Source: Candidatus Hydrogenisulfobacillus filiaventi | Lineage (GTDB): Bacteria; Bacillota; Sulfobacillia; Sulfobacillales; R501 | Assembly: GCA_902809825.1 (NCBI GenBank) | Contig: LR778114.1 | Span: 2,046,001 to 2,110,000 of the forward strand | DNA length: 64,000 bases | Direction: 5' to 3' | In this document: piece by piece, positions 1 through 64,000 of the stretch | Layout: every line of letters begins with the position of its first letter | Numbering within the stretch: the first letter of the stretch is position 1 | Notes under the pieces: model-generated | What the model saw: the letters and a program-made list of their open reading frames with translations, nothing else | What the model was told of the DNA's origin: nothing | Database searches by the model: none | Made by a program: the position numbers and the translations under genes

Positions 1-591
1 CAAGGTCTGGTCCCCGGTCGCCCCCAGGGCCAGCGAGGCCTGCACCCAGGTATCGGGCACCGCCGCCAGCGCCTCCGCCGCCAGCAGGGCGAACGTCGGC
101 AGCACCATGATCCCGACCGTCAGGCCGGCCGCTAGCAGACTGAAGCCCGGCCCGCCGGTCAGGGCCCGCACCGCCGGCACCACCACCCCGAGCCCCCACC
201 AGCCGTAAATGACCGATGGCACCGCCATGAAGGCGGTGAGCAGGGAGCGGGCCGGCCCCCGCCAGGAGGGTTCGAGGATGCGGGTCACCGTCACCGCCGT
301 GGCGCCCCCCAGGGGCACCGCCACCCCCAGGGCGATGGCCGTCACCACCGCCGATCCCCAGAGAAAGGGTAGCAGGCCGTAGCGGCCCGCCACCGGGTCC
401 CAGACCCGCCCGGCCAGGACGGTCACCGGACCCTGGCGGGCCAGCAGGGCGGCGGCGGGCAGCCCCAGGCGCACCAGGATCCCCACCGCCAGCACCACCA
501 GCAGGGCAGTGGCCATGGTGAAGAGATCCGCCTGCAGGCTCTCCATCACCAGGTTGCGGTTGTGCGCCCGGCGCTCGGGGCCGGTCTCCAC
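1..591 (-). CDS. pstC: Phosphate ABC transporter permease PstC (3' end outside window)
   Basis: Membrane permease of the high-affinity phosphate importer PstSCAB. From GTG at 591 the 197 visible codons give a cytoplasmic N-terminus (ERRAHNRNLVMESL), a first membrane segment, the PstC-like WDP element, a second membrane segment, the signature PSVIYGWWGLGVVVP and the coupling-helix EAxAAVPxxxxxASLALGAT that contacts the ATPase. The stop lies left of position 1. It follows pstS on the same strand, downstream of phoB/phoR, so phosphate-limitation control is likely. The start is uncertain because the frame stays open upstream and the preceding pstS frame has no stop before it. Confidence 0.9.
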   Translation of the reverse strand, partial: METGPERRAHNRNLVMESLQADLFTMATALLVVLAVGILVRLGLPAAALLARQGPVTVLAGRVWDPVAGRYGLLPFLWGSAVVTAIALGVAVPLGGATAVTVTRILEPSWRGPARSLLTAFMAVPSVIYGWWGLGVVVPAVRALTGGPGFSLLAAGLTVGIMVLPTFALLAAEALAAVPDTWVQASLALGATGDQTL

Positions 592-1405
592 GGTGATAGG
601 GCTCCCCCCCTCGGCCCGTCCCGCCGCTGGACGGCGGGCAGGCCCGGATGCCGTAGGCGGCACGCCCCGGCCAGGACGCGGCGAAGGCCGCCAGCTCCGC
701 CACCTCCGGCGCCACCGGCCGGCGCGCCACCAGGGCGAGGCGGGCCTGAAAGGGCCACGGCCCGTCCCCTCCATAATGATACGGGCCCACGTCCAGAACC
801 TGCACCCCCGGACGCACAAAGGGCGCCTCCACAAAGCCCACCGCCCCCGGGGTCTCCTGCACCGTGCGCGCCACCGCCCCGTTGGACAGCTGCACCACCG
901 CCCGCGGGCTGAACCCCCGCAAGTGCAGGCCCTCTTCCAGCACCGCCCGCGCCCCGGATGCCCGCGGCCGCACCACCACCACTACCGGCAGATCGGGACC
1001 CCCGACCTCCCGCCAGTTGCGCACCCGTCCCTCCAGCACCGCCGCCAGCTGCCCGGCGGACAGCCGCCGAAGGCCGAGGCGGGGATGGACGATGGGCACC
1101 ACCGCCAGACAGCCGAGGGGCAACGCGCGCAGCCCCCGCCAGGCAGGCCCCTCGGGCACGGGCAGGTCGCTGAGGCCGGCTTCCACCTGACCGCGGCGGA
1201 CGGCCTCCAGGCCCGCGAAGGATCCGCCGGCGGACAGGCTCACCCGCACCCCCGGCCGCTGCCGCTCAAAGGCGGGGATGACAGCCTGCAGGTAGGGCAC
1301 CAGGGAAGTTGCCCCCATCACCCGCAGCACCTGCGGGCGGGGGCCGGACGGCGGCAGGCCCAGCAGGGCTGCCGCCAGCAGGAGACGCCACACTCCGGAT
1401 CGCAT
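592..1405 (-). CDS. pstS: Phosphate-binding protein PstS-like (no stop codon before pstC)
   Basis: Extracytoplasmic substrate-binding protein for the Pst importer. ATG at 1405 gives a hydrophobic signal segment (WRLLLAAALLGLPPSG) but no clear lipobox cysteine, then a PBP-like fold with VMGATSLVPYLQAVIPAFERQ, LSAGGSFAGLEAVRRGQ and VGFVEAPF, about 255 residues ending near WPGRAAYGIR. This frame meets no stop before pstC begins at 591 and stays open to the left edge in a frame different from pstC. A run of seven G on the coding strand (604-610) sits at the junction, so an indel, a sequencing error or a fused or frameshifted product is possible. Order phoB-phoR-pstS-pstC supports the role. Confidence 0.7.
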
Positions 1406-1409
1406 GGCC

Positions 1410-2816
1410 CTAGTGTGTCACGCCACCGTCGCATTCCTCCGGCAGCCAGACCACAAAGGTGGTGCCCTGTCCCACCGTGCTGGAGACCTCCACCCGGCCG
1501 CGGTGAATCTCCACGATGTGCTTGACGATGGCCAACCCCAGCCCGGTGCCGCCGGAAGCCCGCGACCGCGCGCGGTCCACCCGGTAGAAGCGCTCAAAGA
1601 TGCGGGGCAGATCCTGGGCGGGGATCCCGATGCCGGTGTCCCGCACGCTGACCGCAACCTCCCCCGCCACCGCCTGGCCGCCAACCGTAATGCGGCCCCC
1701 CCGCGGGGTGTACTGGATGGCGTTGGTGACCAGGTTGAGGAACACCTCCGCCAGCAGGTCGGGGTCCCCGCACACCGGCGGCAGCCGTGCCGGCAGCTCC
1801 TGGGAGAAGCTAAGCCCGGCGGCCTGCATGCGCGGCCCCAGCTTGGCCGCCAGGCCCTCGATGAGCTCAGTCAGGTCCACCGGCTCCCGGCGCACGGGCA
1901 GGCTCCGGTGTTCAATGCGGGAAAGGGTCAGCAGGTCGTCCACCAGCCGGCTCATGCGGTTGGCTTCATCGTGAATTAGCCCGATGAAACGGCGGGCGGC
2001 GAGGGGGTCCTGCTCATCCAGCAGGGTCTCGGTGAAACCACGGATGATGGTCAGTGGGGTCTGCAGCTCATGGGAGACGTTGGCCACGAAATCGGCGCGC
2101 ATGCGGTCCACCTCCTTCTGAGCGGAGATGTCCCGCGCGACCAGGACCGCGCCCAGGCCGCCCACCGGCTGCTTCAAGGGGGCAATGGTTAGCTCCACGG
2201 TCACGGATTCGTCCTCCCGCGGGCTCCATTCCCGCACCACCGTCTGCCCGCGGCGGGTCACGGCGGTAAGGTCGTCCTCCAGGGTCACGTCGCGGATGAC
2301 CTCCAAGAGATGACGGCCGGTCACGTTGGGGTCCGGGATGCGGAACAGCAGCAGGGCGGCCCGGTTGATGAGGGTGATGGTCAGCCCATGGTTGAAGATG
2401 ATGATGCCGTTGGCCATGGAGCCCAGGATGGTCTCCAGGCGCTCCTTATCCTCCTTGAGGTCGGCCGTGCGCTCCTCCAGCACCTCAGCCACCCGGTTCA
2501 TGCCATGGGCCAAGGGGTCGAGCGGGTCCTCATGGTCCAGGTAGACCCGCGCGCGCAGGTCCCCGGAGGCCCAGCGTTCCACCGTCTCGTTGAGCTGGGC
2601 CACGGTATCGGCCAGGTTGCGCCGGGCCTCCAGCTGCAGCCGCGTCTCGCGGTAGGCCCACCACAGGGCCGCCACCAGCACCAGGCCGGCCTTGAGCAGC
2701 CCGTGCGGCGTCCGCTCCAGCACCATACCCAGCCCCATCAGGGCCACCAGGCCCACCGGCACGTAGGGGGAAAGCCCCGGTTTATGGTCGCTTGCATTCA
2801 CAGCCGCGCCCGTCAC
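1410..2816 (-). CDS. phoR: PhoR-type sensor histidine kinase
   Basis: Membrane sensor kinase of a phosphate-type two-component system. After a short N-terminus come two membrane segments (YVPVGLVALMGLGMVL; LLKAGLVLVAALWWAY), a HAMP-like linker, a PAS domain (about residues 125-230), the dimerisation/phosphoacceptor motif FVANVSHELQTPLT, and HATPase boxes N (NLVTNAIQYTP), G1 (DTGIGIP), F (IFERFYRVD) and G2 (GTGLGLAIVKH). Start: GTG at 2816 overlaps the stop of the response regulator (GTGA); a second GTG at 2801 is an alternative, and neither has ideal spacing from the AAGGAGGGG ribosome site. Tight coupling to phoB and adjacent pst genes favour PhoR over other OmpR-group kinases. Confidence 0.9.
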   Translation of the reverse strand: MTGAAVNASDHKPGLSPYVPVGLVALMGLGMVLERTPHGLLKAGLVLVAALWWAYRETRLQLEARRNLADTVAQLNETVERWASGDLRARVYLDHEDPLDPLAHGMNRVAEVLEERTADLKEDKERLETILGSMANGIIIFNHGLTITLINRAALLLFRIPDPNVTGRHLLEVIRDVTLEDDLTAVTRRGQTVVREWSPREDESVTVELTIAPLKQPVGGLGAVLVARDISAQKEVDRMRADFVANVSHELQTPLTIIRGFTETLLDEQDPLAARRFIGLIHDEANRMSRLVDDLLTLSRIEHRSLPVRREPVDLTELIEGLAAKLGPRMQAAGLSFSQELPARLPPVCGDPDLLAEVFLNLVTNAIQYTPRGGRITVGGQAVAGEVAVSVRDTGIGIPAQDLPRIFERFYRVDRARSRASGGTGLGLAIVKHIVEIHRGRVEVSSTVGQGTTFVVWLPEECDGGVTH

Positions 2817-3508
2817 CCCTCCTTGAAGCGGTAGCCCACTCCCCGGACCGTCTCCAGATAACGGGGGTTCTGGGGGTCCTCCTTCAGCTTCTCCCGCAGG
2901 TGCCGGATGTGGACGTCCACCGTCCGCACGTCCCCGAAGAAGTCCTCCCCCCACACCCGGGACAGGAGTTCCTCCCGGCTGAAGGCACGGCCCGGATTGC
3001 GGGCCAGGGTCTGCAACAGCTCGAATTCGGTAAAGGTGAGGTCGACCGGCTGCCCGTCCAGCTCCACCCGCCGGCGGGCGGGATCCACCAAGAGACCGCG
3101 GATGCCCACCGCCCCGCCGCCCGCATCCGCCTCCCGGCCCTTCTGGCTCCGGCGCAGGATGGCCTTCACCCGCGCCACCAGCTCCCGGGGCGAAAAGGGT
3201 TTGGTAACGTAGTCGTCCGCCCCCAGTTCCAGCCCCAGGACCCGGTCCACCTCGTCCTTGCGGGCGGTGAGCATGAGAATGGGCACGTCCATCTCCTGCC
3301 GCAGAGCCCGGCAGACCTCCAGCCCCGACATCCCCGGCAGCATCACATCCAGGATGATCAGGTCGGGCCGCTCGCTGCGCGCCCGGCGCAGGGCTGCGGG
3401 CCCGTCCGCCTCCGTATCTACCACGAAGCCTTCGCGCTCGAGATTGTATTGCACCAGTTCCACAATGGCCGGTTCGTCATCGACCACCAGCACCCGCTCT
3501 CCCGCCAT
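2813..3508 (-). CDS. phoB: PhoB/PhoP-family response regulator
   Basis: DNA-binding response regulator of 231 residues, OmpR/PhoB type. ATG at 3508 begins MAGERVLVVDDEPAIVELV. The receiver domain has the acidic pair DD, the phosphoacceptor in LIILDVMLPGMSG, the conserved T in LMLTARKDE and the K in DYVTKPFSPREL. A winged-helix effector domain follows (LTFTEFELLQTLARNPGRAFSREELL, then VDVHIRHLREKL and the terminal VRGVGYRF). It overlaps the upstream P-loop gene by 32 bp and the kinase by 4 bp, indicating one transcript. Neighbouring pst genes support a phosphate-responsive role. Confidence 0.93.
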   Translation of the reverse strand: MAGERVLVVDDEPAIVELVQYNLEREGFVVDTEADGPAALRRARSERPDLIILDVMLPGMSGLEVCRALRQEMDVPILMLTARKDEVDRVLGLELGADDYVTKPFSPRELVARVKAILRRSQKGREADAGGGAVGIRGLLVDPARRRVELDGQPVDLTFTEFELLQTLARNPGRAFSREELLSRVWGEDFFGDVRTVDVHIRHLREKLKEDPQNPRYLETVRGVGYRFKEG

Positions 3509-4376
3509 CTCGGGTCGCTCCCTCCCGGTCGCCCGCCTGCCCGGCGGCGGGGGCGGCACAGCCCAGCCGCCGGGCCCGCACGTCCACCGCCAGCACCCCC
3601 AGGCCGGTCCCGGCCTCCACCGCGTCCACCACCGCCCGCTGGGCTGCCTCCAGAGTCCGGAAGACCCAGGCCGGCCCCCGGCCGCCGGCCGCCGGGACCA
3701 CTTCCACCGTCAGCCACACCCCCTCCGGACGGGCCTGCACCGCCACATGGGCCACCCGCTCCACCCCCGGGGCCCCCGCTGCCGCCCGTTCCGCGATGGC
3801 CACCAGCACCTCCTCGGCGATGTAGAAATGGCCCAAGGAGGAGAAGGTAGGCCGGACCACCGACTTCTCCACCGTCACCCGCCGGCCCCGCTGCCGGAAG
3901 ATGAAGCGCAGCGGATCGACCAGATAACCGGAAAAGGACTTCTGTACCTCGAAGGTAGGGGCAGGGATCACATGCTTGCCGAAGCGCCGCCGTACATTGC
4001 GGGCGGTCCGGATCTCCTCGGGGGTGGCGATGCTCTCGATGGGAATGAGCTCCCACGGCACCCCTTCCAGGCCCAGCCGCCGCAGGATGGTCTCAATCAT
4101 GGACGACGATGTGCCCAGCACCAGCAGCCGGGCGGGCGCCAGACGATCCAGGGCCGCCCGCAGCTCGGCGGCGTGGCGAGGATCGCTGAGCACCGCCCGC
4201 CGCACCGCTCCCAGGCGGGTGGCCTCGCGCTTGGCGGAACGGCCGGCCACAATGCGCGGGCCCTGGATGAGAAGCCCGTCGTCCAAAATGGTGTCAATGC
4301 CGAGGTGATGCGCCACAAAGGACGCGCGGTGGCTCTTGCCGGTGCCGCTGGGGCCTACCAGCCCGAAGATCTCCAC
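3477..4376 (-). CDS. P-loop NTPase with Asp23/Gls24-like C-terminal domain
   Basis: A 299-residue protein beginning MEIFGLVGPSGTGKSHRASF, a clear Walker A nucleotide-binding loop. The middle (about 100-180) is a Firmicutes-type NTPase body with no motif I can name. The region around residues 165-245 (VEKSVVRPTFSSLGHFYIAEEVLVAIA, then VERVAHVAVQ and LTVEVVPAAG) resembles the Asp23/Gls24 (YloU) fold. Its 3' end overlaps phoB by 32 bp, so it is translated from the same message. Substrate and role are unknown; a regulatory ATPase or small-molecule kinase are equally possible. Confidence 0.6.
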   Translation of the reverse strand: MEIFGLVGPSGTGKSHRASFVAHHLGIDTILDDGLLIQGPRIVAGRSAKREATRLGAVRRAVLSDPRHAAELRAALDRLAPARLLVLGTSSSMIETILRRLGLEGVPWELIPIESIATPEEIRTARNVRRRFGKHVIPAPTFEVQKSFSGYLVDPLRFIFRQRGRRVTVEKSVVRPTFSSLGHFYIAEEVLVAIAERAAAGAPGVERVAHVAVQARPEGVWLTVEVVPAAGGRGPAWVFRTLEAAQRAVVDAVEAGTGLGVLAVDVRARRLGCAAPAAGQAGDREGATRDGGRAGAGGR

Positions 4377-4409
4377 GGGTTGCCCCCGCCCCCTTCCCTG
4401 CCTCCGCCT

Positions 4410-5033
4410 TTACCATAGCCGATCCCGGACCCAACGCCCCAGCAGCCAGGTCCCCGCCGCCAGAAACACCACCGCCGCCAGGCGGTGGAAGAGCCCCTCC
4501 GGCAGCCGGCGTGCCAGCGCGCCTCCGCCCCAGACCGATACCGCTGCGGCCGCGGCCAGGCCCGCCCAGGCGCCTAGACCCACCGCCCACGCGGCATGCG
4601 GGTAGCGCACCACGGCCGCCACCGTCAGGGCCTGGGTGAGGTCCCCGAATTCGGCCAGACCTACCAGGAGGAAGGCCTGCAAGGCCGCAGGCCCGGGCCG
4701 CGGCGCGGGACGATCCTCCTGACCCGGGCGGAGGAAGTGCAGACCGAAGAGCAGGAAGACCAGCCCCGCGGCCAGACCAGGCAGCCCCGCGGGCAGGGCG
4801 GTCAGCAGCCGCCCCGCCGCCAGGGCCAGGGCCGTCTGCAGCCCGAAGGCGGCTACCGCTCCCGCCCAAACGGCCCGTTGACGCCCGGGACGGCCCGCAG
4901 CCAGGCCGATGGCGACCCAGGAGGTCTTGTCCGGCAGTTCGGCCGCAAACACCGCCGCGAAGGTCGCCGCCAGCGGTCCCCATCCTGTGCCCGTCGGTCC
5001 CGCCTCCCCACTACCCTGCAGAATGCCGGACAA
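4410..5033 (-). CDS. GDT1/UPF0016 (TMEM165-like) cation transporter
   Basis: Small integral membrane protein of the UPF0016/GDT1 family, which transports Mn2+ or Ca2+ in characterised members. It shows the family's duplicated layout: first half with AAELPDKTSWVAIGLA (family motif ExGDKT, here with P for G), second half with GLAEFGDLTQALTVAA (second copy ExGDxT), six predicted membrane segments and a charged loop rich in P/R/D between halves. No ATG or GTG lies in a sensible place; TTG at 5033 is used here and TTG 5048 or a longer N-terminus are alternatives. It diverges from the protease gene at 5153. The altered first motif makes substrate prediction unsafe. Confidence 0.75.
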   Translation of the reverse strand: MSGILQGSGEAGPTGTGWGPLAATFAAVFAAELPDKTSWVAIGLAAGRPGRQRAVWAGAVAAFGLQTALALAAGRLLTALPAGLPGLAAGLVFLLFGLHFLRPGQEDRPAPRPGPAALQAFLLVGLAEFGDLTQALTVAAVVRYPHAAWAVGLGAWAGLAAAAAVSVWGGGALARRLPEGLFHRLAAVVFLAAGTWLLGRWVRDRLW

Positions 5034-5152
5034 TTCCCAGTGTACCAAAGGCCCCGGAAGCGCGAAGATGGAGGCACCGCCCAGGCCGGCCGCCGGCGGT
5101 GCCCGGCGGCAGGCCGGGCGCGGAGCCTGCTGCAAAGGAGCCGGAGTCCAGG

Positions 5153-6103
5153 ATGAATCCCATTTATGCCCAGGTCCTCTATGAATACGCCAATCCCGGC
5201 CAGACCCGCCGCCGTAGTCTCATTGCCCGCCTGGAACGGATGACCGGGCGGCGCCAGTTCCTGTACATCACCCCGCTGGATGCCCCCGGGGCCTTTGTCT
5301 CCGCCACCGATGTGCCAGCGGTGGTGACCGCCCTGCAATCCCTCCCCCTGGGCGCCCCTCTCGACCTGGTGCTCAACACCCCCGGCGGGTCCCCTGACGC
5401 CGCCGACCAGATCATGCGCCTGCTGCGCCGCAGCCACCCGCAGGTGCGGGTAGTGGTGCCCAACGCTGCCAAGAGTGCAGGTACGTTGATGGCCCTGGCC
5501 GCGGACAGCGTGGTTATGGGCCCGCCTTCCCAGCTGGGGCCGATTGACCCCCAGGTGCTGTACCCGCCTCTAGGGCTGTACGTACCGGCCCATGCGGTGG
5601 TCGACAGCTACCGCCAGTTCGTGGATGCGGTCAACCTGAAAGGGCGGTTGGAACCGGCCGACTACCTTATGGCCCAACGGTTCGACCAGGCCCTCATCAA
5701 TGTCTGCGAGAAGGCCATCGCCGACGCGGAGAGCCTGGCGGAAAGCTGGCTGACCCGCTATATGCTCAAGGACCAGCCGACGCGGGCCCGAGAGACGGCC
5801 CGGATCCTGGCCCGCAACCGACAGTCCCACAGCATGGCCATCGGCATCGACGAAGCCCGGGAGCTGGCCCTGACTGTAGAGGCCCTGGATGACAGCAGCC
5901 GCCTGTGGCGGCTGTATTGGGAACTGTTCCTGCACGCGGAAACCTTCCTGCGCAAGAGCGGGCACATCAAGCTGTTCGAAACCCGCACCACCACCCTGGC
6001 CCTGCGCAGTGAACTCCCCCAACCGCATGCGGCAGCGCCGCCCACCGCTCCCGCCAATCCCCACGGGGCGGAGTCGGCCCCGGCCGGTTACGGGGAGGAG
6101 TGA
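5153..6103 (+). CDS. Clp-fold (SDH-type) serine protease, membrane-protein quality control family
   Basis: A 316-residue protein of the SDH-family Clp-fold serine proteinases, related to SppA/ClpP-class enzymes that have a Ser-Asp-His triad. ATG 5153 follows AAAGGAG. Features seen: DLVLNTPGGSPDAADQIMRLLR (oxyanion strand and helix), VPNAAKSAGTLMALAADSVVMGPPSQLGPIDPQ, where the Ser of KSAGT is the likely nucleophile and the Asp of PIDP follows. The His is probably that in RQSHSMAIGIDEAREL, followed by a C-terminal helical region. There is no signal peptide. Its last 16 bp overlap the tail of the convergent permease gene. Confidence 0.8.
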   Translation: MNPIYAQVLYEYANPGQTRRRSLIARLERMTGRRQFLYITPLDAPGAFVSATDVPAVVTALQSLPLGAPLDLVLNTPGGSPDAADQIMRLLRRSHPQVRVVVPNAAKSAGTLMALAADSVVMGPPSQLGPIDPQVLYPPLGLYVPAHAVVDSYRQFVDAVNLKGRLEPADYLMAQRFDQALINVCEKAIADAESLAESWLTRYMLKDQPTRARETARILARNRQSHSMAIGIDEARELALTVEALDDSSRLWRLYWELFLHAETFLRKSGHIKLFETRTTTLALRSELPQPHAAAPPTAPANPHGAESAPAGYGEE

Positions 6104-7509
6104 GCCCGCGCCCGGCGCACCGGCAGGTAGGCGAGGGCAAACAGGACGGTTGCCCCCGCCCCGATACCGAGGGCGATGAGCTCGTGGGGAGCGAGGGGGG
6201 CAGTGGCGATGACCCCCACCATCAGCACCACCCCCACCCAGGACAACCAGGGATAGCCCGGCACACGGAACTCGACATGCACCCCTTGCCGCAGCAGGCG
6301 CGGCCGATAATAAATCTGGGTCACCATGATCAGGATCCAGACGAAAAGGGCCTGGAAACCGGTGGCGGTCACCAGGTAGAGGTAGGCCGTCTTGGGCAGG
6401 AAGTAGGCCAGACCGCTCACCAGGACCAGGAGGACACCCGTCACGGCGTTGGCCACCCGCGGGATGCCGTGCGACTCCCGGGCCACCACCGCCGGGGCGT
6501 CGTGGATGCGCCCCAGCGTGGCCAAGACGCGGTCGGTGGCAAAAAGGCCGGCATTCATGGCCGACAGCACCGCCAGCAGGATGACCAGGTTAAAGAGGCT
6601 GGCCGCCCATCCCCAGGGGAGGACGCGCAGGGCGGCGGTAAACGGGCTCTCGGCAATGGGTACCCGGTGCCAGGGCAGAATGCCGGTGATGGCCAGGGCG
6701 GAGCCTACATAGAGGACATAAATGGCGATGACCGTGTTGCGGATGGTGGCGGCGATTGTCCCCTCCGGCTTCTTCACATTGGGGGCCGCCAGACCCAGCA
6801 CCCCGGTACCGGACATGGAGAACATCACCAGTACCATGGCGCCCGCCACCCCTGCCAGCCCGCGGGGGAGAAAGGCGGGGGAGGCGGTCCACAGCGCCCA
6901 GCCCCGCCGGGACGGCGCCGGCAGCAGGCCGGCCGCGGCCGCCAGCCCGGCCACCACAAACACGGCCGTCGCCATCACCTTGGTGAGCGACATTCCCGAC
7001 TCCACCCCGGCGAAACCTTTGACGGTCAGGAAATTGATGCCCACCACCAGCAGCGCATAGCCGACGCTGAAAATCCAGACCGGCACCGCCGGGAACCAGA
7101 GCCGGGTGAACAGGGCGCCGGCGGTCCCCTCAGCGGCAATGTTCAGAATGCTGGAAAACCAGAACACCCACCCCCCGACGAAGGCGAGTCCCGGCCCTAA
7201 CGTGCGACGGGCATAGGCCAGGAAAGAACCCCGCACCGGGTCGGCCGCCGACATTTCAGCCAGGGCTGCCACCTCGATGGCCATAATGGTCACACCCAGC
7301 AGATACGAAAGGGCGATGGCGGGGCCGGCCAGCCGGATGGCCTGGCCGCTAGCCAGGAACAGACCGGACCCCATGATGCCCCCGATGAGGGTCAGGGTCA
7401 GACCGGTCTGTCCAATCTTACGGACCGCCCGGCTCGCGGGCGGATGGCCGGACCCGAAGGCCCGGCTGTACATCCGGGTGCGGATGGGCCGCTTTACATG
7501 GCTGCTCAT
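6088..7509 (-). CDS. APC-superfamily amino acid permease
   Basis: A 473-residue secondary transporter with about 12 membrane segments. After a basic cytoplasmic N-terminus it begins the family core KIGQTGLTLTLIGGIMGSGLFLASG (TM1 with the unwound GxxxGxG substrate-binding stretch), then GPAIALSYLLGVTIMAIEVAALAEM (TM2, ending in the conserved acidic AEM) and GSFLAYARRTLGPGLAFVGGWVFW (TM3). The pattern fits basic/aromatic amino acid-type permeases, but the substrate cannot be read from sequence. A CAT start at 7507-7509 begins a short distance from the hydrolase gene, same strand, so the two may be cotranscribed. Confidence 0.85.
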   Translation of the reverse strand: MSSHVKRPIRTRMYSRAFGSGHPPASRAVRKIGQTGLTLTLIGGIMGSGLFLASGQAIRLAGPAIALSYLLGVTIMAIEVAALAEMSAADPVRGSFLAYARRTLGPGLAFVGGWVFWFSSILNIAAEGTAGALFTRLWFPAVPVWIFSVGYALLVVGINFLTVKGFAGVESGMSLTKVMATAVFVVAGLAAAAGLLPAPSRRGWALWTASPAFLPRGLAGVAGAMVLVMFSMSGTGVLGLAAPNVKKPEGTIAATIRNTVIAIYVLYVGSALAITGILPWHRVPIAESPFTAALRVLPWGWAASLFNLVILLAVLSAMNAGLFATDRVLATLGRIHDAPAVVARESHGIPRVANAVTGVLLVLVSGLAYFLPKTAYLYLVTATGFQALFVWILIMVTQIYYRPRLLRQGVHVEFRVPGYPWLSWVGVVLMVGVIATAPLAPHELIALGIGAGATVLFALAYLPVRRARAHSSP

Positions 7510-7538
7510 GGGCCTAATCTGGTTCCGCCGGGGTCAGG

Positions 7539-8357
7539 CTATACCCGCCTGGCCAAGGTGCGCACGGCCTGTCCGAAGGGGGGGTCAAAGCGGTCCGGAT
7601 CCTGTAGAAAGGGCAGGTGGCCCAGCCCCGGCAGGGGAATGAGGTCAAGCCTGCCTTCCAGACGGCGGGCCATGGCCGGCCAGGGAAAGATCGGATCGGC
7701 GGTCCCGTGCAGGACGACCACCGGGCGGCCGCTGGCCAGTACCTGCTCCAGCAGGTCCGGCGTGCGGTAGAAACGGCCCATGCGGGCCATCTCCCGCGCC
7801 CTCCTCCAGCCCTCCTGCAGGGCCCGCCGGTCGGCTGGGTCAAGCTGGTGGGGATCCACCCCCAGGAAACGCACGATCCGGGCTCCCATCCAGGCGGTGC
7901 CGGTCCACCAGATGAGCACCCGGTTCCACCATTCCCGCGGCGAAGGTTCGAAGACGTTCTCCGGCTCAATAAAGCCGGCCGGGCTAATCAGGACCGCGCC
8001 CGCGAAGCGGCCGGGCCGGTCCGCTAGGGCCCGGGCCGCCACCATCCCCCCGAAGGAATGGCCGACCAGCAGCGGGCGGCGCCACCCGGCCGCGTCCGCC
8101 ACCGCCGTCACCGCCGCTACATAGTCCTCCAGCACCTGCCGGCGGGGCAGGGCAAAGGAATCCCCGAAACCGGGCAGGTCCAGGGCAGCCGCCGGACCCG
8201 GCAGCAGGCCGGGATCCGCCAGCAGGCGGCGGAAGATGTGCCGGCTGGCCCCCATGCCGTGTACCAGGATGACCCCCGGTCCCCCGCGCCCCGGCCGCCA
8301 GCTCACGGCCAGGTCGCCCGCCGCCTCCCCGATGCGCACCCGCACCCTGCCGCCCAT
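7539..8357 (-). CDS. Alpha/beta-fold hydrolase
   Basis: A 272-residue soluble hydrolase. The oxyanion-hole strand VILVHGMGASRHIF is followed by the nucleophile elbow LLVGHSFGGMVAA (Ser in GHSFG), the acid in VVLHGTADPIFPW (Asp) and the catalytic His in PLPGLGHLPFLQDP. A lid insertion of Trp-rich helices (REWWNRVLIWWTGTAWMG) lies between. This is the layout of esterases and C-C bond hydrolases of the BioH/MhpC type; substrate unknown. It sits 8 bp downstream of the secreted CAP-like gene on the same strand. Confidence 0.85.
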   Translation of the reverse strand: MGGRVRVRIGEAAGDLAVSWRPGRGGPGVILVHGMGASRHIFRRLLADPGLLPGPAAALDLPGFGDSFALPRRQVLEDYVAAVTAVADAAGWRRPLLVGHSFGGMVAARALADRPGRFAGAVLISPAGFIEPENVFEPSPREWWNRVLIWWTGTAWMGARIVRFLGVDPHQLDPADRRALQEGWRRAREMARMGRFYRTPDLLEQVLASGRPVVVLHGTADPIFPWPAMARRLEGRLDLIPLPGLGHLPFLQDPDRFDPPFGQAVRTLARRV

Positions 8358-8364
8358 GGCCGCG

Positions 8365-9891
8365 CTATTCTCCTCCCCAGTCCACCAGGGCGCCGTTGCC
8401 GCCCCGCGTCAGCACCATCAGCCGCTCCCCGCCGGCCGGGGGCCGGCGCAACGGGATAAAAGCCATGCCGGCGGCCCCCGTGCGGCCGCGGCCCAGCACC
8501 CTGCCGCCGGGCGTCTGCCGCACCTCCACCGCCACCCCGGGGGCGGGCCGTTCCCCGCCCGCGGGACCGACCGCCACCCAAATGCCGTGCCGGGCGGGGG
8601 CGGCCGCGACCGCCTCCGCCCCCCCGCCGGTGGCAAAACGCCAGCGGACGGTGACCGCGCGGCTCCTGCCGTCATTAAACCGCACCCGGGCCCGGAGGGT
8701 AGCCTGATAGACCGTGAAGGGCCACAGGGGAGCCATCGGGACCAGGCCGACCTGGTTGGGCCCCAGCCCCCGCCGGCCCGGAGCATCGGTAATAAGGGGG
8801 AGAGGCCGTGCCCCCGAGCCGGCCGGTTGCAGGCGCACCGCCACCAGCTGCACAGCCGCGGCGGTAGGGAAATCGACTGTGAGAGGGTAGCCGAAACGCC
8901 GGCCGAAGCCGTGGGGAACCGGATCCGGCTCCTCCCGGTCCTCCCAGGCCACGGGCACCCCGTTCTGACCGGGAAAGGGATACACCACCGCCGGCGGCAG
9001 ATCATCCCGGTACCCGTAGCCGAGGTCCATGACCGCCGCGCCGTGGGGCCCCCCAGCCTGCGCCGCCCCTGCCGCCAGCAGATTGGGCGAGAGCAGCCCC
9101 AGCCGGTGGGATACGGTGTTGACCAGGGTCAGGACCACGACCGGGCCCGGTCGGGGGGTGCGCCATTCCGCCCCCTCCTCGCCCACCAACGGCGACCGGA
9201 AGCCCCAGGCCAGGTCGCGCAGGGCGGGGTCGCGACCGGTGAAGCCGGGCCGGCCCGCATCCTCCAGATGGAAGGAAGGGCGGTCGTAGCCGTTGCGGGC
9301 CAGGTAGGCCGCATGGGCTGCCGCTGCCCGGGCCAAGGGGGCGCTCCAGGCGGCCGGGTCCTCGCCCAGCACCCGCCGCAGGGCGTTCAAGGCCGGCAGC
9401 CAGCGGCCGGGGCCGGCCGCCGGCGGTCCGGAGCAGGGCCGCACGGTCACCGTCCAGCCGCCGGTCGCCGGAAAACCGGGGGCCACCAGGTGCAGCTGCC
9501 AGCGCCCGCTCCCGGCGGGCGGGACCGCCCCGCCTCCGAAACCGGCCGGGCCGAAGCGCAGCGGCAGCCGCCCCCGCCAGCCCGGGCCGGTCAGGCTTAA
9601 GGCCAGCCCGTCCCGGCGCAGGCGGTGGGGGTCGTCTCCCACGAACTGGATCCCCAGCCGGCGAGGCCGGATACGGGCCGCGTAGGAGGGCGGCAGCACC
9701 GGGCTCAGCTCATCGGCCCCCTCGTAGCCGTGGTTGCAACGGGTGCAGTGCGGCCCCGGAATGGCGGGGACCAGGGATCCCGCCGGAAACGCCGGCACCG
9801 GCGGACTGATCAGGACCGCCGGCGCCTGCGCCGGCACCGCCAGCCCCGCTGTGCCCAGTACCACCGCCGCCGCCCGCACCGCCCGCCGCAC
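8365..9891 (-). CDS. Secreted CAP/SCP-like protein with CxxC and C-terminal beta domains
   Basis: A 508-residue exported protein with an N-terminal signal peptide (RRAVRAAAVVLGTAGLAVPAQA). A CTRC cysteine pair near residue 50 precedes a beta-rich region. Around residues 165-290, LNALRRVLGEDPAAWSAPLARAA, then a helix ending AAYLARNGY, the HLED stretch, VNTVSHRLGLLSP and AVMDLGYG match the order of a CAP (SCP/PR1) domain, with its helix, histidine/glutamate and GxxxxH-type elements. The rest (about 330-508) looks like Ig-like beta modules and ends GALVDWGGE. Function unknown; it is divergent from the ECF sigma gene, 112 bp away, and may belong to the same surface regulon. Confidence 0.55.
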   Translation of the reverse strand: MRRAVRAAAVVLGTAGLAVPAQAPAVLISPPVPAFPAGSLVPAIPGPHCTRCNHGYEGADELSPVLPPSYAARIRPRRLGIQFVGDDPHRLRRDGLALSLTGPGWRGRLPLRFGPAGFGGGAVPPAGSGRWQLHLVAPGFPATGGWTVTVRPCSGPPAAGPGRWLPALNALRRVLGEDPAAWSAPLARAAAAHAAYLARNGYDRPSFHLEDAGRPGFTGRDPALRDLAWGFRSPLVGEEGAEWRTPRPGPVVVLTLVNTVSHRLGLLSPNLLAAGAAQAGGPHGAAVMDLGYGYRDDLPPAVVYPFPGQNGVPVAWEDREEPDPVPHGFGRRFGYPLTVDFPTAAAVQLVAVRLQPAGSGARPLPLITDAPGRRGLGPNQVGLVPMAPLWPFTVYQATLRARVRFNDGRSRAVTVRWRFATGGGAEAVAAAPARHGIWVAVGPAGGERPAPGVAVEVRQTPGGRVLGRGRTGAAGMAFIPLRRPPAGGERLMVLTRGGNGALVDWGGE

Positions 9892-10003
9892 GCCGGTCCC
9901 CTCCCCCGGGCCCCGTTCCTGCTATCATGGCCTTAGGATAAGGTGCCCGGAACCGCCCCCGGCGCAAAACCGGCCGGAGGTCCCCTGCGTATCAGGAAAC
10001 GGG

Positions 10004-10609
10004 TTGGGGGAGGTGGTTGGGACGGCCGGCCCTCTCGACTCCTGTCCGGACGAGGCGCTGATGCAGGCCTGGCAGCAGGGTGATGCCCGGGCCTTCGAGG
10101 TCCTTTACGCGCGCTATGCCCCCCGGCTCCTGGGCCTCATCCGCACGGTGGTGCATGACGGCTGGGAGGCCGAGGACGTGCTGCAGCAGACCTTTCTGAC
10201 CGTCTGGCGGGCGCGCGACCGGTACCATCCCTCCAAGGGGCGGGTGGAAAGCTGGATCTTCCAGATCGGGCGTTCCCGCATGCTGGACTGGGCCCGCCGC
10301 CGGCGCCACCGGCCCGAACCGGAGGCGGAGGAGGGACCGGAACCGGCCGTGCCGGCCGAGGATCCGACCACCCGGGTGGCAGTGCAGTCGGCCCTCGACA
10401 CCATCTCCGATCTGGACCGGCGGCTCATCGAGCTGGCCTATTTCGGCGGGTTCTCGCAACGGGAGATCGCGTGCCTGCTACACATGCCGCTGGGTACGGT
10501 CAAAACCCGCACCCGGCGGGCCCTGTCCCATATGCGGCAGGTGCTGGGACCTGACGCCGCCCCGGCCGCGGAGGTCCCGGCCTGGAGGCCCCTGTCGCAA
10601 CGGCCCTGA
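10004..10609 (+). CDS. ECF-type RNA polymerase sigma factor
   Basis: Extracytoplasmic-function sigma factor of about 201 residues. Region 2 spans ALMQAWQQGDARAFEVLYARYAPRLLGLI to AEDVLQQTFLTVWRARDRYHPSKGRVESWIFQI (the -10 binding segment). Region 4 is ISDLDRRLIELAYFGGFSQREIACLLHMPLGTVKTRTRRAL, a -35 binding helix-turn-helix. TTG 10004 has an AGGA box six bases upstream; GTG 10013 and ATG 10061 are alternatives. The next gene encodes a zf-HC2-type anti-sigma factor, the usual partner, followed by a surface protein and sortase that are the obvious target genes. Confidence 0.88.
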   Translation: MGEVVGTAGPLDSCPDEALMQAWQQGDARAFEVLYARYAPRLLGLIRTVVHDGWEAEDVLQQTFLTVWRARDRYHPSKGRVESWIFQIGRSRMLDWARRRRHRPEPEAEEGPEPAVPAEDPTTRVAVQSALDTISDLDRRLIELAYFGGFSQREIACLLHMPLGTVKTRTRRALSHMRQVLGPDAAPAAEVPAWRPLSQRP

Positions 10610-10632
10610 CGTGCGGGAAGCCACCGGTAAGG

Positions 10633-11323
10633 ATGACGAACATGCAGCGACACCTGAGCGATGAGGAACTGCTGACGGTGTTAAGCCCCCGCGCCCCCGA
10701 ACGGGGGCGGCGGCACCTGGCCGCCTGCCCCGACTGCCGGCGGCGGGCCCAGGACCTGGAGCGTCTGCTCGCCGCCCTGCCCCCGCCCCGGCAGCAGCCG
10801 GCCCGGGATGGTGCAGCCTTCCGGCAATGGGCACAAGCCCGGCCCGCCGCCGGCCGCCGCGGGCGCGCCCCGGTACGGACCCTGGGATGGGCGGCGGTGC
10901 TGACAGCCCTGCTGCTGGCGGCCGGCCTGAGCCTGCCCTTCCGGGCCCCGGCGACACCGGTGGCCGGTCCGGCCACGCGCCTGGTCCCGCTCAATCCGGC
11001 CTTCCGCCGGGACCGGGTGGTGGTCTACTGGCAACCCGCCTCCCCCACCGCCCGGCTGGAACTGCACCTGACCCCCGCCCCACCCGGCGCGGCCCTATCT
11101 CGAGGTGTGGTTCATCGAACAAGGGCATCACGTCCCCGTGGCCAGCATTCCCCTGGCCGCCCCGCCGGCCCAGATGACGGTGCGGGTGCCGCATCCCCGC
11201 TGGCCCTATTCCGCCGTGGGGGTCACGATGGAGGCCTCCCCCTATGTGCGCCATCCCAGCAACCGGCGGGTTTTCTTCGCCCCCCTCGCCAACCGCAAAT
11301 CCACCGGCTACCCGCAGGCGTAG
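10633..11323 (+). pseudogene. Anti-sigma factor (zf-HC2/RskA-like), reading frame broken near 11083-11090
   Basis: The N-terminal part from ATG 10633 (or better-spaced ATG 10642) has the zinc-binding anti-sigma motif HLSDEELL...HLAACPDCRRR (HxxxCxxC) and one membrane segment (TLGWAAVLTALLLAAGLSLPF). The extracytoplasmic part in that frame continues to LELHLTPAPPG and then turns into low-quality Arg/Gly/Pro sequence overrunning the next gene. The +1 frame restores an RskA-like C-terminus, PYLEVWFIEQGHHVPVASIP ... YSAVGVTMEASPYV, ending in TAG at 11323, just before the next gene. One surplus base (or two missing) near 11083-11090 explains this. It could be a real mutation freeing the sigma factor or a sequencing error. 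Confidence 0.75.
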
Positions 11324-11431
11324 ACCCGGACGAGACGGCGGCGGGCCCCGCCCGGACCGCCGCCCCGGTCCGCCGGACCGGATCCCTGCCGCGAACGGCA
11401 GTCAATTCCATCTACGCTGGAGGGTCTGGGT

Positions 11432-12517
11432 ATGCCGATGAGCAATTGGGTCCGTTGGTGTTCGCTGGTTCCCGCCATGGCGCTGGCCGCGCCCGCTTTC
11501 ACCGGGGCCGTGGCCCATGCCGCCACCGTGCCCGACTTCTCCATGCTGGGATTCCCGCAGGTGGTGGCCCAGGCCACCATCCAGCCGGAGGCGCCGGCCA
11601 CCCTGTCCTACGGGACCCTGACCGTGCGCATCCCGGCCCACACCTTCACCGACCCGGTCAAGTTCGAGCTGCTGGAAGGGCCTACGTCGGCCTTTGTGGA
11701 TAACGCGCCGGCTGGCACCACCCCGCTGGTGGCGTTCGCGTTCAAGGTGGTGGACCTTAAGACCGGGGCCCTGGTGGGCAAGTTCAACCAGGCGGTGAGC
11801 ATTTCCTACACCAACCCGGCCATCAACGCCCACGCCCAGTACTGGGACATCACCCCCACCGGCGCCTATGCCGCCAACCCCGTCATGCCGACCATCCAGG
11901 GCGACACCCTGAGCCATCCCATTGCGGCCGCGCTGGTGGGGTGGGTGATCAGCGCCCCCGCGCCGGCAGCCCCGGATTTCACCCAGGACGGCTTCCCGCA
12001 GGTGGTGGGCAGCGTTTCCTTCATGCCCGGCCACCCCGCCACCGTGAGCGGGCCGGGGGTCACGGTCAGCATCCCCGGCAATGCTTTCACCGTCCCCGTC
12101 ACCTTCCAGCTGCTGGAGGGCCCTCTGAGCCACTTCACCGCCCAGGCCCCGGCGGGACAGGCGCCGGTGGCGGACTTCGCCTTCAAGGTGGTCAACCCGG
12201 CCACGGGCGCCCTGATTGACACCTTCAACGCCCCGGTCAAGGCGACCATCACCAACCCCCGCATCAACGCCGGGAGCCGCTACTATGACATCAGCCCCAG
12301 CGGCGCCTACAGCCTCAACCCGGTCCCGCCGGTCATCCAGGGCGACAGCCTGAGCCACGGGATTGCGGTGTCCAAGGTCGGCTGGGTGATCACCTCGCCG
12401 GTGGTGGCCGGGGCCACCAGTCCGGTCACCGGTCTGCCCCTGGCCCCGCTGATGGCGGCCGGCGGCGCCCTGGTGGCCCTGGGGGTGGTCTACGGCCTCA
12501 AGCTCCGCCGGAGCTGA
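11432..12517 (+). CDS. Sortase-anchored surface protein with two tandem domains
   Basis: A 361-residue exported protein: signal peptide (about residues 1-31, cleaved near AHAAT), two tandem about 147-residue modules starting at residues 34 and 181 (PDFSMLGFPQVV and PDFTQDGFPQVV; each with F-[EQ]-LLEGP, FAFKVV and a late TLSH/SLSH), then a cell-wall sorting signal. The signal reads SPVTG at residues 330-334, a hydrophobic segment, and the basic tail KLRRS, i.e. an LPxTG-type motif with Ser for Leu. ATG 11432 has GGAGG nine bases upstream. It lies between the anti-sigma gene and the sortase. Module function unknown; adhesion or structural coat are reasonable guesses. Confidence 0.8.
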   Translation: MPMSNWVRWCSLVPAMALAAPAFTGAVAHAATVPDFSMLGFPQVVAQATIQPEAPATLSYGTLTVRIPAHTFTDPVKFELLEGPTSAFVDNAPAGTTPLVAFAFKVVDLKTGALVGKFNQAVSISYTNPAINAHAQYWDITPTGAYAANPVMPTIQGDTLSHPIAAALVGWVISAPAPAAPDFTQDGFPQVVGSVSFMPGHPATVSGPGVTVSIPGNAFTVPVTFQLLEGPLSHFTAQAPAGQAPVADFAFKVVNPATGALIDTFNAPVKATITNPRINAGSRYYDISPSGAYSLNPVPPVIQGDSLSHGIAVSKVGWVITSPVVAGATSPVTGLPLAPLMAAGGALVALGVVYGLKLRRS

Positions 12518-12530
12518 AGCCGGCAGCGGG

Positions 12531-12562
12531 AACCCGGCCGGCCCCCCGCCGGCCGGGTTTTT
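12531..12562 (+). terminator. Rho-independent terminator between surface protein and sortase
   Basis: A perfect 10-bp stem (CCCGGCCGGC at 12533-12542 with GCCGGCCGGG at 12548-12557) closes a five-C loop and is followed by five T. It lies 14 bp after the surface protein stop and 42 bp before the sortase start, so it should reduce sortase expression relative to its substrate. Confidence 0.9.
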
Positions 12563-12598
12563 CCCGTCGCCCTGGGCAGGAGGAAGGAGGTGCACCGC

Positions 12599-13663
12599 AT
12601 GCGGCGTCGGCCATGGCAATGGGCCCTGGCGGGGGCACTGGTGCTCACCGGCGGTCTCCTCGCGACCCTTCCCCTCTGGCTGCCGCCGGCGGCGGCCGCC
12701 TACGGAACCTGGGCTGCAGCCGGACGGCCCGTCCGGCCTGCCCGTCACCCCGGCACTCCGCCGGCCGCTGCCGCGGCCGGCAGCCGGGTGGGGATCCTGC
12801 GCATCCCGGCCCTGGGCCTGACGGTTCCCGTCCTGCAGGGGGACGACGAGGCGGTGTTGTGGCAGGGGGCCGGGCACGTGCCCGCCTCGGCCTGGCCGGG
12901 GGAACCCGGCACCAGCGTGCTGGCCGCCCACAACGCCACCTTCTTCCGGCACCTGAACCGCCTGCGCCCGGGCCAGGCCGTGGAGGTCGACACCGGCTGG
13001 GGGCGGTTTATCTTCCGGGTGACCGGCCGGCGGGTGGTCCCTGCCGGTAGTCCCCTGTTCACGGGCGCCCGCCCGCGGCTGGTGCTGGAGGCCTGCTATC
13101 CGTTGAACGCCCTGTACCTCACGCCGGATCGCTACCTGGTGCTGGCGCGCCTCGTCCAGGCGGCGGCCCCCGGCGCCGCCCCGGCCCCGCCCCGGCCGCC
13201 GGCCTTCCATGCCGCCATCCCGCCCGCCCTGACGGGGTATCCGCTGGGGCTGGCGCACAACCCCCTCCCCATGGGGATCCTCACCTACCCCGCCGCCCCT
13301 GCAGGGGCGGTGACGGCCTTCACCCGCAACGGGGCCTCCCTGGTGCTGGCCCGCCAGGCCGTCCATCTATGGGAAGCCGTCCAGTACGCCGCCCGCTACC
13401 GCCGGGTGCACGCCTGGCAGGCCCTGATCGTACCGCCTGCGGCCCTGCCCCCCTTCTGGGGTGCGGCCGGCATCCGCGACCTGGGCCCCCTTAACCTGGC
13501 GGTCACGCTGTCGGCGGAGGGCCGGCCCCGGGGGCTGGTGATGGAGGACTCAATGGTGGAAGCTGCGGGAAGAATATGGGCGGTACGGATGACGGCCCGG
13601 GTGACGGCCGGCGGTACCGTCACCCTGACCGGTATCCGGGTGCAGCCGGACCCGGCCGGCTAA
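12599..13663 (+). CDS. Sortase (LPxTG-type transpeptidase) with C-terminal extension
   Basis: Membrane-anchored transpeptidase of 354 residues. ATG 12599 is eight bases after AAGGAGG. An N-terminal membrane anchor (WALAGALVLTGGLLATLPLWLP) is followed by the sortase core: IPALGLTVPVLQG, catalytic His111 in LAAHNATFFRHL, catalytic Cys166 in LVLEACYP and Arg178 in TPDRYLVLARL. Residues after about 190 form a Pro/Ala-rich linker and a roughly 150-residue domain not normal for sortases, with VTAFTRNGASLVLARQAVHLWEAV. Its substrate is probably the protein encoded just upstream, with the SPVTG signal. The stop codon overlaps tail-to-tail with the stop of the convergent repressor gene. Confidence 0.88.
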   Translation: MRRRPWQWALAGALVLTGGLLATLPLWLPPAAAAYGTWAAAGRPVRPARHPGTPPAAAAAGSRVGILRIPALGLTVPVLQGDDEAVLWQGAGHVPASAWPGEPGTSVLAAHNATFFRHLNRLRPGQAVEVDTGWGRFIFRVTGRRVVPAGSPLFTGARPRLVLEACYPLNALYLTPDRYLVLARLVQAAAPGAAPAPPRPPAFHAAIPPALTGYPLGLAHNPLPMGILTYPAAPAGAVTAFTRNGASLVLARQAVHLWEAVQYAARYRRVHAWQALIVPPAALPPFWGAAGIRDLGPLNLAVTLSAEGRPRGLVMEDSMVEAAGRIWAVRMTARVTAGGTVTLTGIRVQPDPAG

Positions 13664-13983
13664 AGCCGGCCGGCCTGATTCAAGCGGGAGAGGATGTTGC
13701 GGACCAGGCCCTCGTCCAGCGGCCCGATCTCCGCGTCCAGCCCCTCCACGATAGTGCAGGCGCTTAGCACCCGCGCCACTTGGGCCAGGGCACCGGACAT
13801 GGCCGAGATCTGGGTCAGAACCGCCTTGCAGTCCTCGCCACGCTCCAGCATGCCTTGCACCCCGCGGGCCTGGCCCTCGATGCGGCGCATACGGCGGATG
13901 AGGTCGGCACGGTCCCAGAACCGGGTGGTCAGGTTCTCGAGCTCGGGAGGAATGGGCGGAACCTCGTCGTCGGGGGTGGACAT
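13660..13983 (-). CDS. CsoR/CstR-family (DUF156) transcriptional repressor, atypical ligands
   Basis: A 107-residue all-helical repressor of the CsoR/RcnR/FrmR/CstR family: RRMRRIEGQARGVQGMLERGEDCKAVLTQISAMSGALAQVARVL. The first conserved cysteine (C52) is present. The second-helix ligands of Cu-CsoR (His then Cys) and the second cysteine of persulfide-sensing CstR are not in register; instead there is C76 in LSACT. Start ATG 13983 skips a longer possible N-terminus. It is divergent from a rhodanese gene whose promoter carries a CsoR-type palindrome, favouring sulfur-species sensing over metal sensing. That assignment is inference. Confidence 0.82.
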   Translation of the reverse strand: MSTPDDEVPPIPPELENLTTRFWDRADLIRRMRRIEGQARGVQGMLERGEDCKAVLTQISAMSGALAQVARVLSACTIVEGLDAEIGPLDEGLVRNILSRLNQAGRL

Positions 13984-14165
13984 ACAGCGTGCCTCCTCCA
14001 GGATTTCGGAAACGGCCCCCGGGTCCGGCATCCGCGGCATTGGCGGCGGATACCGCCCGTTTACCGGTTATTGTACCGGAGCCGGACGGGTTCGCCAAGG
14101 GCAGGTCTACCCGTCCCGGCAAGGTATGACCATTGGAAGACCGCCCGATAGGACCAGGGACCGCC

Positions 14166-14197
14166 TTGACAACATCTGGCCGGTAATCAATTATATA
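14166..14197 (+). promoter_or_regulatory. Promoter for the rhodanese gene
   Basis: A consensus -35 box TTGACA at 14166-14171 precedes an AT-rich -10 region: AATTAT with a 17-base spacer, or TATATA at 14192-14197 with 20. The surrounding gap (13984-14308) holds this promoter and the palindrome at 14195 and no credible gene. Confidence 0.6.
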
Positions 14198-14210
14198 CCC
14201 TGCTAGGTAT
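14195..14210. promoter_or_regulatory. CsoR-type operator palindrome ATACC-N6-GGTAT (site 1)
   Basis: ATACC CTGCTA GGTAT overlaps the -10 region of the rhodanese promoter, a position expected for a repressor. The same half-sites with the same 6-base spacing recur at 16772 and 26306. Known CsoR-family operators have an AT-flanked, GC-tract palindrome of this style; the divergent gene encodes such a repressor. Confidence 0.6.
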
Positions 14211-14308
14211 TTTTCCCGCGCGGCTCCCGGCCGCGGGTGCGGTGGGGCGCCGACCTGCCGGATCCGGCCCCGGATCCCGCCAATCCCACAAAACGCGAGG
14301 TGAACACG

Positions 14309-14932
14309 ATGGCCACAGAACTCAGCCCGCAGGTCGCGGTCCAGCAGGCCAACGAGGGGCAGCTCATCTTCCTGGACGTGCGCAGCGCGCGCGAATACGC
14401 CGGGGTCCGCCCCGCAGCCGCCTACAACTTCCCTTACCATGGCCGCAACTGGGGCGCCATGGTGGAGCGGGCCCTGCAGGGCCAGAAGCCGCCCATGGCC
14501 CTCTTCGCCGGCGACGCCGAGGTGGCGGAGGCCGCCCGGCGCGAGCTGGAAGGGGTGGGGCTGGAGGTGGTCTTCGTCTGGGACCGGGGAATTGAAGCCT
14601 GGAAGGAGGCCGGCCTCCCGACGGTCGAGGTGGCGGATGTCACCGTGGACGAACTGGCTCAGGACCTGGAGCGCTACGAAATCATCGACGTGCGGGAGCC
14701 CTACGAGCACCGCATGGGCGTCATTCCCGGGGCGCGCCTCATCCCCATGAACCAGCTGCCGGAGGTGATCGGCACCCTGGATCCGTCACGGCCCTACGCC
14801 ATCGTCTGTGCCTCCGGCAGCCGCAGCGCCTCGGTGGCGGCCTGGATGTCCCAGCAGGGCTTCAAGGTGGCCAATGTGGTCGGGGGAATGAATTCCTGGA
14901 TGCGGGCACGGCATCCTATCACTCGACCGTAG
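14309..14932 (+). CDS. Tandem rhodanese-domain sulfurtransferase
   Basis: A 207-residue cytoplasmic protein with two rhodanese modules. The first (about 1-105) has LIFLDVRSAREYAGVRPAAAYNFPY but lacks the active-site cysteine (LFAGDAEVAEA). The second (about 110-207) has EIIDVREPYEHRMGVIPGARLIP and the active-site loop CASGSRSASVAAW with the catalytic Cys, then VVGGMNSW. Members move sulfane sulfur from persulfides. ATG 14309 follows GAGGTGAACACG. Its promoter contains a CsoR-type palindrome and a CsoR/CstR-family regulator lies divergently, as in persulfide-detoxification loci. Confidence 0.85.
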   Translation: MATELSPQVAVQQANEGQLIFLDVRSAREYAGVRPAAAYNFPYHGRNWGAMVERALQGQKPPMALFAGDAEVAEAARRELEGVGLEVVFVWDRGIEAWKEAGLPTVEVADVTVDELAQDLERYEIIDVREPYEHRMGVIPGARLIPMNQLPEVIGTLDPSRPYAIVCASGSRSASVAAWMSQQGFKVANVVGGMNSWMRARHPITRP

Positions 14933-14965
14933 TCAGCGGCCGTTCCTCGCGTTACACTACTAGGA

Positions 14966-14983
14966 GCCCAAAGGGAATTGGGC
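14966..14983 (+). other. Small hairpin upstream of the seleno-PDO gene
   Basis: GCCCAA (14966-14971) pairs perfectly with TTGGGC (14978-14983) around a six-base loop, about 30 bp before the GTG start. There is no T-tract, so it is not a normal terminator. It could affect message stability or translation. Confidence 0.3.
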
Positions 14984-15012
14984 CATGGCGCGCGCAGAGG
15001 GGGTGAGACAGG

Positions 15013-15675
15013 GTGGCGCGGTTGATTTCCGACGATGTCCGCTCCCAAATTGTGGAGTTCTTTAAGGGCCTGAAGGATCCGGTCACCATCGAGATCTACC
15101 GGGGACCGCAGGCGGAGCTGGCGGACGTGATGGTGCAGCTGGCCCAGGAACTGGCGGAGACCACCGACCGCCTGTCGGTCCGCGAAACCGACCAGGTGCC
15201 GGAATTGGAGCCGTTCCACGCCAAGCCCCTCACGGAAATTACGGGTCCCGTCAGCGTGCTCCTCGACCACCGGCAGCAGCCGACGGGGGTCCGTTACCTC
15301 GGCCTGCCCAGCGGGCACGAGTTCGGAGCCTTTCTCGAGGATATCCGGGACATCTCCAACCATACGGTGGGCCTGAGCCAGGGCGCCAAGGACAAACTGG
15401 CGACCTTGACCCGGCCGGTGCATATCCAGGTGTTTACCACCCCGACCTGACCCTACTGTCCCCGGGCGGTTCGCCTGGCACACCAGATGGCAATGGCCAG
15501 TCCGATGGTGATCGCGGATATGATTGACGCCCAGGAGTTCATGGACCTCTCCAACCAGTACGACGTGTACGGGGTTCCCAAGTCCGTCGTCAATGGGGAG
15601 CTGGACGTCACCGGAGCGGTTCCCGAGAACAACCTGCTGCAGCTCGTCATGCAGGCCGGCGGTCAGGGCGCCTGA
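15013..15675 (+). CDS. PDO/glutaredoxin-like oxidoreductase, in-frame TGA read as selenocysteine (U146-P-Y-C149)
   Basis: GTG 15013 (GAGGGGG upstream) opens a frame interrupted only by TGA at 15448-15450 and closed by TGA at 15673-15675: 220 residues, the normal size for a two-module protein disulfide oxidoreductase (PDO). The first module (1-105) lacks CxxC. The second begins RPVHIQVFTTPT, then TGA, then PYCPRAVRLAHQMA, i.e. the PDO active site CPYCP with TGA for the first Cys. Coding continues with the cis-Pro loop YDVYGVPKSVVNG and a C-terminal helix. A SECIS-like hairpin follows the TGA. TGA is an ordinary stop in many neighbouring genes, so selenocysteine insertion is the simplest reading. 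The alternative is a truncated 145-residue protein. Confidence 0.85.
15448..15482 (+). promoter_or_regulatory. Candidate bacterial SECIS element for the PDO TGA
   Basis: After the TGA, CCGGGC (15462-15467) pairs with GCCTGG (15473-15478) around the loop GGTTC, and TGT (15457-15459) pairs with ACA (15480-15482) below a small internal loop. The loop starts 17 nt after the TGA and its first two bases are G. This agrees with the bacterial SECIS rules known for fdhF-type genes: hairpin just downstream of the codon and a G at the loop start. Confidence 0.65.
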
Positions 15676-15694
15676 CCCCGGTTCCCGATGCCGA

Positions 15695-15723
15695 CCAGGG
15701 GGAATGCTCCCCCTGGTTTTTTT
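15695..15723 (+). terminator. Rho-independent terminator after the seleno-PDO gene
   Basis: A perfect 9-bp stem (CCAGGGGGA at 15695-15703 with TCCCCCTGG at 15708-15716), loop ATGC, then seven T. It begins 19 bp beyond the TGA at 15673. A terminator here, and not after 15450, supports the longer reading frame. Confidence 0.93.
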
Positions 15724-15809
15724 CGCCCGGAGCCGTTCCGCCGTCCGGTATACTGAAGAACGACATTGCCCGCCCCGGCCGGGGGCGGGAGGGAAAGGGG
15801 TGCCCCGGT

Positions 15810-16409
15810 TTGATCCAGCCCATCTGGACGATTCCCGCCTCCAGCGCCTTCCTGCGCCAGCGCACCACCAAGGTGCACAGCATCAACCAGGAGGTGCGCC
15901 AGGTGGCGGCCGACCTGCGCGACACCTGGCCGACAGTCTCCGCCTACGGCATCGCTGCTCCGCAGATCGGATCCCGGCGGCGCATGTTCGCCTACCGGCA
16001 TGCCGACCGGGAGGACGAGCCGCCCATCATCCTGATCAACCCCAAGATCATCCGGGCGCGGGGGGAACTCAAGGACTACGACGGGTGCCTGTCGGTGCCC
16101 GGCATCTACGGGGAGACCCGCCGGGCGGCGGAGATCGAGGTGCTGGCCCTTAACGAGCGTGGCGAACCGGTGCGCCTGACTTTTGAGGGGTTTGACGCCC
16201 GGATCATCCAGCATGAGGTGGACCACCTGGAGGGGGTGCTCTTCATCGACCGCGTCGACGACCTCGACGAGTTCTACACCCTGGAGACGCAGGAAGCGGT
16301 GCCGGAAGGGGAGGAAGGCCGCTACCGGCGGGTCCCCCTCACCCCTGAACAGCGGGAGTTCATCGCCCGCGAACGGCGCCCCCTGCCGGCCTATGCCCTG
16401 ACGTGGTGA
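15810..16409 (+). CDS. def: Peptide deformylase
   Basis: Metal-dependent deformylase (199 residues) removing formyl groups from nascent proteins. All three family motifs are present: motif I YGIAAPQIG, motif II DGCLSVPG (metal-ligand Cys; Asp in place of the usual Glu before GCLS) and motif III IIQHEVDHLEGVLFIDR (HExxH). TTG 15810 is eight bases after GAAAGGGG. The C-terminus is longer than in the shortest enzymes (acidic stretch then PLTPEQREFIARERRP). It lies between two TGA-containing redox genes, with its own terminators on both sides. Confidence 0.95.
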   Translation: MIQPIWTIPASSAFLRQRTTKVHSINQEVRQVAADLRDTWPTVSAYGIAAPQIGSRRRMFAYRHADREDEPPIILINPKIIRARGELKDYDGCLSVPGIYGETRRAAEIEVLALNERGEPVRLTFEGFDARIIQHEVDHLEGVLFIDRVDDLDEFYTLETQEAVPEGEEGRYRRVPLTPEQREFIARERRPLPAYALTW

Positions 16410-16421
16410 GCGGACAGCAAA

Positions 16422-16444
16422 GGGGGCGGGATCTTCCCGCCCCC
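16422..16444. terminator. Bidirectional terminator hairpin between def and the glutaredoxin gene
   Basis: Perfect 10-bp stem GGGGGCGGGA (16422-16431) with TCCCGCCCCC (16435-16444), three-base loop. It sits between two convergent genes; a short T-tract follows only on the minus strand, so it best serves the glutaredoxin gene. Confidence 0.7.
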
Positions 16445-16475
16445 GCCCGTTCCGGGCGTAACGCGACGGCCTGCC

Positions 16476-16712
16476 CTACTCGCGGATGCCCAGGGCCCGC
16501 GCCAGCTTCGGCCGATCGAAGCCCACCACCACACTGCTGTTCACCACGATGACCGGCACGCCGGTCTGGCCGGATTTGCGCTTCACGTCGGCCACTGCTT
16601 CCGGATGCTTGATGAGGTCGATCTCCTTGAAGGGGATCTTCCGCTCCTGCAGGTACCGCTTCGCGCTCCGGCAGTGGGGTCAGCTGGGGGTTGTGTAGAT
16701 GACGACCGCCAC
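16476..16712 (-). CDS. Glutaredoxin/NrdH-like protein, in-frame TGA read as selenocysteine (U11-P-H-C14)
   Basis: GTG at 16712, six bases after AAGGAGGG, begins VAVVIYTTPS, then TGA (16682-16680), then PHCRSAKRYLQERKIPFKEI. Reading through gives a 78-residue glutaredoxin with intact landmarks: the active-site loop TTPS-x-PHC, the cis-Pro segment SGQTGVPVIVVN and the terminal helix FDRPKLARALGI, ending TAG. The TGA replaces the first cysteine of CPHC, as in the PDO gene 1 kb away. A perfect TATAAT promoter and a palindromic operator lie upstream, so the gene is under active control. Stopping at TGA would leave ten residues, so a read-through product is strongly favoured. Confidence 0.87.
16647..16682 (-). 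promoter_or_regulatory. Candidate bacterial SECIS element for the glutaredoxin TGA
   Basis: On the minus strand after the TGA, CTGC (16674-16671) pairs with GCAG (16650-16647), GG with CC, and CGC (16665-16663) with GCG (16659-16657) around the loop GAA. The stem has a mismatch and an internal loop, so it is weaker than the PDO one, but its loop also starts exactly 17 nt after the TGA and begins with G. Confidence 0.45.
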
Positions 16713-16735
16713 GTACTTCCCTCCTTACACCGGCC

Positions 16736-16765
16736 ATTATAGCCGGCGCCGCTCCGAACCGGCAA
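16736..16765 (-). promoter_or_regulatory. Promoter of the seleno-glutaredoxin gene
   Basis: On the minus strand a perfect TATAAT (16741-16736) lies 23 bp before the GTG start; TTGCCG (16765-16760) is placed 18 bases upstream as the -35 box. The palindrome at 16770-16789 abuts the -35 box. Confidence 0.75.
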
Positions 16766-16769
16766 GCCT

Positions 16770-16789
16770 GGATACCCGGTTGGGTATCC
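16770..16789. promoter_or_regulatory. CsoR-type operator palindrome (site 2)
   Basis: GGATACCC-GGTT-GGGTATCC is a perfect 8-bp palindrome containing the ATACC-N6-GGTAT core seen at 14195 and 26306. It lies directly upstream of the -35 box of the seleno-glutaredoxin promoter. Confidence 0.65.
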
Positions 16790-16795
16790 GTAGGA

Positions 16796-17122
16796 CTACA
16801 GGCGATAGATTTCCACCAGCTCCGCCATCTGCTGCCGGAAGCGCTGCTCGGCCAGCCGGCGGGAGATCCCGCCCCCGCCCTCCCGGCAGAGCTCCTCCAG
16901 CACGGCGCGCCCGGCTGCCTCCGCCGCAGCGGCCATCCAGCCGTACTCTTCCGGCGTGGGGAAATAATGGCCCAAGATGGCCGCCGCCCGCGCCCGCAGA
17001 CGGTCCCCTTCCGCAAACCCGGGGCCGCAGAGATAGACCGCATAGTGCACCGCCGCCCGGCCCAGCAGGCGGCCGGCCTCCTCCAGTGCGGCCCGGCCCG
17101 GAACCGCCGCCGCTTCCTCCAT
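16796..17122 (-). CDS. Hypothetical protein, helical, 108 residues
   Basis: ATG 17122, preceded by a GGGGGCGG stretch, begins MEEAAAVPGRAALEEAGRLLGRAAVHYAVYLCGPGF. The whole protein is predicted helical with two Tyr-rich turns (HYAVYLCGPGFAEGD; HYFPTPEEYGW) and ends MAELVEIYRL. No family recognised. It is upstream of the seleno-glutaredoxin gene on the same strand, but a promoter and operator separate them. The gap to the divergent nicotinamidase gene holds a palindrome and a candidate -10 box. Confidence 0.55.
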   Translation of the reverse strand: MEEAAAVPGRAALEEAGRLLGRAAVHYAVYLCGPGFAEGDRLRARAAAILGHYFPTPEEYGWMAAAAEAAGRAVLEELCREGGGGISRRLAEQRFRQQMAELVEIYRL

Positions 17123-17280
17123 ACTGCCGCCCCCTTCCCTGCCGTACCATCGGACTAGCCGGATGGTACCCCGCTCCCGGCGACCCGGGCCCGGGCCGCC
17201 GGTGCGATCTTTCCCGTCCATCCGGCCCAACCGGTCTTCCCCAGCATACCGCAGCAACGTCCCGGCTGTCGCATCCGCAT

Positions 17281-17329
17281 GTACCCCACCGTCGGGTACC
17301 GCAGCGGCACACCCCGCCCGTGCTATGAT
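17281..17329 (+). promoter_or_regulatory. Candidate promoter with palindrome upstream of nicotinamidase
   Basis: GTACCC-N7-GGGTAC (17281-17299) is a perfect palindrome placed 24 bp upstream of a TATGAT -10 candidate (17324-17329). It resembles, but does not match, the ATACC-N6-GGTAT sites. No good -35 box is seen, so an activator site is possible. Confidence 0.4.
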
Positions 17330-17383
17330 GAAGGAGCAACACAGCCGCGGAACGCAACAACCAGCCTAAGGAGGGGACCCGTG

Positions 17384-18004
17384 GTGGGGGAGTTGCAGGG
17401 GCCGGCGGTGGCACCGGACGCCGCCCTGATTGTGGTGGACGTGCAGAACGATTTCTGCCCGGGAGGCGCACTGCCGGTCCCGGACGGCGACCGGGTGATC
17501 CCGGTGCTGAATGCCGCCGTACGGGCCTTCGTCGCTGCCGGCCGGCCGGTGGCCTTCACCCGCGACTGGCATCCCGCCGGCCACGTCTCTTTCCTGGACC
17601 GGGGCGGGCCCTGGCCGCCCCATTGTGTGCAGGGCACCCCGGGAGCCGCCTATCACCCCCGCCTGGAACGGCCGGCGGAGGCAGCGGAGTTCCTCAAGGG
17701 GGAGCAGCCTGACCGGGATGCCTATAGCGGCTTTGAGGGGCACCGCTTTGATGCAGGGGCCGGCACCCTCACGGGGGAGGACCTGGCCGGATGGCTGCGG
17801 GCGCGGGGGACCGGCACCGTGTACATCGGCGGCTTGGCCACCGACTACTGTGTGCGGGCCACGGCCCTGGATGCCCTGAAAGCCGGGTTCCGGGTGGTGG
17901 TGCTCAGCGACGGGGTACGCAGTGTGGACGTGTCCCCGGGGGACGGGGCACGGGCGTTGGAGGAGATCCGCAGCCGGGGGGGCCAGGTACGGCCCTGGGA
18001 GTGA
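17384..18004 (+). CDS. pncA: Nicotinamidase / isochorismatase-family amidase
   Basis: Hydrolyses nicotinamide to nicotinate in NAD salvage. Cytoplasmic, about 206 residues. Catalytic triad visible: Asp in ALIVVDVQNDFCPGGAL, Lys in EFLKGEQPDRDAYSGF and Cys in GLATDYCVRATALDA; the metal-site DWHPAGHVSF is the PncA-specific D-x-H-x3-H. GTG 17384 has AAGGAGGGG seven bases upstream (GTG 17381 is nearer). Its stop overlaps the start region of the sensor kinase, so the two are translationally linked. Confidence 0.9.
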   Translation: MGELQGPAVAPDAALIVVDVQNDFCPGGALPVPDGDRVIPVLNAAVRAFVAAGRPVAFTRDWHPAGHVSFLDRGGPWPPHCVQGTPGAAYHPRLERPAEAAEFLKGEQPDRDAYSGFEGHRFDAGAGTLTGEDLAGWLRARGTGTVYIGGLATDYCVRATALDALKAGFRVVVLSDGVRSVDVSPGDGARALEEIRSRGGQVRPWE

Positions 18005-18009
18005 TCACC

Positions 18010-19353
18010 GTGAACCGGCTCCTGATGCGCCGGCCGGGGCGGGCGGCCGCCTGGATCGCAGCCGGGGCGGGACTGGCCGGCCTGCTGGTCCTGAGCTGGA
18101 CCGCCGGCCGCGGGGCCGCCGGCTTGGCCCTTGCCCTGCTGGCAGCGGCCGGCGGCGTCCTGGCGCTGCGGCCGGCGCCGGCTCCGCTGCCGGAACCGGC
18201 TGATGTCGCCGCCACCGCCGAGGCCGGGGCCTTGATGCCGGATACCCTTTTGCGGCCCACCAGCTCCTTCTTCCGCCAGGGGCTGACCGCGGACACCGCC
18301 CAAGTGCTGGCGGCGGTCATCCACCGCATGGTGCCGGTGGACGCAGTGGCCGTAGCGGACACCCACGTCCCCCTGGCCTGGAGCGGCCGCACCTGCCCCG
18401 CCCACGGGCTGGAATGTCCCGTGCACCTGGCGGTGGGCTCGCTGCGCGAGGAAGACCAGGCCGGTCCGGGCGAGGTCCGCACCCACACCATCGGGGTGGG
18501 CCCGGATCATCAGGTGCCCTGTCCCCTGCGGACCGCGCTGGTTGCCCCCCTGTATGCCCATGGCCGCGTCATCGGGGCCCTGCGCTTTTACAACCCGGTG
18601 GAACGTCCCTTCAGCCCCCACATCGTGCGCCTGGCCGAAGGGCTGGGCCAGCTGCTGTCCCACATGCTGGAACTCGCGGAGGAGAACCGCCAGCAGCGCA
18701 TCGCCAGCGAGGCCCGCCTCGAGGCCCTGCAGGCGCAGATCCGGCCGCACTTCCTGTTCAATGTCCTCAACACCATTATCCTCTTCTCCCGCACCGACCC
18801 TGAACGCTCCCGCGAGCTCCTGGGCCAGCTGGCCACCTTCTTCCGGCGCTCCCTGAGCCACCGGGGGCCGACTATCGCCCTGAAGGACGAAATCGACCAC
18901 GTTCAGACCTACCTCACCCTGGAAAAGGCCCGTTTCGGGGACAAGTTGCGCTACCGGATCCGCCTGGATCCCGCGGTGCTGAACCTGCCGGTCCCGGTGC
19001 TGGTGCTGCAGCCGCTGGTGGAGAATGCGGTGGTGCACGGGCTGGCGCCCAAAGAGACGCCGGGAATGGTGAGCGTGACCGCCCGCCTGGTGCGCGGCAC
19101 CATCCAGATCTTCGTCACCGACAACGGGGTGGGCATCCCTCCCGACCGGCAGCAGGCGGTGTTCACCATGGGCGTAGGGGAAGGTACCGGCACCGGGGTA
19201 GGTTTGTCCAACGTGGCCGAACGCCTGGTGGGCCTCTACGGCCCCGCCTATGCCCTGACCCTGAAGTCCATCCCCGGACGCGGCACCAGCGTGCGCGTCC
19301 GCATTCCGGCCGCGGCCGGCCACGGCCCCGCGCCGGCGGAGGAGGGACGGTAA
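18010..19353 (+). CDS. LytS-type sensor histidine kinase
   Basis: A 447-residue kinase of the LytS/YpdA group. Two N-terminal membrane segments (WIAAGAGLAGLLVLSWTAG; LALALLAAAGGVLAL), a GAF-like sensory domain (about 75-215, with cysteine pairs CPAHGLECP and VPCPL that might bind a metal or sense redox), then the phosphoacceptor motif EALQAQIRPHFLFNVLNTI and an HATPase (LQPLVENAVVHGL; VTDNGVGIP; GVGLSNVAERL). GTG 18010 is nine bases after GGGAG; GTG 18001 overlaps the previous stop. Paired with the LytTR regulator next door. Confidence 0.9.
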   Translation: MNRLLMRRPGRAAAWIAAGAGLAGLLVLSWTAGRGAAGLALALLAAAGGVLALRPAPAPLPEPADVAATAEAGALMPDTLLRPTSSFFRQGLTADTAQVLAAVIHRMVPVDAVAVADTHVPLAWSGRTCPAHGLECPVHLAVGSLREEDQAGPGEVRTHTIGVGPDHQVPCPLRTALVAPLYAHGRVIGALRFYNPVERPFSPHIVRLAEGLGQLLSHMLELAEENRQQRIASEARLEALQAQIRPHFLFNVLNTIILFSRTDPERSRELLGQLATFFRRSLSHRGPTIALKDEIDHVQTYLTLEKARFGDKLRYRIRLDPAVLNLPVPVLVLQPLVENAVVHGLAPKETPGMVSVTARLVRGTIQIFVTDNGVGIPPDRQQAVFTMGVGEGTGTGVGLSNVAERLVGLYGPAYALTLKSIPGRGTSVRVRIPAAAGHGPAPAEEGR

Positions 19354-19355
19354 GC

Positions 19356-20096
19356 ATGTTGAAGGCGCTGATTGTGGAGGACGAATACCCCGCCCGCATG
19401 GAGCTCCGCTTTCAGCTGGAGCCTTACCGCCACCTGCTTGAGGTGGTCGGGGAGGCCCAGAGCGCGCGGGAGGCGGAACAGCTCATCGCCGCCCTGGACT
19501 ACGATGTAATCTTTCTGGACGTCCAGATGCCGGGCATGAGCGGCATCGACCTGGCCCGCCGCCTCAAGCGGGAACGACCCGACCTCAAGGTGGTGCTGGT
19601 GACGGCCTACGAGCGCTATGCGGTCCAGGCCTTCGATGCCGGGGTGGTGGATTACCTCCTGAAGCCGGTCAGTGCAGAGCGGCTCAAGGACACTATCAGT
19701 CGTCTTACCGGACGGGGAGCCGGGGAGGCTGCCTCCCGCGGGGAGCCGGCGGGCCCGCCCCTCACCTTCGTGCCCTGCGAAAGCGGCGATACCACCATCC
19801 CGGTGGCGGTCGACGAAATCGTGTTTGTCACCGCCGAACACGAGACCATCCTGGTCTGCACTCAAAGCGAACGCCTGCCCACCCGCTTTACCCTACAGGA
19901 GCTGGCGGAACGGCTGCCCGCGGACCGCTTCTTCCGCACCCACCGCAGCTTCATCGCCAACATCCGCCAGGTGCGGGAAATCATGCCCTATTTTAACGGC
20001 ACTTACCTGCTGAAAATGAAGGACAAGGCTCACAGCGAGGTGGTGGTGTCCCGCTCCAACGTCAAGCGGCTGAAGGAGCTCTTCAACCTGGCCTGA
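19356..20096 (+). CDS. LytR/AlgR-family response regulator (LytTR DNA-binding domain)
   Basis: A 246-residue regulator. Receiver: ALIVEDEYPARMELRF with acidic pocket, phosphoacceptor in YDVIFLDVQMPGMSGIDLA, conserved T/A in VVLVTAYERYAVQAFD and K in VDYLLKPVSAERL. The C-terminal LytTR domain has IVFVTAEHETILVCT, FFRTHRSFIANIRQVREIMPYFNGTYLLKM and the terminal VVVSRSNVKRLKELF. It overlaps functionally with the kinase 2 bp upstream and probably controls the transporter gene 44 bp downstream, the usual LytSR arrangement. Confidence 0.92.
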   Translation: MLKALIVEDEYPARMELRFQLEPYRHLLEVVGEAQSAREAEQLIAALDYDVIFLDVQMPGMSGIDLARRLKRERPDLKVVLVTAYERYAVQAFDAGVVDYLLKPVSAERLKDTISRLTGRGAGEAASRGEPAGPPLTFVPCESGDTTIPVAVDEIVFVTAEHETILVCTQSERLPTRFTLQELAERLPADRFFRTHRSFIANIRQVREIMPYFNGTYLLKMKDKAHSEVVVSRSNVKRLKELFNLA

Positions 20097-20139
20097 AAGC
20101 GTGCCTCCCCTCCCCGGCATCCCGGATGGAGGTCCGGCA

Positions 20140-21171
20140 ATGGAGATCGGGAACCGGCCAGAGGCACACCTCAAGCGTTTCTTCCTGGCCTACACCATCC
20201 TGGCAGTGGTCCTGTCGGTGGCCCTCAGCACCCTGTTCCGGCGCGATGTCCGGGCCTGGTCCGGTACCCTCACCGTACTCATCGTGGTCTTCGCCTTTCC
20301 CACCATCGCACCGTCCATGGTACAACTGCGGACCGAGGTGGTCCCCCGCGCCGCGAGGCGGCTCAACGCCATTGCGGCCATGGTGGGCTATACCTTCGTG
20401 CTGATGCCGCTGCCGGCGATCCTTCTCGCTCCTGCCCTCGGGAACCGCTACTTCGGCACCGCCTTCGTCGTGGCCGGGTCCATGCCGGCCGCCTCCGGCG
20501 CCCTCGGCTTCATGCTGCTCAGCGACGCCGACCTGGAGCTGGGCACGGTCCTCATCCTGCTGGGAATTCTCCTCACCCTGGCAGCAACGCCGTTCTGGAC
20601 CGGGATCTACGCCCGCCAGGTGGCGCTGACCGTTCCCCCCATGGTGGTGCTGAAGCCGGTCCTCTCCATCCTCTTTACCGTTCTGGGAGGCGGGCAGCTG
20701 ATCCGCTTCCGCCTTTTGCGGACCCGGGGGCCGGCCTTCCTCTCCGGCCCCCTGGCAGCGCCCCTCAGCCTGACCACCATGCTCGGCATGATCCTGCTCA
20801 TCTCCGTCGCCCTCTTCAAGGAGGGCTCCGCCATCGTCGCCCGCCCCGGTCTCCTGCTGTTGCTGCTGTGCCTGCACAGTATCCTGGCCTCCGCGGTGTT
20901 CGCCGGCGGCACCCTCTTGAGCCGCCTGCTCGGCCTGTCCTACCGCGAAAACCAGGCGGTGGTGCTGGCCGCGGGGACCAAGAACATGAGCACCGCCATT
21001 ATCGTCCCCGCCCTGGCCGTCAACCCCGGCGCTGCCCGGGTTCCCGCCATCGATGCCATCGTCTATCGGGTCATGCCGGTGGTCTACCTGCAGTTCGTGC
21101 CCGCCCTGAAACGGTGGTTCGCCGCCGGCCGGCGCGGGGAGGGGCGGCCGCCCGCTGCCGGATCCCTGTAG
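20140..21171 (+). CDS. BASS/ACR3-like membrane transporter
   Basis: A 343-residue protein with about ten membrane segments in the bile acid:sodium symporter (BASS) superfamily. Landmarks are the N-terminal FLAYTILAVVLSVALS, the helix GSMPAASGALGFMLLSDADLELG (substrate/sodium-site region, comparable to the family's ALxPxxS/TVAFS element) and the cross-over motif YRENQAVVLAAGTKNMSTAIIVPALA, the ACR3/BASS G-x-KN signature. Substrate unknown. ATG 20140 has GGAGG upstream. Location after LytS/LytR suggests it carries the ligand sensed by that system. Confidence 0.75.
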   Translation: MEIGNRPEAHLKRFFLAYTILAVVLSVALSTLFRRDVRAWSGTLTVLIVVFAFPTIAPSMVQLRTEVVPRAARRLNAIAAMVGYTFVLMPLPAILLAPALGNRYFGTAFVVAGSMPAASGALGFMLLSDADLELGTVLILLGILLTLAATPFWTGIYARQVALTVPPMVVLKPVLSILFTVLGGGQLIRFRLLRTRGPAFLSGPLAAPLSLTTMLGMILLISVALFKEGSAIVARPGLLLLLLCLHSILASAVFAGGTLLSRLLGLSYRENQAVVLAAGTKNMSTAIIVPALAVNPGAARVPAIDAIVYRVMPVVYLQFVPALKRWFAAGRRGEGRPPAAGSL

Positions 21172-21175
21172 GGAC

Positions 21176-21199
21176 GGGGAGCAGGAGGACGGGCTCCCC
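21176..21199. terminator. Possible hairpin terminator between convergent genes
   Basis: GGGGAGC (21176-21182) pairs with GCTCCCC (21193-21199) between the transporter stop and the ureD stop. No strong T-tract follows on either strand. Confidence 0.35.
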
Positions 21200-21200
21200 C

Positions 21201-22016
21201 TTAATGGGTGAGGGCGAGGCCCCGAACCCCGGAGGCCGGCCGGGGACCGGAGCCGTCCCCGCCGGCCGCGCCCAGCCACACCGGCAGGAGGCGCTCCCGC
21301 ACCGTCCGGCGCCAGTCCTCCAAGGCCGCCACCGACCCCAGCACCCGCAGCAGCCGGCCGCCGGCCGGCTCCGCCAGCCCGGCCCAGAGGCCAGGCGCCA
21401 GCTCCTCCGCCAAGGGATCAAGCAGTTCCACCAGGGCCGGTGGCCCTAGCACGGTCAGGCTCCAATAGGCCTCCTCCCCGCCCGCTGCCGCCGCCGGTCC
21501 CAGACGCTGCCGGTCGGCCAGCCGGAGGGTGCGGCGGTCCGCCCACCAGTGCTGGGAAAGGTCGAGCTCGACATCCGCCCAGCGTTCGCCGGCCCCGACC
21601 CGGCCCGCCAGCACATACTCCTCCACCGCCACCAGGGCCTCGGGAGCGGCCACCACCGTAAGATGCCGCCGCAGGCGGGCACCCCGGTGCGGAATGAGGG
21701 GCACCGCCGCCCAATAAAGACGGGCGCCGGGCGCCACCTGCACCGCCAGCCGGCTGCGGGCCCGCCGCCCCTCCCCCGGTAGCACCTGTTCCGCGGCCAC
21801 GCTGGTCAGCAGGCAGCGGGTGCCCGTCCCCAGGTCGAGGCGGAGATGCTGCCGGTCCCCGCCTTTGAGGCCACCCGACTGTCCCACCAGATGGACCTCC
21901 CGCCATCCACCGGCTCCCGTCAGCGGGGTGAGTACGCGCCAGGCTCCCGTGCTCTCCCACGTGACGACCGCCCCCGCCTCCAGGCCGATGCGCACCCGGC
22001 CCGCATAGCCGGTCAC
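21201..22016 (-). CDS. ureD: Urease accessory protein UreD
   Basis: Scaffold protein (271 residues) that binds apo-urease with UreF and UreG for nickel delivery. Recognised by [30 protein letters not shown] (UreD GGL.gGD element), [30 protein letters not shown] (family PDPxxPFxxA replaced by PLIPHRGA) and the downstream [13 protein letters not shown]. It is the last gene of ureABCEFGD and overlaps ureG by 4 bp. Somewhat divergent but well supported by context. Confidence 0.88.
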
Positions 22017-22627
22017 CGGAACAGCACATCCCGCCGGAGGTAATCCATGACCGCATCCAGGCCTTCCCCGGTCCGGCAGTTGGTGAAAACCACCGGGCGG
22101 CCCGCCCGCACGGCGGCACTGTCGCGGGCCATCACCGCCAGGTCCGCCCCCACGTACGGGGCCAGGTCCACCTTGTTGATCACCAGGAGATCGGCCGCCA
22201 CGACCCCCGGTCCCCGTTTGCGCGGAACCTTATCCCCCCCGGCCACGTCGATCACGAACAGAACCCGGTCCACCAGCACCGGCGAGAAGGTCAAGGTCAG
22301 GTTGTCGCCCCCGGATTCCAGGAACAAGAGGTCGGCATCGGGATAGCGGGCTTCCAGGGCCTCCATCATCTCCAGGTTGACCGAGGGATCCTCCCGCACG
22401 GCCGTGTGCGGACAGGTGCCGGTCTCCACCCCTTGTACCCGGTCGGGCTGCAGGGTACCGGCCAGGGTCCGGCGTATATGCATCTCATCCTCCCGGGTCA
22501 CGATGTCGTTCGTCACCACCAGCACCCCGAATCCCGCGGCCGTCAGGCGGGGGACCAGGGCCTCAATCAGGGCGGTCTTGCCGGAACCGACCGGTCCGCC
22601 GACCCCCACCCGGGCAATACGGTGCAT
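22013..22627 (-). CDS. ureG: Urease accessory GTPase UreG
   Basis: SIMIBI-class GTPase of 204 residues that powers nickel insertion into urease. Begins [24 protein letters not shown] (P-loop). Metal-binding motif CPH in [28 protein letters not shown] (Walker B region), [15 protein letters not shown] and the [10 protein letters not shown] guanine-specificity motif are all present. ATG 22627 follows GGGAGGGGGTCCTT. Related to HypB encoded in the hydrogenase operon of this window. Confidence 0.96.
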
Positions 22628-22644
22628 AAGGACCCCCTCCCTTC

Positions 22645-23301
22645 TCAGGTGCGGAACAGGCGCATCTGCTGGCGGGCATGGCGCAACGTAGCAATCTCCA
22701 GCCAGGGTCCGCCGCCGGACAGACTGCTTAAGGGCCGCCGGGCGCGGCGCGCTGCCGCCGCCACTACCGGACCCAGTCCGGCTGCGTCCCGGTAGAGGGC
22801 TCCCGGATCCACGCGCAGGAGGCGGGCGGCCGCCGCCGTCATCTCCTTCACCTGGACCGCCAGGAAGGCGGTGAGGGCCGCTTCCGGCAGCCAACCCCGC
22901 CACCCGGCCACCAGCCCCCAGGCCGGCCCTGCGTACCAGGGTCCCGGTCCCGGCGGGGGCACCGCCCCGTCGTCCCGCGCCAGGGCCAGCAGCCGGCGCG
23001 CCTGGGCGCGGCTGGCCGCATCCGCCTCGGCGGACCGGGGCCAGGCCACCAGCCTCCGGCCGGCCGCCGCCGCGGCCGCCGGCCGGCGCTCCGGCGGGGC
23101 CTCCAACACGTGCCAGAGCGCGACCCCTTCCCCGGCGGCTGTCTCCTGCAGGAACAGCCGCACCACCATCGCCCAGTCCGCCCTGCCCGTGACCCGGCCC
23201 TCCTCCACCAGGGTTTCCAGCCCGTGGGAGAGGGCAAATCCCCCGGTCGGCCAGGCGGAATCACTCCAGAAGGCCAGGTCCCACTGCTCAGGCGTGCACA
23301 T
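22645..23301 (-). CDS. ureF: Urease accessory protein UreF
   Basis: All-helical accessory protein (218 residues) that gates UreG GTPase activity. Typical opening [30 protein letters not shown] matches the UreF signature (SPaFPxGaFxxSxGLE). Later [14 protein letters not shown], the central helix [25 protein letters not shown] and the C-terminal [18 protein letters not shown] fit the family. It overlaps ureE by 14 bp and precedes ureG. Confidence 0.93.
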
Positions 23302-23800
23302 GGGCGTGGGGGTTAGGCAGGGGGTCCTCGGCCTCGCCCGGCACCACTGTCAGGCTCACCCCCGAGAAGGAGGACCCCGCCAGCAGCCCGGCCAGGGCAT
23401 GAGGGTCCTCCACCGGCACCCGCAGGGCCCCGTCCGCAGTTACCCGCATCGGCAAATGCTGATTGCCCAGGAAATGAGCCAGGCTCAGCCCCAGACGCAT
23501 CCGCTCCGCCGGGTCTCCCTCCGGCAGCCGCAGCAGGGCTACCGGCGGGCGGCGCAGGGCCACCACCACCGCTACGCCGCCGCCCCGCCACAGGAGGTCC
23601 CCGTGCTCGAGGCGCGCCCCCCGCGGCAGAGCCAGCAGGATGTCCCGACCGCCGGCGGTGCGGTAGCGCCCGAAAGGCCGCAGGGCCTGTGCGACCTCGA
23701 GTTCCAGCACATCCTGCTCCTCCCCCGGGACAGGTGTCCAGGCGCCCGCCGGCGCCGCCACCGCCTCCAGGGGACCGATCCCCTTGCCGTTCATACGCAT
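23288..23800 (-). CDS. ureE: Urease nickel metallochaperone UreE
   Basis: Nickel chaperone of about 170 residues. N-terminal peptide-binding domain (RYRTAGGRDILLALPRGARLEHGDLL) and C-terminal metal domain (SLAHFLGNQHLPMRV, containing the conserved GNQH..P His, and VEDPHALAGLLAGSSFSGV). The tail is a short His-rich segment (PNPHAHVHA). ATG 23794 (third residue) has a better-spaced GGGGG ribosome site than ATG 23800. Feeds Ni2+ to the UreDFG complex. Confidence 0.92.
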   Translation of the reverse strand: MRMNGKGIGPLEAVAAPAGAWTPVPGEEQDVLELEVAQALRPFGRYRTAGGRDILLALPRGARLEHGDLLWRGGGVAVVVALRRPPVALLRLPEGDPAERMRLGLSLAHFLGNQHLPMRVTADGALRVPVEDPHALAGLLAGSSFSGVSLTVVPGEAEDPLPNPHAHVHA

Positions 23801-23819
23801 CCCCCTTCCCTGCGTGCTG

Positions 23820-25538
23820 TCAGAACAGGCGGTAGAGGCGGTTGAAGCGCACCTCGCGCGCCGGGGGCACGCGCGCCTCCACGCCGTCCACCGTCACCCG
23901 GTAGGTTTCGGGGTCGACCGCAATCCGCGGGGTGGCATCGTTCCATACCATGTCCCGCTTACTGAGCGTGCGGGTCCCACCGGCGGCCACCAGCGGCTTG
24001 CGCAGGCCCAGCCGTTCCCCCAGTCCCTCCTCCACCGCCGCCCGGCTGGTAAAGACGAGGCTGGTCCGGGCGGGGACTGCGCCGTAAGTCCCGAACATGG
24101 GGCGATACCAGTTGGGTTCCGGGGTGGGGATGGACGCGCCCGGGTCGCCGGAAAGCGCCCAGGCAATGAAGCCACCCTTAATGATGAGCTTGGGCCGCAC
24201 CGCGAAGAACGGAATCTCCCACACCACCAGGTCGGCCCACCGGCCGGGGGCGATGCTGCCCACCCAGTCGGCAATCCCGAAGGTAATAGCCGGATTGATG
24301 GTGAGCTTGGCCAGATACCGCAGCACCCGCCGGTTATCGGAGCCCGGCCGTTCCTCCGGCAGCGGCCCCCGTTCCCGCTTCATCTTGTCCGCAGTCTGGA
24401 AGAGGCGCTGCCAGTTCTCGCCTACCCGGCCCATGGCCTGGGAATCGCTGGAGTACATCGACAGCACCCCCAGGTCATGCAGGACGTCCTCGGCGGCAAT
24501 GGTTTCCGGCCGGATCCGGCTCTCGGCGAAGGCCAGGTCCTCGGCCAGATGGGGATCCAGGTGATGGCAGACCATGAGCATGTCCAGGTGCTCATCGATG
24601 GTGTTGACCCCATACGGCCGGGTAGGGTTGGTGGAGGCCGGGAGCACATTGGGCTCACCCGCCAGGCGCAGGATATCGGGGGCATGGCCGCCCCCGGCCC
24701 CCTCGGTGTGATAGGTGTGGATCACCCGGCCGTTGATGGCGCGCCGGGTATCCTCCACAAAGCCGGCTTCGTTGAGGGTGTCGGTATGGATGGTCACCTG
24801 CACATCCAGGCGATCCGCCACCGCCAGGCAGCGATCGATCACAGCCGGGGTGGCCCCCCAATCCTCGTGGATCTTGAGGCCCAGGGCCCCCGCCCGGATC
24901 TGCTCCTCCAGCGGCTCTTCCCGGGCGCTGTTGCCCTTACCCAAAAAGCCCACATTGACGGGGAAGGCCTCCGCCGCTTCCAGCATGCGGGCCAGGTTCC
25001 ACGCTCCCGGGGTGCAGGTGGTGGCCAGGGTGCCATGCGCCGGCCCGGTGCCGCCCCCGATCATGGTGGTAATGCCAGCCGACAGGGCAGTCCATACCTG
25101 CGCGGGGTCAATCCAGTGAATATGGGCGTCGATGCCGCCAGGGGTGACAATACAGTGCTCCCCGGCGATGACCTCCGTCCCCGGGCCGATCACCAGCCGG
25201 GGGTCTACCCCGTCCATGACGTCGGGGTTGCCCGCCTTGCCCACTGCCGCAATGCGGCCATCCCGGATGCCGATGTCGGCCTTGACCACCCCCAGCAGGG
25301 GGTCCAGCACCACCGCGTTGGTGATAACCAGGTCCGGCGTCCCCGCCGCGCGGGGCACGGCGGCCTGGCCCATCCCGTCGCGGATGCTCTTGCCCCCGCC
25401 GAAGACGGCCTCGTCCCCGGGGACGGTCAGGTCCCGCTCCACCTCCAGCACCAGGTCGCTGTCGGCCAGCCGGAAGCGGTCGCCGGCGGTGGGCCCATAG
25501 AGGGCTGCATAGCGGCGGCGCTCAAGACGCATGGCCAT
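23820..25538 (-). CDS. ureC: Urease subunit alpha
   Basis: Catalytic subunit (572 residues) hydrolysing urea to ammonia and carbamate at a di-nickel site. Nickel ligands and active-site motifs: [11 protein letters not shown], the carbamylated Lys in [45 protein letters not shown], flap [30 protein letters not shown] and [16 protein letters not shown] with the Ni-ligand Asp. Length and motifs are those of functional bacterial enzymes. It overlaps ureB by 17 bp. Confidence 0.98.
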
Positions 25539-25860
25539 CCTCCTCCCCGGGCCGCACCCCGCCGTTGACCGCGTCCCGGAAGCCCACCACCCGCCGGCGC
25601 CCCCCGAAGGCCACCAGTGTCACGGTGATGGTCATCCCGGGCTCGAAGCGCACCGCCGTACCGGCCGGGATGTCGAGCCGCATGCCCAGCGCCGCCGCCC
25701 GCTCAAACTGCAGAGCCGGGTTCACCTCGTAAAAGTGATAATGGGAGCCGACCTGCACGGGGCGGTCGCCGGTATTCGTCACCGTTACCGTCTGCCGCGG
25801 ACGGCCGGAGCAAAGCTCCAGACTGCCCTCCCCCGTCTGGTAGCCACCGATGGGATACAT
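25522..25860 (-). CDS. ureB: Urease subunit beta
   Basis: Structural subunit of 112 residues. Recognised by [49 protein letters not shown], the family core. Separate ureA and ureB genes correspond to the three-gene bacterial arrangement, not the fused Helicobacter one. ATG 25860 lies 11 bp after ureA. Confidence 0.97.
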
Positions 25861-25871
25861 GCGTGTCCCTC

Positions 25872-26195
25872 CTAATCCCGGGCCCGCCGTCCGGGTTGAA
25901 TGGGATCATGGCAGGAGATGAGCTTGGTGCCGTCGGGAAACGTGGCTTCGACCTGCACCATGGGCAGCAGTTCCGGTACCTCGGGCAGGACCTCGTCCGC
26001 CCCGATCACCTCCCGCCCCAGCTGCATGCATTCAGCTACCGAGCGTCCCTCGCGCGCCGCCTCCAGTAGGGCATCGGTAATCAGGGCCACTGCTTCCGGA
26101 TAATTGAGCAGGAGTCCCTTGCGCCGCCGGCGGCGTGCCACCTCCGCCGCCATGGCGATGAAGAGCTTCTCCTGGTCCCCCGGCGAGAGATACAC
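25872..26195 (-). CDS. ureA: Urease subunit gamma
   Basis: Structural subunit of 107 residues: [39 protein letters not shown], then [19 protein letters not shown] 26195 is seven bases after GGAGGG. First gene of the urease operon, so its upstream region should contain the operon promoter: a TATGAT candidate at 26298-26303 (minus strand) preceded by a palindrome at 26306-26321. Confidence 0.97.
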
Positions 26196-26305
26196 CCGCC
26201 ATCCCTCCAGCCTGTCGGCATATTCTGCGCCAATCCTTACACACCGCTACCGCAGGCGCAAGATGGCCCCGGTCCCGTCTTAACACGGAGCAGCGGGATC
26301 ATACC

Positions 26306-26321
26306 ATACCCATGGCGGTAT
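26306..26321. promoter_or_regulatory. CsoR-type operator palindrome (site 3), urease / guanidine hydrolase intergenic
   Basis: ATACC CATGGC GGTAT repeats exactly the half-sites and spacing of the sites at 14195 and 16772. On the minus strand it lies just upstream of a TATGAT -10 candidate (26303-26298), filling the expected spacer of a urease promoter. The rest of the 305-bp gap (26196-26500) holds the plus-strand promoter and leader described separately. Confidence 0.5.
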
Positions 26322-26374
26322 TTTGCCGAGGATCCGGGTAAACTGCCATCCTATTCGCCATTGGAATTTCCCTA

Positions 26375-26404
26375 TTGACACGATCATGACGCTTATCGTA
26401 TCGT
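26375..26404 (+). promoter_or_regulatory. Promoter for the guanidine hydrolase gene, with internal inverted repeat
   Basis: TTGACA (26375-26380), 18-base spacer, TATCGT (26399-26404). The spacer and box edges contain the inverted repeat ACGAT-N10-ATCGT (26380-26399), a placement that would let a bound regulator block polymerase. Confidence 0.55.
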
Positions 26405-26437
26405 CCGGGCCAGGAGGCGCAGCCGGATGTTCCAGAA

Positions 26438-26487
26438 CCGGACATCAAGCTGACGCTCCCGTCCGGCATCCGCCGGGCATGACGGAC
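26438..26487 (+). promoter_or_regulatory. Mutually exclusive pairings in the guanidine hydrolase leader
   Basis: GTCCGG (26461-26466) can pair either with CCGGAC upstream (26438-26443) or, via GTCCG, with CGGAC (26483-26487), which adjoins the AAGGAGG ribosome site. The second pairing would hinder translation. It is not a recognisable guanidine-II or -III element. Confidence 0.3.
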
Positions 26488-26500
26488 AAGGAGGTTCGCC

Positions 26501-27616
26501 ATGGCCCACTATCCGCCCGACTCCGCCCCGGGCCAGGCCGGTGCCCGCGCCGCCGCCCGGGAGGCGGAACTGCCCCTGGAGGGCCACGTCCGGGAGATCG
26601 CCCGGGCCCTGGAATACGGCCTGGAGGCCGCCCCCAGCGTGGAGGACCGGAGCATCCCGCTCTTCAGCCGCGGGGAATTGCCGCACTTTGCCGGCATCAA
26701 CACCTTCCTCAAGGTGCCCTACCTGGAAGATGTACGCCGGGTCGGTGAACACCAGGTGGCCATCCTGGGGGTACCCCACGATATCGGCACCACCTACCGC
26801 TCCGGCACCCGCTTCGGGCCCCAGGCCATGCGCCGCATCTCGGCCCTGTTCACCCCCTACAGCTACGAGATGGGAGTGGACCTGCGCGAGCAGGTGGACA
26901 TGGTCGACCTGGGGGATGTGTTCACCATCCCGGCCAACATCGAGAAGAGCTTCGATCAGATCGCGCGCGCGGTCTCCTTCGTCAAGGGATCGGGGGCGCT
27001 GCCCATCATCCTGGGTGGGGACCACTCCATCGGCTATCCCTGCCTCAAGGGGGTGGCCGAGCACATCGACGGCAACATCGGCATCATCCACCTCGACCGC
27101 CATGTCGATACCCAGGAAAAGGACATGGACGAACGCATGCACACCACCCCCTGGTTCCACGCCACCAACATCCCCAATGCCCCGCCCCGCAACCTGGTAC
27201 AACTGGGCATCGGCGGCTGGCAGGTGCCGCGGCCGGGGGTCAAGGTGGCGCGGGAGCGCGGCACCACCATCCTTACCATCGACGATGTACTGGAGGTGGG
27301 GCTGGAAAAGGCGGCCGAGATGGCCCTGGAGGTGGCGTGGTCGGGTGCCAAGGCGGTCTACCTGAGCTTCGATATCGACAGCGTGGACGCCGGCTTCGTC
27401 CCTGGCACCGGCTGGCCCGAGCCGGGTGGCTTCCTGCCCCGGGAGGCCCTCAAACTGCTGCGGCTGGTGGCGCGGGAAGGCATCGCCGGCATGGAGGTGG
27501 TGGAGGTTTCGCCCCCTTACGACCATGCCGACCAGACCGCACTGCTGGCGGTGCGCGCGATTGTTGACGTCCTGGGCACCCTGGTGCAGTACGACCGGCT
27601 GCCGCCCCGCCGTTAG
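26501..27616 (+). CDS. gdmH: Ni-dependent guanidine hydrolase-like ureohydrolase (agmatinase family)
   Basis: A 371-residue arginase/agmatinase-fold enzyme. Metal motifs: GGDHSIGYPCL, then IIHLDRHVDTQEKDMDERMHTTPWFHATN in place of the agmatinase DAHxDT, and SFDIDSVDAGFVPGTGWPEPGG. The DRHVDTQ stretch, the insertion ending in PWFHATN, and QLGIGGWQVPRPGVKV are, as I recall, hallmarks of the nickel-dependent guanidine hydrolase group typified by Synechocystis Sll1077, which makes urea and ammonia. A guanidine-I riboswitch starts 10 bp after its stop and the urease operon is divergent, both fitting that reaction. ATG 26501 follows AAGGAGG. Agmatinase or another guanidinase remain alternatives. 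Confidence 0.85.
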   Translation: MAHYPPDSAPGQAGARAAAREAELPLEGHVREIARALEYGLEAAPSVEDRSIPLFSRGELPHFAGINTFLKVPYLEDVRRVGEHQVAILGVPHDIGTTYRSGTRFGPQAMRRISALFTPYSYEMGVDLREQVDMVDLGDVFTIPANIEKSFDQIARAVSFVKGSGALPIILGGDHSIGYPCLKGVAEHIDGNIGIIHLDRHVDTQEKDMDERMHTTPWFHATNIPNAPPRNLVQLGIGGWQVPRPGVKVARERGTTILTIDDVLEVGLEKAAEMALEVAWSGAKAVYLSFDIDSVDAGFVPGTGWPEPGGFLPREALKLLRLVAREGIAGMEVVEVSPPYDHADQTALLAVRAIVDVLGTLVQYDRLPPRR

Positions 27617-27625
27617 CGGGCGCTT

Positions 27626-27736
27626 CACAACTGCATAAGCGAGCGTCTAGGGTTCCGCCGGCCATGCCGGGTCTGGTCCAAGAGACGCTACCCGCTCACT
27701 GCGGGGAACACGGAGGGAGAAAAGCCCGGGAGGCCA
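27626..27736 (+). promoter_or_regulatory. Guanidine-I (ykkC) riboswitch aptamer
   Basis: The conserved ykkC blocks appear in order: CTAGGGTTCCG (27647-27657), CTGGTCCAAGAGA (27673-27685) and AAAAGCCCGGGAG (27720-27732), separated by small hairpins (CCGGC/GCCGG near 27659-27669; CCCGC/GCGGG near 27690-27704). This class senses guanidinium. It sits between the guanidine hydrolase and the metallophosphoesterase/permease genes, so it gates the latter. Confidence 0.92.
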
Positions 27737-27754
27737 ACGGCGCTCCCGATTTTT
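27727..27754 (+). terminator. Riboswitch-controlled terminator
   Basis: CGGGAG (27727-27732), part of the aptamer's conserved 3' block, pairs with CTCCCG (27743-27748); an inner GCC/GGC pair extends the stem, and ATTTTT follows. Guanidine binding would hold CGGGAG in the aptamer and prevent termination, so the switch should turn genes on. Confidence 0.8.
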
Positions 27755-27816
27755 CGTTTGCGGGGGCGGGCCGCCCGCCCCCGCGCGGGAGCGCAGACCG
27801 GAAGGGAGGACCACCG

Positions 27817-28776
27817 ATGGCACGACCCCTGAAGCTGTTCTACGCGAGCGACATCCACGGGTCGGAGAAGTGCTTCCTCAAGTTCCTGAATGCCGGCCGT
27901 TTCTATGGGGCGCGGGTGCTGATCCTGGGCGGGGACATCACCGGCAAGCTGGTGGTGCCGTTAATCGCCACCGGGCAGGGCGGCTACCGGGCCCGCTTCC
28001 TGGGCGCGGTCCAGGAAACCGGGACCGAGGCGGAGACCCTGGCGCTGGAACAGGCGGTACGGATGAACGGCTTCTATCCCGTCCGCCTCACCCCGGAGGA
28101 ACATGCGGCCCTGGAGCAGGACCCTGCCGCCCGCGAAGCCCTTTTCCGCCGCGTCATCACTGCCTCCCTGCGCCACTGGCTGGAGCTGGCGGAGGCGCGC
28201 CTTAAGGGCACCGGGATCCGATGCTTCATCAACGCCGGTAACGATGACGAATGGTACGTGGATGACGTGCTGCAGGAGAGTCCGGTGATCGAAAACGGGG
28301 ACGGGCGGGTGGTGGACCTCGACGACCACCACCAGATGCTCACGGTGGGGTACAGCAACCGCACCCCTTTCCAGAGCCCGCGCGAGCTGGACGAGCCCGA
28401 GCTGGAGGCGCATATCCGCCGGCTGGCCCGCGACCTCCACAATCCCCGCCGCGCCGTCTTCACGGTCCACGTCCCGCCGGCCCGCACCGGTCTCGATGAT
28501 GCCCCCGCCCTCGACGCCGGGGGAACCCGGGTCGTGACGCGGGGCGGGCACACCGTCATGACCCCGGTGGGCTCGGAGGCGGTGCGCACGACCATCCATG
28601 ACCTGGAACCGCTGTTGGGCCTGCATGGTCATGTCCATGAATCCCGGGGGGCCAAACGCCTGGGGGGCAGCCTCTGCCTCAACCCCGGCAGCGAGTACAG
28701 CGAAGGCGTCCTCAAAGGGGCGCTGGTCACCCTCGGTCCCGACCGTGTCCTGGGCTATCAACTGGTCTCGGCCTGA
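27817..28776 (+). CDS. Metallophosphoesterase
   Basis: Calcineurin-like phosphoesterase of 319 residues. The metal motifs are intact: YASDIHGSE (DxH), VLILGGDITGK (GD), CFINAGNDDEWY (GN[HD], here GND), AVFTVHVPP (H) and LLGLHGHVHESRGA (GHxH). ATG 27817 is nine bases after GGGAGGA. It is the first gene under the guanidine-I riboswitch, which is not a usual partner for this family; its substrate is unknown. A permease gene follows 22 bp later. Confidence 0.85.
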   Translation: MARPLKLFYASDIHGSEKCFLKFLNAGRFYGARVLILGGDITGKLVVPLIATGQGGYRARFLGAVQETGTEAETLALEQAVRMNGFYPVRLTPEEHAALEQDPAAREALFRRVITASLRHWLELAEARLKGTGIRCFINAGNDDEWYVDDVLQESPVIENGDGRVVDLDDHHQMLTVGYSNRTPFQSPRELDEPELEAHIRRLARDLHNPRRAVFTVHVPPARTGLDDAPALDAGGTRVVTRGGHTVMTPVGSEAVRTTIHDLEPLLGLHGHVHESRGAKRLGGSLCLNPGSEYSEGVLKGALVTLGPDRVLGYQLVSA

Positions 28777-28798
28777 ATACCACGGGGAGGGATGGGGG

Positions 28799-30394
28799 AT
28801 GTCGGTCCACTTCGCCCGCAAGGCCACCGGCCTGGTCCGCCAGGCAGGGGCCAAGGATGTCTTTATCTACAACATCAACTTCATCAACATCGCCATCGGC
28901 GTCGCCTTCATGTTCCTGTTCATGCCCTCCGGCGCCTACCCCGGCGACAACCTTTACCTGGCCACCATCCTGTGTACGCTGCTGGTGCTGCCGGTCTCGC
29001 TGGTGTACGCCTTCTTTGCCAGTGCCATGCCGCGCTCGGGCGGGGAGTATGTCTATGTCAGCCGGGTGTTGAGCCCCCTATGGGGATTTGCCGCCAACTG
29101 GAACTACACCCTCTGGAGCTTCTTCTACATCGGGGTGCCCGCCGCCTTTCTGGGCCGCTACGGCATCTCCGCCCTCGCCCGCGAAGTGGGGGTAGCCTTC
29201 CACCTGCCCTCCCTGATCGCCCTGGGGGCCTGGTTCACCACCCCCTTAGGGGTCGCCCTCACCGGCACCGTGCTCATCCTGGTGTTTGCGGCCGTCTTCC
29301 TGGCCGGCATCGCCACCTATATGCGGGTGCAGAACCTGCTGTTCGCCGTGGCCACCCTAGGCCTCATCGCCGCCGCCGCCGTGCTGGCCCTGCACGACCC
29401 CCAGCAGGCGCGGGCCGCCTTCGACCGCTACGCCGGCGCCTTTACCGGCTATCACCACACCTACCACCACATCCTGCAGGCCCTGGGGACGGGCGCGGTC
29501 CATGTCGAACCCCTCAACTGGCACAGCACCCTGGTTTCGATGACCTGGCCCTTTACCGTGCTGGGCTTCAGCATCGCCTCCGCCTATATCGGCGGCGAAA
29601 TCAAAGGGGCCAACCGGGCCCAGATCCTGGGGATGCCGGGCTCCCTGCTATACAGCGCCCTCTGGATTCTGCTGCTAACCTGGGCGGTGCTGCACGCCTT
29701 CGGCTACCGGTTCATGGGCAACCTGGGGGCGGTCAACCCCGCCCAGGTGCACCTGGGCTTCACCCCCACCTTCGCGGAGCTGGCGGCGGGCCTCACCCGC
29801 AACCTGCCCCTCATGCTGCTGATCGGCACCGGCTTCCTGCTGTGGACCTATACCTGGCTGCCGATCTACCTGCTCACCACCACCCGCAACCTGCTGGCCT
29901 GGTCCCTGGACGGCCTGTTGCCGGCAGCCGTAGCGGAGGTGGATGAGCGGCTGCATGCCCCCGTCTGGGCCATCGCCATCTCTGCCGTGCTCGGCATCCT
30001 CTCATTGTGGGTTTACGCCTACGACCCCGCCTTCGCCACCATTGCCGGCTTCTTCGGGCAGGTGATGGGCACCTTCCTGATTACCGCCCTGGCGGCGGTG
30101 GTCTTCCCCTGGCGCCAGCCCGATATCTTCCGGGCCTCCCCGGTGGCCTGGCGTGTGGGCGGCGTCCCGGTGGTCTCCATCCTGGGGGTGCTGGGCATGG
30201 CCGGCATGGGCGCCATCGCCTGGGCGTTCCTGCACGACCCGCTTTCCGGCATCAGCTTCCAGGCCCCGACCCTGCTGCTGGTCAATGCGGCTGTTTTCTT
30301 TTCCGGCTTCCTCTTCTTCTGGGGCATGAAGGCATGGCGGGCCCGGCAGGGCATCGACCTGGGCCTGGCCTTCACGGAAATCCCGCCGGAATAG
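28799..30394 (+). CDS. APC-superfamily permease, riboswitch-controlled
   Basis: A 531-residue transporter with about 12-13 membrane segments. N-terminus RKATGLVRQAGAKDVFIYNINFINIAIGVAF, where the N-x-N-F-I-N-I stretch of TM1 takes the place of the usual glycine-rich loop, then AMPRSGGEYVYVSRVLSPLWGF (family TM2-3 motif PRSGGxYVYxSR) and GFSIASAYIGGEIKGANRAQI (TM6). A position downstream of the guanidine-I riboswitch and guanidine hydrolase makes guanidinium or a guanidino compound the likely substrate; sequence alone does not prove it. Confidence 0.85.
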   Translation: MSVHFARKATGLVRQAGAKDVFIYNINFINIAIGVAFMFLFMPSGAYPGDNLYLATILCTLLVLPVSLVYAFFASAMPRSGGEYVYVSRVLSPLWGFAANWNYTLWSFFYIGVPAAFLGRYGISALAREVGVAFHLPSLIALGAWFTTPLGVALTGTVLILVFAAVFLAGIATYMRVQNLLFAVATLGLIAAAAVLALHDPQQARAAFDRYAGAFTGYHHTYHHILQALGTGAVHVEPLNWHSTLVSMTWPFTVLGFSIASAYIGGEIKGANRAQILGMPGSLLYSALWILLLTWAVLHAFGYRFMGNLGAVNPAQVHLGFTPTFAELAAGLTRNLPLMLLIGTGFLLWTYTWLPIYLLTTTRNLLAWSLDGLLPAAVAEVDERLHAPVWAIAISAVLGILSLWVYAYDPAFATIAGFFGQVMGTFLITALAAVVFPWRQPDIFRASPVAWRVGGVPVVSILGVLGMAGMGAIAWAFLHDPLSGISFQAPTLLLVNAAVFFSGFLFFWGMKAWRARQGIDLGLAFTEIPPE

Positions 30395-30441
30395 GCCGCA
30401 TGGCAGCCGGGCGCACCATCCCGTGGCAAAGGAGGAACCCG

Positions 30442-31176
30442 ATGGCCATGACCTCTGTTATGCCGGCGGCTGAGGCCCTGGACCTGGTGGAGGCGGCAAC
30501 CCTGGCCGGCGCCGGGGTCCGCCTCCTGGGGGGGCAGGCGGTCGCCTATCACTGCCGGGGGCGGGTCCCGGCCCCGCTGGACCGGACGTCAGCCGACATC
30601 GACCTCTTCGTGCGCGGCCGCGACCGGGCCGGGCTGCAGCGGGTGCTCGCGCAGCATGGCTGGGAGGGGGAACGGGAGTTCAACCTCCTGAACGGCCGCA
30701 CCCGTCTCCTGTATCACAAGGACGGCACCAAGCTGGATGTGTTCGTCGATCGCTTCCGCATGTGTCATGAATGGCCGCTGGCGGACCGGTTACCCCTGTG
30801 CCCGGTGACCCTGCCGCCGGCGGACCTGCTCCTGACCAAGCTGCAGGTGGTGGAGATCAACCGCAAGGACCTCACCGACAGTGCCGCCCTACTGCTCCGT
30901 TTCCCGTTGGGACCGGACCCCGCGGCCGCCATCGACCCTGCCTACCTGGCCGCCCGCCTGGCGGTGGACTGGGGGCTGTGGCGGACGGTGACCGGCAATC
31001 TCCGTCACCTGCAGACCCTGGCCGGGGAACTGCCGGACCCGGAGGCGGGACGCCTGCGCACAGCGCTGGAGGCCCTGGCGGCCGCCGCCGCTGCAGCGCC
31101 CAAAAGCCCGGGCTGGCGGTTGCGCAGCCTGCTGGGGGACCGGGTGCCCTGGTACGAACGCCCCGAGGAACCCTAG
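30442..31176 (+). CDS. Nucleotidyltransferase-fold protein (AbiEii-like)
   Basis: A 244-residue protein with the nucleotidyltransferase signature LLGGQAVAYHCRGR (GG motif) and SADIDLFVRG (hD[DE]h motif), then TKLDVFVDRF as third acidic strand and LLLTKLQVVEINRKDLTD. This resembles the AbiEii/DUF6036 groups, some of which are toxin or abortive-infection components, others housekeeping. No antitoxin-like partner is next to it. ATG 30442 has AAAGGAGG five bases upstream. Probably the same transcript as the permease. Confidence 0.6.
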   Translation: MAMTSVMPAAEALDLVEAATLAGAGVRLLGGQAVAYHCRGRVPAPLDRTSADIDLFVRGRDRAGLQRVLAQHGWEGEREFNLLNGRTRLLYHKDGTKLDVFVDRFRMCHEWPLADRLPLCPVTLPPADLLLTKLQVVEINRKDLTDSAALLLRFPLGPDPAAAIDPAYLAARLAVDWGLWRTVTGNLRHLQTLAGELPDPEAGRLRTALEALAAAAAAAPKSPGWRLRSLLGDRVPWYERPEEP

Positions 31177-31217
31177 GATCCGCCCGGCAACCTCTATCCG
31201 GTAAAGGAGGATCCCCG

Positions 31218-32621
31218 ATGCCCGCCTCCCCGTCGGCGCGCCCCTTCCCCTTGCGGTTAACCCTGCCCGACCTCTCCAGCCTCTCCATCTCGAGCGTGGC
31301 CCCCCTCTTCAGCCTGGCGGCGGCGGGGCAGATGCTGGTCCGCCTCACCGGTCCCCGCGTGCTGTGGGCCGTGCTGGCGGTGGCGGTCCCCTTCGTGCTC
31401 AGCAGCACCATCTTCCGCCTGCTGAACCGGCACTTCCCCAACGCCGGCGCCTCCTACCACTGGTCGCGCCGGGTGCTGGGCCCGACAGCCTCCCGCTTCC
31501 AGTCCTGGATTCTGCTGATGGCGTACTTCTGGTCCCTACCCCCCATCGTCATCCCCGCCGCCACCCAGACCCTCGCCCTGGCCGGCCTGCCCCGTCCCGC
31601 CCCGCCCGCAGTGGTGCTGGCCGGGGCCGGATGGGTGGCCTTCGCCACCGGGGTGCTGCTGCTGGGCAGCCGGGTCACCGCCCGCGTCACCCAGGCCTTC
31701 CTGGTCCTGGAGGTCGCCGCGGTGGCCGTGCTGGCCGCCGTCGGCCTCGCCCGCTGGCACCCCGTGGCCGCCCCCGCCGGCCCCCTGCCCCTGCGCCCCT
31801 TCGCCGTCGCCATGGTGGTGGCCGCCACCATCGTCGACGGCTGGGAGATCGACAGCTACGCCGCCGAGGAGGCGCGCCGGCCCCGCACCACCCCCGGCAC
31901 CGGCGGGATGGCCGGCGCCCTGCTGGTGCTGGCCTACTACGGTCTGGCCTGGACCGTGCTGCTGCACACGGTACCGGTGCCGGTGCTGGCCGCGCACAGC
32001 GACGTGCTCACCACCTGGGCAGCCGCTGAGCTGCCGGGGGCGGGCCGCTGGGCGCTGCTGCCCATCCTGGCCTCCACCGCCGGGTCGCTGTGGCTGACCA
32101 CCTTCATCCTGTCGCGGGCGCTCTACGCCATGGGCCGCGACCGGCTGCTGCCGGCACCCTTGACCCGCCTTAACCGCTTCCATGCCCCCGTCTGGGCGAT
32201 CGCCCTTCCCGCGGCGGGAGCCCTCGCGGTGGTGGCCGTCAACCTGGCCTGGCCCTCGGTCACCGCCCTCTTCAATCTGGTATTGAGTTCAGCGGGGTTC
32301 TTCCTGGTGCTGGAGTTCCTGTTCGACAGCGTGACCGCGGCCGTCTTCCTGGTCCGGCAGCATCCCGCCAGCTGGCCGCATGCGCGCGACCGTCACCGTC
32401 ACCGCGGGCGGCTGGCGGCCGCCATCCTCACTGCCGCCTGGCTGCTGGCCCTGGCCCTGCTCTTCCTGCGATACGGCGCTGCCGTGCTGGGGCAGGGTAT
32501 CGACGCCGTCCTGGGCGTCATGCTGCTCCTGGGCGCGGGGTTTACGGTCCTCGACCGCCGCCGCCACCCCGGGCCCGAACCTCTCTTCATCTTCGATCCC
32601 GATGCGGTGGCCGGCCCCTGA
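31218..32621 (+). CDS. APC-superfamily permease, copy A of an inverted pair
   Basis: A 467-residue permease: LRLTLPDLSSLSISSVAPLFSLAAAGQMLV (TM1), NAGASYHWSRRVLGPTASRFQSW (TM2-3 motif with the conserved Gly-Ala-Ser-Tyr), IVDGWEIDSYAAEEARRP (TM6 acidic region). Codons from about residue 20 to 397 are almost identical at DNA level to copy B (33571-34992, opposite strand). The last 70 residues (from RLAAAILTAAWLL to FDPDAVAGP) are different. ATG 31218 follows AAAGGAGG. Substrate unknown. Confidence 0.85.
   Translation: MPASPSARPFPLRLTLPDLSSLSISSVAPLFSLAAAGQMLVRLTGPRVLWAVLAVAVPFVLSSTIFRLLNRHFPNAGASYHWSRRVLGPTASRFQSWILLMAYFWSLPPIVIPAATQTLALAGLPRPAPPAVVLAGAGWVAFATGVLLLGSRVTARVTQAFLVLEVAAVAVLAAVGLARWHPVAAPAGPLPLRPFAVAMVVAATIVDGWEIDSYAAEEARRPRTTPGTGGMAGALLVLAYYGLAWTVLLHTVPVPVLAAHSDVLTTWAAAELPGAGRWALLPILASTAGSLWLTTFILSRALYAMGRDRLLPAPLTRLNRFHAPVWAIALPAAGALAVVAVNLAWPSVTALFNLVLSSAGFFLVLEFLFDSVTAAVFLVRQHPASWPHARDRHRHRGRLAAAILTAAWLLALALLFLRYGAAVLGQGIDAVLGVMLLLGAGFTVLDRRRHPGPEPLFIFDPDAVAGP
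31276..32409 (+). repeat. 1,134-bp inverted repeat, arm A
   Basis: Begins within the permease N-terminal codons at CCAGCCTCTCC and ends at the CCGCGGGC motif near codon 398. It pairs with 33798-34931 in reverse orientation without indels. Only a few substitutions were found by eye, for example near 31561, 31768 and 32021, so identity is above 99 percent. Confidence 0.93.
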
Positions 32622-32628
32622 TGCCGCG

Positions 32629-33495
32629 TCAGCCGGGCAACCCGCCCGACCCGCCGGCCGGCTGGATCCACCCCGCCATCCCCAGCACCCGCCCCGCTGC
32701 CGGCTGCCAGACCCAGGACCGCATCGGTCGGGGGCCCTGCCGCTGGCGACAAGCGTCCAGGAAGAAGATGCCGGCCAGCACCAGCGCGTCGGGGAAGGAC
32801 GCGGCCACCCGCCGCTCGCGGTCCGGCCCCCCGCCGCCCATCAGGGCCAGGAACTCCTCCCGGCGCGCCGCCGGGACCCCTTCGCTGGAGAAGACCTCGG
32901 TAACCAGCACCGCCATCCCCCCCGGTGCCAGCAGCCGATCCACCAGCGCACAATGGCGGTCCGCGACCCCGCGGAAGAGCGCATCGGCCGGCTGGCGGGG
33001 CCAGGCCTCGGGAGCGGTGGGCAGGTGCTCCCGCAGCACGGGGGCCACCAGCTGGGTAACCACGCCCACCGAGAGCACCAGGTCGGCGGAGCCGGCCCAG
33101 GGGGCCAGCTCCGCCGGCACCGGCGGCACCCCGGCCAGGACCTGCGCGACCGCCTCCGCCCGAGGCCAGCTGCGCCAGGACCGCAAGCGGACATGGAGCC
33201 CGCTCAGGTCGGCCTCGACTGCTGTCCACTGCACCTGCGGGAACCGGCCGCGCAGCCGGCCGGCGGTCTGGCGGAGGGCTTCGCCGTCCACGTCCGCCAG
33301 GACCACCGCGGGGAAGGCGGCCGCCAGCTCTGCCAGGGGCAGGTCGCGACCGTTGCCGACCCCCAGCACCACCGCCCGCCGGCGGGCCGCCGCCTGGCCC
33401 AGGGCCGCCGCCACCAGCCCCCGCACCGCCTCCTGGTGTGCGCTCCAGTCCCCGCCGGTCCGCAGCTCCCGGTTGATCCGCCGGTAAATATCCAC
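32629..33495 (-). CDS. SAM-dependent methyltransferase-like protein
   Basis: A 288-residue class I Rossmann protein. AVVLGVGNGRDLPLAEL is motif I (GxGxG), AVVLADVDGEAL motif II, a middle acidic/Leu stretch and ADLVLSVGVVTQLV motif IV, then APGGMAVLVTEVF motif VI. Target unknown. GTG 33495 has GGGGAGG eight bases upstream. It is the only complete gene between the two arms of the inverted repeat and is transcribed toward copy A. Confidence 0.7.
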   Translation of the reverse strand: MDIYRRINRELRTGGDWSAHQEAVRGLVAAALGQAAARRRAVVLGVGNGRDLPLAELAAAFPAVVLADVDGEALRQTAGRLRGRFPQVQWTAVEADLSGLHVRLRSWRSWPRAEAVAQVLAGVPPVPAELAPWAGSADLVLSVGVVTQLVAPVLREHLPTAPEAWPRQPADALFRGVADRHCALVDRLLAPGGMAVLVTEVFSSEGVPAARREEFLALMGGGGPDRERRVAASFPDALVLAGIFFLDACRQRQGPRPMRSWVWQPAAGRVLGMAGWIQPAGGSGGLPG

Positions 33496-33570
33496 CCTGA
33501 CCGCCTCCCCGCACGCCTCTGGCCCGATGGTACCGCAGCCGGTCGCCGGGGGCACGGGGGAGGCCCGCCC

Positions 33571-34992
33571 TTATAACGGCGGAACCGGCTCTGGCCCGGG
33601 CGCTTCCGGCTCGAAGATGAAACAGGCGCCGGCAGAGCGCTGGCGGCGCGCGGCCAGGATGCTGAACAACGTCCCGCCGCCCAGCAGGACCGCAAGAACC
33701 GCATCCAGCCCAGGTCCCACCGCCGCGCCCCCGTACCGGAGGAAGAGCCCTGCAATGCCGGCCAGCCACAGGCTGGTCACCACCGAAACCACCAGCAGCC
33801 CGCGGTGACGGTGACGGTCGCGCGCATGCGGCCAGCTGGCGGGATGCTGCCGGACCAGGAAGACGGCCGCGGTCACGCTGTCGAACAGGAACTCCAGCAC
33901 CAGGAAGAACCCCGCTGAACTCAATACCAGATTGAAGAGGGCGGTGACCGAGGGCCAGGCCAGGTTGACGGCCACCACCGCGAGGGCTCCCGCCGCGGGA
34001 AGGGCGATCGCCCAGACGGGGGCATGGAAGCGGTTAAGGCGGGTCAAGGGTGCCGGCAGCAGCCGGTCGCGGCCCATGGCGTAGAGCGCCCGCGACAGGA
34101 TGAAGGTGGTCAGCCACAGCGACCCGGCGGTGGAGGCCAGGATGGGCAGCAGCGCCCAGCGGCCCGCCCCCGGCAGCTCAGCGGCCGCCCAGGTGGTGAG
34201 CACGTCGCTGTGCGCGGCCAGCACCGGCACCGGTACCGTGTGCAGCAGCACGGTCCAGGCCAGACCGTAGTAGGCCAGCACCAGCAGGGCGCCGGCCATC
34301 CCGCCGGTGCCGGGGGTGGTGCGGGGCCGGCGCGCCTCCTCGGCGGCGTAGCTGTCGATCTCCCAGCCGTCGACGATGGTGGCGGCCACCACCATGGCGA
34401 CGGCGAAGGGGCGCAGGGGCAGGGGGCCGGCGGGGGCGACCACGGGGTGCCAGCGGGCGAGGCCGACGGCGGCCAGCACGGCCACCGCGGCGACCTCCAG
34501 GACCAGGAAGGCCTGGGTGACGCGGGCGGTGACCCGGCTGCCCAGCAGCAGCACCCCGGTGGCGAAGGCCACCCATCCGGCCCCGGCCAGCACCACTGCG
34601 GGCGGGGCGGGACGGGGCAGGCCGGCCAGGGCGAGGGTCTGGGTAGCGGCGGGGATGACGATGGGGGGTAGGGACCAGAAGTACGCCATCAGCAGAATCC
34701 AGGACTGGAAGCGGGAGGCTGTCGGGCCCAGCACCCGGCGCGACCAGTGGTAGGAGGCGCCGGCGTTGGGGAAGTGCCGGTTCAGCAGGCGGAAGATGGT
34801 GCTGCTGAGCACGAAGGGGACCGCCACCGCCAGCACGGCCCACAGCACGCGGGGACCGGTGAGGCGGACCAGCATCTGCCCCGCCGCCGCCAGGCTGAAG
34901 AGGGGGGCCACGCTCGAGATGGAGAGGCTGGAAAGGTCAGGCAGGGTGAGCTGCAGCGGAAACCGGCTGCGGATCACGGGGTCCGGGTTCAT
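33571..34992 (-). CDS. APC-superfamily permease, copy B of an inverted pair
   Basis: A 473-residue permease matching copy A except at its first about 20 residues (MNPDPVIRSRFPLQLTL) and its last about 75 (LLVVSVVTSLWLAGIAGLFLRYGGAAVGPGLDAV... to EPVPPL). One amino acid change inside the shared part (HPVV for HPVA) was seen. ATG 34992 follows AGGAGG. The combination of near-identical cores with divergent ends points to recent gene conversion or inversion between arms, not to a simple recent duplication of the whole gene. Confidence 0.85.
   Translation of the reverse strand: MNPDPVIRSRFPLQLTLPDLSSLSISSVAPLFSLAAAGQMLVRLTGPRVLWAVLAVAVPFVLSSTIFRLLNRHFPNAGASYHWSRRVLGPTASRFQSWILLMAYFWSLPPIVIPAATQTLALAGLPRPAPPAVVLAGAGWVAFATGVLLLGSRVTARVTQAFLVLEVAAVAVLAAVGLARWHPVVAPAGPLPLRPFAVAMVVAATIVDGWEIDSYAAEEARRPRTTPGTGGMAGALLVLAYYGLAWTVLLHTVPVPVLAAHSDVLTTWAAAELPGAGRWALLPILASTAGSLWLTTFILSRALYAMGRDRLLPAPLTRLNRFHAPVWAIALPAAGALAVVAVNLAWPSVTALFNLVLSSAGFFLVLEFLFDSVTAAVFLVRQHPASWPHARDRHRHRGLLVVSVVTSLWLAGIAGLFLRYGGAAVGPGLDAVLAVLLGGGTLFSILAARRQRSAGACFIFEPEAPGPEPVPPL
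33798..34931 (-). repeat. 1,134-bp inverted repeat, arm B
   Basis: Reverse-orientation partner of 31276-32409, same length. The two arms are separated by 1,388 bp that hold both permease tails and the methyltransferase gene. No transposase or terminal repeats are seen, so this is not an insertion sequence. Confidence 0.93.
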
Positions 34993-35037
34993 ACCGCTCC
35001 TCCTTCCCGGTGCCGCACGCGGCGGCGGGCAGCCGCA

Positions 35038-36108
35038 TCAGGACGCGGACGGCGTGCCGGGCAGGGCCTTGGGGGAAGCGGCCCCCAGGACCTCAGGCAG
35101 ATGACGTAACAGGGCCAGACCCAGTTTGACCCCTTCCTGCACCGCCGGGTCCTTTAGCGTGCCCAGAAGGCGCACCGCCCCGTAGCGGGTTCGGTCGCGG
35201 GCCGCTTCCGCCACACTGGCATCCAGCGCTGCCGCCAGGCGATCCAGCAGTCCGGACAGGTGCAACCGTTCCGCCTGCTCCGCCGCCGCGCGCAGGTTCT
35301 CCAGCGCCCGGCCCAAGGCACCGGCATCCACCTGCATCGTGGATAGGCTGTCCAGCAGCTGAAGGGCGGTGTCCAACCCGCCCTCCACCGTCATCCGGTC
35401 CAGGGCCCGGGCCAGGCGGTCCAGCACCTCCCCCTGCCGGCCCAGGACCTCCAAGAGACGGCGGACAGCCGGCTGCCGGGCCAGACCCAAGGCCGCCTCC
35501 ACCACCGCCCCCAACCGCGGGTCGCTCAGGGCCTCCATCAGATCTGCCAGGTGCGGCCCCGCCTGCCTCAAGGCCGCCGTCAGCCGGGCCATCTCCGGTC
35601 CGGTCAGGAACGCCCCCAGCTCCTGCAGGCGGGCTGCGGTCTCCACCGACCGGGCAAAGGCCTCGCTGCGGATCCAGGTATCCAGGGCCTGCACCGCGGC
35701 TTCCTGCCCCCGTTCCAGCTCCGGCCCCCAGCGCTCGCTCAGCTGCTGCACCCAGGCGCGGGCCACCTCGGCCGCCGCGGTTGCCGATACCGGCTGTCCG
35801 GCCGCCAGGGCGGCCAGCCAATCCGGCAGCGGGAGCATCCCCAGGGAGCGCGCCGCGCCCGCCAGCTCCGCCGCCCAACGGTTCCACAGCTCGGCGCCCA
35901 GCGCACCGGCCTCCCGCATCCCCGTCGTCCCGCCCAGTACCCCGGTACTCATGGCCGCAGCCATATCCCGCAGGTTCTCGGCCAGGCGGCCCCCGCCCAT
36001 GCGGGTCATGGCCTCCAGCAGGCTGTCAAAGGTGGACCGGGCCATATCCAGCAGCTCCTGGGTCTCCACCTCCACCGCGTCCCGGATCCCGCTCTGTTCC
36101 CCGGTCAT
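35038..36108 (-). CDS. Hydrogenase-operon helical protein, DUF1641-like C-terminus
   Basis: A 356-residue, almost wholly helical, Ala/Leu-rich soluble protein. The C-terminal RYGAVRLLGTLKDPAVQEGVKLGLALLRHLPEVLG matches the DUF1641 pattern (LxxLxDPxVQxGLxxxLxLLxxLG). DUF1641 proteins are often encoded beside oxidoreductases or hydrogenases but their role is not established. Start ATG 36108 overlaps the protease stop (ATGA). It is the last gene of the hydrogenase operon. Confidence 0.6.
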   Translation of the reverse strand: MTGEQSGIRDAVEVETQELLDMARSTFDSLLEAMTRMGGGRLAENLRDMAAAMSTGVLGGTTGMREAGALGAELWNRWAAELAGAARSLGMLPLPDWLAALAAGQPVSATAAAEVARAWVQQLSERWGPELERGQEAAVQALDTWIRSEAFARSVETAARLQELGAFLTGPEMARLTAALRQAGPHLADLMEALSDPRLGAVVEAALGLARQPAVRRLLEVLGRQGEVLDRLARALDRMTVEGGLDTALQLLDSLSTMQVDAGALGRALENLRAAAEQAERLHLSGLLDRLAAALDASVAEAARDRTRYGAVRLLGTLKDPAVQEGVKLGLALLRHLPEVLGAASPKALPGTPSAS

Positions 36109-36635
36109 GGCGCAGCCTCCTTCCCCTCCCGGCCCGCCCGGGCCCGGACCCGCCGGACCGTATCCACCACCAGTTCCACCGCCGCCGGTACCGCCGCTGC
36201 CACCGTATCCGTCAACCCCATCTGCCCCTCCTCGGGCCCCCAGGAGGCCGGCTCGCAGCCCACCAGCCAGACCGGCGGCAGGGCGGGGGTGAGAGTCCCC
36301 GCCAGGGCCAGCACCGCCAGGGGGTGCAGGGTGTGGGCATCCGCCGCCGGGCCGGCAGTGCCCGGCGCGGGCACCGACTCGGGCCCGATGGCCAGCAGGG
36401 AGAGGGTACCGGGGGGATGTCCCCCCGCATAGGCATCCACCAGCACCACCGCCTGCCAGGGGCGGGCCAGGGCAAAGGCCAGGTCATAACTCCGGATGCC
36501 GAAGTCCACCACTACCACGTCTGGCCCCAGCAACCGCGCATCCAGGCGGTGGACCACCTCCACCCCGAAACCGTCGTCGCCCAGGAAGATGTTGCCGATC
36601 CCTGCCACCAGGATCGCGTCCGCTCCGCCGCTCAT
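36105..36635 (-). CDS. [NiFe]-hydrogenase maturation endopeptidase
   Basis: HybD/HupD-family protease (176 residues) that removes the C-terminal tail of the large subunit after nickel insertion. Family motifs: ILVAGIGNIFLGDDGFGVEVV with the Ni-binding Glu/Asp in the GDDGFG region, VVDFGIRSYDL, VVLVDAYAGG and a His-containing HTLHPLAVLALA. It overlaps the upstream small gene by 4 bp. The large subunit in this operon keeps a 25-residue tail after DPCLPCGVH, its expected substrate. Confidence 0.92.
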   Translation of the reverse strand: MSGGADAILVAGIGNIFLGDDGFGVEVVHRLDARLLGPDVVVVDFGIRSYDLAFALARPWQAVVLVDAYAGGHPPGTLSLLAIGPESVPAPGTAGPAADAHTLHPLAVLALAGTLTPALPPVWLVGCEPASWGPEEGQMGLTDTVAAAVPAAVELVVDTVRRVRARAGREGKEAAP

Positions 36636-36916
36636 AATGGCTCCACCTCGTCCGCGCGGTAGAAGAAGCGGTGACCGATCAAACGGGCCTGACCCCAGTC
36701 GCGCCCGGGGTCGTCATCCACCGTCAGCGCCAGGTAGAGGATGCCTTCGCCATCCTCCTCCACCGACTCCACCGTGGCCGTCCGACCGGTCAGCAGCAGA
36801 TCGAACACGTCCTGGCTGCGGGCGGGGCGGATGCGGACCCGCGATCCTGGGCCGATCCGGCGGCCATCCACTTCCGCTTCCCGGCGGCAGTTGCTGCGCG
36901 ATTCCTCCGGTACCAT
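36632..36916 (-). CDS. Small conserved hydrogenase-operon protein (94 residues)
   Basis: Begins MVPEESRSNCRREAEVDGRRIGPGSRVRIRP and is a beta-rich SH3-like or Tudor-like protein (GSRVRIRP, GRTATVESVEEDGEGILYLALTVDDD). I recall similar small ORFs in group 1h-type hydrogenase loci but no assigned function. Start/stop overlap with the protease gene indicates translational coupling. Confidence 0.65.
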   Translation of the reverse strand: MVPEESRSNCRREAEVDGRRIGPGSRVRIRPARSQDVFDLLLTGRTATVESVEEDGEGILYLALTVDDDPGRDWGQARLIGHRFFYRADEVEPL

Positions 36917-36918
36917 GG

Positions 36919-37866
36919 CTATCCCTCCCCCCGTTCCGGCGGCCGGAAGGTGACCCCATGCAGCCCGTAGAGCACCTCCCGGGGCAGGCCCCGGGTCCGC
37001 TCCAGCAGCGCCCGCACCCGCGGATCGGCCGCCTTGGCCGCCTCCTGTTCCGCGGGGGTCAGGGTAAGGATGCGCAGGGTCAGTAATTCGTCGATCTCCA
37101 GCCCGTCAAAAAGGTCGCCGGGACTTTCCGGTGCCAGCTGCGGGTAGTCATAGAGGATAATGGGCGCCGCCAGCATGATGCGGCCGTCGCGCCGGCTGCC
37201 CGCCAGCACCGGCCACCACCCGCGGTCTTGAGGGCAGGCCGCCGCCCGGGACGCCGCCCAGGGCTCAGGGTCCTGCAGGGAGATCCAGCGTCCCTCCTCC
37301 GCCCCCAGCAGGAGGTGGGCGGCGAGCAGGCTGTAGTGCAGGGCATCCGCTTCCGGCAGGCCGGGTGGAACCGGGGTACGGTTTTCCAGCCGCACGTGGA
37401 CTTCGTGGAGGACCCCCCGGGGACCCTGGCCTACCGCCCGGGTGAGCACCTTCAACCCGGCCGTGATCCCCCGGGTGCGGCCCTGTCCCTGGGCGGGGTC
37501 CCCAACCGTCTCCGCCGGCCAGGTCCAGGTCCAGGCTCCCGCCCCGTCCGGCGCCGACCAGGACTGCTCCCGCTGCCAGGCCGGCTCCCACCCGGCGGGC
37601 CCGCATCCCGGCTCGGGGTCGAGCAGTTCCAGGCAGCGCAGCCGGAGGCGAATCCGCGGCCGCTCCGCCTCCAGGAGGCACACCGTCTCCCGCGCCCAAG
37701 GGTCGCTGCCGCCTTGTTCCCGGGCATAGACGGGCGGCACCACCCGCCCGAACGTCCAGCGGCGGCGGTTCTTGACCGCATCCGGGCGGTAGGGGTACAG
37801 GGCGTAGCCCTCGTAGAGCACCGCATCCGCTACCCGTTCACTCCCCTGCCAGTCCCACATGGGCAT
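36919..37866 (-). CDS. Conserved hydrogenase-locus protein (YPYRxxxxKNRRRWTFG family)
   Basis: A 315-residue soluble protein with the N-terminal signature VLYEGYALYPYRPDAVKNRRRWTFGRVVPP, repeated in uncharacterised proteins of actinobacterial-type [NiFe]-hydrogenase clusters. No cofactor motif is seen beyond two isolated cysteines. C-terminal part LFDGLEIDELLTLRILTLTPAEQEAA is helical. ATG 37866 follows GGAAGGGAGG and overlaps the DUF6084-like gene by 29 bp. Confidence 0.7.
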   Translation of the reverse strand: MPMWDWQGSERVADAVLYEGYALYPYRPDAVKNRRRWTFGRVVPPVYAREQGGSDPWARETVCLLEAERPRIRLRLRCLELLDPEPGCGPAGWEPAWQREQSWSAPDGAGAWTWTWPAETVGDPAQGQGRTRGITAGLKVLTRAVGQGPRGVLHEVHVRLENRTPVPPGLPEADALHYSLLAAHLLLGAEEGRWISLQDPEPWAASRAAACPQDRGWWPVLAGSRRDGRIMLAAPIILYDYPQLAPESPGDLFDGLEIDELLTLRILTLTPAEQEAAKAADPRVRALLERTRGLPREVLYGLHGVTFRPPERGEG

Positions 37867-38506
37867 TCCTCCCTTCCTGCCCTGCCAGCAGCGCCGCCAG
37901 GGCCTCTTCCCAGGTGGCGAAGCCGGAGCGGCTCCGCCACCGGTTCAACCGGTCGAAGACAGCACGGTCCATCCGGATCCAGGCCTGGCCGGGGAAGAAA
38001 CGGTCGAGGGTCTCGCGGAAGGCGGACACGGGCACCCGGGCGGTCACCTCCTCCTCCCAGGCGATCGGGCGGATCGCCATCCCCTGACCGGGCTGCCAGC
38101 CGAACACCATCCCGCTGAACAACAGCCGGAGGGGGATCTCGCCTGTTTCCAGCGCCGCCAGGAATTTCCCGGACGCCACCGCCACGTCATAAGAACAGGC
38201 CAAGGGCAGGTCGACAGCGGTGTCCGCCTCAAAAGCCGGTACCACCAGGGCTTCCTGGCTCCACAGCAGGTCGCCCGCCGTTTCCCCCCAGCGGGACGGC
38301 TCCCCGAAGACGTCCTGCAGCCGCTCCTCCTCCGCCGGCGTGTACCGGCGCTCCCGGGCCGCCAGCCGCACCTGCACGCGGGCCAGTACCCCTTCCACCC
38401 GCCCGCCGCCGCCGGCCGTCACCCCCAGCCGCAGCAGCAGGGCGGGGCGGGCGGTGGCGGGTGCCGGGCCCGCCCCCAGGACTGTGAAGTGTACCGCCGG
38501 GGTCAT
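37838..38506 (-). CDS. Hydrogenase-locus accessory protein (DUF6084-like)
   Basis: A 222-residue protein starting MTPAVHFTVLGAGPAPATARPALLLRLGV, with the characteristic tract ERRYTPAEEERLQDVFGEPSRWGETAGDLLWSQ and later IPLRLLFSGMVFGW. This is the DUF6084-type protein typical of group 1h hydrogenase operons. Start ATG 38506 overlaps the preceding stop (ATGA). Function not established; a chaperone role in assembly is a guess. Confidence 0.7.
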   Translation of the reverse strand: MTPAVHFTVLGAGPAPATARPALLLRLGVTAGGGGRVEGVLARVQVRLAARERRYTPAEEERLQDVFGEPSRWGETAGDLLWSQEALVVPAFEADTAVDLPLACSYDVAVASGKFLAALETGEIPLRLLFSGMVFGWQPGQGMAIRPIAWEEEVTARVPVSAFRETLDRFFPGQAWIRMDRAVFDRLNRWRSRSGFATWEEALAALLAGQEGRNAHVGLAGE

Positions 38507-39078
38507 GCCGGCCATCCTCCCCCCGCCTGCTCCAGGTCCTGGCGTACCGCCTGCAGGGCCCGGGGCCACTCCGGCCCGGCCAGGCGCAGACGGCCCACCG
38601 CCTCATAACAGCGGTCGAGGGGCAGCACCCAGGCCCGGGTCCCGGCGGGCGTACGGTCCACCCACAACACCTCGACCTCGGGCTGCAGCGCTGCCACCGC
38701 CGGGAACCGGCCCTCCCATGCCTCCCACAGCCCCGGCGGCAGGCTGCCCCGTACCGCCCCCGCCGGACCCGGGTAATAGACCTCGGGCGGCGCACCCAGG
38801 CCGGGCCGAAGGGCATAGAGGAGTCCGACCGGCTGCACACCCGCCGCCAGATCCAGCCCCGCCACCGGCCGGACCCCATCGGGAATGGCGAGGAAACGGG
38901 CGGAGGGTGCCCTGGAAAACAGCAGCACACAGGCAGGGCAGGCACAGACCGGCCGCCGTTGTACCCGCTCCAGCAGGTGGCGGTGGCCGGAGGGCAGCGG
39001 CGCCCCGCACACCTCACAGACCGGTCCCCCACGGCCCGCCGCCCAGGCGCGGGCCTGATTCAACACCCGGCTGCCCAT
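38503..39078 (-). CDS. Hydrogenase-locus zinc-ribbon protein (DUF5947-like)
   Basis: A 191-residue protein with an N-terminal zinc-ribbon-like pair of CxxC motifs, VCEVCGAPL and VCACPACVLLF, then RFLAIPDGVRPV, PVGLLYALRPG and a WVDRTPAGTRAWVLPLDRCYE region. This matches the DUF5947-type protein found next to NifU-like and DUF6084-like genes in group 1h hydrogenase loci. It may bind metal or assist electron-transfer assembly; no proof. Confidence 0.7.
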   Translation of the reverse strand: MGSRVLNQARAWAAGRGGPVCEVCGAPLPSGHRHLLERVQRRPVCACPACVLLFSRAPSARFLAIPDGVRPVAGLDLAAGVQPVGLLYALRPGLGAPPEVYYPGPAGAVRGSLPPGLWEAWEGRFPAVAALQPEVEVLWVDRTPAGTRAWVLPLDRCYEAVGRLRLAGPEWPRALQAVRQDLEQAGGGWPA

Positions 39079-39082
39079 GCGC

Positions 39083-39916
39083 TCACCCTCCGACCAGAGC
39101 CAGCTTGGCCCGGTTGCCCTGTACCAGGAGCGGCACCGGCTCCAGGTGCCCCCCGCCCCCGTCCGCCTCCCTGCCCGCCTTCCGGGGGTCGTAAGCGGTC
39201 CCACACCCCTGGCAGACCAGGAGGTCCTGCCGGCGTTGGAAGGCGGCGGGCCGGTCACACCGGGGGCAATAGCGGTGGAAGGCGTACCAGTCCCCACCGC
39301 AGCGCAACAGCAGCACGGCATGCCCGTCCAGGTCCAGGACCCGGACCCCGCTGGGGCCCGGGTCCTCCAGCCCTTCCACCTCCACCCAGCCGGCGGCGGC
39401 CGCAGGCAGTCCCTGCAGGACCCGCGGCGGGCCCGCCTCCCCTTCCACTACCAGCTCCTCCAGGTCAGGCGCTGCCACGGCCAGCTCCCGGCGGAGGGCC
39501 TCCTCCACCGTCACCCGCGAAGACGGGCAACCGGCGCAATGCCCCTCCAACGCCAGACGGACCCGGCCCCCCTCCACCCCTAAGAGCCGTACCCCGCCCC
39601 CGTGGCTGGCCAGATAGGGCCGCACCCGCTCCAGCGCCTCCTCCACTCGTTGGGAAAGTGAACGGGGGTGAAGGTCGTGGACCACCAGCAGCGGGCTCAG
39701 GATCGGATTGCGGGACCAGAGCTCCACCAGTTCCGGGTCCCGCCTGCGGGCCAGCTCCAGGGCCTCCTCCCAGCCGAAGCGGTACATGGTCAGGAGGGCA
39801 TTGACCACGGCCCCCACCCGGCGCCGCAGTTCCGGATTCCCGCTCTCCCCCACCTCCGCTACCACCGTCTCCATATCGCGGGCGGCGGCCTCGAACTGTT
39901 CCAGCCGGCTTGCCAT
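39083..39916 (-). CDS. NifU-like protein with C-terminal cysteine-pair domain
   Basis: A 277-residue protein. The N-terminal helical part is followed by a NifU C-terminal-type domain (VEEALERVRPYLASHGGGVRLLGVEGG ... GHCAGCPSSRVTVEEAL), whose CxxC carries a [4Fe-4S] cluster in NifU. A further domain, HRYCPRCDRPAAFQRRQDLLVCQGCGTAYDPRKAG, has two CxxC pairs reminiscent of a Rieske or rubredoxin-like centre. Could deliver Fe-S clusters or electrons for the hydrogenase. ATG 39916, 26 bp after hypB. Confidence 0.75.
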   Translation of the reverse strand: MASRLEQFEAAARDMETVVAEVGESGNPELRRRVGAVVNALLTMYRFGWEEALELARRRDPELVELWSRNPILSPLLVVHDLHPRSLSQRVEEALERVRPYLASHGGGVRLLGVEGGRVRLALEGHCAGCPSSRVTVEEALRRELAVAAPDLEELVVEGEAGPPRVLQGLPAAAAGWVEVEGLEDPGPSGVRVLDLDGHAVLLLRCGGDWYAFHRYCPRCDRPAAFQRRQDLLVCQGCGTAYDPRKAGREADGGGGHLEPVPLLVQGNRAKLALVGG

Positions 39917-39942
39917 CGCGCCTCCTCCTCTCCCCGCGCGGT

Positions 39943-40692
39943 TCAGCTGCCGAGGGCCGGCTCCGCGGCCGCCCCGGCCGCCGCGCCGGCCTCCATCCGC
40001 CGCCACAACCAGGTGAGCCAGGCCTCCATGCCGGCGCCGCTGCGGGCGGACACGGGCAGGATGCGGGCGGCCGGGTTGACCGCGGTCACCGCCGCGATCA
40101 GCCGGGGCAGGTCGAGCTCCAGATAGGGCAGGAGGTCGGTCTTGGTGATCAGCACCAGATCGGCAGCCTGAAACATATCGGCGTACTTGTACGGCTTGTC
40201 CTCGCCCTCGGTGACGCTGTACAGCACCACCCGGGCGTTGCCGCCCAGATCAAACAGGGCGGGGCAGATGAGATTGCCCACGTTCTCGATGAAGAGCACG
40301 CGCGGCAAGGGATCCAGCCCCTCCAGCGCATGAGCCACCATGTGCGCATCCAGGTGGCAGACGCTACCGGTGACAATCTGCCTCGCCACCGCCCCCGCCT
40401 GCCGGAGGCGCTCCGCGTCCCGTTCGGTCCGCTGGTCGCCTACCAGCACCGCCGGCGGCACCCCCAGCGAGGCCAGCCGGCCCACCGTCCGCTCGAGCAG
40501 GGTGGTCTTACCCGAGCCTGGTGCGCTCAGGAGTTCGAAGGCGGTGATCCCCTGCTCCCGGAAGAACCGGCGGTTGGCGCCGGCATGGGCCTGGTTGTGG
40601 GCCAGCACATCCACCTCCAGACGCACCCGCTCCCCTTCCGCGTGGCGGTGCGGGGCTTCCTCGGGATGACCGCAGCCGCAGGTTGCGCACAT
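39943..40692 (-). CDS. hypB: Hydrogenase nickel incorporation GTPase HypB
   Basis: GTPase of 249 residues. N-terminal high-affinity metal motif MCATCGCG (CxxCGC) and short His/Glu stretch, P-loop LLSAPGSGKTTLLER, metal-site HLDAHMVAHAL with nearby C, switch FIENVGNLICPALFDLG, and specificity motif ITKTDLLPYL. Works with HypA to load nickel into the large subunit. It may also serve the guanidine hydrolase, since HypA/HypB-type chaperones are reported to activate such enzymes. Confidence 0.97.
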   Translation of the reverse strand: MCATCGCGHPEEAPHRHAEGERVRLEVDVLAHNQAHAGANRRFFREQGITAFELLSAPGSGKTTLLERTVGRLASLGVPPAVLVGDQRTERDAERLRQAGAVARQIVTGSVCHLDAHMVAHALEGLDPLPRVLFIENVGNLICPALFDLGGNARVVLYSVTEGEDKPYKYADMFQAADLVLITKTDLLPYLELDLPRLIAAVTAVNPAARILPVSARSGAGMEAWLTWLWRRMEAGAAAGAAAEPALGS

Positions 40693-40697
40693 GGTCC

Positions 40698-41057
40698 TCA
40701 CTCCTCTCCGGGGCCCGCCGCCGGCGGCCCCAGCACGATGGACTCCAGGATGAGCCGGGTGCCGCTCAGCGGGCGCGCCCCGGGCGCGGCACAAACCGGG
40801 CAGGGATCCAGCAGGTCCTCCATGGTGAACTCCTGCCCGCACGTCCGGCAGGCGCCCCGGCCCGGCACCCGGTGCCACTCCACCCGCGCCCCGGCGGCGG
40901 AGGTTCCGGCCAAGGCCACGGTCAACGCCAGTTCCAGCGCTTCCGGCACCACCCCGCTCAGGGCCCCCACCGCCAGCACCACCGCCTGTACCGGACGGCC
41001 GCCCGCCTCCCGTTCCACCGCCTCGGCAATCGGCACGGCCAGGGATAGCTCATGCAT
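40698..41057 (-). CDS. hypA: Hydrogenase nickel metallochaperone HypA
   Basis: 119-residue chaperone: N-terminal MHELSLA (MHE nickel site), and a zinc domain with CRTCGQEF and CPVCAAPGARPLSG (two CxxC). Located between hypE and hypB with 3-5 bp gaps. Together with HypB inserts nickel. Confidence 0.97.
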   Translation of the reverse strand: MHELSLAVPIAEAVEREAGGRPVQAVVLAVGALSGVVPEALELALTVALAGTSAAGARVEWHRVPGRGACRTCGQEFTMEDLLDPCPVCAAPGARPLSGTRLILESIVLGPPAAGPGEE

Positions 41058-41060
41058 GGC

Positions 41061-42155
41061 TCAGCAGATGCGGGGGAGCGGGTCGCCGACCAGCATGTCC
41101 AGCACCCGGGTCCCCCCGATGTCGGTGCGCAGAAAGACCATCCCCGCCGGCTCCGCCGCCACCTCGCCGATGATGGCGGCGTCCCGCCCCAGGGGATGCG
41201 CCCGCAGCACCTCCAACGCCCGCGCGGCCGCTTCCGGGGCCACCACCGCCAGCAGCTTCCCTTCGTTGGCGATGGTAAGGGGATCCAGACCCAGCAGCTC
41301 ACAGACCCCGGTCACAGCCGGGTGGACGGGAATAGCGCGTTCCTCCAGGGCAATGGCCACCTCGGAGGCCAGGGCGATCTCGTTGAGGGTGGTGGCCACC
41401 CCGCCCCGCGTGGGGTCCTTCAGGCAGTGCACCGCTGGACCCACAGCCTCCAGCAGGGCGCGGACCAGGGTGTGCAGCGGGGCGGTGTCGCTGGTGACCG
41501 ACGCCTCCACCCCGACCTCCCCCCGCGCCAGCATCACCGCCACCCCATGGTTGCCGACCTGGCCGCTCACCAGCACCCGGTCGCCGGGGCGGGCCAAGTG
41601 CTGGCCCACCGGCGCCGGGGCTATCACCCGCCCTATCCCGGCGGTAGTGATGTACACCCCGTCCCCATGGCCTTGCGGCACTACCTTGGTGTCCCCCGTC
41701 ACCACCGGCACCCCCGCCGCGCGGGCCGCCGCCGCCATGGAGTCCACCAGGGCCTGCAGGTCGGCCACCGGATACCCCTCCTCCAGGATGAAGGCGGCCG
41801 ACAGCCCCAACGGCCAGGCTCCCGCCATGGCCAGGTCATTGATGGTGCCATGCACGGCCAGACAGCCGATATCCCCGCCCGGGAACACCAGCGGGCTGAC
41901 CACATAGCTGTCGGTGGTAAAGGCCAGGGTCCCGGCGGCCTCCAGGAGCCCCGCATCATCCATCCGGTCGAGGGCCGGATTGCTAAAGGAGGGGGCGAAC
42001 ACCCCTTCCACCAGGTTGTGGGTCGCCTTGCCGCCGCTGCCGTGGCTCATGGTCACATGGGTATCGCGCAAGGCAAAACGCCGGCGGCGGATCTCGCGCG
42101 CCCGCGCAATCTTCTCCAGCACCGCCTCCGGTATGGTCCCCGTCTCGTGGGCCAT
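41061..42155 (-). CDS. hypE: Carbamoyl dehydratase HypE
   Basis: ATP-dependent dehydratase (364 residues, PurM/AIR synthetase fold) that forms the cyanide ligands of the NiFe centre with HypF. Motifs: MSHGSGGKATHNLV near the N-terminus, DSYVVSPLVFPGGDIG, VTGDTKVVPQGHGDGVYITTAGIG, LKDPTRGGVATTLNEIA and the essential terminal cysteine (PLPRIC). hypF is not in this operon or window. Confidence 0.97.
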   Translation of the reverse strand: MAHETGTIPEAVLEKIARAREIRRRRFALRDTHVTMSHGSGGKATHNLVEGVFAPSFSNPALDRMDDAGLLEAAGTLAFTTDSYVVSPLVFPGGDIGCLAVHGTINDLAMAGAWPLGLSAAFILEEGYPVADLQALVDSMAAAARAAGVPVVTGDTKVVPQGHGDGVYITTAGIGRVIAPAPVGQHLARPGDRVLVSGQVGNHGVAVMLARGEVGVEASVTSDTAPLHTLVRALLEAVGPAVHCLKDPTRGGVATTLNEIALASEVAIALEERAIPVHPAVTGVCELLGLDPLTIANEGKLLAVVAPEAAARALEVLRAHPLGRDAAIIGEVAAEPAGMVFLRTDIGGTRVLDMLVGDPLPRIC

Positions 42156-42197
42156 GGGGTTGCCTCCCTCCTGTGATGGCCGGCACCAGGTGCCGGT

Positions 42198-43322
42198 TCA
42201 GAAACGGATGTCCTGCCGGGCGTCGGCGCGGGAGAAACGGCCATAGTTGTAATAGGCCGCGCAGGCTCCCTCCGGGGACACCATGCAGGTGCCGATGGGG
42301 GTTTCGGGGGTGCAGGCGGTCCCGAACACCTTGCACTGCCAGGGTTTGATTACCCCTTTCAGCACCTCGCCGCACTGGCAGGCTTTGGGATCCGCCACCC
42401 GCACCCCTGGTACCGCATAGCGGAGCTCGGCATCCCAGTCCGCAAATTCCGGCCGCAACCGGAGGGCGCTATGGTTGATAAACCCCAACCCCCGCCACTC
42501 GAAATAGGGCCGCAGCTCCATGGTGGCAGCCATGGCCGCCAGCGCGCGCGGGTTCCCTTCCGGCCGGACCACCCGCTGGTACTGGTTCTCCACCTCGGCC
42601 CGGCCTTCGGCCAGCTGCTTCACAATCATGTAGACCGACTGGATGATGTCGAGGGGCTCGAACCCGGAGATGACCACCGGTTTGCCGTAGTCCCGGGCCA
42701 CAAAACGGTACGGGTTCATGCCGATGACCATGCTGACATGGCCCGGCCCGATGAAGCCGTCCAGGCGCAAGTCAGGCGAATCCAGCAGCGACTTGAGGGC
42801 CGGGATGATCAGCACATGGTTGCAGAACACAGAGAAATTGGTGATCCCCTCCGCCCGGGCCCGGAGCAGGGTAGCGGCGGTGGAAGGGGCGGTGGTCTCC
42901 ATGCCGATGGCGAAGAACACCACCGGGCGCCCGGGGTTGGCCCGGGCAATGGCCAGGGCGTCCAGAGGGGAATAGACAAAGCGCACATCGGCCCCTTCCG
43001 CCTTGGCATCCAGTAGACTCCCGTGTGATCCCGGCACCCGCATGGTATCCCCGAAGGTGGTGAAGATGACGCCGGGCTGGCGGGCGATGGCCACCGCGTC
43101 GTCCACCCGGCCCATGGGCAGCACGCACACCGGGCAGCCCGGCCCGTGCACCAGGTCGATATTGGGCGGAAGCAGGTCCTCGATGCCGTGCTTGAAGATG
43201 GTATGGGTATGGCCCCCGCACACTTCCATGATCTTGATCTCGCGGTCGCCTGCCAGGCGGGCGATGGCATCGGCAGTGCGCCGGGCCAGCTCCGGGTCGC
43301 GGAATTCCTCGACGAAGCGCAT
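42198..43322 (-). CDS. hypD: Hydrogenase assembly protein HypD
   Basis: Fe-S scaffold (374 residues) on which Fe(CN)2CO is built with HypC. ICGGHTHTIF-type motif present as IMEVCGGHTHTIFKHGIEDLLP, then GPGCPVCVLP, GFIGPGHVSMVIG, ISGFEPLDIIQSV and the C-terminal cysteine set CQCGEVLKGVIKPWQCKVFGTACTP. All cysteines expected of the [4Fe-4S] and thiol sites are there. Starts 15 bp after hypC. Confidence 0.97.
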   Translation of the reverse strand: MRFVEEFRDPELARRTADAIARLAGDREIKIMEVCGGHTHTIFKHGIEDLLPPNIDLVHGPGCPVCVLPMGRVDDAVAIARQPGVIFTTFGDTMRVPGSHGSLLDAKAEGADVRFVYSPLDALAIARANPGRPVVFFAIGMETTAPSTAATLLRARAEGITNFSVFCNHVLIIPALKSLLDSPDLRLDGFIGPGHVSMVIGMNPYRFVARDYGKPVVISGFEPLDIIQSVYMIVKQLAEGRAEVENQYQRVVRPEGNPRALAAMAATMELRPYFEWRGLGFINHSALRLRPEFADWDAELRYAVPGVRVADPKACQCGEVLKGVIKPWQCKVFGTACTPETPIGTCMVSPEGACAAYYNYGRFSRADARQDIRF

Positions 43323-43337
43323 GGCTCGCCTCCCCCT

Positions 43338-43619
43338 TTACACCGGTTCCGGCCCGCCGCCGGCATCCCAGAGCGCGACCTCCTCCGACAGGCCCGTCCC
43401 CAGCTGGCGCAGCAGGTCCAGCATGGCGGCCGCCTCCCCCTCATCGATGCGGCTCATGGCAAAACCCACGTGTACCAGCACCCAATCCCCCGCCTCCAGG
43501 CCCAGGTCCTTCAAGAGGGCGATGCTCACATTGCGCCGGATGCCGATCACGTCCACAGCAGCAATGTCCCGATCCCGGTCCACAATCGCCAGCACCTGCC
43601 CGGGAATGGCCAGACACAT
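43338..43619 (-). CDS. hypC: Hydrogenase maturation chaperone HypC
   Basis: 93-residue chaperone with the essential N-terminal MCLAIPGQVLAI (Cys2 after Met), the family GVxRxVSxxLL stretch as GIRRNVSIALLKDLGLEAGDWVLVHVGFAMSRIDE, and a helical tail. Binds HypD and the large subunit precursor. Confidence 0.97.
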   Translation of the reverse strand: MCLAIPGQVLAIVDRDRDIAAVDVIGIRRNVSIALLKDLGLEAGDWVLVHVGFAMSRIDEGEAAAMLDLLRQLGTGLSEEVALWDAGGGPEPV

Positions 43620-43688
43620 GCGGAGACACCTCCTCCCTAGTCCGGGCCGGCCCCGCCCGGCGCGGGGCGGGGCCGTCCGGCACGGGGC

Positions 43689-43799
43689 CTACAGGTTGCG
43701 GATGCGCACGTACCGCTGCAGGTCCGGCAGGGACTGCAGCACCAGCTGGGCGGCCCAGATCAGGATCGCCAGCAGGGCCAGGGTGAACAGGAACTGCAT
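43689..43799 (-). CDS. 36-residue single-pass membrane peptide in the hydrogenase operon
   Basis: ATG 43799, six bases after GGAGG, gives a 36-residue peptide: MQFL, a single hydrophobic helix (FTLALLAILIWAAQLVLQSL) and the amphipathic basic tail PDLQRYVRIRNL, ending TAG. It lies 24 bp after the large-subunit stop and 69 bp before hypC. Size and position suggest a membrane anchor or small subunit for the otherwise soluble hydrogenase, comparable in role to the small membrane-linking proteins of other high-affinity hydrogenases. No homology claimed. Confidence 0.72.
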   Translation of the reverse strand: MQFLFTLALLAILIWAAQLVLQSLPDLQRYVRIRNL

Positions 43800-43823
43800 C
43801 ACCGCACCTCCTCTCCGGCGGAC

Positions 43824-45635
43824 TCACGCCTCCGCGGGGCTGCCTGCCCCGTAGGTGGGCGAGTGGCGGACCTCCACCGTGCGGCCGTTACCCACGTACA
43901 TGTGCACGCCGCAGGGCAGGCAGGGGTCGAAGCTGCGCACCGCCCGCATGATGTCAATGCCCTTGAAGGTGTCCGGGCCGTTCTCCTCGAAGATGGGGGT
44001 GCCCTGGACCGCGTCCTCGTAGGGACCGGGGGTCCCGTAGACGTCGCGGGGGTTAGCATTCCAGGGGGTGGGCGGGTAAGGATGGTAGTTGGCGATCTTG
44101 CCGTCCCGGATGACCACGTGATGGGAGAGCACGCCCCGCACCGCCTCATGGAAGCCGCAGCCGATGGCTTCCTCCGGCACCTTGAAGGGCTCCCACACCG
44201 TGGTGCGACCGGCCCGCACCTCCGCCATGGCCTTCTCCAGGAAATAAAGGGCCGCTGCCGCCGCGTAGGCCTGAAAGTAGGTGCGGGCACGGTCGCGCTC
44301 GATGGCGTTGCTCCAGCGCGGTACCTGCCACTCCAGGGTGGTCTCCGGGAAGGAGGCGGTGCGGGGGAGGTTGATGAGGACGCTGTGGCCGGTAGCCTTG
44401 ACGTAGCCGATGTCCACCAGTCCCGCCAGGGCGGTGGCCCACAGGCGGGCGATGGCTCCGCCACCGGTGTCGAGGGCCAGGTGGTCACCCGTGCGTTTGT
44501 CATACCAGCGCGGGGACATGACCCAGCTATAGTTGTGCTCGAAATCGCGCTTCTGGGGCTTGGGGATGGTGGTCTGATTCCACGGGTGCCGCTTGTCCAC
44601 CGGATTGCCGAGCGGATCGTGGGTGACGAAGCGTTCCTCGTTCTCCCAGTCGGCGTAATAGGAATGGCCGAGCAGGATGCGCATGCCCAGGTTAATCTCC
44701 ACCAGGTCGGTGGTGACCAGCTCCCCGTCCACCACCACCCCGGGGGTGACGAACATACGCCGTCCCCAATCCGTCATGTGGCGGTATTGGTAGTCACAGT
44801 GGTCAGGGTCCTGGAAGGACCCCCAGCATCCCAGGAGAATGCGCCGGCGGCCGACCTCCTCGTAGCCGGGCAGGGCTTCGTAGAAGAAGTTGAAGAGGTC
44901 GTCGTGCAGCGGCACCATCTTCTTCATGAAGTCGATGTACTTCATGAGCCGCACCATGTAGTCGGAGAAGAGCTGCACCGTGGGCACGGTCCCTACCCCG
45001 CCCGGATAGAGGGTGGAGGGGTGCACGTGGCGGCCTTCCATGAGGATGAACATCTCCCGGGTGTAGCGGCTGGTGGCGAGGGCCTCCCGGTAGATGGCCC
45101 CGGTAAAGGGGTTGAGGGCGGTCATGATGTCGGCGATGGTGCGGTAGCCGTGAATCCCGGCATGAGGGGCCGGGGTCTTCTGGGCTTTCTCCCATACCCC
45201 CGGGTTGGTTTCCCGGACCATCTGTTCACAGAAGTCGACTCCCACCAGGTTTTCCTGGAAGATGTTGTGGTCGAACATGTACTCGGCGGCTTCGCCCAGA
45301 TTGATGATCCATTCCGCCAGCGGGGGCGGCTTGACCCCGAAGGCCATGTTCTGGGCATAGACCGCGCAGGTGGCGTGGTTGTCGCCGCAGATGCCGCAGA
45401 TGCGGCTGGTGATGAAGTGGGCGTCGCGGGGATCCTTGCCCTTCATGAAGATGCTGTAGCCGCGGAAGATGGAAGAGGTGCTGTGGCACTCCGCCACCAC
45501 CCGGTTCTCGAAGTCGATCTTGGTGTAGATGCCGAGGCTCCCGACGATGCGGGTGATGGGATCCCACGCCATCTCGACCAGTTTGGACTCGCCCCCGGCA
45601 GCAGCGCGGGTGGTGCGGTGCTCGGTCGTGGCCAA
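43824..45635 (-). CDS. [NiFe]-hydrogenase large subunit, group 1h-type
   Basis: Catalytic subunit with the NiFe(CN)2CO centre. From TTG 45635 (GAGGGAGA upstream; GTG 45659 is possible) it is 603 residues. N-terminal ligands C80/C83 in SRICGICGDNHATC; C-terminal ligands in FDPCLPCGVH (about C572/C575), followed by a 25-residue tail for the maturation protease. Features such as YCVYAQNMAFGV-like CAVYAQNMAFGV, GRHVHPSTLYPGGVG and LALDTGGGAIARLWA are those of the group 1h high-affinity uptake enzymes. Oxidises H2, probably feeding the respiratory chain. Confidence 0.95.
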   Translation of the reverse strand: MATTEHRTTRAAAGGESKLVEMAWDPITRIVGSLGIYTKIDFENRVVAECHSTSSIFRGYSIFMKGKDPRDAHFITSRICGICGDNHATCAVYAQNMAFGVKPPPLAEWIINLGEAAEYMFDHNIFQENLVGVDFCEQMVRETNPGVWEKAQKTPAPHAGIHGYRTIADIMTALNPFTGAIYREALATSRYTREMFILMEGRHVHPSTLYPGGVGTVPTVQLFSDYMVRLMKYIDFMKKMVPLHDDLFNFFYEALPGYEEVGRRRILLGCWGSFQDPDHCDYQYRHMTDWGRRMFVTPGVVVDGELVTTDLVEINLGMRILLGHSYYADWENEERFVTHDPLGNPVDKRHPWNQTTIPKPQKRDFEHNYSWVMSPRWYDKRTGDHLALDTGGGAIARLWATALAGLVDIGYVKATGHSVLINLPRTASFPETTLEWQVPRWSNAIERDRARTYFQAYAAAAALYFLEKAMAEVRAGRTTVWEPFKVPEEAIGCGFHEAVRGVLSHHVVIRDGKIANYHPYPPTPWNANPRDVYGTPGPYEDAVQGTPIFEENGPDTFKGIDIMRAVRSFDPCLPCGVHMYVGNGRTVEVRHSPTYGAGSPAEA

Positions 45636-45675
45636 TCTCCCTCGCCTCCCTCTGTGCACAAGCGGCCGGCACGCT

Positions 45676-46692
45676 CTACCAGGCGGCGGTGTATCCGGTG
45701 GTCAGTTCCGGGCCGGTATGCCGCCAGGATGGTTCCTTGTTGAGGGTCTCGTTGGTCACCGCCCGCAGGCTCCGGATGAGCCGGCCGTACACCCCGAGGG
45801 CGGCGGAGGACATCTTGCCGCCCGGGGGCTCGTCCATGAAGGGCATGAACTTGTCGGGGAAGCCGGGCATGGTGCAGCCGATGCAGATGCCGCCCACGTT
45901 CGGGCAGCCCCCGATGCCCCCCATCCAGCCCCGTTTGGGGACGTTACAGTTGACCACCGGGCCCCAGCATCCCAGCTTGACCAGGCACTGGGGACTGCCG
46001 TAGGTGGCGGCGAAGTCGGCCTGCTCGTAATAGCCGGCCCGGTCGCACCCTTCATGCACCGTACGCCCGAACAACCATTGCGGCCGCAGCTGCGCGTCGA
46101 GGGGAATCATGGGGGCAGCCCCCGCGGCCTGGTAGAGGAGGTAGAGGAGGGTTTCGGAAAGGTTGTCGGGCTGAATCGGACAGCCGGGCACGCAGACAAT
46201 GGGGATGCCGGCCTTGGAGCGCCAGTTCCAGCCGAGGTAATCGGCAATGCCCATAGCCCCGGTGGGATTGCCGGCCATGGCGTGGATTCCGCCATAAGCG
46301 GCACAGGTACCGGCCGCCAGCACTGCCCAGGCCTTGGGAGCCAGGCGGTCGATCCAGGCGGTGGTGGTCATCGGCTGCCCGGTCTCGGGGTCATTGCCCA
46401 TGGCCGCCCAGTATCCCTCCGGATGGATGCGTTCATTGGGGATGGACCCTTCCATCACCAGCACGAACGGGTCCAGCTCCCCCCGGGCGGCCTTCCACCA
46501 CCACTGCATGAGCTCGTCCCCGTTCTGGTAGTCCACCAGGGGCCAGTGGAACTGCACCGGTGGCACCCCCGGCAGGTAGCCCAGCGCAAGGTCCTCCACG
46601 CTGGGCTGGGTGGCGGCGGTGAGTCCTACCGAATCCCCATCGCAGCTCAACCCCGCGTTCATCCAAATGACGTGTACCACGGGTTCAGGCAT
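45676..46692 (-). CDS. [NiFe]-hydrogenase small subunit, group 1h-type
   Basis: Fe-S subunit of 338 residues. ATG 46692 follows AAGGGGGATTCCT. It begins directly with WMNAGLSCDGDSVGLTAATQPSVEDL, without a Tat signal peptide, so the enzyme faces the cytoplasm. Proximal-cluster region C17-x-x-D20: an Asp in place of a Cys, as in the O2-insensitive actinobacterial-type enzyme of Ralstonia. Further ligands in GTCAAYGGI, VPGCPIQPD, HEGCDRAGYY, LGCWGPVVNCNVPKRGW and GGICIGCTMPGFPD. First gene of the operon. Confidence 0.96.
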   Translation of the reverse strand: MPEPVVHVIWMNAGLSCDGDSVGLTAATQPSVEDLALGYLPGVPPVQFHWPLVDYQNGDELMQWWWKAARGELDPFVLVMEGSIPNERIHPEGYWAAMGNDPETGQPMTTTAWIDRLAPKAWAVLAAGTCAAYGGIHAMAGNPTGAMGIADYLGWNWRSKAGIPIVCVPGCPIQPDNLSETLLYLLYQAAGAAPMIPLDAQLRPQWLFGRTVHEGCDRAGYYEQADFAATYGSPQCLVKLGCWGPVVNCNVPKRGWMGGIGGCPNVGGICIGCTMPGFPDKFMPFMDEPPGGKMSSAALGVYGRLIRSLRAVTNETLNKEPSWRHTGPELTTGYTAAW

Positions 46693-46775
46693 AGGAATCC
46701 CCCTTTTACGGTCCTTAAACCGGATAGAGACCTCGGGGTACCTGCACTGCACGGCATGGTCGCGAAAACCTATCT

Positions 46776-46804
46776 GATAATGGCTTTCAACGGCTGCCGT
46801 TATC
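46776..46804. promoter_or_regulatory. Inverted repeat over the hydrogenase transcription start
   Basis: GATAATGG (46776-46783) and CCGTTATC (46797-46804) form a near-perfect inverted repeat (7 of 8 pairs) with a 13-base centre. It starts five bases beyond the -10 box, covering the expected start of transcription, a typical repressor site. Confidence 0.5.
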
Positions 46805-46808
46805 GGGA

Positions 46809-46837
46809 ATACTAAACATTACTATGCTTTAAGTCAA
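46809..46837 (-). promoter_or_regulatory. Promoter of the hydrogenase operon
   Basis: On the minus strand TTGACT (46837-46832), an exact 17-base spacer and TAGTAT (46814-46809). It lies in an AT-rich island, about 115 bp before the small-subunit start, in otherwise very GC-rich DNA. The rest of the 273-bp gap to the divergent gene holds the inverted repeat at 46776 and nothing else recognised. Confidence 0.75.
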
Positions 46838-46965
46838 TATGTTTCCGGGTCCTTCGCCTGCCTAAATTGACCTTTTCGACACGAAATGCCCGGATCCATC
46901 CGGGCCGGAAGGGCTATCATGGAATCGACCGGATCCCAATGCGGAACAGGGCAGGCGAAGCAGCC

Positions 46966-48042
46966 ATGCCATCCGAATTTGACCTCATTGTCGTGGGCGG
47001 CGGACCCGCCGGCAGCGCCGCCGCCATCACCGCGGCCGGAGCCGGCATGCGGGTGCTGCTGGTGGATCGGGCCCGCTTTCCGCGGCCCAAGCTGTGCAGC
47101 GGCATTCTGACCGCCAAGACCCGCCGCTTGCTGGAGGCCCTGGGGCTGGACCCCCGGCCTGCCCTGGACGGGGTCTGGGACCGGACATGGGTGGGCTTCC
47201 GCGACCACGGCCATCTGCTGCACCATGCGCCCCTGGTGACGGCCCTGCGGGCCCGGCTGGATACCCTGCTGCTGGAAGCGGCGGCCCGGGCTGGCGCCGA
47301 AATCCGGACAGGCACCGGGGTGCGCACCTGCGACCCCGCCGGCGGCCGGGTGACCCTGGAGGACGGGCGGCAGGTGCAGGCGCGGCTGCTGGTGGGCGCA
47401 GACGGGGCTGCCGGCGTCACCCGGCGGGCGCTCGGCCTCCCGGCGCGGCCGGGATGGGCACTGGAGGTGCTGGTGCCCGACCCCCGGCCGCCCGAGGCAC
47501 GGACGGCAGTGGTGGAATGGGGCCTGCCCGCACGGGGGTATGCCTGGCTTTGGCCCCATGCCGGGGGCCGGGTGGCGGTAGGAGCGGGGGTGTTCGGGGG
47601 CCGGGCGGCAGCCCGGCGTCTGCCCGCCCTGCTGCGAGCCTGGGCCGCGGGCCGGGGCCTCTCCCTGCCCGCACGCCTGAGCGGTCATGCCGTGCCGGTG
47701 GCCCTGGTGCCGCCGGCCGCCGGGGGCGGGCGGCTGCTGCTGGCGGGGGATGCCGCCGGCCTGGCCGATCCGCTGACGGGAGAAGGCATCGCCTACGCCC
47801 TCTGGAGCGGGATCCTGGCCGCACAAGCGGCCATCCACGACCGGCCGGACACCTACGCCGGCCTGCTGGCGCGCGGTCCCTGGGCCTTTCAGGCGCCGCT
47901 CCGGCGCATGGCGGCCACCCCCGCCCGCCTGCTGCGCCTGGCCTGGGCCGCCCGCAGGGCCTGGGGCACGGTCGTGGACCGCACGCCGCCGCTGCCGGGG
48001 ACCGGCCCTACCCCGGCGGAGCCGCTGGCCCCGCCCGCCTGA
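46966..48042 (+). CDS. FAD-dependent oxidoreductase, geranylgeranyl reductase family
   Basis: A 358-residue flavoprotein. N-terminal dinucleotide-binding motif FDLIVVGGGPAGSAAAITAAG, then LLVDRARFPRPKLCSGIL (GGR-family CxG), LLVGADGAAGVTRRALG and the second FAD motif LLLAGDAAGLADPLTGEGIAYAL. This is the GGR/FixC-like family that saturates isoprenoid chains, for example of menaquinone or lipids. ATG 46966 lacks a strong ribosome site. Divergent from the hydrogenase operon, so a quinone-linked role is conceivable. Confidence 0.8.
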   Translation: MPSEFDLIVVGGGPAGSAAAITAAGAGMRVLLVDRARFPRPKLCSGILTAKTRRLLEALGLDPRPALDGVWDRTWVGFRDHGHLLHHAPLVTALRARLDTLLLEAAARAGAEIRTGTGVRTCDPAGGRVTLEDGRQVQARLLVGADGAAGVTRRALGLPARPGWALEVLVPDPRPPEARTAVVEWGLPARGYAWLWPHAGGRVAVGAGVFGGRAAARRLPALLRAWAAGRGLSLPARLSGHAVPVALVPPAAGGGRLLLAGDAAGLADPLTGEGIAYALWSGILAAQAAIHDRPDTYAGLLARGPWAFQAPLRRMAATPARLLRLAWAARRAWGTVVDRTPPLPGTGPTPAEPLAPPA

Positions 48043-48057
48043 GGCGCGGACGGATGC

Positions 48058-48483
48058 TTAGCGGGCCGGCGGCTCGTCGTGCCAGCGGGCGCCGCCGTCC
48101 GCCCACAGCTCCTTCTTCCAGATAGGGACCCGGGCCTTGATGCGGTCGATGCCCGCCCGGCAGGCGGCAAAGGCGGCTTCACGGTGGGGCGCGGACACCG
48201 CCACCACCACGCTCACCTCCCCCACCGCCAGCTCGCCCACCCGGTGGACGAGGACCCAGTTGCGCACCCCGAATTCGGCTTCCAGCTCGGCCCCGATCCG
48301 GGCCAGTTCCTTTTCCGCCAGCGCCGGGTAGGCGTCGTAAAAAAGGCCCCGCGTAGGCCGCCCCTCAAACTCGTTGCGGACTGTGCCCAGAAACAGCGCC
48401 TGCCCGCCGCAGGCGGGATCCTGAATGTCCTCCAGGCACGCCTCCACCCGGATGGGCTCGCGCACCAGCGCGTACCGCTTCAC
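48058..48483 (-). CDS. moaE: Molybdopterin synthase catalytic subunit MoaE
   Basis: 141-residue large subunit of molybdopterin synthase. GGQALFLGTVRNEFEGRPTRGLFYDAYPALAEKELARI, VHRVGELAVGEVSVVVAVSAPHREAAFAACRAGIDRIKARVPIWKKELW contains the catalytic Lys and Arg region (IKxRVPIWKKE). It forms the heterotetramer with MoaD, encoded 12 bp upstream. Confidence 0.96.
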   Translation of the reverse strand: MKRYALVREPIRVEACLEDIQDPACGGQALFLGTVRNEFEGRPTRGLFYDAYPALAEKELARIGAELEAEFGVRNWVLVHRVGELAVGEVSVVVAVSAPHREAAFAACRAGIDRIKARVPIWKKELWADGGARWHDEPPAR

Positions 48484-48495
48484 CCTGTCGCCTCC

Positions 48496-48732
48496 TTAGC
48501 CCCCGCTGACCGGCGGGATGAAGACCACCCGGTCGCCTGCTGCCAGCACGGTGGCTGCAGGGGCCCATTCATCGTTCACGGCGAACATCCATCGCTCCAG
48601 GGGCAGGGCCAGGCGATCCTGCCAGCGCCGGAAGAGGTCACCCACCGTGGTGCCCGGCTCCACATCCAGCGTCAGGCTGCGCGTGCCCATGCGGTCGCCG
48701 GCAAACGAGAAGAATTCCACCTGCACCTGCAT
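48496..48732 (-). CDS. moaD: Molybdopterin synthase sulfur carrier MoaD
   Basis: 78-residue ubiquitin-like sulfur carrier: VQVEFFSFAGDRMGTRSLTLDVEPGTTVGDLF, then FIPPVSGG ending in the required Gly-Gly C-terminus that is thiocarboxylated. Follows lgt with 21 bp between. Confidence 0.95.
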   Translation of the reverse strand: MQVQVEFFSFAGDRMGTRSLTLDVEPGTTVGDLFRRWQDRLALPLERWMFAVNDEWAPAATVLAAGDRVVFIPPVSGG

Positions 48733-48753
48733 GGCGTCCTCCCTTCCAGGCGC

Positions 48754-49563
48754 TTAAGGGGCCGGGGCGGGGGCCGTCCCGGCACCCAGGTCCTGCCGCG
48801 GTTCGATCACCACCCGCCGGCTGCGCCAGGCCATGTAGCCGGTGAAGGCCAGGATGGGAGGCGTGAACCACTGCATCAGCGTCACAAACCCGATGCCCCA
48901 CACCGGATTGATGTAATGCACCAGGAACAGGGGGTTGTCGCGGGTGGTCTCGCCGAACACGCCCCGCAGCACCGCATACCAGAACATGGCCGACCAGAAC
49001 TGGTAGCCCGCGGGCGGAGCGCTGCGCCGCTCGAGGTAGAAGAAGCGCAGCAGCAGGATGAGCCCGATGCTGGAACCGATGAGCTGCTCCGGCCAGCGCC
49101 CGAACCCCAGCTCGGTCATGCGCCCCAGCACCTCGTGGTTGAAGATGTTGCCGATCCGGACCATGAAGATGCCCATAGCGATGCCGGGCACCGTCCAGTC
49201 CATAATGCGGCTGAACACGAAGGGCTTGTCGCGCAGCTGCAGCCAGAAGGCCAGGGTGCCGAATCCCACCGCCCCGTCATAAGCGAGGCCGCCCTGCCAC
49301 ACGCGCAGGATCTGGACCGGATCCTGCCAGATCCACTGGGGATCGTTGGCGAGCACAAACACCACCCGCGCGCCTACCATACCCCAGATAATGGTCCAGA
49401 AGGTGATGGAGGCCAGCCGGTCGGGGTCCTCGTTCAGATCCTGGATGCGGTCGAATAGGTAGCCGAGACCGCCTAAAATGGCCAGAACCATGAAGATGCC
49501 GTACCAGTGCACCCCCACGGGCCCGATCCGGAAGGCGTAGGGGCTCAACCAGGGCAGGTCCAA
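48754..49563 (-). CDS. lgt: Prolipoprotein diacylglyceryl transferase
   Basis: Membrane enzyme of 269 residues that adds diacylglycerol to lipobox cysteines. Seven membrane segments. Motifs: GVHWYGIFMVLAILGG (catalytic His region), WQGGLAYDGAVGFG (H-GGL-xxxG type, here QGGLAYDG), the Lgt signature MVRIGNIFNHEVLGRMTELGFG (RxGNFxNxE) and C-terminal tail rich in Pro. Its isolated position beside moaD and hemL is not informative. Confidence 0.93.
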   Translation of the reverse strand: MDLPWLSPYAFRIGPVGVHWYGIFMVLAILGGLGYLFDRIQDLNEDPDRLASITFWTIIWGMVGARVVFVLANDPQWIWQDPVQILRVWQGGLAYDGAVGFGTLAFWLQLRDKPFVFSRIMDWTVPGIAMGIFMVRIGNIFNHEVLGRMTELGFGRWPEQLIGSSIGLILLLRFFYLERRSAPPAGYQFWSAMFWYAVLRGVFGETTRDNPLFLVHYINPVWGIGFVTLMQWFTPPILAFTGYMAWRSRRVVIEPRQDLGAGTAPAPAP

Positions 49564-49584
49564 CGGATCCCCTCCTCCTTTGCC

Positions 49585-50871
49585 CTAGATCCGCGCGAAC
49601 ACCGCGTCGGCCGCACGGATGGTGCGTTCCAGGTCGTCCAGGGAATGGGCGGACGACAGGAACGCGGTCTCGAACTGGGACGGCGGGAAGAAGATGCCCT
49701 GTTCGAGCATGCCGTGGAAGAAGCGGGCATAGCGTTCGCGGTCGGAGGCCTGCACCTCCTCGAAGTTGCGGGGCGGGGTCGGGCGGAAAAAGAGGGTGAA
49801 CATCCCCCCGGCCACGTTGGCCGCCACCGCCAGGCCGCGCCGCCGCCCGCGGTCCACCAGCCCCTCCGCCAGGTAGCGGGTTTTCTGCTCCAAGGGAGGA
49901 TAGAAGGCCGCCCCCCCGATCGCCGTCAGCTGCGCCCGCCCTGCCGCCACCGCCAGCGGATTGCCGGCGAAGGTGCCGGCCTGATAGACGGGTCCAGCCG
50001 GCGCCACCAGATCCATGTACATCCGCCGCCCGCCGTAAACGCCTAGGGGCAGCCCGGCCCCCACCACCTTAGCCAGACAGATGAGGTCCGGATCGAGCCC
50101 GAACAGTTCGGTGGCCCCGCCCCAGGCGACCCGGAAACCCGTCATGACCTCGTCGGCGATGAACAGCGCGCCCGCTTCCCGGGAGAGGGTGCGCACCGCC
50201 TCCAGGAATTCGGGGCTGGGGGGGACCGTCCCCATGTTGCCGGCCACCGGCTCCAGGATGACGGCCGCAATCTCCGGCCCCCGCTCCCGGAAGAGGGCGG
50301 TCAGCGCCTCCACATCGTTGTAGGGCACCGTGAGGGTGAGGGCGGCCATGGCTGCCGGCACCCCCGCCGAGTCGGGCACCCCCACCGTCGCCGCCCCCGA
50401 TCCGGCCTTGATGAGGAGGCTGTCATGGTGCCCATGGTAGGAGCCGGCGAACTTCACCACCAGCTCCCGCCCGGTGGCGGCCCGCGCCACCCGGAGGGCG
50501 GACATGGTGGCTTCGGTGCCGGAATTGACCAGGCGCACCACCTCCAGCGGCCCAATCGCGGCCGTGAGGCTTTCCGCCAGGGCTACCTCCGCTTCGGTCG
50601 GCACCCCGAAGCCGATGCCGCGCGCGGCCTGCTCCCGCACCGCCTCCACCACAGCCGGATGGGCGTGACCCAGAATCAGGGGCCCGTACCCCATCACAAA
50701 ATCCAGGAACCGGCGCCCGTCCTCCGCGATGAGGTAGGCCCCCTCCCCGGCCCGGGCGAAGAAGGGCTCCCCGCCCACGCCCCGGAAGGACCGCACCGGG
50801 CTGTTCACGCCGCCCGGCAGCACGGCCGTGGCCCGCCGCCAGAGTTCCCCCGCGTCTGCCATCGCCATCAC
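49585..50871 (-). CDS. hemL: Glutamate-1-semialdehyde 2,1-aminomutase
   Basis: PLP enzyme (428 residues) that makes 5-aminolevulinate in C5 tetrapyrrole synthesis. PGGVNSPVRSFRGVGGEPFFA, HAHPAVVEAV, LVNSGTEATMSALRVARAATGR, FAGSYHGHHDSLLIKAGSGAATVGVPDSAGVP, the PLP-Asp in LFIADEVMTGFRVAWGGA, and the Schiff-base Lys in ICLAKVVGAGLPLGVYGG are all as in HemL. Heme made here would serve respiration linked to H2 oxidation. Confidence 0.97.
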   Translation of the reverse strand: MMAMADAGELWRRATAVLPGGVNSPVRSFRGVGGEPFFARAGEGAYLIAEDGRRFLDFVMGYGPLILGHAHPAVVEAVREQAARGIGFGVPTEAEVALAESLTAAIGPLEVVRLVNSGTEATMSALRVARAATGRELVVKFAGSYHGHHDSLLIKAGSGAATVGVPDSAGVPAAMAALTLTVPYNDVEALTALFRERGPEIAAVILEPVAGNMGTVPPSPEFLEAVRTLSREAGALFIADEVMTGFRVAWGGATELFGLDPDLICLAKVVGAGLPLGVYGGRRMYMDLVAPAGPVYQAGTFAGNPLAVAAGRAQLTAIGGAAFYPPLEQKTRYLAEGLVDRGRRRGLAVAANVAGGMFTLFFRPTPPRNFEEVQASDRERYARFFHGMLEQGIFFPPSQFETAFLSSAHSLDDLERTIRAADAVFARI

Positions 50872-50878
50872 CCCCGCT

Positions 50879-51949
50879 TCAGACGTTGAACCGGAAGTTG
50901 ACCACGTCCCCGTCGCGCATGACGTAGTCGCGCCCTTCCAGCCGGACCAGTCCCGCTTCCCGGGCCCGGGCCATGGAACCGGCCCGGTCCAGGTCCTCGA
51001 AGGCCACCACCTCCGCGCGGATGAACCCGCGCTCGATGTCGGAATGGATCTTGCCCGCCGCCGCCTTGGCCACCGTACCGGCCGCGATGGGCCAGGCCCG
51101 CACCTCGTCTTCGCCCGCGGTCAGGAAGGAGATGAGCCCCAGGCGGGCGTAGACCGCGCGGGCCACCCGCTCGAGCCCGGTCTCCGCGGTCCCGAGGTCG
51201 GCCAGGAACTCGGCCCGGTCGGCGGGGGAAAGGGCCTGAATCTCCGCCTCCATGGCCCCCGCCAGGGTCAACACCGGCACCCCCTTGGCGGCTGCCAGCG
51301 CCTCCACCTGCTCCCGCTGGGGATAGTCCCCCCGCCGGAAATCGTCCTCGCTCAGGTTGATGAGCCATAGCATGGGCTTAAGGGTCAGGAAGCGGTACCC
51401 GGCCACCATGCGCCGCTCCTCCTCGCTGAGTTCCAGCTGTTCCAGGCGGCGGTTGTCCTCCAGGGCGGCCGTCAGGCGGTCAATGAGGGCCAGCTCGGCC
51501 GCATCCTGCGCCTTGGGGCCCTTGCGTCCGCTCCGCAGCCGCTCCCGCCGCTTCTCCAGCAGGTCGAGATCGGCCAGCCCCAGCTCCAGCTCCATCTCCT
51601 CGATGTCGGCGTAGGGACGGGCGGGCGTGCCGGCCGCGTCGGAGAAGCCCCGCACCACATGCAGGAGGGCGTCCACCTGCCGGACGTCGTTGAGGAACCG
51701 GTTGGGCCCCCCCTGCTCCTGGCGCATGAGTCCGGGCACATCCACCACCGCCAGCTGGGCCGGGGTCACCTTGCGGGGATGGTACAGCGCCGCCAGCCGG
51801 TCCAGCCGCCGGTCGGGGATGGCGGCCATGGCGTGGTGGGACTCCGCCTTGGAGCCCCCATAGCGGTTGACCTCGGTGCCGGATCCCGTCAACAGGTTAA
51901 ATACCGTCGTCTTGCCCGAGAGCGGCAAGCCGATGAGTCCCACATCCAC
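50879..51949 (-). CDS. ychF: Ribosome-associated GTP/ATPase YchF (OBG family)
   Basis: 356-residue P-loop protein. VDVGLIGLPLSGKTTVFNLLTG (P-loop), AVVDVPGLMRQEQGGPNRFLNDVRQVDALLHVVR (DxxG then switch), no canonical NKxD but NLSEDDF, as in the ATP-preferring YchF/OLA1 subgroup. The C-terminal TGS-like domain (FLTAGEDEVRAWPIAAGTVAKAAAGKIHSDIERGFIRAEV ... EGRDYVMRDGDVVNFRFNV) is diagnostic. GTG 51949 is preceded by GGGGGAAGCAGG. Confidence 0.96.
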   Translation of the reverse strand: MDVGLIGLPLSGKTTVFNLLTGSGTEVNRYGGSKAESHHAMAAIPDRRLDRLAALYHPRKVTPAQLAVVDVPGLMRQEQGGPNRFLNDVRQVDALLHVVRGFSDAAGTPARPYADIEEMELELGLADLDLLEKRRERLRSGRKGPKAQDAAELALIDRLTAALEDNRRLEQLELSEEERRMVAGYRFLTLKPMLWLINLSEDDFRRGDYPQREQVEALAAAKGVPVLTLAGAMEAEIQALSPADRAEFLADLGTAETGLERVARAVYARLGLISFLTAGEDEVRAWPIAAGTVAKAAAGKIHSDIERGFIRAEVVAFEDLDRAGSMARAREAGLVRLEGRDYVMRDGDVVNFRFNV

Positions 51950-52020
51950 CCTGCTTCCCCCATTTCTTCCGCCATTATAGACATGAGCCGGGGGCGGCCA
52001 CAACGCGAAGGGGGACGGGG

Positions 52021-52905
52021 ATGTACTACATCGGCATCGACGGCGGCGGCACGCGCAGTGAAGGCGTGTTGACGGACCGGAGGGGGCGGGTTCTGCGCCG
52101 GGCCTGGTCCGGCCCCGCCAGCTGGCCGTTGGCCGGGCCGGCCGCGCTGCAGGCAGTGGCAGCCCTCTGGCGGGCCCTCACCCGCGGACGGCCGCCGGTG
52201 GCGGCGGCCGTGCTGGGCCTGGCCGGCCTGGAGCGGAGCCGGCCGGCCTGGACGGCCGGCCTCAACCTCGGCCGCCGGCGACGACTGTGGCTGGTGCCTG
52301 ATTACCGGCTGCCCTGGGCGGCGGCGGGCGGCGGCGGGCCGGCTGCGGTAGCGGTGCTGGGCACCGGCTCGGTCTTCCTGGCCGCCGACGGGGCCGGTTT
52401 TGAGCGCCGACTGGGCGGCTACGGCTGGCGGGTCGGCGACCCGGGGTCGGGGGAAAGCCTCGGCCGCCAGGCGCTGGGGGCCGCCCTGGCCGCCCTGGAA
52501 GGCGCCGGCCCGGCCACCGCGTTAGCGCCGGCGGCGTTGGCCCTCTGGCGGGCAGATTCCGTGCCGGCCCTGCTGGACGGCCTGTACCGCCGCTCCCGCC
52601 CCCGGCCGGCCGATTTTACCCCGGCCCTGCTGGCCGCCGCGGCAGCGGGGGACCCTGTGGCCGGCACCCTGATCGCCGCCGAGGAGCGGCGGCTCAGGCC
52701 GTTCCTGGAAGCCCTCACCGCCGGCCCGGCCACCCGCTGGCCCCTGGTCCTGGCCGGCGGCCTGGGCCCCTTCTGGGAGGGCCGCCTGCGGCCCCGGCTG
52801 CCGCATCTGCGCCCGGCACCCGGAGACCCGGCCGCAACCGCCGCCGCGCTGGCCCGGCGGTGGCACCGGGACGGCGCCCCCGCCTGGGCGGACCGGTCCT
52901 TATAG
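52021..52905 (+). CDS. BadF/BadG/N-acetylglucosamine kinase-family sugar kinase
   Basis: ASKHA-fold kinase, 294 residues. Phosphate-1 motif YYIGIDGGGTRSEGVLTDRRGRVL, AAVLGLAGLERSRP, adenosine motif VAVLGTGSVFLAADG and GYGWRVGDPGSGESLGRQAL, the NAGK-type second phosphate loop. Likely phosphorylates GlcNAc or an amino sugar from cell-wall turnover. Convergent with the serine hydrolase gene (6-bp overlap), opposite to murQ, forming a cell-wall salvage group. Confidence 0.87.
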   Translation: MYYIGIDGGGTRSEGVLTDRRGRVLRRAWSGPASWPLAGPAALQAVAALWRALTRGRPPVAAAVLGLAGLERSRPAWTAGLNLGRRRRLWLVPDYRLPWAAAGGGGPAAVAVLGTGSVFLAADGAGFERRLGGYGWRVGDPGSGESLGRQALGAALAALEGAGPATALAPAALALWRADSVPALLDGLYRRSRPRPADFTPALLAAAAAGDPVAGTLIAAEERRLRPFLEALTAGPATRWPLVLAGGLGPFWEGRLRPRLPHLRPAPGDPAATAAALARRWHRDGAPAWADRSL

Positions 52906-53925
52906 GCCCGCGGCCTCCCGCACCGCCGCGTGAAAGCGGCGGCGGAGGGATCCCAGCGGGTGATCCCGCCCCAGGTGCACCCGGTTGGTCAGCAGGACCG
53001 CCCACAGCCCGGAGCCGGGATCCAGAGCCAGGGAGGTGCCGGTAAAGCCGGTATGCGCCACCGTGCCCGGGGGCCAGCGGGGGCCGGCGGGATCATGGGC
53101 ATCGCCGTGCAGCACCCAGCCCAGCCCGCGCCGCCCGCCCATGCCCTCGGTCCAGCAGGCCAGGGCCCGCGCCCGCAGGGGATCCTCCCGGCCGACGGTG
53201 GCCCACCAGCTCAGGTAACGGGCCAGGTCGCCCACCGGCGCAAACAGGCCGGCATGCCCCGCCACCCCGCCCAGGGCGCGGGCGTTCTCATCATGCACGG
53301 TGCCGGCCAGCGGCCGCCCGTCGACCACCTCAGTGGCCGCGATCCAGGGGCGCCAGCTGAGCGGCGGCCGGAACCGGGTCCGGTCCATACCCAGGGGCTG
53401 GAACACCCGCCTGGCGGCCAGCTCGTCCAGGGACGCCCCGCCGGCCGCCTCTGCTACCAGGCCCAGCAGGATGAACCCCAGGTCGCTGTAAACCACGCGC
53501 CGGCCGGGTGCCTCCCGCAGGGGGGTGGCCAGCGCGCCCGCCCGCGGATCGGGCAGGCGGTCCAGCCGGCGGTGGGCGGGCAGGCCGCCGCAATGAGCCA
53601 GCAGGTGCCAGACCTGCACCGCCGCCTTCGGACCCTCGCGGTAAGCAGGCAGAAACCGTCCGACCGGATCCTCCAGGGTCAGCCGGCCTTCGGCGGCCAG
53701 GTCCAGGATCACCGGCAGTGTCGCCACCACCTTGGTCAGGGAGGCCAGATCAAAGAGGGTATCAAGGTGCATGGCCCGCGGGTTCTCTCCCAATTCCGCC
53801 CAGCCGACGGCCTCCGCCCACCACCGTTCATGACCGCGGCCCACCGCCGCCACCGCCCCCGGAATCTCCGCCCGCGCCACGGCATCCGCCAATAAGGCAC
53901 GCACCGCCGTCCAGCCCCGGCTCAT
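52900..53925 (-). CDS. Serine hydrolase of the beta-lactamase (class C/PBP) family
   Basis: 341-residue DD-peptidase/esterase-like protein. SxxK nucleophile in LFDLASLTKVVATL, YxN-type motif as YSDLGFILLGL, and the third motif region HTGFTGTSLALDPG (HTG in place of KTG). No signal peptide is evident. Start ATG 53925 overlaps the murQ stop (ATGA). Probably acts on muropeptide or amino-sugar-linked substrates during wall recycling; a true beta-lactamase is unlikely. Confidence 0.85.
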   Translation of the reverse strand: MSRGWTAVRALLADAVARAEIPGAVAAVGRGHERWWAEAVGWAELGENPRAMHLDTLFDLASLTKVVATLPVILDLAAEGRLTLEDPVGRFLPAYREGPKAAVQVWHLLAHCGGLPAHRRLDRLPDPRAGALATPLREAPGRRVVYSDLGFILLGLVAEAAGGASLDELAARRVFQPLGMDRTRFRPPLSWRPWIAATEVVDGRPLAGTVHDENARALGGVAGHAGLFAPVGDLARYLSWWATVGREDPLRARALACWTEGMGGRRGLGWVLHGDAHDPAGPRWPPGTVAHTGFTGTSLALDPGSGLWAVLLTNRVHLGRDHPLGSLRRRFHAAVREAAGL

Positions 53926-54836
53926 GGGCCGGCACCCCCCGGGCGGCGGGCCAGGGCGGCCAGGGACCCGCCCGCCGCCGCCAGGGCCGCCCGCGCCGCG
54001 TCCGCCGGAGCCCCCGTCAGGCCCATGGCTACCGCCAGGGTCACCTCTCCCCCGGCTGCCGCCAGCAGGCGCCCGGCCTCCTCGGGTCCGCACCCCAGCG
54101 CCATCGCCACCAGACGACGGGCACGGCCCGCCAGCTTGGCATTGGCGGCCCGGATGCCCACGGGCAGATTGCGGAAGGTACGGCCCAGCCGCACCATCAC
54201 GGCGGTGCTGAACAGGGTCAGGACCACCTTTTCCGCGGTGCCGGCCTGCATCCGGGTGGACCCCAGCAGCGCCTCCGGCCCGGTAGGTACCACCACCGTG
54301 ACGGTGCACCAAGCGCTCAGCGCCGGATTCCGGGTCATGGCCACCCCCACGGTGGCCAGAGCCTGTCGGCGGGCCCATTCCAGGGCACCCAGCACGTAGG
54401 GGCTGCGGCCGCCCGCCGAGAGGCCCACCACCACATCGCCGGCGCGGGCGCCCGCCGCCGCCAGGTCGCGGGCCCCTGCCTCCCGGTCATCCTCGGCCGC
54501 CTCCACCGCGGTGGTGAAGGCGCCGGTCCCGCCCGCCAGCAGCGCCTGCACCAGCCCGGCGGGCACCCCGAAGGTAGGCGGCCACTCGGCGGCGTCTGCC
54601 ACCGCCAGGCGGCCGCTGGTACCCGCGCCTACATAAAACAGCCGGCCGCCGCCCGCCAGGCGGGCCGCGGCCAGGTCCACCGCCTCCCCCAGCGCGGGCA
54701 GGGCGGCGGCTACGGCCTGCACCGCCGCCAGCTGCCGCTGAAGGAGAACCTCCAGCAGGGACCCGGTTCCCAGGTCCTCCAACGGGGGCACCCCGGGGTC
54801 GAAGGCCTCCGTTTCCGGTTCCCGTTCCTCGGCCAT
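53922..54836 (-). CDS. murQ: N-acetylmuramic acid 6-phosphate etherase
   Basis: 304-residue SIS-domain lyase that cleaves MurNAc-6-P to GlcNAc-6-P and lactate. LFYVGAGTSGRLAVADAAEWPPTFGVPAGLVQALLAGG (signature with Glu in DAAEWPPTFG), GDVVVGLSAGGRSPYVLGAL, and STAVMVRLGRTFRNLPVGIRAANAKL. Followed without gap by the serine hydrolase gene and facing a sugar kinase, consistent with cell-wall salvage. Confidence 0.96.
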   Translation of the reverse strand: MAEEREPETEAFDPGVPPLEDLGTGSLLEVLLQRQLAAVQAVAAALPALGEAVDLAAARLAGGGRLFYVGAGTSGRLAVADAAEWPPTFGVPAGLVQALLAGGTGAFTTAVEAAEDDREAGARDLAAAGARAGDVVVGLSAGGRSPYVLGALEWARRQALATVGVAMTRNPALSAWCTVTVVVPTGPEALLGSTRMQAGTAEKVVLTLFSTAVMVRLGRTFRNLPVGIRAANAKLAGRARRLVAMALGCGPEEAGRLLAAAGGEVTLAVAMGLTGAPADAARAALAAAGGSLAALARRPGGAGP

Positions 54837-54905
54837 GCCAGCCCCCTTACCGGACGGTCCCGGAAACCAGAGCGGCAGGACCGCTACCCTCCGGGCACCG
54901 TCGGG

Positions 54906-55064
54906 CTACTGCCGGCGGTCCTGTTGCGAGGGCGGCAACCGGGGATCCACCCGGTCGGCCGGGCTCACCTCCAACCCCAGTTCCCGGGCCACCTCCTCCT
55001 GAAAGCGTTCCCGGTTGAGATCCGCCAGGGACAGCCGGCGGGCGCCCTTGCGCTCCTTGGCCAT
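54906..55064 (-). CDS. Small basic/acidic protein, 52 residues
   Basis: ATG 55064 with a strong GGAGGTGAGG ribosome site gives MAKERKGARRLSLADLNRERFQEEVARELGLEVS and ends PSQQDRRQ. The FQEEVARELGL stretch loosely recalls the KxEIAxELG motif of small acid-soluble spore proteins, but the match is too short for assignment. It is the last gene of a minus-strand group headed by the dehydrogenase at 58617. Confidence 0.6.
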   Translation of the reverse strand: MAKERKGARRLSLADLNRERFQEEVARELGLEVSPADRVDPRLPPSQQDRRQ

Positions 55065-55143
55065 CAGCCTCACCTCCGGCCCTAGCGTGCCCGCCGGCAG
55101 GCCGGGGCCACACCCCGCAACCGCTGCCGGAAGTGGGACCGTT

Positions 55144-55605
55144 CTACTCGGCCGGAATGGTAGGAACCTCCTCCAAGGTGCCGATCAGGGAACCGTTGAG
55201 GAACACCTCCGACACGATTCGGGCCGTCTCCCGCAGCATGGCCGACACACTGCAGTACTTCTCCTGCGACAACCGCACCGCCCGCATCAGCTGCTCCGGG
55301 GTGGCATCGGCCGACTGCAGGCGGTAGCGCATCCGGATTTCGGTGTACACCTTGGGGTGTTGGGGAGCCCGGTCGGCGTCAATGTCGACATCAAATGCGT
55401 CGATGGCCACCCGCATCTTCCTCAGGATGGACACCACATCCATGCCCGTGCACCCGCCCAGGGAGACCAGGGTCAGCTCCATAGGCCGGGTTCCGGCGTC
55501 GGTCCCGCCTACCTCGGGGGCGGCATCCATCAGCACCACGTGGCCGGAGCCACCCATCCCCGAAAACTTCATCCCTCCATCGTACCGCACCCTCGCCGTG
55601 GTCAT
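55144..55605 (-). CDS. OsmC/Ohr-family peroxidase-like protein
   Basis: 153 residues, OsmC fold. Active-site cysteines in LVSLGGCTGMDVVSIL and LSQEKYCSVSAML at the expected spacing; N-terminal strands VRYDGGMKFSGMGGSGHVVLMD. Members reduce organic hydroperoxides or handle persulfides. ATG 55605 overlaps the upstream nuclease stop (ATGA). Confidence 0.92.
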   Translation of the reverse strand: MTTARVRYDGGMKFSGMGGSGHVVLMDAAPEVGGTDAGTRPMELTLVSLGGCTGMDVVSILRKMRVAIDAFDVDIDADRAPQHPKVYTEIRMRYRLQSADATPEQLMRAVRLSQEKYCSVSAMLRETARIVSEVFLNGSLIGTLEEVPTIPAE

Positions 55606-56285
55606 GCCGGCCCTCCTTCCTCTTGTGTGCGCGCAGAGTGAACCCACGCCGGCGGCGAGGGCTGCGACGGCAATGCCGGCAGCGGGGGGTCGGGCTCCCA
55701 GTCCGGGTGTGCCTCCACCGCCGCCGCCCGTTCCGCCTCACTCCGGAAACACCGCTGCCAGCGGTCGCAGGTCAGGCAGCCCCGGCTGACCTCCCGCGAC
55801 GGCAGCCGGTGAGCCGCCTGGTAGCGGCGGACCGCCTCCAGCCGCTGCCCGAGCCAGGCCGTCCAGGCCGGATCAGGATAAGCCGCCCACTGCAGGCGGC
55901 GCCCGCTGTCGCGCTCCTCCACCACCAGGCAGCCGCGGCGGTAGGCCCCGGTCGCCAGGTAACACATCAGCTGGGCCCAATGCTCCGCCAGCGGCCGACC
56001 GCTGGCCAGCATGGCCTGAAACCGCTCGGGTCCGGCGGTCTTGTACTCGATGGCCACCGGCTCCCCGTTCAGGCGCACCACCGCATCCACCCGGCCTGAC
56101 ACCTGCCAGCTTTCACTGACCAGCGGAGCTTCCACGGCGATCACGTCAGCCTCCGTCAGCAGCCAGGTCTGGAAGCGGCGGTGGCGGGCGCTGCCCTCGG
56201 CCATCACCGCCTGCGCCTCCGGGGTGATGAGCCGCCCAAAGCCCAGCACCTCCATCACCGCATACCGCAGGCAGGCCCCCGCCAC
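55602..56285 (-). CDS. Cas4/RecB-like PD-(D/E)XK nuclease, not CRISPR-linked
   Basis: 227-residue nuclease. Catalytic core SGRVDAVVRLNGEPVAIEYKTA (D, then E-x-K) with later Q in AQLMCYLA. One N-terminal Cys (ACLRYAVMEV) and three C-terminal (SRGCLTCDRWQRCF) have the spacing of the Cas4/AddB-type [4Fe-4S] cluster. No cas genes or repeats are nearby, so a DNA-repair type role is more likely. GTG 56285 lacks a ribosome site; upstream PPRRFPPSV is family-like, so the real start may be further 5'. Confidence 0.75.
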   Translation of the reverse strand: MAGACLRYAVMEVLGFGRLITPEAQAVMAEGSARHRRFQTWLLTEADVIAVEAPLVSESWQVSGRVDAVVRLNGEPVAIEYKTAGPERFQAMLASGRPLAEHWAQLMCYLATGAYRRGCLVVEERDSGRRLQWAAYPDPAWTAWLGQRLEAVRRYQAAHRLPSREVSRGCLTCDRWQRCFRSEAERAAAVEAHPDWEPDPPLPALPSQPSPPAWVHSARTQEEGGPA

Positions 56286-56334
56286 CGAGGGCGGAAAGCG
56301 CCGCGGCGGACGGCCGGCCCGCCCGCCGCGCCCC

Positions 56335-57048
56335 TTAGCGATAGCTTTCCCCCGGGGCCAGGGCCCGGACCTCCACGGCCTGCCCGGCCAGCAGCTCGGC
56401 CAGGGCGGCGGGGGTGCCGGTCAAGGCCGGGAAGGTCCCGTAGTGAATCGGGATCACCACCTTCAGCGCCGGTTCCAGCAGGCCGACCGCATAGGCCGCC
56501 TCCCGCGGTGCCATGGTGAAGTGGCCGCCGATCGGCAGGCAGGCCACCTCCGGCGCATAGAGGTCGCGGATCAGGGCCATGTCCCCGAACACGTTGGTGT
56601 CGCCGGCATGGTAGACGGTGACCCCGTTGTCCAGCACCAGCACCAGGCCGGAGGCCTCGCCGCCATAGATGAGACCATCGGGGGTGGAAATGCCGGAGCT
56701 GTGGTCGGCGTACACCATCGTGACCCGGGCTCCCGGCACCTCCACCGTTCCCCCCTTGTTCATGCCGACCGTGTTGCGGACCCCTTCGCCTTCCAGATAG
56801 GACGCGATCTCGAAGTTGGCCACCACCACCGCACCGGTGCGCCGGGCCAGGGCAGCGGCGCTGCCCATGTGATCAAAATGCCCGTGGGTGATGAGGATGG
56901 CGTCCACCTGGTCCAGGTGATGGTATGCCGCCGGGCACTTGGGGTTACCCTCCAACCAGGGGTCGATGATGATCCGCTTGCCGCCGGCGGTGGTCACCAG
57001 CACGGTGGCATGGCCGAGCCAGGTCAGGGTTGCTCCGTTGAGTCCCAT
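56335..57048 (-). CDS. Metal-dependent hydrolase, UPF0173 (YtkL-like)
   Basis: 237-residue metallo-beta-lactamase-fold protein. LTWLGHATVLV, IIIDPWLEGNPKCP, ILITHGHFDHMGSAAAL (HxHxDH), VYHAGDTNVFGDM (metal Asp), IGGHFTMAPREAA and VIPIHYGTFPAL are the complete UPF0173 set. Substrate unknown. ATG 57048 follows GGAGGCGGCGAC and overlaps the HAD gene by 25 bp. Confidence 0.93.
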   Translation of the reverse strand: MGLNGATLTWLGHATVLVTTAGGKRIIIDPWLEGNPKCPAAYHHLDQVDAILITHGHFDHMGSAAALARRTGAVVVANFEIASYLEGEGVRNTVGMNKGGTVEVPGARVTMVYADHSSGISTPDGLIYGGEASGLVLVLDNGVTVYHAGDTNVFGDMALIRDLYAPEVACLPIGGHFTMAPREAAYAVGLLEPALKVVIPIHYGTFPALTGTPAALAELLAGQAVEVRALAPGESYR

Positions 57049-57749
57049 GTCGCCGCCTCCTCCCGGCCGTCCCCTGCACGGGCCGCATCCACCCACGCCA
57101 CCACCGCCGGCCAGGACCCGACTACGGTCAGGGCGCCGGCCGCCTGCAGGTCGGCCTCGGTAAAGGTATTGTAGCGGAAGCCCAGGGCCGGGATGCCGGC
57201 CGCGCGGGCGGCCGCCATGTCAAACGGGCTGTCGCCTACATAGACCGCCTGCCCCGGGTCCAGACCCAGGGTGGCCAACGCCCGCCACAGCGGCTCGGGG
57301 TGCGGCTTGTGGCGGCGGGTGGCCTCGTAGGCCACCACCCGGCCGGGCGCCCGGAAGAACCGGTCCAGGCCGGTGAGCTCCAGCCCCCGCCAGGCCATGG
57401 CCTCCCGTTTGGAGGTGACGATGGCCAGTTCCAGGCCCTGCGCCTGCAGCCGTTCCAGGGCCGGGACACTGCCGGGCACCGGCTGCAGCCCGCCGGCATC
57501 ATGGGTGCGGTGGTTGTGCTCCAGATAGACGCTCATCAGCCGCCGGGCCTGGTCGGTATCCAGCTGCGGGCGCATAATCCGGATCTGATCGTTGAGACTG
57601 CGCCCCAGGTGGCGGATGACCTCTTCCGGGGCCAGGTCCTCCCCCAGTACCTCCCGGAACGCATGGCGGAAACTAGCCACAATCAGGCCGGCACTGTCGA
57701 TAAGGGTGCCGTCCAGGTCCAGCAGCACCGCGCGCAGGGGGCTAGCCAT
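57024..57749 (-). CDS. HAD-family phosphatase (PpaX/Gph-like)
   Basis: 241-residue HAD hydrolase: AVLLDLDGTLIDSAGLI (nucleophile Asp and acid Asp), LAIVTSKREAMAWRGLE (motif II Thr-Ser), KPHPEPLW (motif III Lys) and VYVGDSPFDMAAARAAGIPALGF (motif IV). Closest in layout to pyrophosphatase PpaX or phosphoglycolate phosphatase. Its start overlaps the dehydrogenase by 8 bp. Confidence 0.92.
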   Translation of the reverse strand: MASPLRAVLLDLDGTLIDSAGLIVASFRHAFREVLGEDLAPEEVIRHLGRSLNDQIRIMRPQLDTDQARRLMSVYLEHNHRTHDAGGLQPVPGSVPALERLQAQGLELAIVTSKREAMAWRGLELTGLDRFFRAPGRVVAYEATRRHKPHPEPLWRALATLGLDPGQAVYVGDSPFDMAAARAAGIPALGFRYNTFTEADLQAAGALTVVGSWPAVVAWVDAARAGDGREEAATWDSTEQP

Positions 57750-58617
57750 GGCCAAGCTGGTCCCACGCCAGCACGTAGCTGGCCTCATCGCGGCCGCCGG
57801 CCCCGGTATCGCGCCAGGCCCGGTAGGCCGCCACGGCCGTGCGGGAGAGGGGAATGGACTGACCCAGGGCCTCGGCCAGCCCCACCGCCAGCTCCAGGTC
57901 CTTGAGCCGGTTGTCAACACTGAAGCCCGGCGTCCAGTCGCCCGCCTTCAAGCGTCCCAGCAGCTTCTCCAGCTCATAGGATCGGGCCGAGCCATGCATC
58001 ATGACCTCTTCCATGGCGTCCAGGCGCAACCCGGCCCGCAGGCCCAGGCGCAGGCCCTCGGCCGCGGCCATGAGCGTCAGCCCCGAGACCAGGTTGGAGA
58101 CGAGTTTGAGGGTCTGCCCCATCCCAACCGGGCCGACGTGCAGGATACGGCGGCCCATCAGGCCCAGCAGGGGCCGCACCCGCTGAAAGGCCGCCACCTC
58201 CCCGCCTGCCATGATGGTGAGGGTGGCCTCCCGGGCCCCCTGGTCGCCGCCGGTGACAGGGGCATCCACCCACTGCACCCCCTGCGCGGCTGCCCGCGCG
58301 GCCAGGGACCGGGTCAGCCCGGGGGAGACGGTGGAGTGGTCCACAATCACCCCGCCCTCAGCGATGCCGGACAGGATGCCGTCCGCGCCCAGGGTAACCG
58401 CCTCCAGCGCCTGGTCGTCCGTCACCATCACGAACACCACCGGGGCGGCCGCGGCCGCCTGCCGGGGGGTTTCCGCCACCGCCGCCCCCAGCGCGGCCAG
58501 CGGCTCCGTCCGGCTGCGGGTGCGGTTATACACCACCAGCTCCACCCCGCGCGTCACCAGGTTGCGGGCCATCGCGCCGCCCATGATGCCAAGCCCGATA
58601 AAGGCCGCCTGTGCCAA
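57742..58617 (-). CDS. Beta-hydroxyacid dehydrogenase (HIBADH / tartronate semialdehyde reductase family)
   Basis: 291 residues. NAD(P)-binding AAFIGLGIMGGAMARNLVTRGVELVVYNR (signature), substrate-binding VDAPVTGGDQGAREATLTIMAGG, catalytic Lys in GQTLKLVSNLVSG and the C-terminal KDLELAVGLAEALG. Could act on 3-hydroxyisobutyrate, tartronate semialdehyde or glyoxylate-type substrates; not distinguishable. First gene of a six-gene minus-strand group. Upstream 58618-58778 holds no gene; a TATCAT box lies near 58644. Confidence 0.88.
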   Translation of the reverse strand: MAQAAFIGLGIMGGAMARNLVTRGVELVVYNRTRSRTEPLAALGAAVAETPRQAAAAAPVVFVMVTDDQALEAVTLGADGILSGIAEGGVIVDHSTVSPGLTRSLAARAAAQGVQWVDAPVTGGDQGAREATLTIMAGGEVAAFQRVRPLLGLMGRRILHVGPVGMGQTLKLVSNLVSGLTLMAAAEGLRLGLRAGLRLDAMEEVMMHGSARSYELEKLLGRLKAGDWTPGFSVDNRLKDLELAVGLAEALGQSIPLSRTAVAAYRAWRDTGAGGRDEASYVLAWDQLGHG

Positions 58618-58778
58618 GGCGCATCCCTCCCGCCTCTGGGCCTATGATAACCCTTCCCCGTGCCCCCGGCCACGACCGCCCCACCAGTCCGGCCCATATC
58701 CGGACATCACCGGATCTGCCCGGCCCCGAAAGCTTCCTGCCGGCAGCAGGAGGACGGTCCCCCGCACACCACCGGTTC

Positions 58779-60211
58779 CTAACCGCGCGCCGCCCCTCCG
58801 CCGGCCGGGCCCACCCCCTGCCAGAACCGCTCCGCTTCGGCCAGCCGCTCCGCCACCCGCTCCGGGGCAGTGGCAAACGGCTGCCGCCTGGCCGCCACGA
58901 GGCGCTCGGGGGTGAGCTCCGCCAACCAGGCGGGGTCGATGGCCCCGGGCCGGCCGGCATCCTCAAGAAAGGCCGCCAGCCACGCGGGGGTGACGTCCCC
59001 GAACCCCTTCCCTTCCTCCAGCAGGCGGCCCACCAGGGCGCCCACCAGGTGGTGCGCCTCCCGGAATGGCATCCCGGCCGCGGCCAGCCGGTCGGCCAGG
59101 TCGGTCGCGGCGGTAAAGTCGCGGCCCAGCCGGGCCCGGATGCGGGCCCGGTCCACGGTCAGGGTCCGCACCATTCCGGCCAGCACCTCCAGCACCTGAT
59201 CCATGGTGTCCACCACCTCGAACACCGCCTCCTTGTCCTCCTGGAGGTCGGAGTTGTACGCCAGCGGCAGGCCCTTTAAGGTGGTGAGCAGGCCCAGCAG
59301 GTTGCCGTACACCCTCCCCGCCTTGCCCCGCACCAGCTCCGCCACATCGGGGTTGCGTTTCTGGGGCATGATGGAGGAGCCGGTACTGTAGGCGTCATCC
59401 ACCCGGATATAGCCGAACTCCACCGAGGACCACAGCACCAGCTCCTCGCCCAGCCGGGAAAGGTGCATGGCCGTGATGGCGGCCCAGGCCAGGAACTCCA
59501 CCAGGTAGTCGCGATCACTGACCGCATCGAGGGAATTGCGGTAGATGCCGTCGAAGCCCAACCGCCGGGCGGTGTCTTCCGGGTCGGTCGGATAGGGGGT
59601 ACCCGCCAGCGCCCCCGCACCCAGGGGGGAGCGGTTCATGCGCCGGGCCCAGTCGTCCAGCCGGCCCAGATCCCGGCGCAGCATCTCCGTGTAGGCCAGC
59701 CAATGATGAGCCAGCAGCACCGGCTGGGCCGCCTGCATGTGGGTGTAGCCGGGGATGATGACGTCAAGATGGGCGCGGGCCTGCTGCAGCAGGGCCCCGG
59801 CCAGGCCGGCCAGCCGTTCCTGCATGCGGCCGTACACGTGCCGCATGTACAGGAGCATGTCCACCTGCACCTGATCGTTGCGGCTCCGCGCAGTGTGGAG
59901 GGTCCCGGCCACCGGCCCCAGGATCTCGGCCAGGCGGCCCTCCACGTTCATATGCACATCCTCCCACTCCAGGCGGGGGGTGAAGCGGCCGGATTCCGCC
60001 TCGGCCAGCACCTGGGCCAGGCCCTCGTCCAGGCGGCGGGCCGTGTCGGGGTCTAGGATGCCGCGTGCGGCCAGCATGGCCACATGGGCGCGTGACCCCT
60101 GGATATCAAAAGGCAGCAGCCGCCAGTCGAAGCGGACCGAGGCTGTAAAAGCCTGGGCCTCGGGGGCGGGGCCCCCCCGGAAGAGGGGGTTGCGGGCTTC
60201 GCTGCGGCTGC

Positions 60212-60215
<4 letters not shown>
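58779..60215 (-). CDS. argH: Argininosuccinate lyase
   Basis: 478 residues; last step of arginine synthesis. RSRNDQVQVDMLLYMR, PGYTHMQAAQPVLLAHH, and the lyase signature GSSIMPQKRNPDVAELVRGK with the catalytic Ser are intact. Starts 4 bp inside the argG end. C-terminal LVGALVGRLLEEGKG fits the family. Last gene of the arg cluster. Confidence 0.98.
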
Positions 60216-61447
<1,232 letters not shown>

Positions 61448-61492
61448 CCTTGGTCCTCCTCTTTGTTCGTGGTTTCCTGTCCCGCAACCCGG

Positions 61493-62671
61493 TCAGCCGG
61501 CCACCGCCGCCAATGCCTCGCCCAGGAGGGCTTCCGCGGCCAGGATGGCCTCCTCGTCCACCACCAGGGGCGGCAACAGCCGCACCACGTTGCCGGCGGT
61601 GGCGTTGATAATCAGGCCGCGCTCCAGTGCCGCCGCCGCCACCGGGGCACTGGGGCGGTCCAGCACCAGCCCCCACATGAGCCCGCGGCCCCGCACCTCG
61701 CGCACCAGGGCGGGGAAGCGCGCCTGCAGGCGGCGCAATGCGGCCTCCAGGGCCGGGGCCACCGCCTGCACGTGCCGTAGACCGCCCTCCTCCAGCCAGT
61801 CCAGCACGGCCAGGCCGGCTGCCGCAGCCAGCGGATTACCCCCGAAGGTGCTGCCGTGGTCCCCGGGAACCAGGGTCGCCGCCACCTCCGGGCGGGCCAG
61901 CATGGCCCCCACCGGCACCCCGCCGCCCAGCCCCTTGGCCAGCAGGATGACATCGGGATGGACCTCCTCCGCCTGATGGGCAAACCAGAAGCCGGTGCGG
62001 CCCATGCCGGTCTGCACCTCGTCCACCAGGAACAGGCAGCCGTGGTCCCGGCAGAGCCGCTCCACCTCGCGCAGGAAGCCGGCCGGGGGGACCACTACCC
62101 CGTTTTCCCCCTGAATGGGCTCGATCAGCACCGCCGCCGCCGGGGTCTCCTCCAGTTTGGCGGCCAGGGTGGTGGCATCCCCGAAGGGAAACTCGTCAAA
62201 CCCCTCCAGCATGGGCCGGAAGGGATCCTGCAGGGCGGGCTGGCGGGTGGCGGCCAGGGCTCCCATGGTCCGGCCGTGGAACCCGCCCCGGGCCGCCAGG
62301 ATCACCGTGCGTCCCCGCGCCCGGCCCCACTTGCGCACCAGCTTGATGGCAGCCTCATTGGCCTCCGCCCCGCTGTTACCGAAATAGACCTGCATGCCCC
62401 CCGACAAGGCCTGCAGCCGGGCCGCCAGGGCTTCGGCCGCCGGATTGTGGAAGTAGTTGGAGGTGTGCAACAGGCTCAGTGCGCCCTCCAACCGCGCCCG
62501 CAGGCCGGGATGATTGTGGCCGAGGGCGCTGGCCCCGATTCCGGCCAGGAAATCCCAATAAGCGCGCCCGTGGTCATCGTAAACCCGCAGGCCTTCCCCC
62601 CGCACCAGGGTCACGGGAAACCGCCGGTAAATGGGTACCCAGGGATCCGTCTGCTCCCCGCTCATGACCAT
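61493..62671 (-). CDS. argD: Acetylornithine aminotransferase
   Basis: 392-residue class III PLP aminotransferase: FLAGIGASALGHNHPGL, YFGNSGAEANEAAIKLVRKW, AARGGFHGRTMGALAAT, PLP-Asp in CLFLVDEVQTGMGRTGFW, Schiff-base Lys in ILLAKGLGGGVPVGAML, and GSTFGGNPLAAAA. Arg context assigns acetylornithine over ornithine or GABA. Confidence 0.95.
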   Translation of the reverse strand: MVMSGEQTDPWVPIYRRFPVTLVRGEGLRVYDDHGRAYWDFLAGIGASALGHNHPGLRARLEGALSLLHTSNYFHNPAAEALAARLQALSGGMQVYFGNSGAEANEAAIKLVRKWGRARGRTVILAARGGFHGRTMGALAATRQPALQDPFRPMLEGFDEFPFGDATTLAAKLEETPAAAVLIEPIQGENGVVVPPAGFLREVERLCRDHGCLFLVDEVQTGMGRTGFWFAHQAEEVHPDVILLAKGLGGGVPVGAMLARPEVAATLVPGDHGSTFGGNPLAAAAGLAVLDWLEEGGLRHVQAVAPALEAALRRLQARFPALVREVRGRGLMWGLVLDRPSAPVAAAALERGLIINATAGNVVRLLPPLVVDEEAILAAEALLGEALAAVAG

Positions 62672-62698
62672 CCTCCCCCCGAAGGGCCACCCGGCCCC

Positions 62699-63442
62699 TT
62701 AGATGGGGGCGATGGTGGTGCCGGCTGCGGCGCTCAGCCGGCCGACCCGCACCGTCCCCACCCCCGCCTCCAGGGCGAACAACGCTGCCTCCAGCTTCGG
62801 GACCATGCCGGTATGGGCCCGGCCTTCCTCCATCCAGCGGCGGGCGGTGGCGGCGTCCAGCCGCTCCACCACGCTGGCCGGATCCTCCGGATCCGACCGC
62901 ACCCCCCCGCTATCGGTGTAGAACACCAGGGCATCCGCGCCCGCCAGCGCCGCCACATGCGCCGCCGCCCAGTCACCGTTGCAGTTCAGCACCTGCCCCG
63001 GACGGCTGCGGTCCAGCGCCAACGGCGCCACCACCGGCACCAGTCCGAGGTGCAAAAGCGCCTGGAGCAGGCGGGCACGCCCGCCGGTGATGCGGCCGAC
63101 ATGCCCCAATTCCGGTACCGGGTCCGCCTCCAGCAGGCCGTCATCGGCGCCGTTGAGGCCTACCGCCGGCACCCCCCGCGCCTCCAGGGCCGCCACCAGG
63201 GCGGTGTTGACCCGCCCCGACAGCACCTCCACCACCACTTCCAGGGCGGCCGGGCTGGTGACCCGCTGCCCGCGGACGAACCGGACCGGCTCCTGCAGCC
63301 GGGCCTGGGCCCGGCTGATGGCTGCGCCGCCGCCGTGCACCACCACCACGCTCTGTCCGGACCGGACCGCCGCCTCCACTTCCTCCAGCCACGGGTCGGC
63401 GCCGCCCAGCACGCTGCCCCCGACCTTGACCACCACCAGCAT
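62699..63442 (-). CDS. argB: Acetylglutamate kinase
   Basis: 247-residue amino acid kinase: VVKVGGSVLGGADP (phosphate loop), SVVVVHGGGAAISRA, GLNGADDGLL, LNCNGDWAAAHVAALAGADALVFYTDSGGV. Short N-terminus and the QRVTSPAALEVVVEVLSGRVN stretch match the arginine-pathway enzyme; the LysW-type acidic carrier is not seen nearby. Possible feedback control cannot be judged. Confidence 0.93.
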   Translation of the reverse strand: MLVVVKVGGSVLGGADPWLEEVEAAVRSGQSVVVVHGGGAAISRAQARLQEPVRFVRGQRVTSPAALEVVVEVLSGRVNTALVAALEARGVPAVGLNGADDGLLEADPVPELGHVGRITGGRARLLQALLHLGLVPVVAPLALDRSRPGQVLNCNGDWAAAHVAALAGADALVFYTDSGGVRSDPEDPASVVERLDAATARRWMEEGRAHTGMVPKLEAALFALEAGVGTVRVGRLSAAAGTTIAPI

Positions 63443-63460
63443 GCTGTCCCTCCGTCCGCC

Positions 63461-64000
63461 TCAGGTCCGGTAGTGGGCATTGATGTGGACATACCCCTCG
63501 GTCAGGTCGCAGCCCCAGGCGGTGGCCGCACCGGGCCCGTCCCCTACCTGCAGTTCGAACACCACTTCCTCCGCCTCCATGGCGCGGGCGGCGGCGGCCT
63601 CATCGAAGGGCAGCGGCCGGCCGTGGTCCAGGAGGGGCATGCCGTTCATGGTCAGGGAGGCGTTCCCCGGATCGAAGGCGTCCCCGACGCTGCCGGCGGC
63701 CGCCAGGACCCGCCCCCAGTTCGGGTCGCGCCCGTAGACCGCCGCCTTTACCAGGGAGGATCCCGCCACCCGCCGCGCCTTCAGGGCGGCATCCGCCTCG
63801 GACGCCGCCCCCCGCACCGTCACGGTCAGCAGGTGGGTCGCCCCTTCGCCGTCGGCGGCGATGGCCCGGGCGGTCTGCACCAGCAGCGCCGTGAGGGCGC
63901 CGGCGAAGCGGCGGCGGTCCTCCGCGCTCAGCACCGCCACCCCGCTGGCCCCGTTGGCCCACGCCAGCACCATGTCGTTGGTGGACTGGTCCCCGTCCAC
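63461..64000 (-). CDS. argJ: Ornithine acetyltransferase ArgJ, C-terminal part (5' end outside window)
   Basis: 179 visible codons: GDQSTNDMVLAWANG, IAADGEGATHLLTVTVRGA, VKAAVYGRDPNWGRVLAAAG and the terminal EGYVHINAHYRT are the beta-chain landmarks of the self-cleaving ArgJ. The N-terminal half and the autocleavage Thr lie beyond 64000. Recycles the acetyl group between ornithine and glutamate; its presence means the cyclic arginine route. Confidence 0.96.
   Translation of the reverse strand: MDGDQSTNDMVLAWANGASGVAVLSAEDRRRFAGALTALLVQTARAIAADGEGATHLLTVTVRGAASEADAALKARRVAGSSLVKAAVYGRDPNWGRVLAAAGSVGDAFDPGNASLTMNGMPLLDHGRPLPFDEAAAARAMEAEEVVFELQVGDGPGAATAWGCDLTEGYVHINAHYRT

Follow-up and report, generated by a model that had tools for sequence, protein, structure and literature searches.

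A selenocysteine-containing member of the TIGR02187 (PDO_seleno_TRX) family very probably encoded in Candidatus Hydrogenisulfobacillus filiaventi R50

In the present study, we analysed a window of 64,000 nucleotides (the whole stretch of DNA, positions 2,046,001 to 2,110,000 of contig LR778114.1) from Candidatus Hydrogenisulfobacillus filiaventi R50, whose genome comprises a single contig with a length of 2,570,337 bases. The locus holds a plus-strand frame that runs from a GTG to a final TGA and gives 220 residues when an internal TGA is read through (Table 1). Direct reading of the frame confirmed that this TGA, at residue 146, is its sole internal stop, as an earlier sequence-only reading had stated; the codon context is ...FTTPT-U-PYCPRAVRLAHQ. 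The terminator was also found where that reading had put it, after the long frame. In the alignment of 17 orthologues, 42 columns are invariant across the frame. No promoter was found upstream of the gene. Its upstream neighbour is a rhodanese-like gene, and downstream lie def (peptide deformylase) behind the terminator, a nicotinamidase gene and a two-component system. The rhodanese-like protein (window 14237-14932) has a rhodanese domain in its C-terminal half only (131-231), and the N-terminal half is without a family match.

Table 1. Features of the selenoprotein gene, in window positions
Feature	Position	Strand	Basis or remark
Selenoprotein CDS	15013..15675	+	GTG start, aligned with the starts of relatives; TGA stop at 15673-15675
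Shine-Dalgarno-like AGGGGGTGA, 6 nt before GTG 15013	14998..15006	+	Putative, from reading of the sequence
TGA = Sec146, first residue of UPYC	15448..15450	+	TGA in 28/30 and TGC in 2/30 orthologues
TGT = resolving Cys149 of UPYC	15457..15459	+	Invariant in 17 aligned orthologues
Bacterial SECIS-type hairpin CCGGGC-GGUUC-GCCUGG, 6 bp, 5-nt loop	15462..15478	+	Frozen stem codons; Sec/Cys contrast
Pro189, expected cis-Pro of the second thioredoxin fold	15577..15579	+	Invariant in aligned orthologues; fold model
Intrinsic terminator, 11-pair stem and T-run	15693..15718	+	3' of the long frame

The read-through protein matched NCBIfam TIGR02187 with 213.5 bits (cut-off 185), residues 7-215 being aligned on profile positions 2-209 of 209. 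Since this match is full-length, the portion 3' of the TGA is the conserved active-site domain rather than a chance continuation. At residues 137-210, Thioredoxin_3 and Glutaredoxin of Pfam were matched. In addition, TIGR03143 was matched by residues 3-203 on profile positions 347-545; that family couples this domain to a further part (profile 1-346), which, from the family name, is presumably a thioredoxin-reductase-type flavoprotein. An AlphaFold2 model built with 17 orthologues as input (pLDDT 92.6) has two thioredoxin folds, and its top PDB matches (TM 0.80-0.85) were the protein disulfide oxidoreductases (PDOs) 1j08 and 1a8l and the AhpF N-terminal domains 5h29 and 6il7. By organism, the structural matches were PDOs of Pyrococcus, Aquifex and Aeropyrum and AhpF N-terminal domains of Enterococcus, Salmonella and E. 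coli, and sequence search yielded the same PDB list.

Members of TIGR02187 are recognised by CXXC or UXXC in the second thioredoxin fold together with a cis-Pro, and the R50 protein has both (U146-PYC149 and P189). Classical two-site PDOs carry CXXC in both folds, whereas the N-terminal half of the R50 protein has none. The fold and the position of the C-terminal CPYC are thus shared with the archaeal and Aquifex PDOs (1a8l, 1j08, 2ayt), but where these have Cys in both folds (CQYC in the first fold of 1j08), the R50 protein has ELAD, aligned with CQYC by sequence search, and its C-terminal Cys is replaced by Sec. The claim that every PDO landmark is kept therefore held for the cis-Pro loop and the terminal helix and failed for the N-terminal CXXC, which is missing from all Bacillota-clade Sec sequences that were read. 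Because this motif is absent, the protein is predicted to have one redox site only and is in plan nearer to the AhpF N-terminal domain than to PDO, and the N-terminal fold, having lost its CXXC, is probably structural in role. The AhpF N-terminal domain (1zyn, 5h29, 6il7) has the fold in common (TM 0.80-0.81 by query length) and likewise carries its only redox site in the second fold; it differs in being fused to a flavoprotein, whereas the R50 protein is free-standing and contains Sec.

The gene itself terminates with TGA, so this codon is a stop in R50 and its context decides the decoding; a reading of UGA as Trp was ruled out for the same reason. As a check, the sequence-only reading had proposed a genome search and had named the lack of selA, selB and selC (tRNA-Sec) as grounds for giving up a selenoprotein. 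The search found the complete set: tRNA-Sec with anticodon UCA (74.8 bits), selB (330 bits, cut-off 242), selA (571 bits) and selD (352 bits). The selD gene (L149, G000:C1:633392-634324, plus strand) is itself a selenoprotein gene with an in-frame TGA, translated GUGCK. On the minus strand, trxB (G000:C1:1373930-1374962) and selB (1372050 to about 1373931) lie together (L001); the trxB frame ends where the selB frame starts (MRPVIFGTAG), the two apparently overlapping or abutting. They apparently form one transcription unit, and the decoding of Sec would thereby be tied to what may be an electron donor. An ordinary tRNA-Cys gene is found at about 828,7xx (L145), and a second tRNA-Sec-like gene at G000:C1:364062-364151, minus strand (L008, L150:559-652), scores 56 bits (gathering 47); its anticodon is GCA and its discriminator base is T. 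It fits a selC*-type tRNA-Cys, and this class has been described before in Firmicutes. In 19/31 relatives there are DNA matches to it, of varying quality and in some cases possibly tRNA-Sec itself.

A homologue was found in all 31 genomes sampled of the same order, and in 30 order-level orthologues, which come from related acidophilic bacteria, the codon at the Sec146 position was read. Of these orthologues, 28 have TGA and two have TGC (L031 in G026 and L035 in G018), the latter from one genus. Above the cut-off, selA is present in 27/31 genomes and missing from G003, G018, G026 and G028. Both Cys orthologues thus sit in genomes without selA above cut-off, and their genus is the only sampled genus without any. 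The TGA-bearing genomes G003 and G028 are drafts of 97% and 96% completeness with congeners (G005, G016) that have selA, and the absence in these two is likely a draft gap. If genomes are taken as independent, two Cys genomes would both be found among the four selA-less of 31 with a probability of 6/465 = 0.013; since G018 and G026 share one genus, this is really one Cys event.

Of 78 wider database relatives in which the motif could be read, 38 have TGC, 21 have TGT and 19 have TGA at this codon. These results agree with the claim that homologous proteins have Cys in place of the TGA, at the first Cys of CPYC, and the alignment of homologues, another check that had been suggested, revealed Cys/Sec exchange at exactly this codon. 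The tree requires five Sec/Cys changes, four of which are forced by well-supported branches. In it, the Cys pair is nested inside the Sec clade, and two Chloroflexota Sec sequences, L087 and L116, stand separately, each beside Cys relatives, which probably represents separate Cys-to-Sec changes. These two (Anaerolineales / Anaerolineaceae) are two-site PDOs with the N-terminal CQYC kept and Sec at the C-terminal site. The record from which L087 comes has selA; none was found in that of L116, which is a set of genome fragments amounting to 2.6 Mb.

Against this background, we considered whether UGA might be read as Cys, giving CPYC, by the selC*-type tRNA or by near-cognate readthrough, perhaps as a fallback under selenium scarcity. 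The genome does hold such a tRNA, with its GCA anticodon and discriminator T, and according to a review, a second SelB is presumed to recognise selC* tRNA-Cys, some of which carry an opal anticodon. However, the GCA anticodon pairs with UGC/UGU, the genome also has a genuine tRNA-Sec(UCA), and the two orthologues in selA-less genomes switched to TGC rather than rely on readthrough. Decoding as Cys is consequently held to be improbable.

The SECIS-like hairpin that had been placed just after the codon is present, but it begins 11 nt past the TGA and not immediately behind it. Its apical loop, GGUUC from 15468, lies 17 nt past the TGA, and both the spacing and the loop G agree with the rule for bacterial SECIS elements (about 16-37 nt). 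Since the stem pairs are nearly all invariant, the hairpin was judged by freezing of synonymous codons and by the contrast between Sec and Cys sequences. Among the 28 TGA orthologues, the proportions of same-residue pairs sharing the codon at +4, +5, +8 and +9 were 0.86, 1.00, 1.00 and 0.86, whereas at other codons between -20 and +39 they were at most 0.63. These frozen stem codons are those of Arg/Gln and Arg/Ser (both 1.0) and of Pro and Leu (both 0.86). Standard pairing was found in 97.6% of stem cells against 14-52% in slid controls. Furthermore, when 96 distinct sequences were compared, the complete stem of six pairs was formed in 33/35 with Sec and in 1/61 with Cys (Mann-Whitney on stem pairs, p 4e-16, kinship ignored). 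The Cys sequences encode nearly the same peptide, and so the protein does not account for this difference. L087 and L116, far from the Bacillota clade, have TGA with the same hairpin, and the TGA orthologues L034 and L042 form only 4/6 pairs in register. There was almost no covariation in the stem, in which a single pair varies and only on one of its sides; most of the sequences share ancestry and at the same time encode conserved residues, which accounts for this.

Termination at UGA is always in competition with the insertion of Sec, and a functional truncated product of 145 residues, with the downstream part as a relic or a separate gene, was also weighed. Such a product would be without any of the active site; it is downstream of the TGA that the protein is most conserved, and no listed ORF starts in this frame after it, which makes this reading very improbable. 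A lone in-frame stop is a classic sign of a sequencing error or a pseudogene, but the same TGA recurs in 28/30 orthologues taken from many independent assemblies, the frame is otherwise conserved with its 42 invariant columns and a SECIS-type hairpin tracks the TGA, so that the probability of either is negligible.

The selenoprotein reading was therefore strengthened at each point, by the Sec apparatus, by conservation of the TGA, by Cys/Sec exchange and by the hairpin. TGA in 28/30 orthologues, TGC in the genus without selA and the full hairpin in 33/35 Sec against 1/61 Cys sequences together argue that the gene encodes a selenoprotein. From this comparison of sequences, UGA 146 is almost certainly decoded as Sec, and the explanation as a whole, a selenocysteine-containing member of TIGR02187 (a homologue of PDO and of the AhpF N-terminal domain), appears highly probable.

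In the mechanism that we propose, SelB and Sec-tRNA(Sec) would bind the hairpin and decode UGA as Sec, and the product of 220 residues would have one redox site, U146-P-Y-C149, in its second thioredoxin fold. Sec146 would attack disulfides of substrates or peroxiredoxins, and Cys149 would resolve the mixed selenenylsulfide; attack by the first and resolution by the last residue of such a motif is standard thioredoxin-fold chemistry. A thioredoxin-reductase-type flavoprotein would re-reduce the protein, as takes place for the AhpF N-terminal domain within AhpF. This electron route is suggested by the likeness to AhpF, by the joining of domains in TIGR03143 and by the presence in the R50 genome of TrxB (385 bits) and eight members of the AhpC-TSA family. 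By this analogy, the protein would most likely use its UPYC site to carry electrons between a flavoprotein of the thioredoxin-reductase type on one side and peroxiredoxins or other disulfides on the other; the particular partners, flavoprotein and peroxiredoxins, are a guess for which belief and doubt are evenly balanced. No partner gene stands beside the selenoprotein gene in the neighbourhood inspected within the window. More tentatively, and with the balance leaning against it, the Sec form of Sulfobacillales could be a PDO specialised to one site: with Sec gained at the C-terminal site, this lineage of Bacillota would have lost the N-terminal redox site, the protein would be a free-standing, faster shuttle of the AhpF-N-terminal type from TrxB to peroxiredoxins, and Chloroflexota would have gained Sec separately with both sites kept.

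The earlier impression that a selenocysteine PDO is new was not sustained. NCBIfam names TIGR02187 PDO_seleno_TRX, and its UxxC family has been in the literature since 2006, when a survey counted two members, from Carboxydothermus hydrogenoformans and Symbiobacterium thermophilum (PMC1794560). A 2022 review lists the 'homolog of AhpF N-terminal domain (Grx-like domain protein)', TIGR02187, with UxxC, as a selenoprotein family (PMC9312934), and a 2026 review has the same entry with Asgard archaea added (PMC13188914). The gene is thus a well-supported new example of a selenoprotein kind first reported in 2006 and not a new kind, and it opens no new mechanism. The known selenoproteins of the family (e.g. 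ABB15282.1; Carboxydothermus, Symbiobacterium), compared by their published descriptions, share with the R50 protein UxxC, two thioredoxin folds and Sec as first residue of the active site; the R50 protein differs in its host lineage, the Sulfobacillales, and may differ in its N-terminal fold without CXXC. R50 belongs to the Bacillota, grows on H2 at 55 C and pH 3 and has group 1b and group 1h/5 [NiFe] hydrogenases; the main text of the paper describing it contains no word beginning with 'selen' (PMC10080006). In Sulfobacillus, to which R50 is related, formate dehydrogenase (PMC4378227) and PrxU (PMC7409299) are on record as selenoproteins. Aerobic acidophilic H2 oxidisers hence join the hosts of a family of which the 2006 survey had no more than two members. 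Automatic annotation may end the gene at residue 145, by which the active site would be lost. The relatives offer a clean natural experiment, in which a genus without selA changed UGA to UGC and the full hairpin is gone, and across phyla Sec or Cys predicts the hairpin.

Three paralogues were also seen in R50. In one that belongs to this family but has diverged strongly (L148, G000:C1:1221303-1221851, minus strand), an in-frame TGA likewise replaces the first active-site Cys (VSPT-U-QFCPQVV), and two more, L146 and L147, have Cys (CPHC and CPQC).

Follow-up and report, generated by a model that had tools for sequence, protein, structure and literature searches.

Probable selenocysteine codons in a PDO-type and a glutaredoxin-like gene of a Sulfobacillales genome, and the hairpins that follow them

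In this study, we consider a 64-kb stretch of DNA (hereafter the window), positions 2046001-2110000 of a complete genome of 2.57 Mb, in which two genes on opposite strands each carry an in-frame TGA codon. The question that this locus raises is whether these codons encode selenocysteine (Sec), and whether the hairpin found after each of them, whose loop an earlier note had placed exactly 17 nt downstream, can be taken as the signal for SelB-dependent recoding. Both TGA codons are where that note located them, at 15448-15450 and 16682-16680. The features concerned are the following:

15013-15675, + strand: predicted selenoprotein gene for a PDO-type (AhpF N-terminal-like) protein disulfide oxidoreductase (PDO), GTG start, motif UPYC, family TIGR02187, TGA read through
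15448-15450, + strand: in-frame TGA of the PDO gene, read as a Sec codon, context TTPT-U-PYC; within the order, 40 distinct homologues have TGA here and 6 have TGC
15462-15467 / 15473-15478 (stem) and 15468-15472 (loop GGTTC), + strand: putative SECIS hairpin of the PDO gene, six pairs conserved with Sec, loop N-G-U-N-C in homologues
15810-16409, + strand: peptide deformylase-like gene that separates the two, from the list of open reading frames, its identity judged by eye from the translation
16476-16712, - strand: predicted Uxx-star glutaredoxin-like selenoprotein gene (Grx), GTG start, motif UPHC, families NF041212 and PF00462
16680-16682, - strand: in-frame TGA of the Grx gene, read as a Sec codon, context TTPS-U-PHC; within the order, 29 distinct homologues have TGA here and 9 have TGC or TGT
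16652-16669, - strand: candidate SECIS hairpin of the Grx gene, with a bulged stem and the loop GAA at 16662-16660, from the minimum-energy fold

The standard code reads both TGAs as stops, and the two genes could then be truncated or pseudogenes. The content of the genome argues against this. It encodes SelA (571 bits), SelB (330 bits, with both winged-helix RNA-binding domains, PF09106 and PF09107), a tRNA-Sec with anticodon UCA and a SelD that carries its own in-frame TGA (...SG-U-GCKLGPGD), which is the full set by which a Sec user is recognized. An FdhA-like gene (genome positions 1783580-1785442) also has an in-frame TGA, within CNRT-U-HAPSV, and Sec has been reported in the formate dehydrogenase (PMC4378227) and in a peroxiredoxin (PMC7409299) of Sulfobacillus. 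The two window genes belong to families that are both listed among selenoprotein families (PMC13188914): the PDO scores 213.4 bits with TIGR02187 (PDO_seleno_TRX; curated cut-off 185), and the Grx 71.8 bits with NF041212 (Uxx-star; curated cut-off 66) as well as matching PF00462, the UxxC motif being present in each. Homologues were gathered from 42 genomes of the same order, whose named members are Sulfobacillus; nearly all of them carry both PDO and Grx, with either TGA or Cys at the Sec codon, and in a search of named genomes Sulfobacillus thermotolerans Kr1 is one of the nearest relatives. In many genera of the order the protein is conserved both before and after the TGA, and the TGA position alternates with Cys only. 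With this exchange seen across 40 (PDO) and 29 (Grx) distinct Sec-type homologues, true stops are in practice refuted, and we regard them as extremely improbable.

Since the Sec machinery is complete, the families are known selenoprotein families and the TGA is kept or replaced by Cys in the relatives, both codons almost certainly encode Sec. Our main reading, to which we give a probability of about 0.88, is that PDO and Grx are selenoproteins in which Sec replaces an active-site Cys through SelB-type recoding of UGA, with a classical hairpin in PDO and a weaker, variable one in Grx. The binding of SelB to these hairpins and the actual insertion of Sec are what we infer from the sequences.

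Several observations on the genome surround this core. In several relatives PDO and Grx are convergent neighbours (for example at G423:C1:980090-980998), whereas in the window the peptide deformylase-like gene separates them. The same genome has a Cys paralogue of the window Grx (CRWC, 2135032-2135265, 63% identical) and a PDO paralogue with an in-frame TGA (SPT-U-QFC, 1221303-1221851, - strand, 26% identical). A second tRNA-Sec-like gene lies on the - strand at 364062-364151 (L008:1497-1590); it is 94 nt long, with anticodon GCA, U73 and a long variable arm, scores 56 bits with the tRNA-Sec model (gathering threshold 47), and coexists with a normal tRNA-Cys(GCA) at 828690. It resembles the selC* tRNA-Cys class, for which an 8/4 form with a bulged A has been described (PMC7609411); here, however, the predicted acceptor/T pairing is 7/6 and the bulged A is not seen. 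Elsewhere in the window, a guanidine-I riboswitch (27636-27734, + strand, 81.6 bits) lies near what look like urease genes, and an Rfam match to 5_ureB_sRNA (25088-25383, + strand) is antisense to an apparent ureC and may merely mirror the conserved urease coding sequence.

The hairpins can be compared with the bacterial consensus (bSECIS), which has a loop of 3-9 nt, an upper stem of 4-16 bp, a G in the first two loop positions, usually as G[G/U], a distance of 16-37 nt from UGA and a minimum free energy of -7.5 kcal/mol or lower (PMC13188914). In PDO, the hairpin drawn in the earlier note is there: the 6-bp stem CCGGGC/GCCUGG closes the loop GGUUC, whose first base lies at +17. The minimum-energy fold of the 40-nt segment, however, adds a G-C pair, which gives 7 bp and a loop GUU starting at +18 (-12.8 kcal/mol). 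Drawn either way, as 6 bp with 5 nt or as 7 bp with 3 nt, the element lies within the consensus, with a G in the first two loop positions and a distance of 17 or 18 nt. Folding does return a hairpin after each TGA, but in neither case does its stability exceed that of dinucleotide shuffles (z -0.62 for PDO, -0.78 for Grx). This score cannot discriminate a SECIS, since the authentic element of E. coli fdhF itself scores z -0.91.

Conservation is much more telling. All six PDO pairs (15-31, 16-30, 17-29, 18-28, 19-27 and 20-26, counted from the U of UGA) are present in 38 of the order's 40 distinct Sec homologues and in none of the 6 Cys homologues, when 6% would be expected from synonymous recoding. 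A second set, taken from named genomes, overlapping the first in organisms and including two Chloroflexota MAGs, has the hairpin in 15/15 Sec and 1/65 Cys homologues. RNAalifold gives -9.9 for PDO against -0.4 for the null. In the loop, which reads N-G-U-N-C, G22 and U23 are constant in 40/40 Sec homologues and N21 varies (A 14, G 14, U 10, C 2).

As the nucleotides are very similar across the order and in the two Chloroflexota MAGs, the hairpin could have been kept by shared ancestry or gene transfer alone, rather than by selection on the RNA. This is very improbable, since the constraint follows the stem: its codons CCC, CGG/CAG, CGC and CTG show almost no variation (synonymous identity 0.90-1.00), whereas the Ala and Val codons of the loop vary freely (0.29 and 0.38; gene mean 0.42). 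Moreover, the hairpin is lost in Cys forms that are nested within the tree, and its rarity among Cys forms in both sets also speaks against this alternative. When the tree is built with the Sec column left out, Sec and the hairpin shift together in 6 of 6 independent contrasts (p 0.031 by sign test). The covariation that the earlier note had proposed to look for is not seen as two-sided changes in the PDO stem, whose pairs are nearly invariant; pair 17-29 is either G-U or A-U. The TGA-bearing paralogue has retained this hairpin at the corresponding position. A covariance model of the PDO element, run against its own genome, finds itself at 65 bits and a PDO paralogue with TGA at E 0.03, along with a slightly better partial match at E 0.024 and weaker matches that look like noise; an Rfam search of the 64-kb window gave no SECIS match. 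Conserved with Sec and not with Cys, the PDO hairpin is, on this comparative evidence, a genuine SECIS.

The case of Grx is less clear. The mismatched stem with a GAA loop at +17 was correctly described: it is the minimum-energy fold (-12.4 kcal/mol), with one mismatch and one bulge, and its distance and energy lie within the consensus. Its upper stem has 3 contiguous pairs before the mismatch and the bulge, and thus reaches 4-16 bp only if these are tolerated. The earlier note had held that a hairpin not conserved in TGA homologues would count against its proposal; the PDO hairpin is conserved, but when the Grx genes are scanned in the manner of bSECIS, the GAA loop at +17 comes out best in only 3 of 29 Sec homologues, and the pairs are partly enriched. 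An alternative stem (14-18/26-30, with a 7-nt loop) is no better supported.

It may therefore be that the PDO hairpin is real while that of Grx is a chance product of GC-rich coding sequence, the Grx SECIS being another element of the same region; we place this a little short of even odds. Besides the rarity of the exact loop, RNAalifold on the Grx homologues finds no consensus structure, the pairing shows no excess over column shuffles, covariation was not found among the homologues, the upper part of the stem is broken in many of them, the tree offers one supported independent Sec/Cys contrast only, and such loops are frequent in random 40-mers. Against it, the six pairs as drawn are all possible in 14/29 Sec and 0/9 Cys forms (9% expected), and the third bases that are frozen in Sec forms (TGC 29/29, CGG 28/29, AAG 27/29) include, for CGG and AAG, members of two pairs of the proposed stem (G15-Y30 and C20-G24). 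The local hairpin energy gives z -1.2 in Sec and 0.06 in Cys forms against a synonymous null. Constraint on the RNA downstream of the Grx UGA thus appears likely. A more speculative proposal, which we find rather unlikely, is that the SECIS of the order's Sec Grx genes departs from the bSECIS consensus (an N-A-A loop without a conserved G or G-U, and frozen UGC-CGG...AAG) and is recognized by the same SelB that would read the G-U loops of PDO and FdhA.

The earlier note had rested its case for recoding on the shared spacing, with a G-first loop exactly 17 nt after both TGAs. Recoding of both genes is well supported by the machinery, the kept TGA, the Cys homologues and the family models, but the spacing argument is weak. 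The first loop base is G21 in 14/40 Sec PDO and 11/29 Sec Grx homologues; the window Grx itself has G first. The loop of SelD (CGGGU) starts at +16, that of the 7-bp FdhA hairpin (GGUCU, read from the fold) at +18, and that of Grx at +17 or +15 depending on the pairs drawn; in E. coli fdhF, to which the earlier note had ascribed the same spacing, it starts at +18. Among random 40-mers of the window, a minimum-energy loop that begins exactly at +17 and with a G occurs in 1.9%, and a SECIS-like loop that begins at +16 or later and has a G among its first two bases in 28.5%. Since Sec genes of the same genome and fdhF range over 16-18 nt, and the value depends on the drawing, the shared 17 nt is mostly a coincidence within ordinary SECIS geometry and not a meaningful signature.

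In the mechanism that we propose, SelB carrying Sec-tRNA(UCA) would decode UGA, guided by the RNA hairpin just downstream. The PDO signal would be the conserved 6-bp stem CC[G/A]GGC/GCCUGG capped by N-G-U-N-C, with its G-U at the classical SECIS position, and in Grx a weaker, variable hairpin near the same position probably serves. The equal spacing would then reflect the general 16-18 nt geometry of SelB and the ribosome in recoding, together with the freedom in drawing loops. The analysis thus supports two predicted selenoproteins that would be overlooked under the standard code. PDO offers an exceptionally clean bacterial SECIS, with a stem that accompanies Sec and disappears where Cys takes its place, and Grx, because its element fits the accepted consensus unclearly, is a compact case for studying the minimal needs of SelB.

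Compared with known systems, we see here two genes of known selenoprotein families with SelB-type recoding of the ordinary kind, one with a very clean SECIS and the other with a candidate element. The window PDO shares family score and UxxC motif with the TIGR02187 selenoproteins, homologs of the AhpF N-terminal domain, and is a new member in the Sulfobacillales lineage with no material difference from them. The window Grx likewise shares family score and a UxxC near the N-terminus with the Uxx-star/glutaredoxin selenoproteins (NF041212, PF00462), but the putative SECIS of its lineage, with a variable first loop base and no constant G or G-U in N-A-A, does not clearly fit fdhF or the bSECIS consensus. 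The PDO stem lacks the bulged U of the classical bacterial SECIS, and its loop begins at 17/18, against 18 in fdhF. It otherwise resembles fdhF and bSECIS, with a hairpin right after UGA, a small G-U loop, a spacing of 16-18 nt and an energy below -7.5 kcal/mol, and E. coli fdhF has, at the place of the loop, the same five bases as the GGUCU of the FdhA-like gene.

Follow-up and report, generated by a model that had tools for sequence, protein, structure and literature searches.

Selenoproteins of the two kinds described here have precedents. A review of the prokaryotic selenoproteome lists a selenoprotein glutaredoxin with a UxxC active site, exemplified by the Grx of Clostridium sp. OhILAs (C. 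oremlandii), and the protein disulfide oxidoreductase (PDO) family TIGR02187 has likewise been reported as a selenoprotein family (PMC13188914). Selenocysteine (Sec) use in the Sulfobacillus group is also already known, since formate dehydrogenase (PMC4378227) and PrxU (PMC7409299) have been reported; a glutaredoxin is mentioned in neither of these two papers. This kind of glutaredoxin must itself be regarded as known, because NCBI provides a (seleno)protein model for it (Uxx-star, NF041212). The novelty of the Sec glutaredoxin is overstated in the earlier note on this DNA, as (seleno)protein family models exist for its group and for that of the PDO alike.

The window analysed here, a stretch of 64,000 nucleotides from the genome of ‘Ca. 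Hydrogenisulfobacillus filiaventi’, contains a minus-strand gene which almost certainly encodes a Sec-containing thiol oxidoreductase of glutaredoxin type, with an in-frame UGA read as Sec (Table 1). From its GTG start, preceded at a distance of 7 nt by AGGAGG, the frame translates as VAVVIYTTPS, the TGA and then PHCRSAKRYLQERKIPFKEIDLIKHPEAVADVKRKSGQTGVPVIVVNSSVVVGFDRPKLARALGIRE up to the terminator TAG (16478-16476). This TGA is the sole internal stop, and standard decoding (table 11) yields ten residues only. A complete 78-residue glutaredoxin interrupted by a single TGA, as claimed in the earlier note, was borne out by the translation and by the match to Glutaredoxin PF00462 (2.8e-19; score 69.5 vs gathering cut-off 22.9, with the TGA read as a residue). 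With U submitted as C, the protein also exceeded the curated cut-off of NF041212 (71.9 vs 66). The highest-scoring NCBIfam model was that of the YruB family (TIGR02196), of whose curated cut-off the protein falls just short (86.0 vs 88.55); it also remained below the cut-offs of the more specific NCBIfam models UXX-star 1, 2 and 3 and of that for NrdH (TIGR02194). With respect to reduction by glutathione, its C-terminal VGFDRPKL looks closer to the SGFRPD motif of NrdH. It shares with Uxx-star proteins the small size, the glutaredoxin fold and a first catalytic position held by Sec or Cys, but differs from them in retaining the second Cys (UPHC). With the Grx of Clostridium sp. OhILAs, to which it is likened by description, it shares PF00462 and the UxxC arrangement, whereas the gene studied here occurs in a member of the Sulfobacillus-related Bacillota and has a PDO, a rhodanese and a CsoR-family regulator as neighbours.

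Scanning of the whole window returned 73 in-frame TGA positions adjacent to Cys or Gly. Among the 45 listed, judged by eye from context and third-position GC, only those at 15448 (in the PDO gene) and 16682 appeared real. Another candidate, at 41063, was rejected as it resembles a normal stop codon separating two genes of hydrogenase maturation.

Table 1 Features of the glutaredoxin-PDO locus (positions in the window)
Feature	Position	Strand	Basis
CsoR/CstR-family repressor (PF02583)	13660..14040	-	Pfam
ATACCCTGCTAGGTAT, operator-like palindrome with one mismatch, 5' of rhodanese-PDO	14195..14210	.	motif scan
Rhodanese-domain protein, directly 5' of the PDO gene	14237..14932	+	rhodanese domain
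Protein disulfide oxidoreductase (PDO), TPT-U-PYC, terminator TGA 15673-15675	15013..15675	+	TIGR02187
In-frame TGA, predicted Sec codon of PDO	15448..15450	+	sequence, orthologues
SECIS-like hairpin CCGGGC-GGTTC-GCCTGG, 12-28 nt 3' of the PDO UGA	15462..15478	+	alignment
Peptide deformylase, separates the PDO and glutaredoxin genes in this genome, ends in UGA	15810..16409	+	profile search
Terminator-like hairpin 3' of the glutaredoxin gene	16422..16444	-	10-bp GC stem, weak T tail
Predicted Sec glutaredoxin with UPHC active site; 78 codons, starting with GTG and followed by TAG	16476..16712	-	ORF reading, Pfam/NCBIfam, orthologues
TGCCGG, 7-12 nt past the UGA; hardly any synonymous variation among Sec forms	16668..16673	-	codon counts
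In-frame TGA (codon 11), predicted to encode Sec in place of the catalytic Cys	16680..16682	-	orthologue alignment
Shine-Dalgarno sequence AGGAGG	16720..16725	-	sequence
Sigma-70 promoter-like site TTGCCG-18-TATAAT	16736..16765	-	motif scan
Perfect palindrome GGATACCC-N4-GGGTATCC directly upstream of -35; probable CsoR/CstR-type operator	16770..16789	.	sequence

Close orthologues of the glutaredoxin were collected from 36 genomes of the order, its own genome included. Exactly one in-frame TGA interrupts 29 of the 36, and the remaining seven have no stop. Of the interrupted forms, 23 were read at sequence level, all of them with the TGA at the identical codon, and all eight stop-free forms read (seven orthologues and a paralogue from the same genome) have Cys there, encoded by TGC or TGT. 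The comparison of CPHC with UPHC forms among relatives, suggested in the earlier note, thus returned TGA or a Cys codon at one and the same place and no stops elsewhere; the in-frame TGA aligns with Cys in homologues and coding is kept on both sides of it. On a tree built without the Sec/Cys residue, the distribution of the two forms requires three changes. Elsewhere in the phylum, the nearest homologues (47-53% identical) are free of stops, and a TGA is present in a few less similar sequences (40-45% identical). The region 3' of the UGA is under purifying selection, with a median dN/dS of 0.09 and a maximum of 0.34 over 103 pairs.

These data bear on two trivial readings of the stop. The gene might be a pseudogene, or its active-site Cys codon might have been turned into a stop by a random mutation, as the ten-residue product under table 11 would suggest, and a Cys paralogue 64% identical to it could render this copy dispensable; yet the same TGA, accompanied by no other stop, recurs in orthologues from many genera, dN/dS downstream of it is low, and nothing but Cys was otherwise observed at this position, which makes decay extremely improbable. 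Even less probable is a sequencing or assembly error turning TGC or TGT into TGA: a single base would suffice and nothing else speaks in its favour, whereas 29 separately assembled genomes show one in-frame TGA. We therefore discard both, because TGA or Cys is conserved in the relatives and dN/dS is 0.09. The paralogue itself (CRWC; genome C1:2135032-2135265) is convergent with a 398-aa FAD-type oxidoreductase-like ORF, which by eye is sulfide:quinone oxidoreductase-like.

The genome, a single contig of 2,570,337 bp, possesses the complete set of genes for Sec decoding, for which a search had been proposed in the earlier note. Profile searches identified selA (571 bits vs cut-off 267.9), a full-length selB of 627 aa (342.9 bits vs 242.25), selD (351.6 bits), which has its own in-frame TGA in the context SG-U-GCK, and a tRNA-Sec with the anticodon UCA (74.8 bits vs 47), assigned as tRNA-SeC by ARAGORN as well; the runner-up tRNA-Sec match was an ordinary tRNA-Cys(GCA). 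The organism thus belongs to the Sec-decoding bacteria as defined by SelA, SelB, SelD and tRNA-Sec(UCA). Together these components would decode the in-frame UGA as Sec and so create the UPHC active site. In this genome, selB overlaps at its start the end of a thioredoxin reductase gene, trxB (L001:724-3632; genome C1 ~1372828). A conserved trxB-selB operon was considered and dismissed: no thioredoxin-reductase motif was found beside selB in 30 relatives, and the overlap is therefore particular to this genome.

Across the order, SelB was detected in 38 of 42 genomes. The negative ones are G040 (63% complete), G023 (96%), and G010 and G011 (96-97%). The latter two form one genus, the only one at least 96% complete that is devoid of SelB, and their glutaredoxin and PDO genes alike carry TGC or TGT at the site. 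G023, a 96%-complete draft with both TGA genes and no SelB match, is an unexplained exception; its SelB is perhaps missing through an assembly gap. Other Cys-form glutaredoxins reside in SelB-bearing genomes, where the PDO keeps its TGA.

Some bacteria are known to possess tRNAs that read UGA and are charged with Cys, and the homologues carry Cys at the Sec site, so that a suppressor tRNA or a changed code inserting Cys or Trp deserves consideration. It is nevertheless highly unlikely: the UCA tRNA is a tRNA-SeC and is accompanied by selA, selB and selD, the second-best tRNA-Sec match is the ordinary tRNA-Cys(GCA), loss of SelB goes along with loss of the TGA, and UGA also serves as terminator. 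UGA is not generally reassigned in this genome, because the PDO gene uses it both as Sec codon and as terminator and the deformylase gene ends in it. No more credible is that the first ten codons are a regulatory leader whose UGA acts as a selenium-sensing conditional stop, the full protein being made only with selenium. Every Sec gene depends on selenium to some degree and the Cys paralogue could be a stand-in, but no downstream cistron is there to be controlled and the frame itself runs on to a complete glutaredoxin. Recoding of the TGA as Sec, the proposal of the earlier note, is supported by the presence of the machinery, the retention of TGA across the order and Cys as the sole alternative. 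Sec insertion itself we infer from these machinery genes, the position and conservation of the codon and the selection downstream of it, which were observed directly.

For the glutaredoxin gene, no conserved hairpin that could act as the signal for Sec insertion (SECIS) was found after the UGA. RNAalifold, applied to the full region after the UGA and to seven sub-windows in 23 orthologues, found two pairs only, and the gene's own sequence after the UGA forms no more stable a fold than its shuffled versions (z 0.03). A bulged structure of two helices, sketched manually from individual folds, was dropped because its paired fraction was 77.3% vs 77.9% in shuffles. Conservation is seen at the level of sequence. 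Among the Sec forms, the Cys codon after the UGA is TGC in 23 of 23 and the following Arg codon CGG in 22 of 23, whereas other invariant Arg positions use four or five codons; constraint from the SECIS or insertion signal is the probable cause of this synonymous freeze. A second stretch of low synonymous variation covers codons 39-42 after the UGA (TGVP, ~16554-16565), with GGC in 21/23, GTG in 21/23 and CCG in 20/23; it is located beyond the usual distance of a SECIS from the UGA.

The partner gene encodes a PDO matching TIGR02187 (PDO_seleno_TRX) with a score of 213.5 against the curated cut-off of 185. It has the UxxC of that family and shows no difference of note from it besides the linkage to the Sec glutaredoxin. 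Its SECIS-like hairpin, CC(A/G)GGC-loop-GCCTGG with GT in the loop, is kept in all aligned PDO sequences but one; 98% of cells are paired across 17 sequences, versus 15-51% in slid versions. Counting covariations gives no further test, because most pairs never vary. The PDO gene lies within 6 kb of the glutaredoxin gene in 25 of 36 genomes, often adjacent and convergent, and we found no description of this conserved linkage in the order in the literature searched. The two TGA genes, about 1 kb apart, had been taken in the earlier note for independent cases; being a conserved linked pair, they are not. Its argument that two chance mutations at the same active-site residue are improbable stands despite the linkage, which is what one would expect of two selenoproteins that act jointly.

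The expression signals ascribed to the glutaredoxin gene in the earlier note were all located: the TATAAT promoter, the good ribosome site, a terminator, in which the GC stem is present but the T tail weak, and a perfect palindrome (GGATACCC-GGTT-GGGTATCC) whose role as operator is probable. The promoter-like site has 10 of 12 matches, against 0.1 expected in shuffles.

The neighbourhood suggests a link to reactive sulfur. The CsoR/CstR-family protein has, by eye, two Cys in a CstR-like pattern; Cys residues presumably occupy the positions of the first Cys and of the His of CsoR, as in CstR. The motif ATACCC-N4-GGGTAT is found twice in the genome, at the glutaredoxin gene and before another rhodanese. 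This second site (genome C1:1924441) lies immediately before a gene for a single-domain rhodanese, in whose vicinity there are ORFs resembling DoxX and DsrE. In the 42 genomes of the order there are 45 sites, compared with three in a reversed control; 15 of the 45 are no more than 6.5 kb away from one of the listed genes for glutaredoxin or PDO, and one CsoR-type gene and ORFs reading as MBL-fold or DUF302 proteins are among their neighbours. One- and two-mismatch copies, such as that 5' of rhodanese-PDO, taken alone are within chance expectation in this window. In Thermus, sulfur oxidation is reported to be controlled by a CsoR-family regulator with a TAC/GTA-type palindrome, and rhodaneses are stated to be frequent targets of repression by CstR proteins (PMC10318464). 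Judging from the neighbourhood and the operator-like motif, both TGA genes probably belong to a reactive-sulfur locus or regulon. Together with the linked Sec-PDO, the Sec glutaredoxin would then probably serve in thiol or persulfide reduction, controlled by a reactive-sulfur sensor of the CsoR/CstR family, and reduction of the glutaredoxin by thioredoxin reductase or the PDO chain seems likelier than by glutathione. The more specific scheme, in which the pair forms a regulon reducing persulfides or polysulfides, with a CstR-like sensor, ATACCC-N4-GGGTAT operators and a non-hairpin Sec signal in the glutaredoxin gene, is tentative and on balance doubtful.

Elsewhere in the window, an inverted repeat with arms of 1179 nt (31240-32418 and 33789-34967; 99% alike, 1370 nt apart) overlaps amino acid permease ORFs in each arm. 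We also identified a Guanidine-I riboswitch (RF00442; 27636-27734, 81.6 bits) and an Rfam match to 5_ureB_sRNA (25088-25383), which at 43.7 vs a gathering threshold of 40 may reflect protein-coding similarity.

An annotation that treats TGA as stop only would lose or truncate the glutaredoxin enzyme. The order offers a natural experiment, in which the loss of SelB in one genus accompanies a Sec-to-Cys swap in both partner genes. The conserved pairing of the two genes, which lie here near a rhodanese and a CstR-like repressor and in relatives near MBL-fold and DUF302 genes, points to an involvement of selenium in the metabolism of reactive sulfur; if the regulon proves true, selenium chemistry would serve sulfane-sulfur handling in the Sulfobacillus-related Bacillota.

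Follow-up and report, generated by a model that had tools for sequence, protein, structure and literature searches.

Near-identical inverted cores of two convergent permease genes in Candidatus Hydrogenisulfobacillus filiaventi: a probable recent gene-conversion tract inside old paralogues

The genome of Candidatus Hydrogenisulfobacillus filiaventi is a single contig of 2,570,337 bases, of which positions 2046001-2110000 (G+C 71%) were analyzed here; this whole stretch of 64,000 nucleotides is referred to as the window, and its numbering is used unless stated otherwise. It contains two convergent genes for APC-type permeases, designated permA and permB, whose cores are the arms of a long inverted repeat and between which lies one further gene. 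Urease genes are found on the permA side and a hydrogenase run is found upstream of permB; a urease and a group 1h/5 hydrogenase have been reported for strain R50 (PMC10080006). The features considered are as follows.

23820..26195, - strand: urease genes, ureC with small subunits upstream, on the permA side (Urease_alpha match at genome position 2071167, window 25167; homology to comparison locus L048)
31218..32621, + strand: permA, APC-type permease, 467 aa (open reading frame; Pfam AA_permease, E 8e-16)
31276..32409, + strand: left arm, the putatively homogenized permA core (3 mismatches in 1,134; dS 0.006)
32410..32621, + strand: C-terminal tail of permA with its last two helices, their placement taken from the permB model by analogy (32 of 69 aa shared with the permB tail; dS 0.92)
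32629..33555, - strand: spacer gene encoding a possible methyltransferase-like protein of 308 aa (open reading frame; weak matches to Methyltransf_33, E 0.084, and Hen1, E 0.04)
33571..33797, - strand: permB tail, last two helices and C-terminus (alignment, dS and permB model)
33571..34992, - strand: permB, APC-type permease, 473 aa (Pfam AA_permease; synteny; model with pLDDT 86)
33798..34931, - strand: right arm, the putatively homogenized permB core (comparison with the left arm)
35038..46752, - strand: hydrogenase run upstream of permB, with small and large subunits, hypD, hypE, hypA, hypB, others, a maturation protease and a DUF1641-like gene (open reading frames)

Within the hydrogenase run, the HypD and protease (TIGR00072) labels come from family matches and the DUF1641 label from a weak one, hypE, hypA and hypB were named by homology to relatives, and the subunits were assigned by reading. 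The order of protease, DUF1641-like gene and permease at the permB locus recurs at two comparison loci (L040 and L041), and permB therefore probably occupies the ancestral position. Just upstream of permA, at 30430-31176, is a nucleotidyltransferase-like gene, whose match to NTP_transf_5 falls below Pfam's cut-off.

The two arms, 31276-32409 (+) and 33798-34931 (-), are inverted copies of 1,134 bp each that align without indels and differ at three positions (31562/34645, 31768/34439 and 32021/34186), as a sequence-only reading of the window had described; two of the differences are silent and the third is a replacement, Ala184 in permA versus Val185 in permB. A repeat search returned the pair with ragged ends as 31240-32418/33789-34967 (1,179 nt, 99%), and a chance origin is ruled out because the second-best inverted match within 29000-37000 measures only 24 nt. 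Beyond the arms, identity falls at once, to 14-20 of 30 positions per block in the tails and 21 of 30 in the block starting at 31240, which confirms the sharp divergence on both sides that had been claimed. The sequence beyond the arms but inside the genes is diverged yet still homologous, with 46% identity between the tail peptides; this homology of the flanks is a point absent from the sequence-only reading. No third copy of the arm was found anywhere in the whole genome, which holds two copies only, and plasmid records searched with the arm gave no match. An Rfam scan of 28000-39000 was likewise without a match, and scans of 30300-36700 returned no promoter-like site and three weak terminator-like sites.

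Both permeases match the AA_permease family (PF00324) above its cut-off. AlphaFold2 predicted an APC fold for permB from a 25-row alignment, and the solved structures identified by Foldseek as the best matches to this model were those of AdiC and ApcT. The fold and the Pfam family are common to permA, permB, AdiC, ApcT and a GkApcT-type CAT homologue, but the structural matches reach only 14-19% identity, and the permA/permB clade differs from the AdiC/ApcT type in a His-rich loop that precedes the final two helices (23 of 25 rows) and in a repeated linkage to nickel/cobalt genes. In the permB model, the arm begins where the first helix begins and ends where the helix at 390-425 starts; some 20 residues at the N-terminus, the last two helices and the C-terminus fall outside it.

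Divergence between permA and permB changes steeply along the genes. The cores differ by a dN of 0.001 and a dS of 0.006, versus a dN of 0.46 and a dS of 0.92 in the tail and a dN of 0.39 and a dS of 0.90 in the first 20 codons, the two latter dS values being rough because they are based on 69 and 20 codons, respectively. The near-identity of the cores thus reaches silent sites. Between permA and L039, a permease from another family of the same order, dN is 0.49 in the tail and 0.23 in the core. In maximum-likelihood trees of 25 sequences, the permA-permB distance is 1.32 for the tail and 0.003 for the core, a conflict in depth between the flank and tract trees, and the corresponding permA-L039 distances are 1.41 and 0.54; the tail tree groups permA and permB as sisters with a support of only 54. 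Because the tails of permA and permB have diverged about as far from each other as those of permA and L039, their cores would be expected to lie about 0.5 apart, at about 70% identity and not 99.7%. Three other genomes (G004, G010 and G024) contain 2-3 members of the clade each, and in all five of their co-resident pairs, none of which is adjacent, the cores are 45-54% identical.

We consider the near-identical arms to be best explained by a recent gene-conversion tract inside old convergent paralogues, with a probability of roughly 0.87. The tract ends abruptly inside genes that are otherwise diverged and homologous, and conversion is favored because both flanks are equally old and the step at each arm edge is sudden; a core that is near-identical where about 70% identity was expected points to recent conversion, not recent duplication. 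The two genes would be old paralogues in convergent orientation with arms 1.4 kb apart, and homologous recombination would recently have replaced the central 1,134 bp of one gene by the copy in the other, wiping out the divergence there. The copied part, the transport core, would take in every helix except the last two, and the 20 codons at the start and roughly 70 codons at the end of each gene would have stayed distinct. The process is likely to be general RecA-type conversion, perhaps repeated, helped by the closeness of the copies and possibly by a requirement that both proteins share one transport core. Resolution by crossing-over would invert the 1,388-bp spacer, exchange the tails and shift the spacer gene from the permB to the permA transcription unit, an outcome that is probably rare and unselected.

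Per generation, conversion in enterobacteria has been put at 8.6e-6 for each rRNA operon per donor and at 2e-8 for the tuf pair (PMC8022953), rates that make conversion plausible here. Assuming a mutation rate like that of E. coli, given as 1e-10 in PMC8022953, the three differences in 2 x 1,134 bp suggest that the last full homogenization took place about 1e7 generations ago, an order of magnitude at best, and the deposited arms might have been slightly over-homogenized by polishing. The earlier description of the homogenization as ongoing is upheld as to its recency, with a core dS of 0.006, and not as to its continuing.

The spacer gene is co-directional with permB and begins after a 15-nt gap behind it. 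The spacer contains the two differing permease tails, as had been stated, but the label of methyltransferase given to its gene is not confirmed, the best Pfam match being Methyltransf_33 with an E-value of 0.084. A search at 1e-8 among 61 genomes found no homologue besides the gene's own copy; at 1e-6, homologues were found in 5 of 398 genomes, its own included, and the other four are 25-35% identical. A single-sequence fold model reached a pLDDT of 44. By these sequence comparisons, the gene is one with few relatives and no confident family.

One rival explanation, which is quite unlikely, is a used inversion switch, in which frequent inversion of the spacer would swap the tails and re-wire the spacer gene between transcription units, the resulting variation being selected. 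When 32410-33797 was inverted in silico, both frames stayed intact and encoded hybrids of 472 and 468 aa with the last two helices swapped, and the spacer gene came to lie on the + strand, 15 nt behind the hybrid permA (the same distance as before), having left the transcription unit on the hydrogenase side for that on the permA side. The geometry proposed in the sequence-only reading, with each core joined to the other's tail and the spacer gene flipped, is therefore sound: the inverted repeats flank a segment whose inversion leaves the genes intact. Inversion of the spacer between the arms is possible, its mechanism being plausible because crossing-over between inverted copies loses nothing, and near-perfect inverted repeats of 1,748 bp drive reversible inversion at hsdMS of Staphylococcus aureus (PMC6778178).

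Several observations argue against such a switch being in use. A search of 61 genomes with permB found clade members in 13, and the adjacent inverted pair occurs in this genome only, being absent from the 12 others that have homologues, the 60 relatives compared all lying outside its genus and family. The part exchanged, the last two helices and a short end, is outside the bulk of the conserved core. No dedicated recombinase, an enzyme expected for site-specific switches only, was found near the arms: the genome has 5 Phage_integrase and 7 Resolvase matches, none of them within 2046001-2110000. Conversion requires no inversion and alone accounts for the identity of the arms; the idea that inversion takes place or is used is not supported. 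The tails of permeases behind the same hydrogenase genes are no closer to the permB tail than to the permA tail (29/66 versus 26/66 identical residues for L040 and 28/66 versus 28/66 for L041), and syntenic tails therefore do not discriminate a past inversion. Three resolvase matches elsewhere in the genome (877653, 1840535 and 2338614 of the contig) have equal scores and frame lengths and may belong to copies of a single mobile element.

Whole-gene duplication in the recent past, followed by replacement or very fast divergence of both ends, is very unlikely. The core taken alone does resemble a young duplicate, but the flanks are mutually homologous, with silent-site divergence of the same age on both sides (dS 0.90 and 0.92), and such a history would require old homologous ends to have been brought in twice, independently. 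An assembly artefact, in which one arm was overwritten by the other in assembly or polishing, could be suspected from the use of Canu on Nanopore reads followed by Racon and Pilon (PMC10080006), but is extremely unlikely given that unique sequence borders each arm on both sides, that the three arm differences persist and that the whole 3.7-kb stretch should be short relative to Nanopore reads. Purifying selection on the protein was rejected as the cause of the arm identity, because the identity extends to silent sites.

Switching of surface antigens by RecA-dependent inversion is established for the sap genes of Campylobacter fetus, where a shared gene part likewise forms an inverted repeat on which homologous recombination acts; switching is established for sap only. 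The hsdMS genes of S. aureus (PMC6778178) also carry near-perfect inverted repeats inside paralogous genes with exchangeable variable parts, but there inversion has been observed and recA is not needed, whereas permA and permB are known from one deposited orientation. Like the tufA/tufB and rRNA operon copies (PMC8022953) and a set of 26 genes (PMC6053082), permA and permB are same-genome paralogues more alike than their age predicts, at silent sites too; they differ from those cases of concerted evolution in that only the middle of the gene is homogenized, the copies are adjacent and inverted, and one genome only is involved. Read as gene conversion, the locus would be a clean natural example, in the form of an inverted repeat, of a conversion tract between old flanks, and it illustrates that 99.7% identity need not signal a young duplication or a switch.

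Members of the permease clade repeatedly adjoin genes for nickel- or cobalt-related functions. The neighbors are hypB, hypA, hypE and hypD in Acidithiobacillus (L023-L025), hypD and hypE in the archaeon Metallosphaera yellowstonensis (L037), hydrogenase genes at L040 and L041, urease genes at L048, larB/larC at L034/L050 and L038/L055, and cobalamin genes at L039; at L022 and L026, a FUR-family regulator is directly upstream. Of the 18 clade genes in 13 genomes, 8 are situated no more than 10 kb from HypD, UreC or LarC (7 of 17 loci when permA and permB are treated as one), and stretches of this kind occupy 1.1% of these genomes (binomial 4.6e-10, with markers picked after viewing the neighbors and partly from these very loci). 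Among other APC permeases of the same 13 genomes, one of eight is near a marker, namely the permease at 28808-30394 of the window; the comparison of the clade with these genes gives a Fisher value of 0.13, or 0.056 without that permease. In a wider set, a hyp, urease, lar or cobalamin marker lies within 8.5 kb in 11 of 30 clade loci versus 0 of 7 controls, counts limited by the non-independence of related loci, by the double counting of some near relatives and by several short flanks. The remaining 19 of 30 loci, including the whole subclade of L046, L047 and L049, are without a marker. The His-rich loop has 3 to 7 His in the rows that carry it, and its lack of His in the larC-linked L034 and L038 is evidence against a general metal-handling role of the loop.

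A nickel/cobalt (or chelate) permease is a tentative assignment for the clade, with the odds somewhat against it, and histidine, agmatine or another solute is possible; were the linkage real, it would suggest APC-type importers of metal or metal chelate in acidophiles. A literature search of titles and abstract openings found no paper about an APC-type nickel permease, and the main text of PMC10080006 lacks the words 'nickel', 'inversion', 'inverted repeat' and 'gene conversion'. It is highly unlikely that all parts would hold jointly, namely an undescribed APC clade supplying metal enzymes with nickel/cobalt or a chelate through a urease-side copy and a copy in the hydrogenase run, conversion keeping one core, and reversible inversion exchanging the last two helices and handing over the spacer gene.

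A sample of 398 genomes of the phylum contained strong matches to the clade (over 300 bits) in two, this one and G004. In G004, an 85-kb second contig carries two hypD genes and one clade permease (43793-74750, covered in part by L045), and hydrogenase genes may for this reason lie on a plasmid there.
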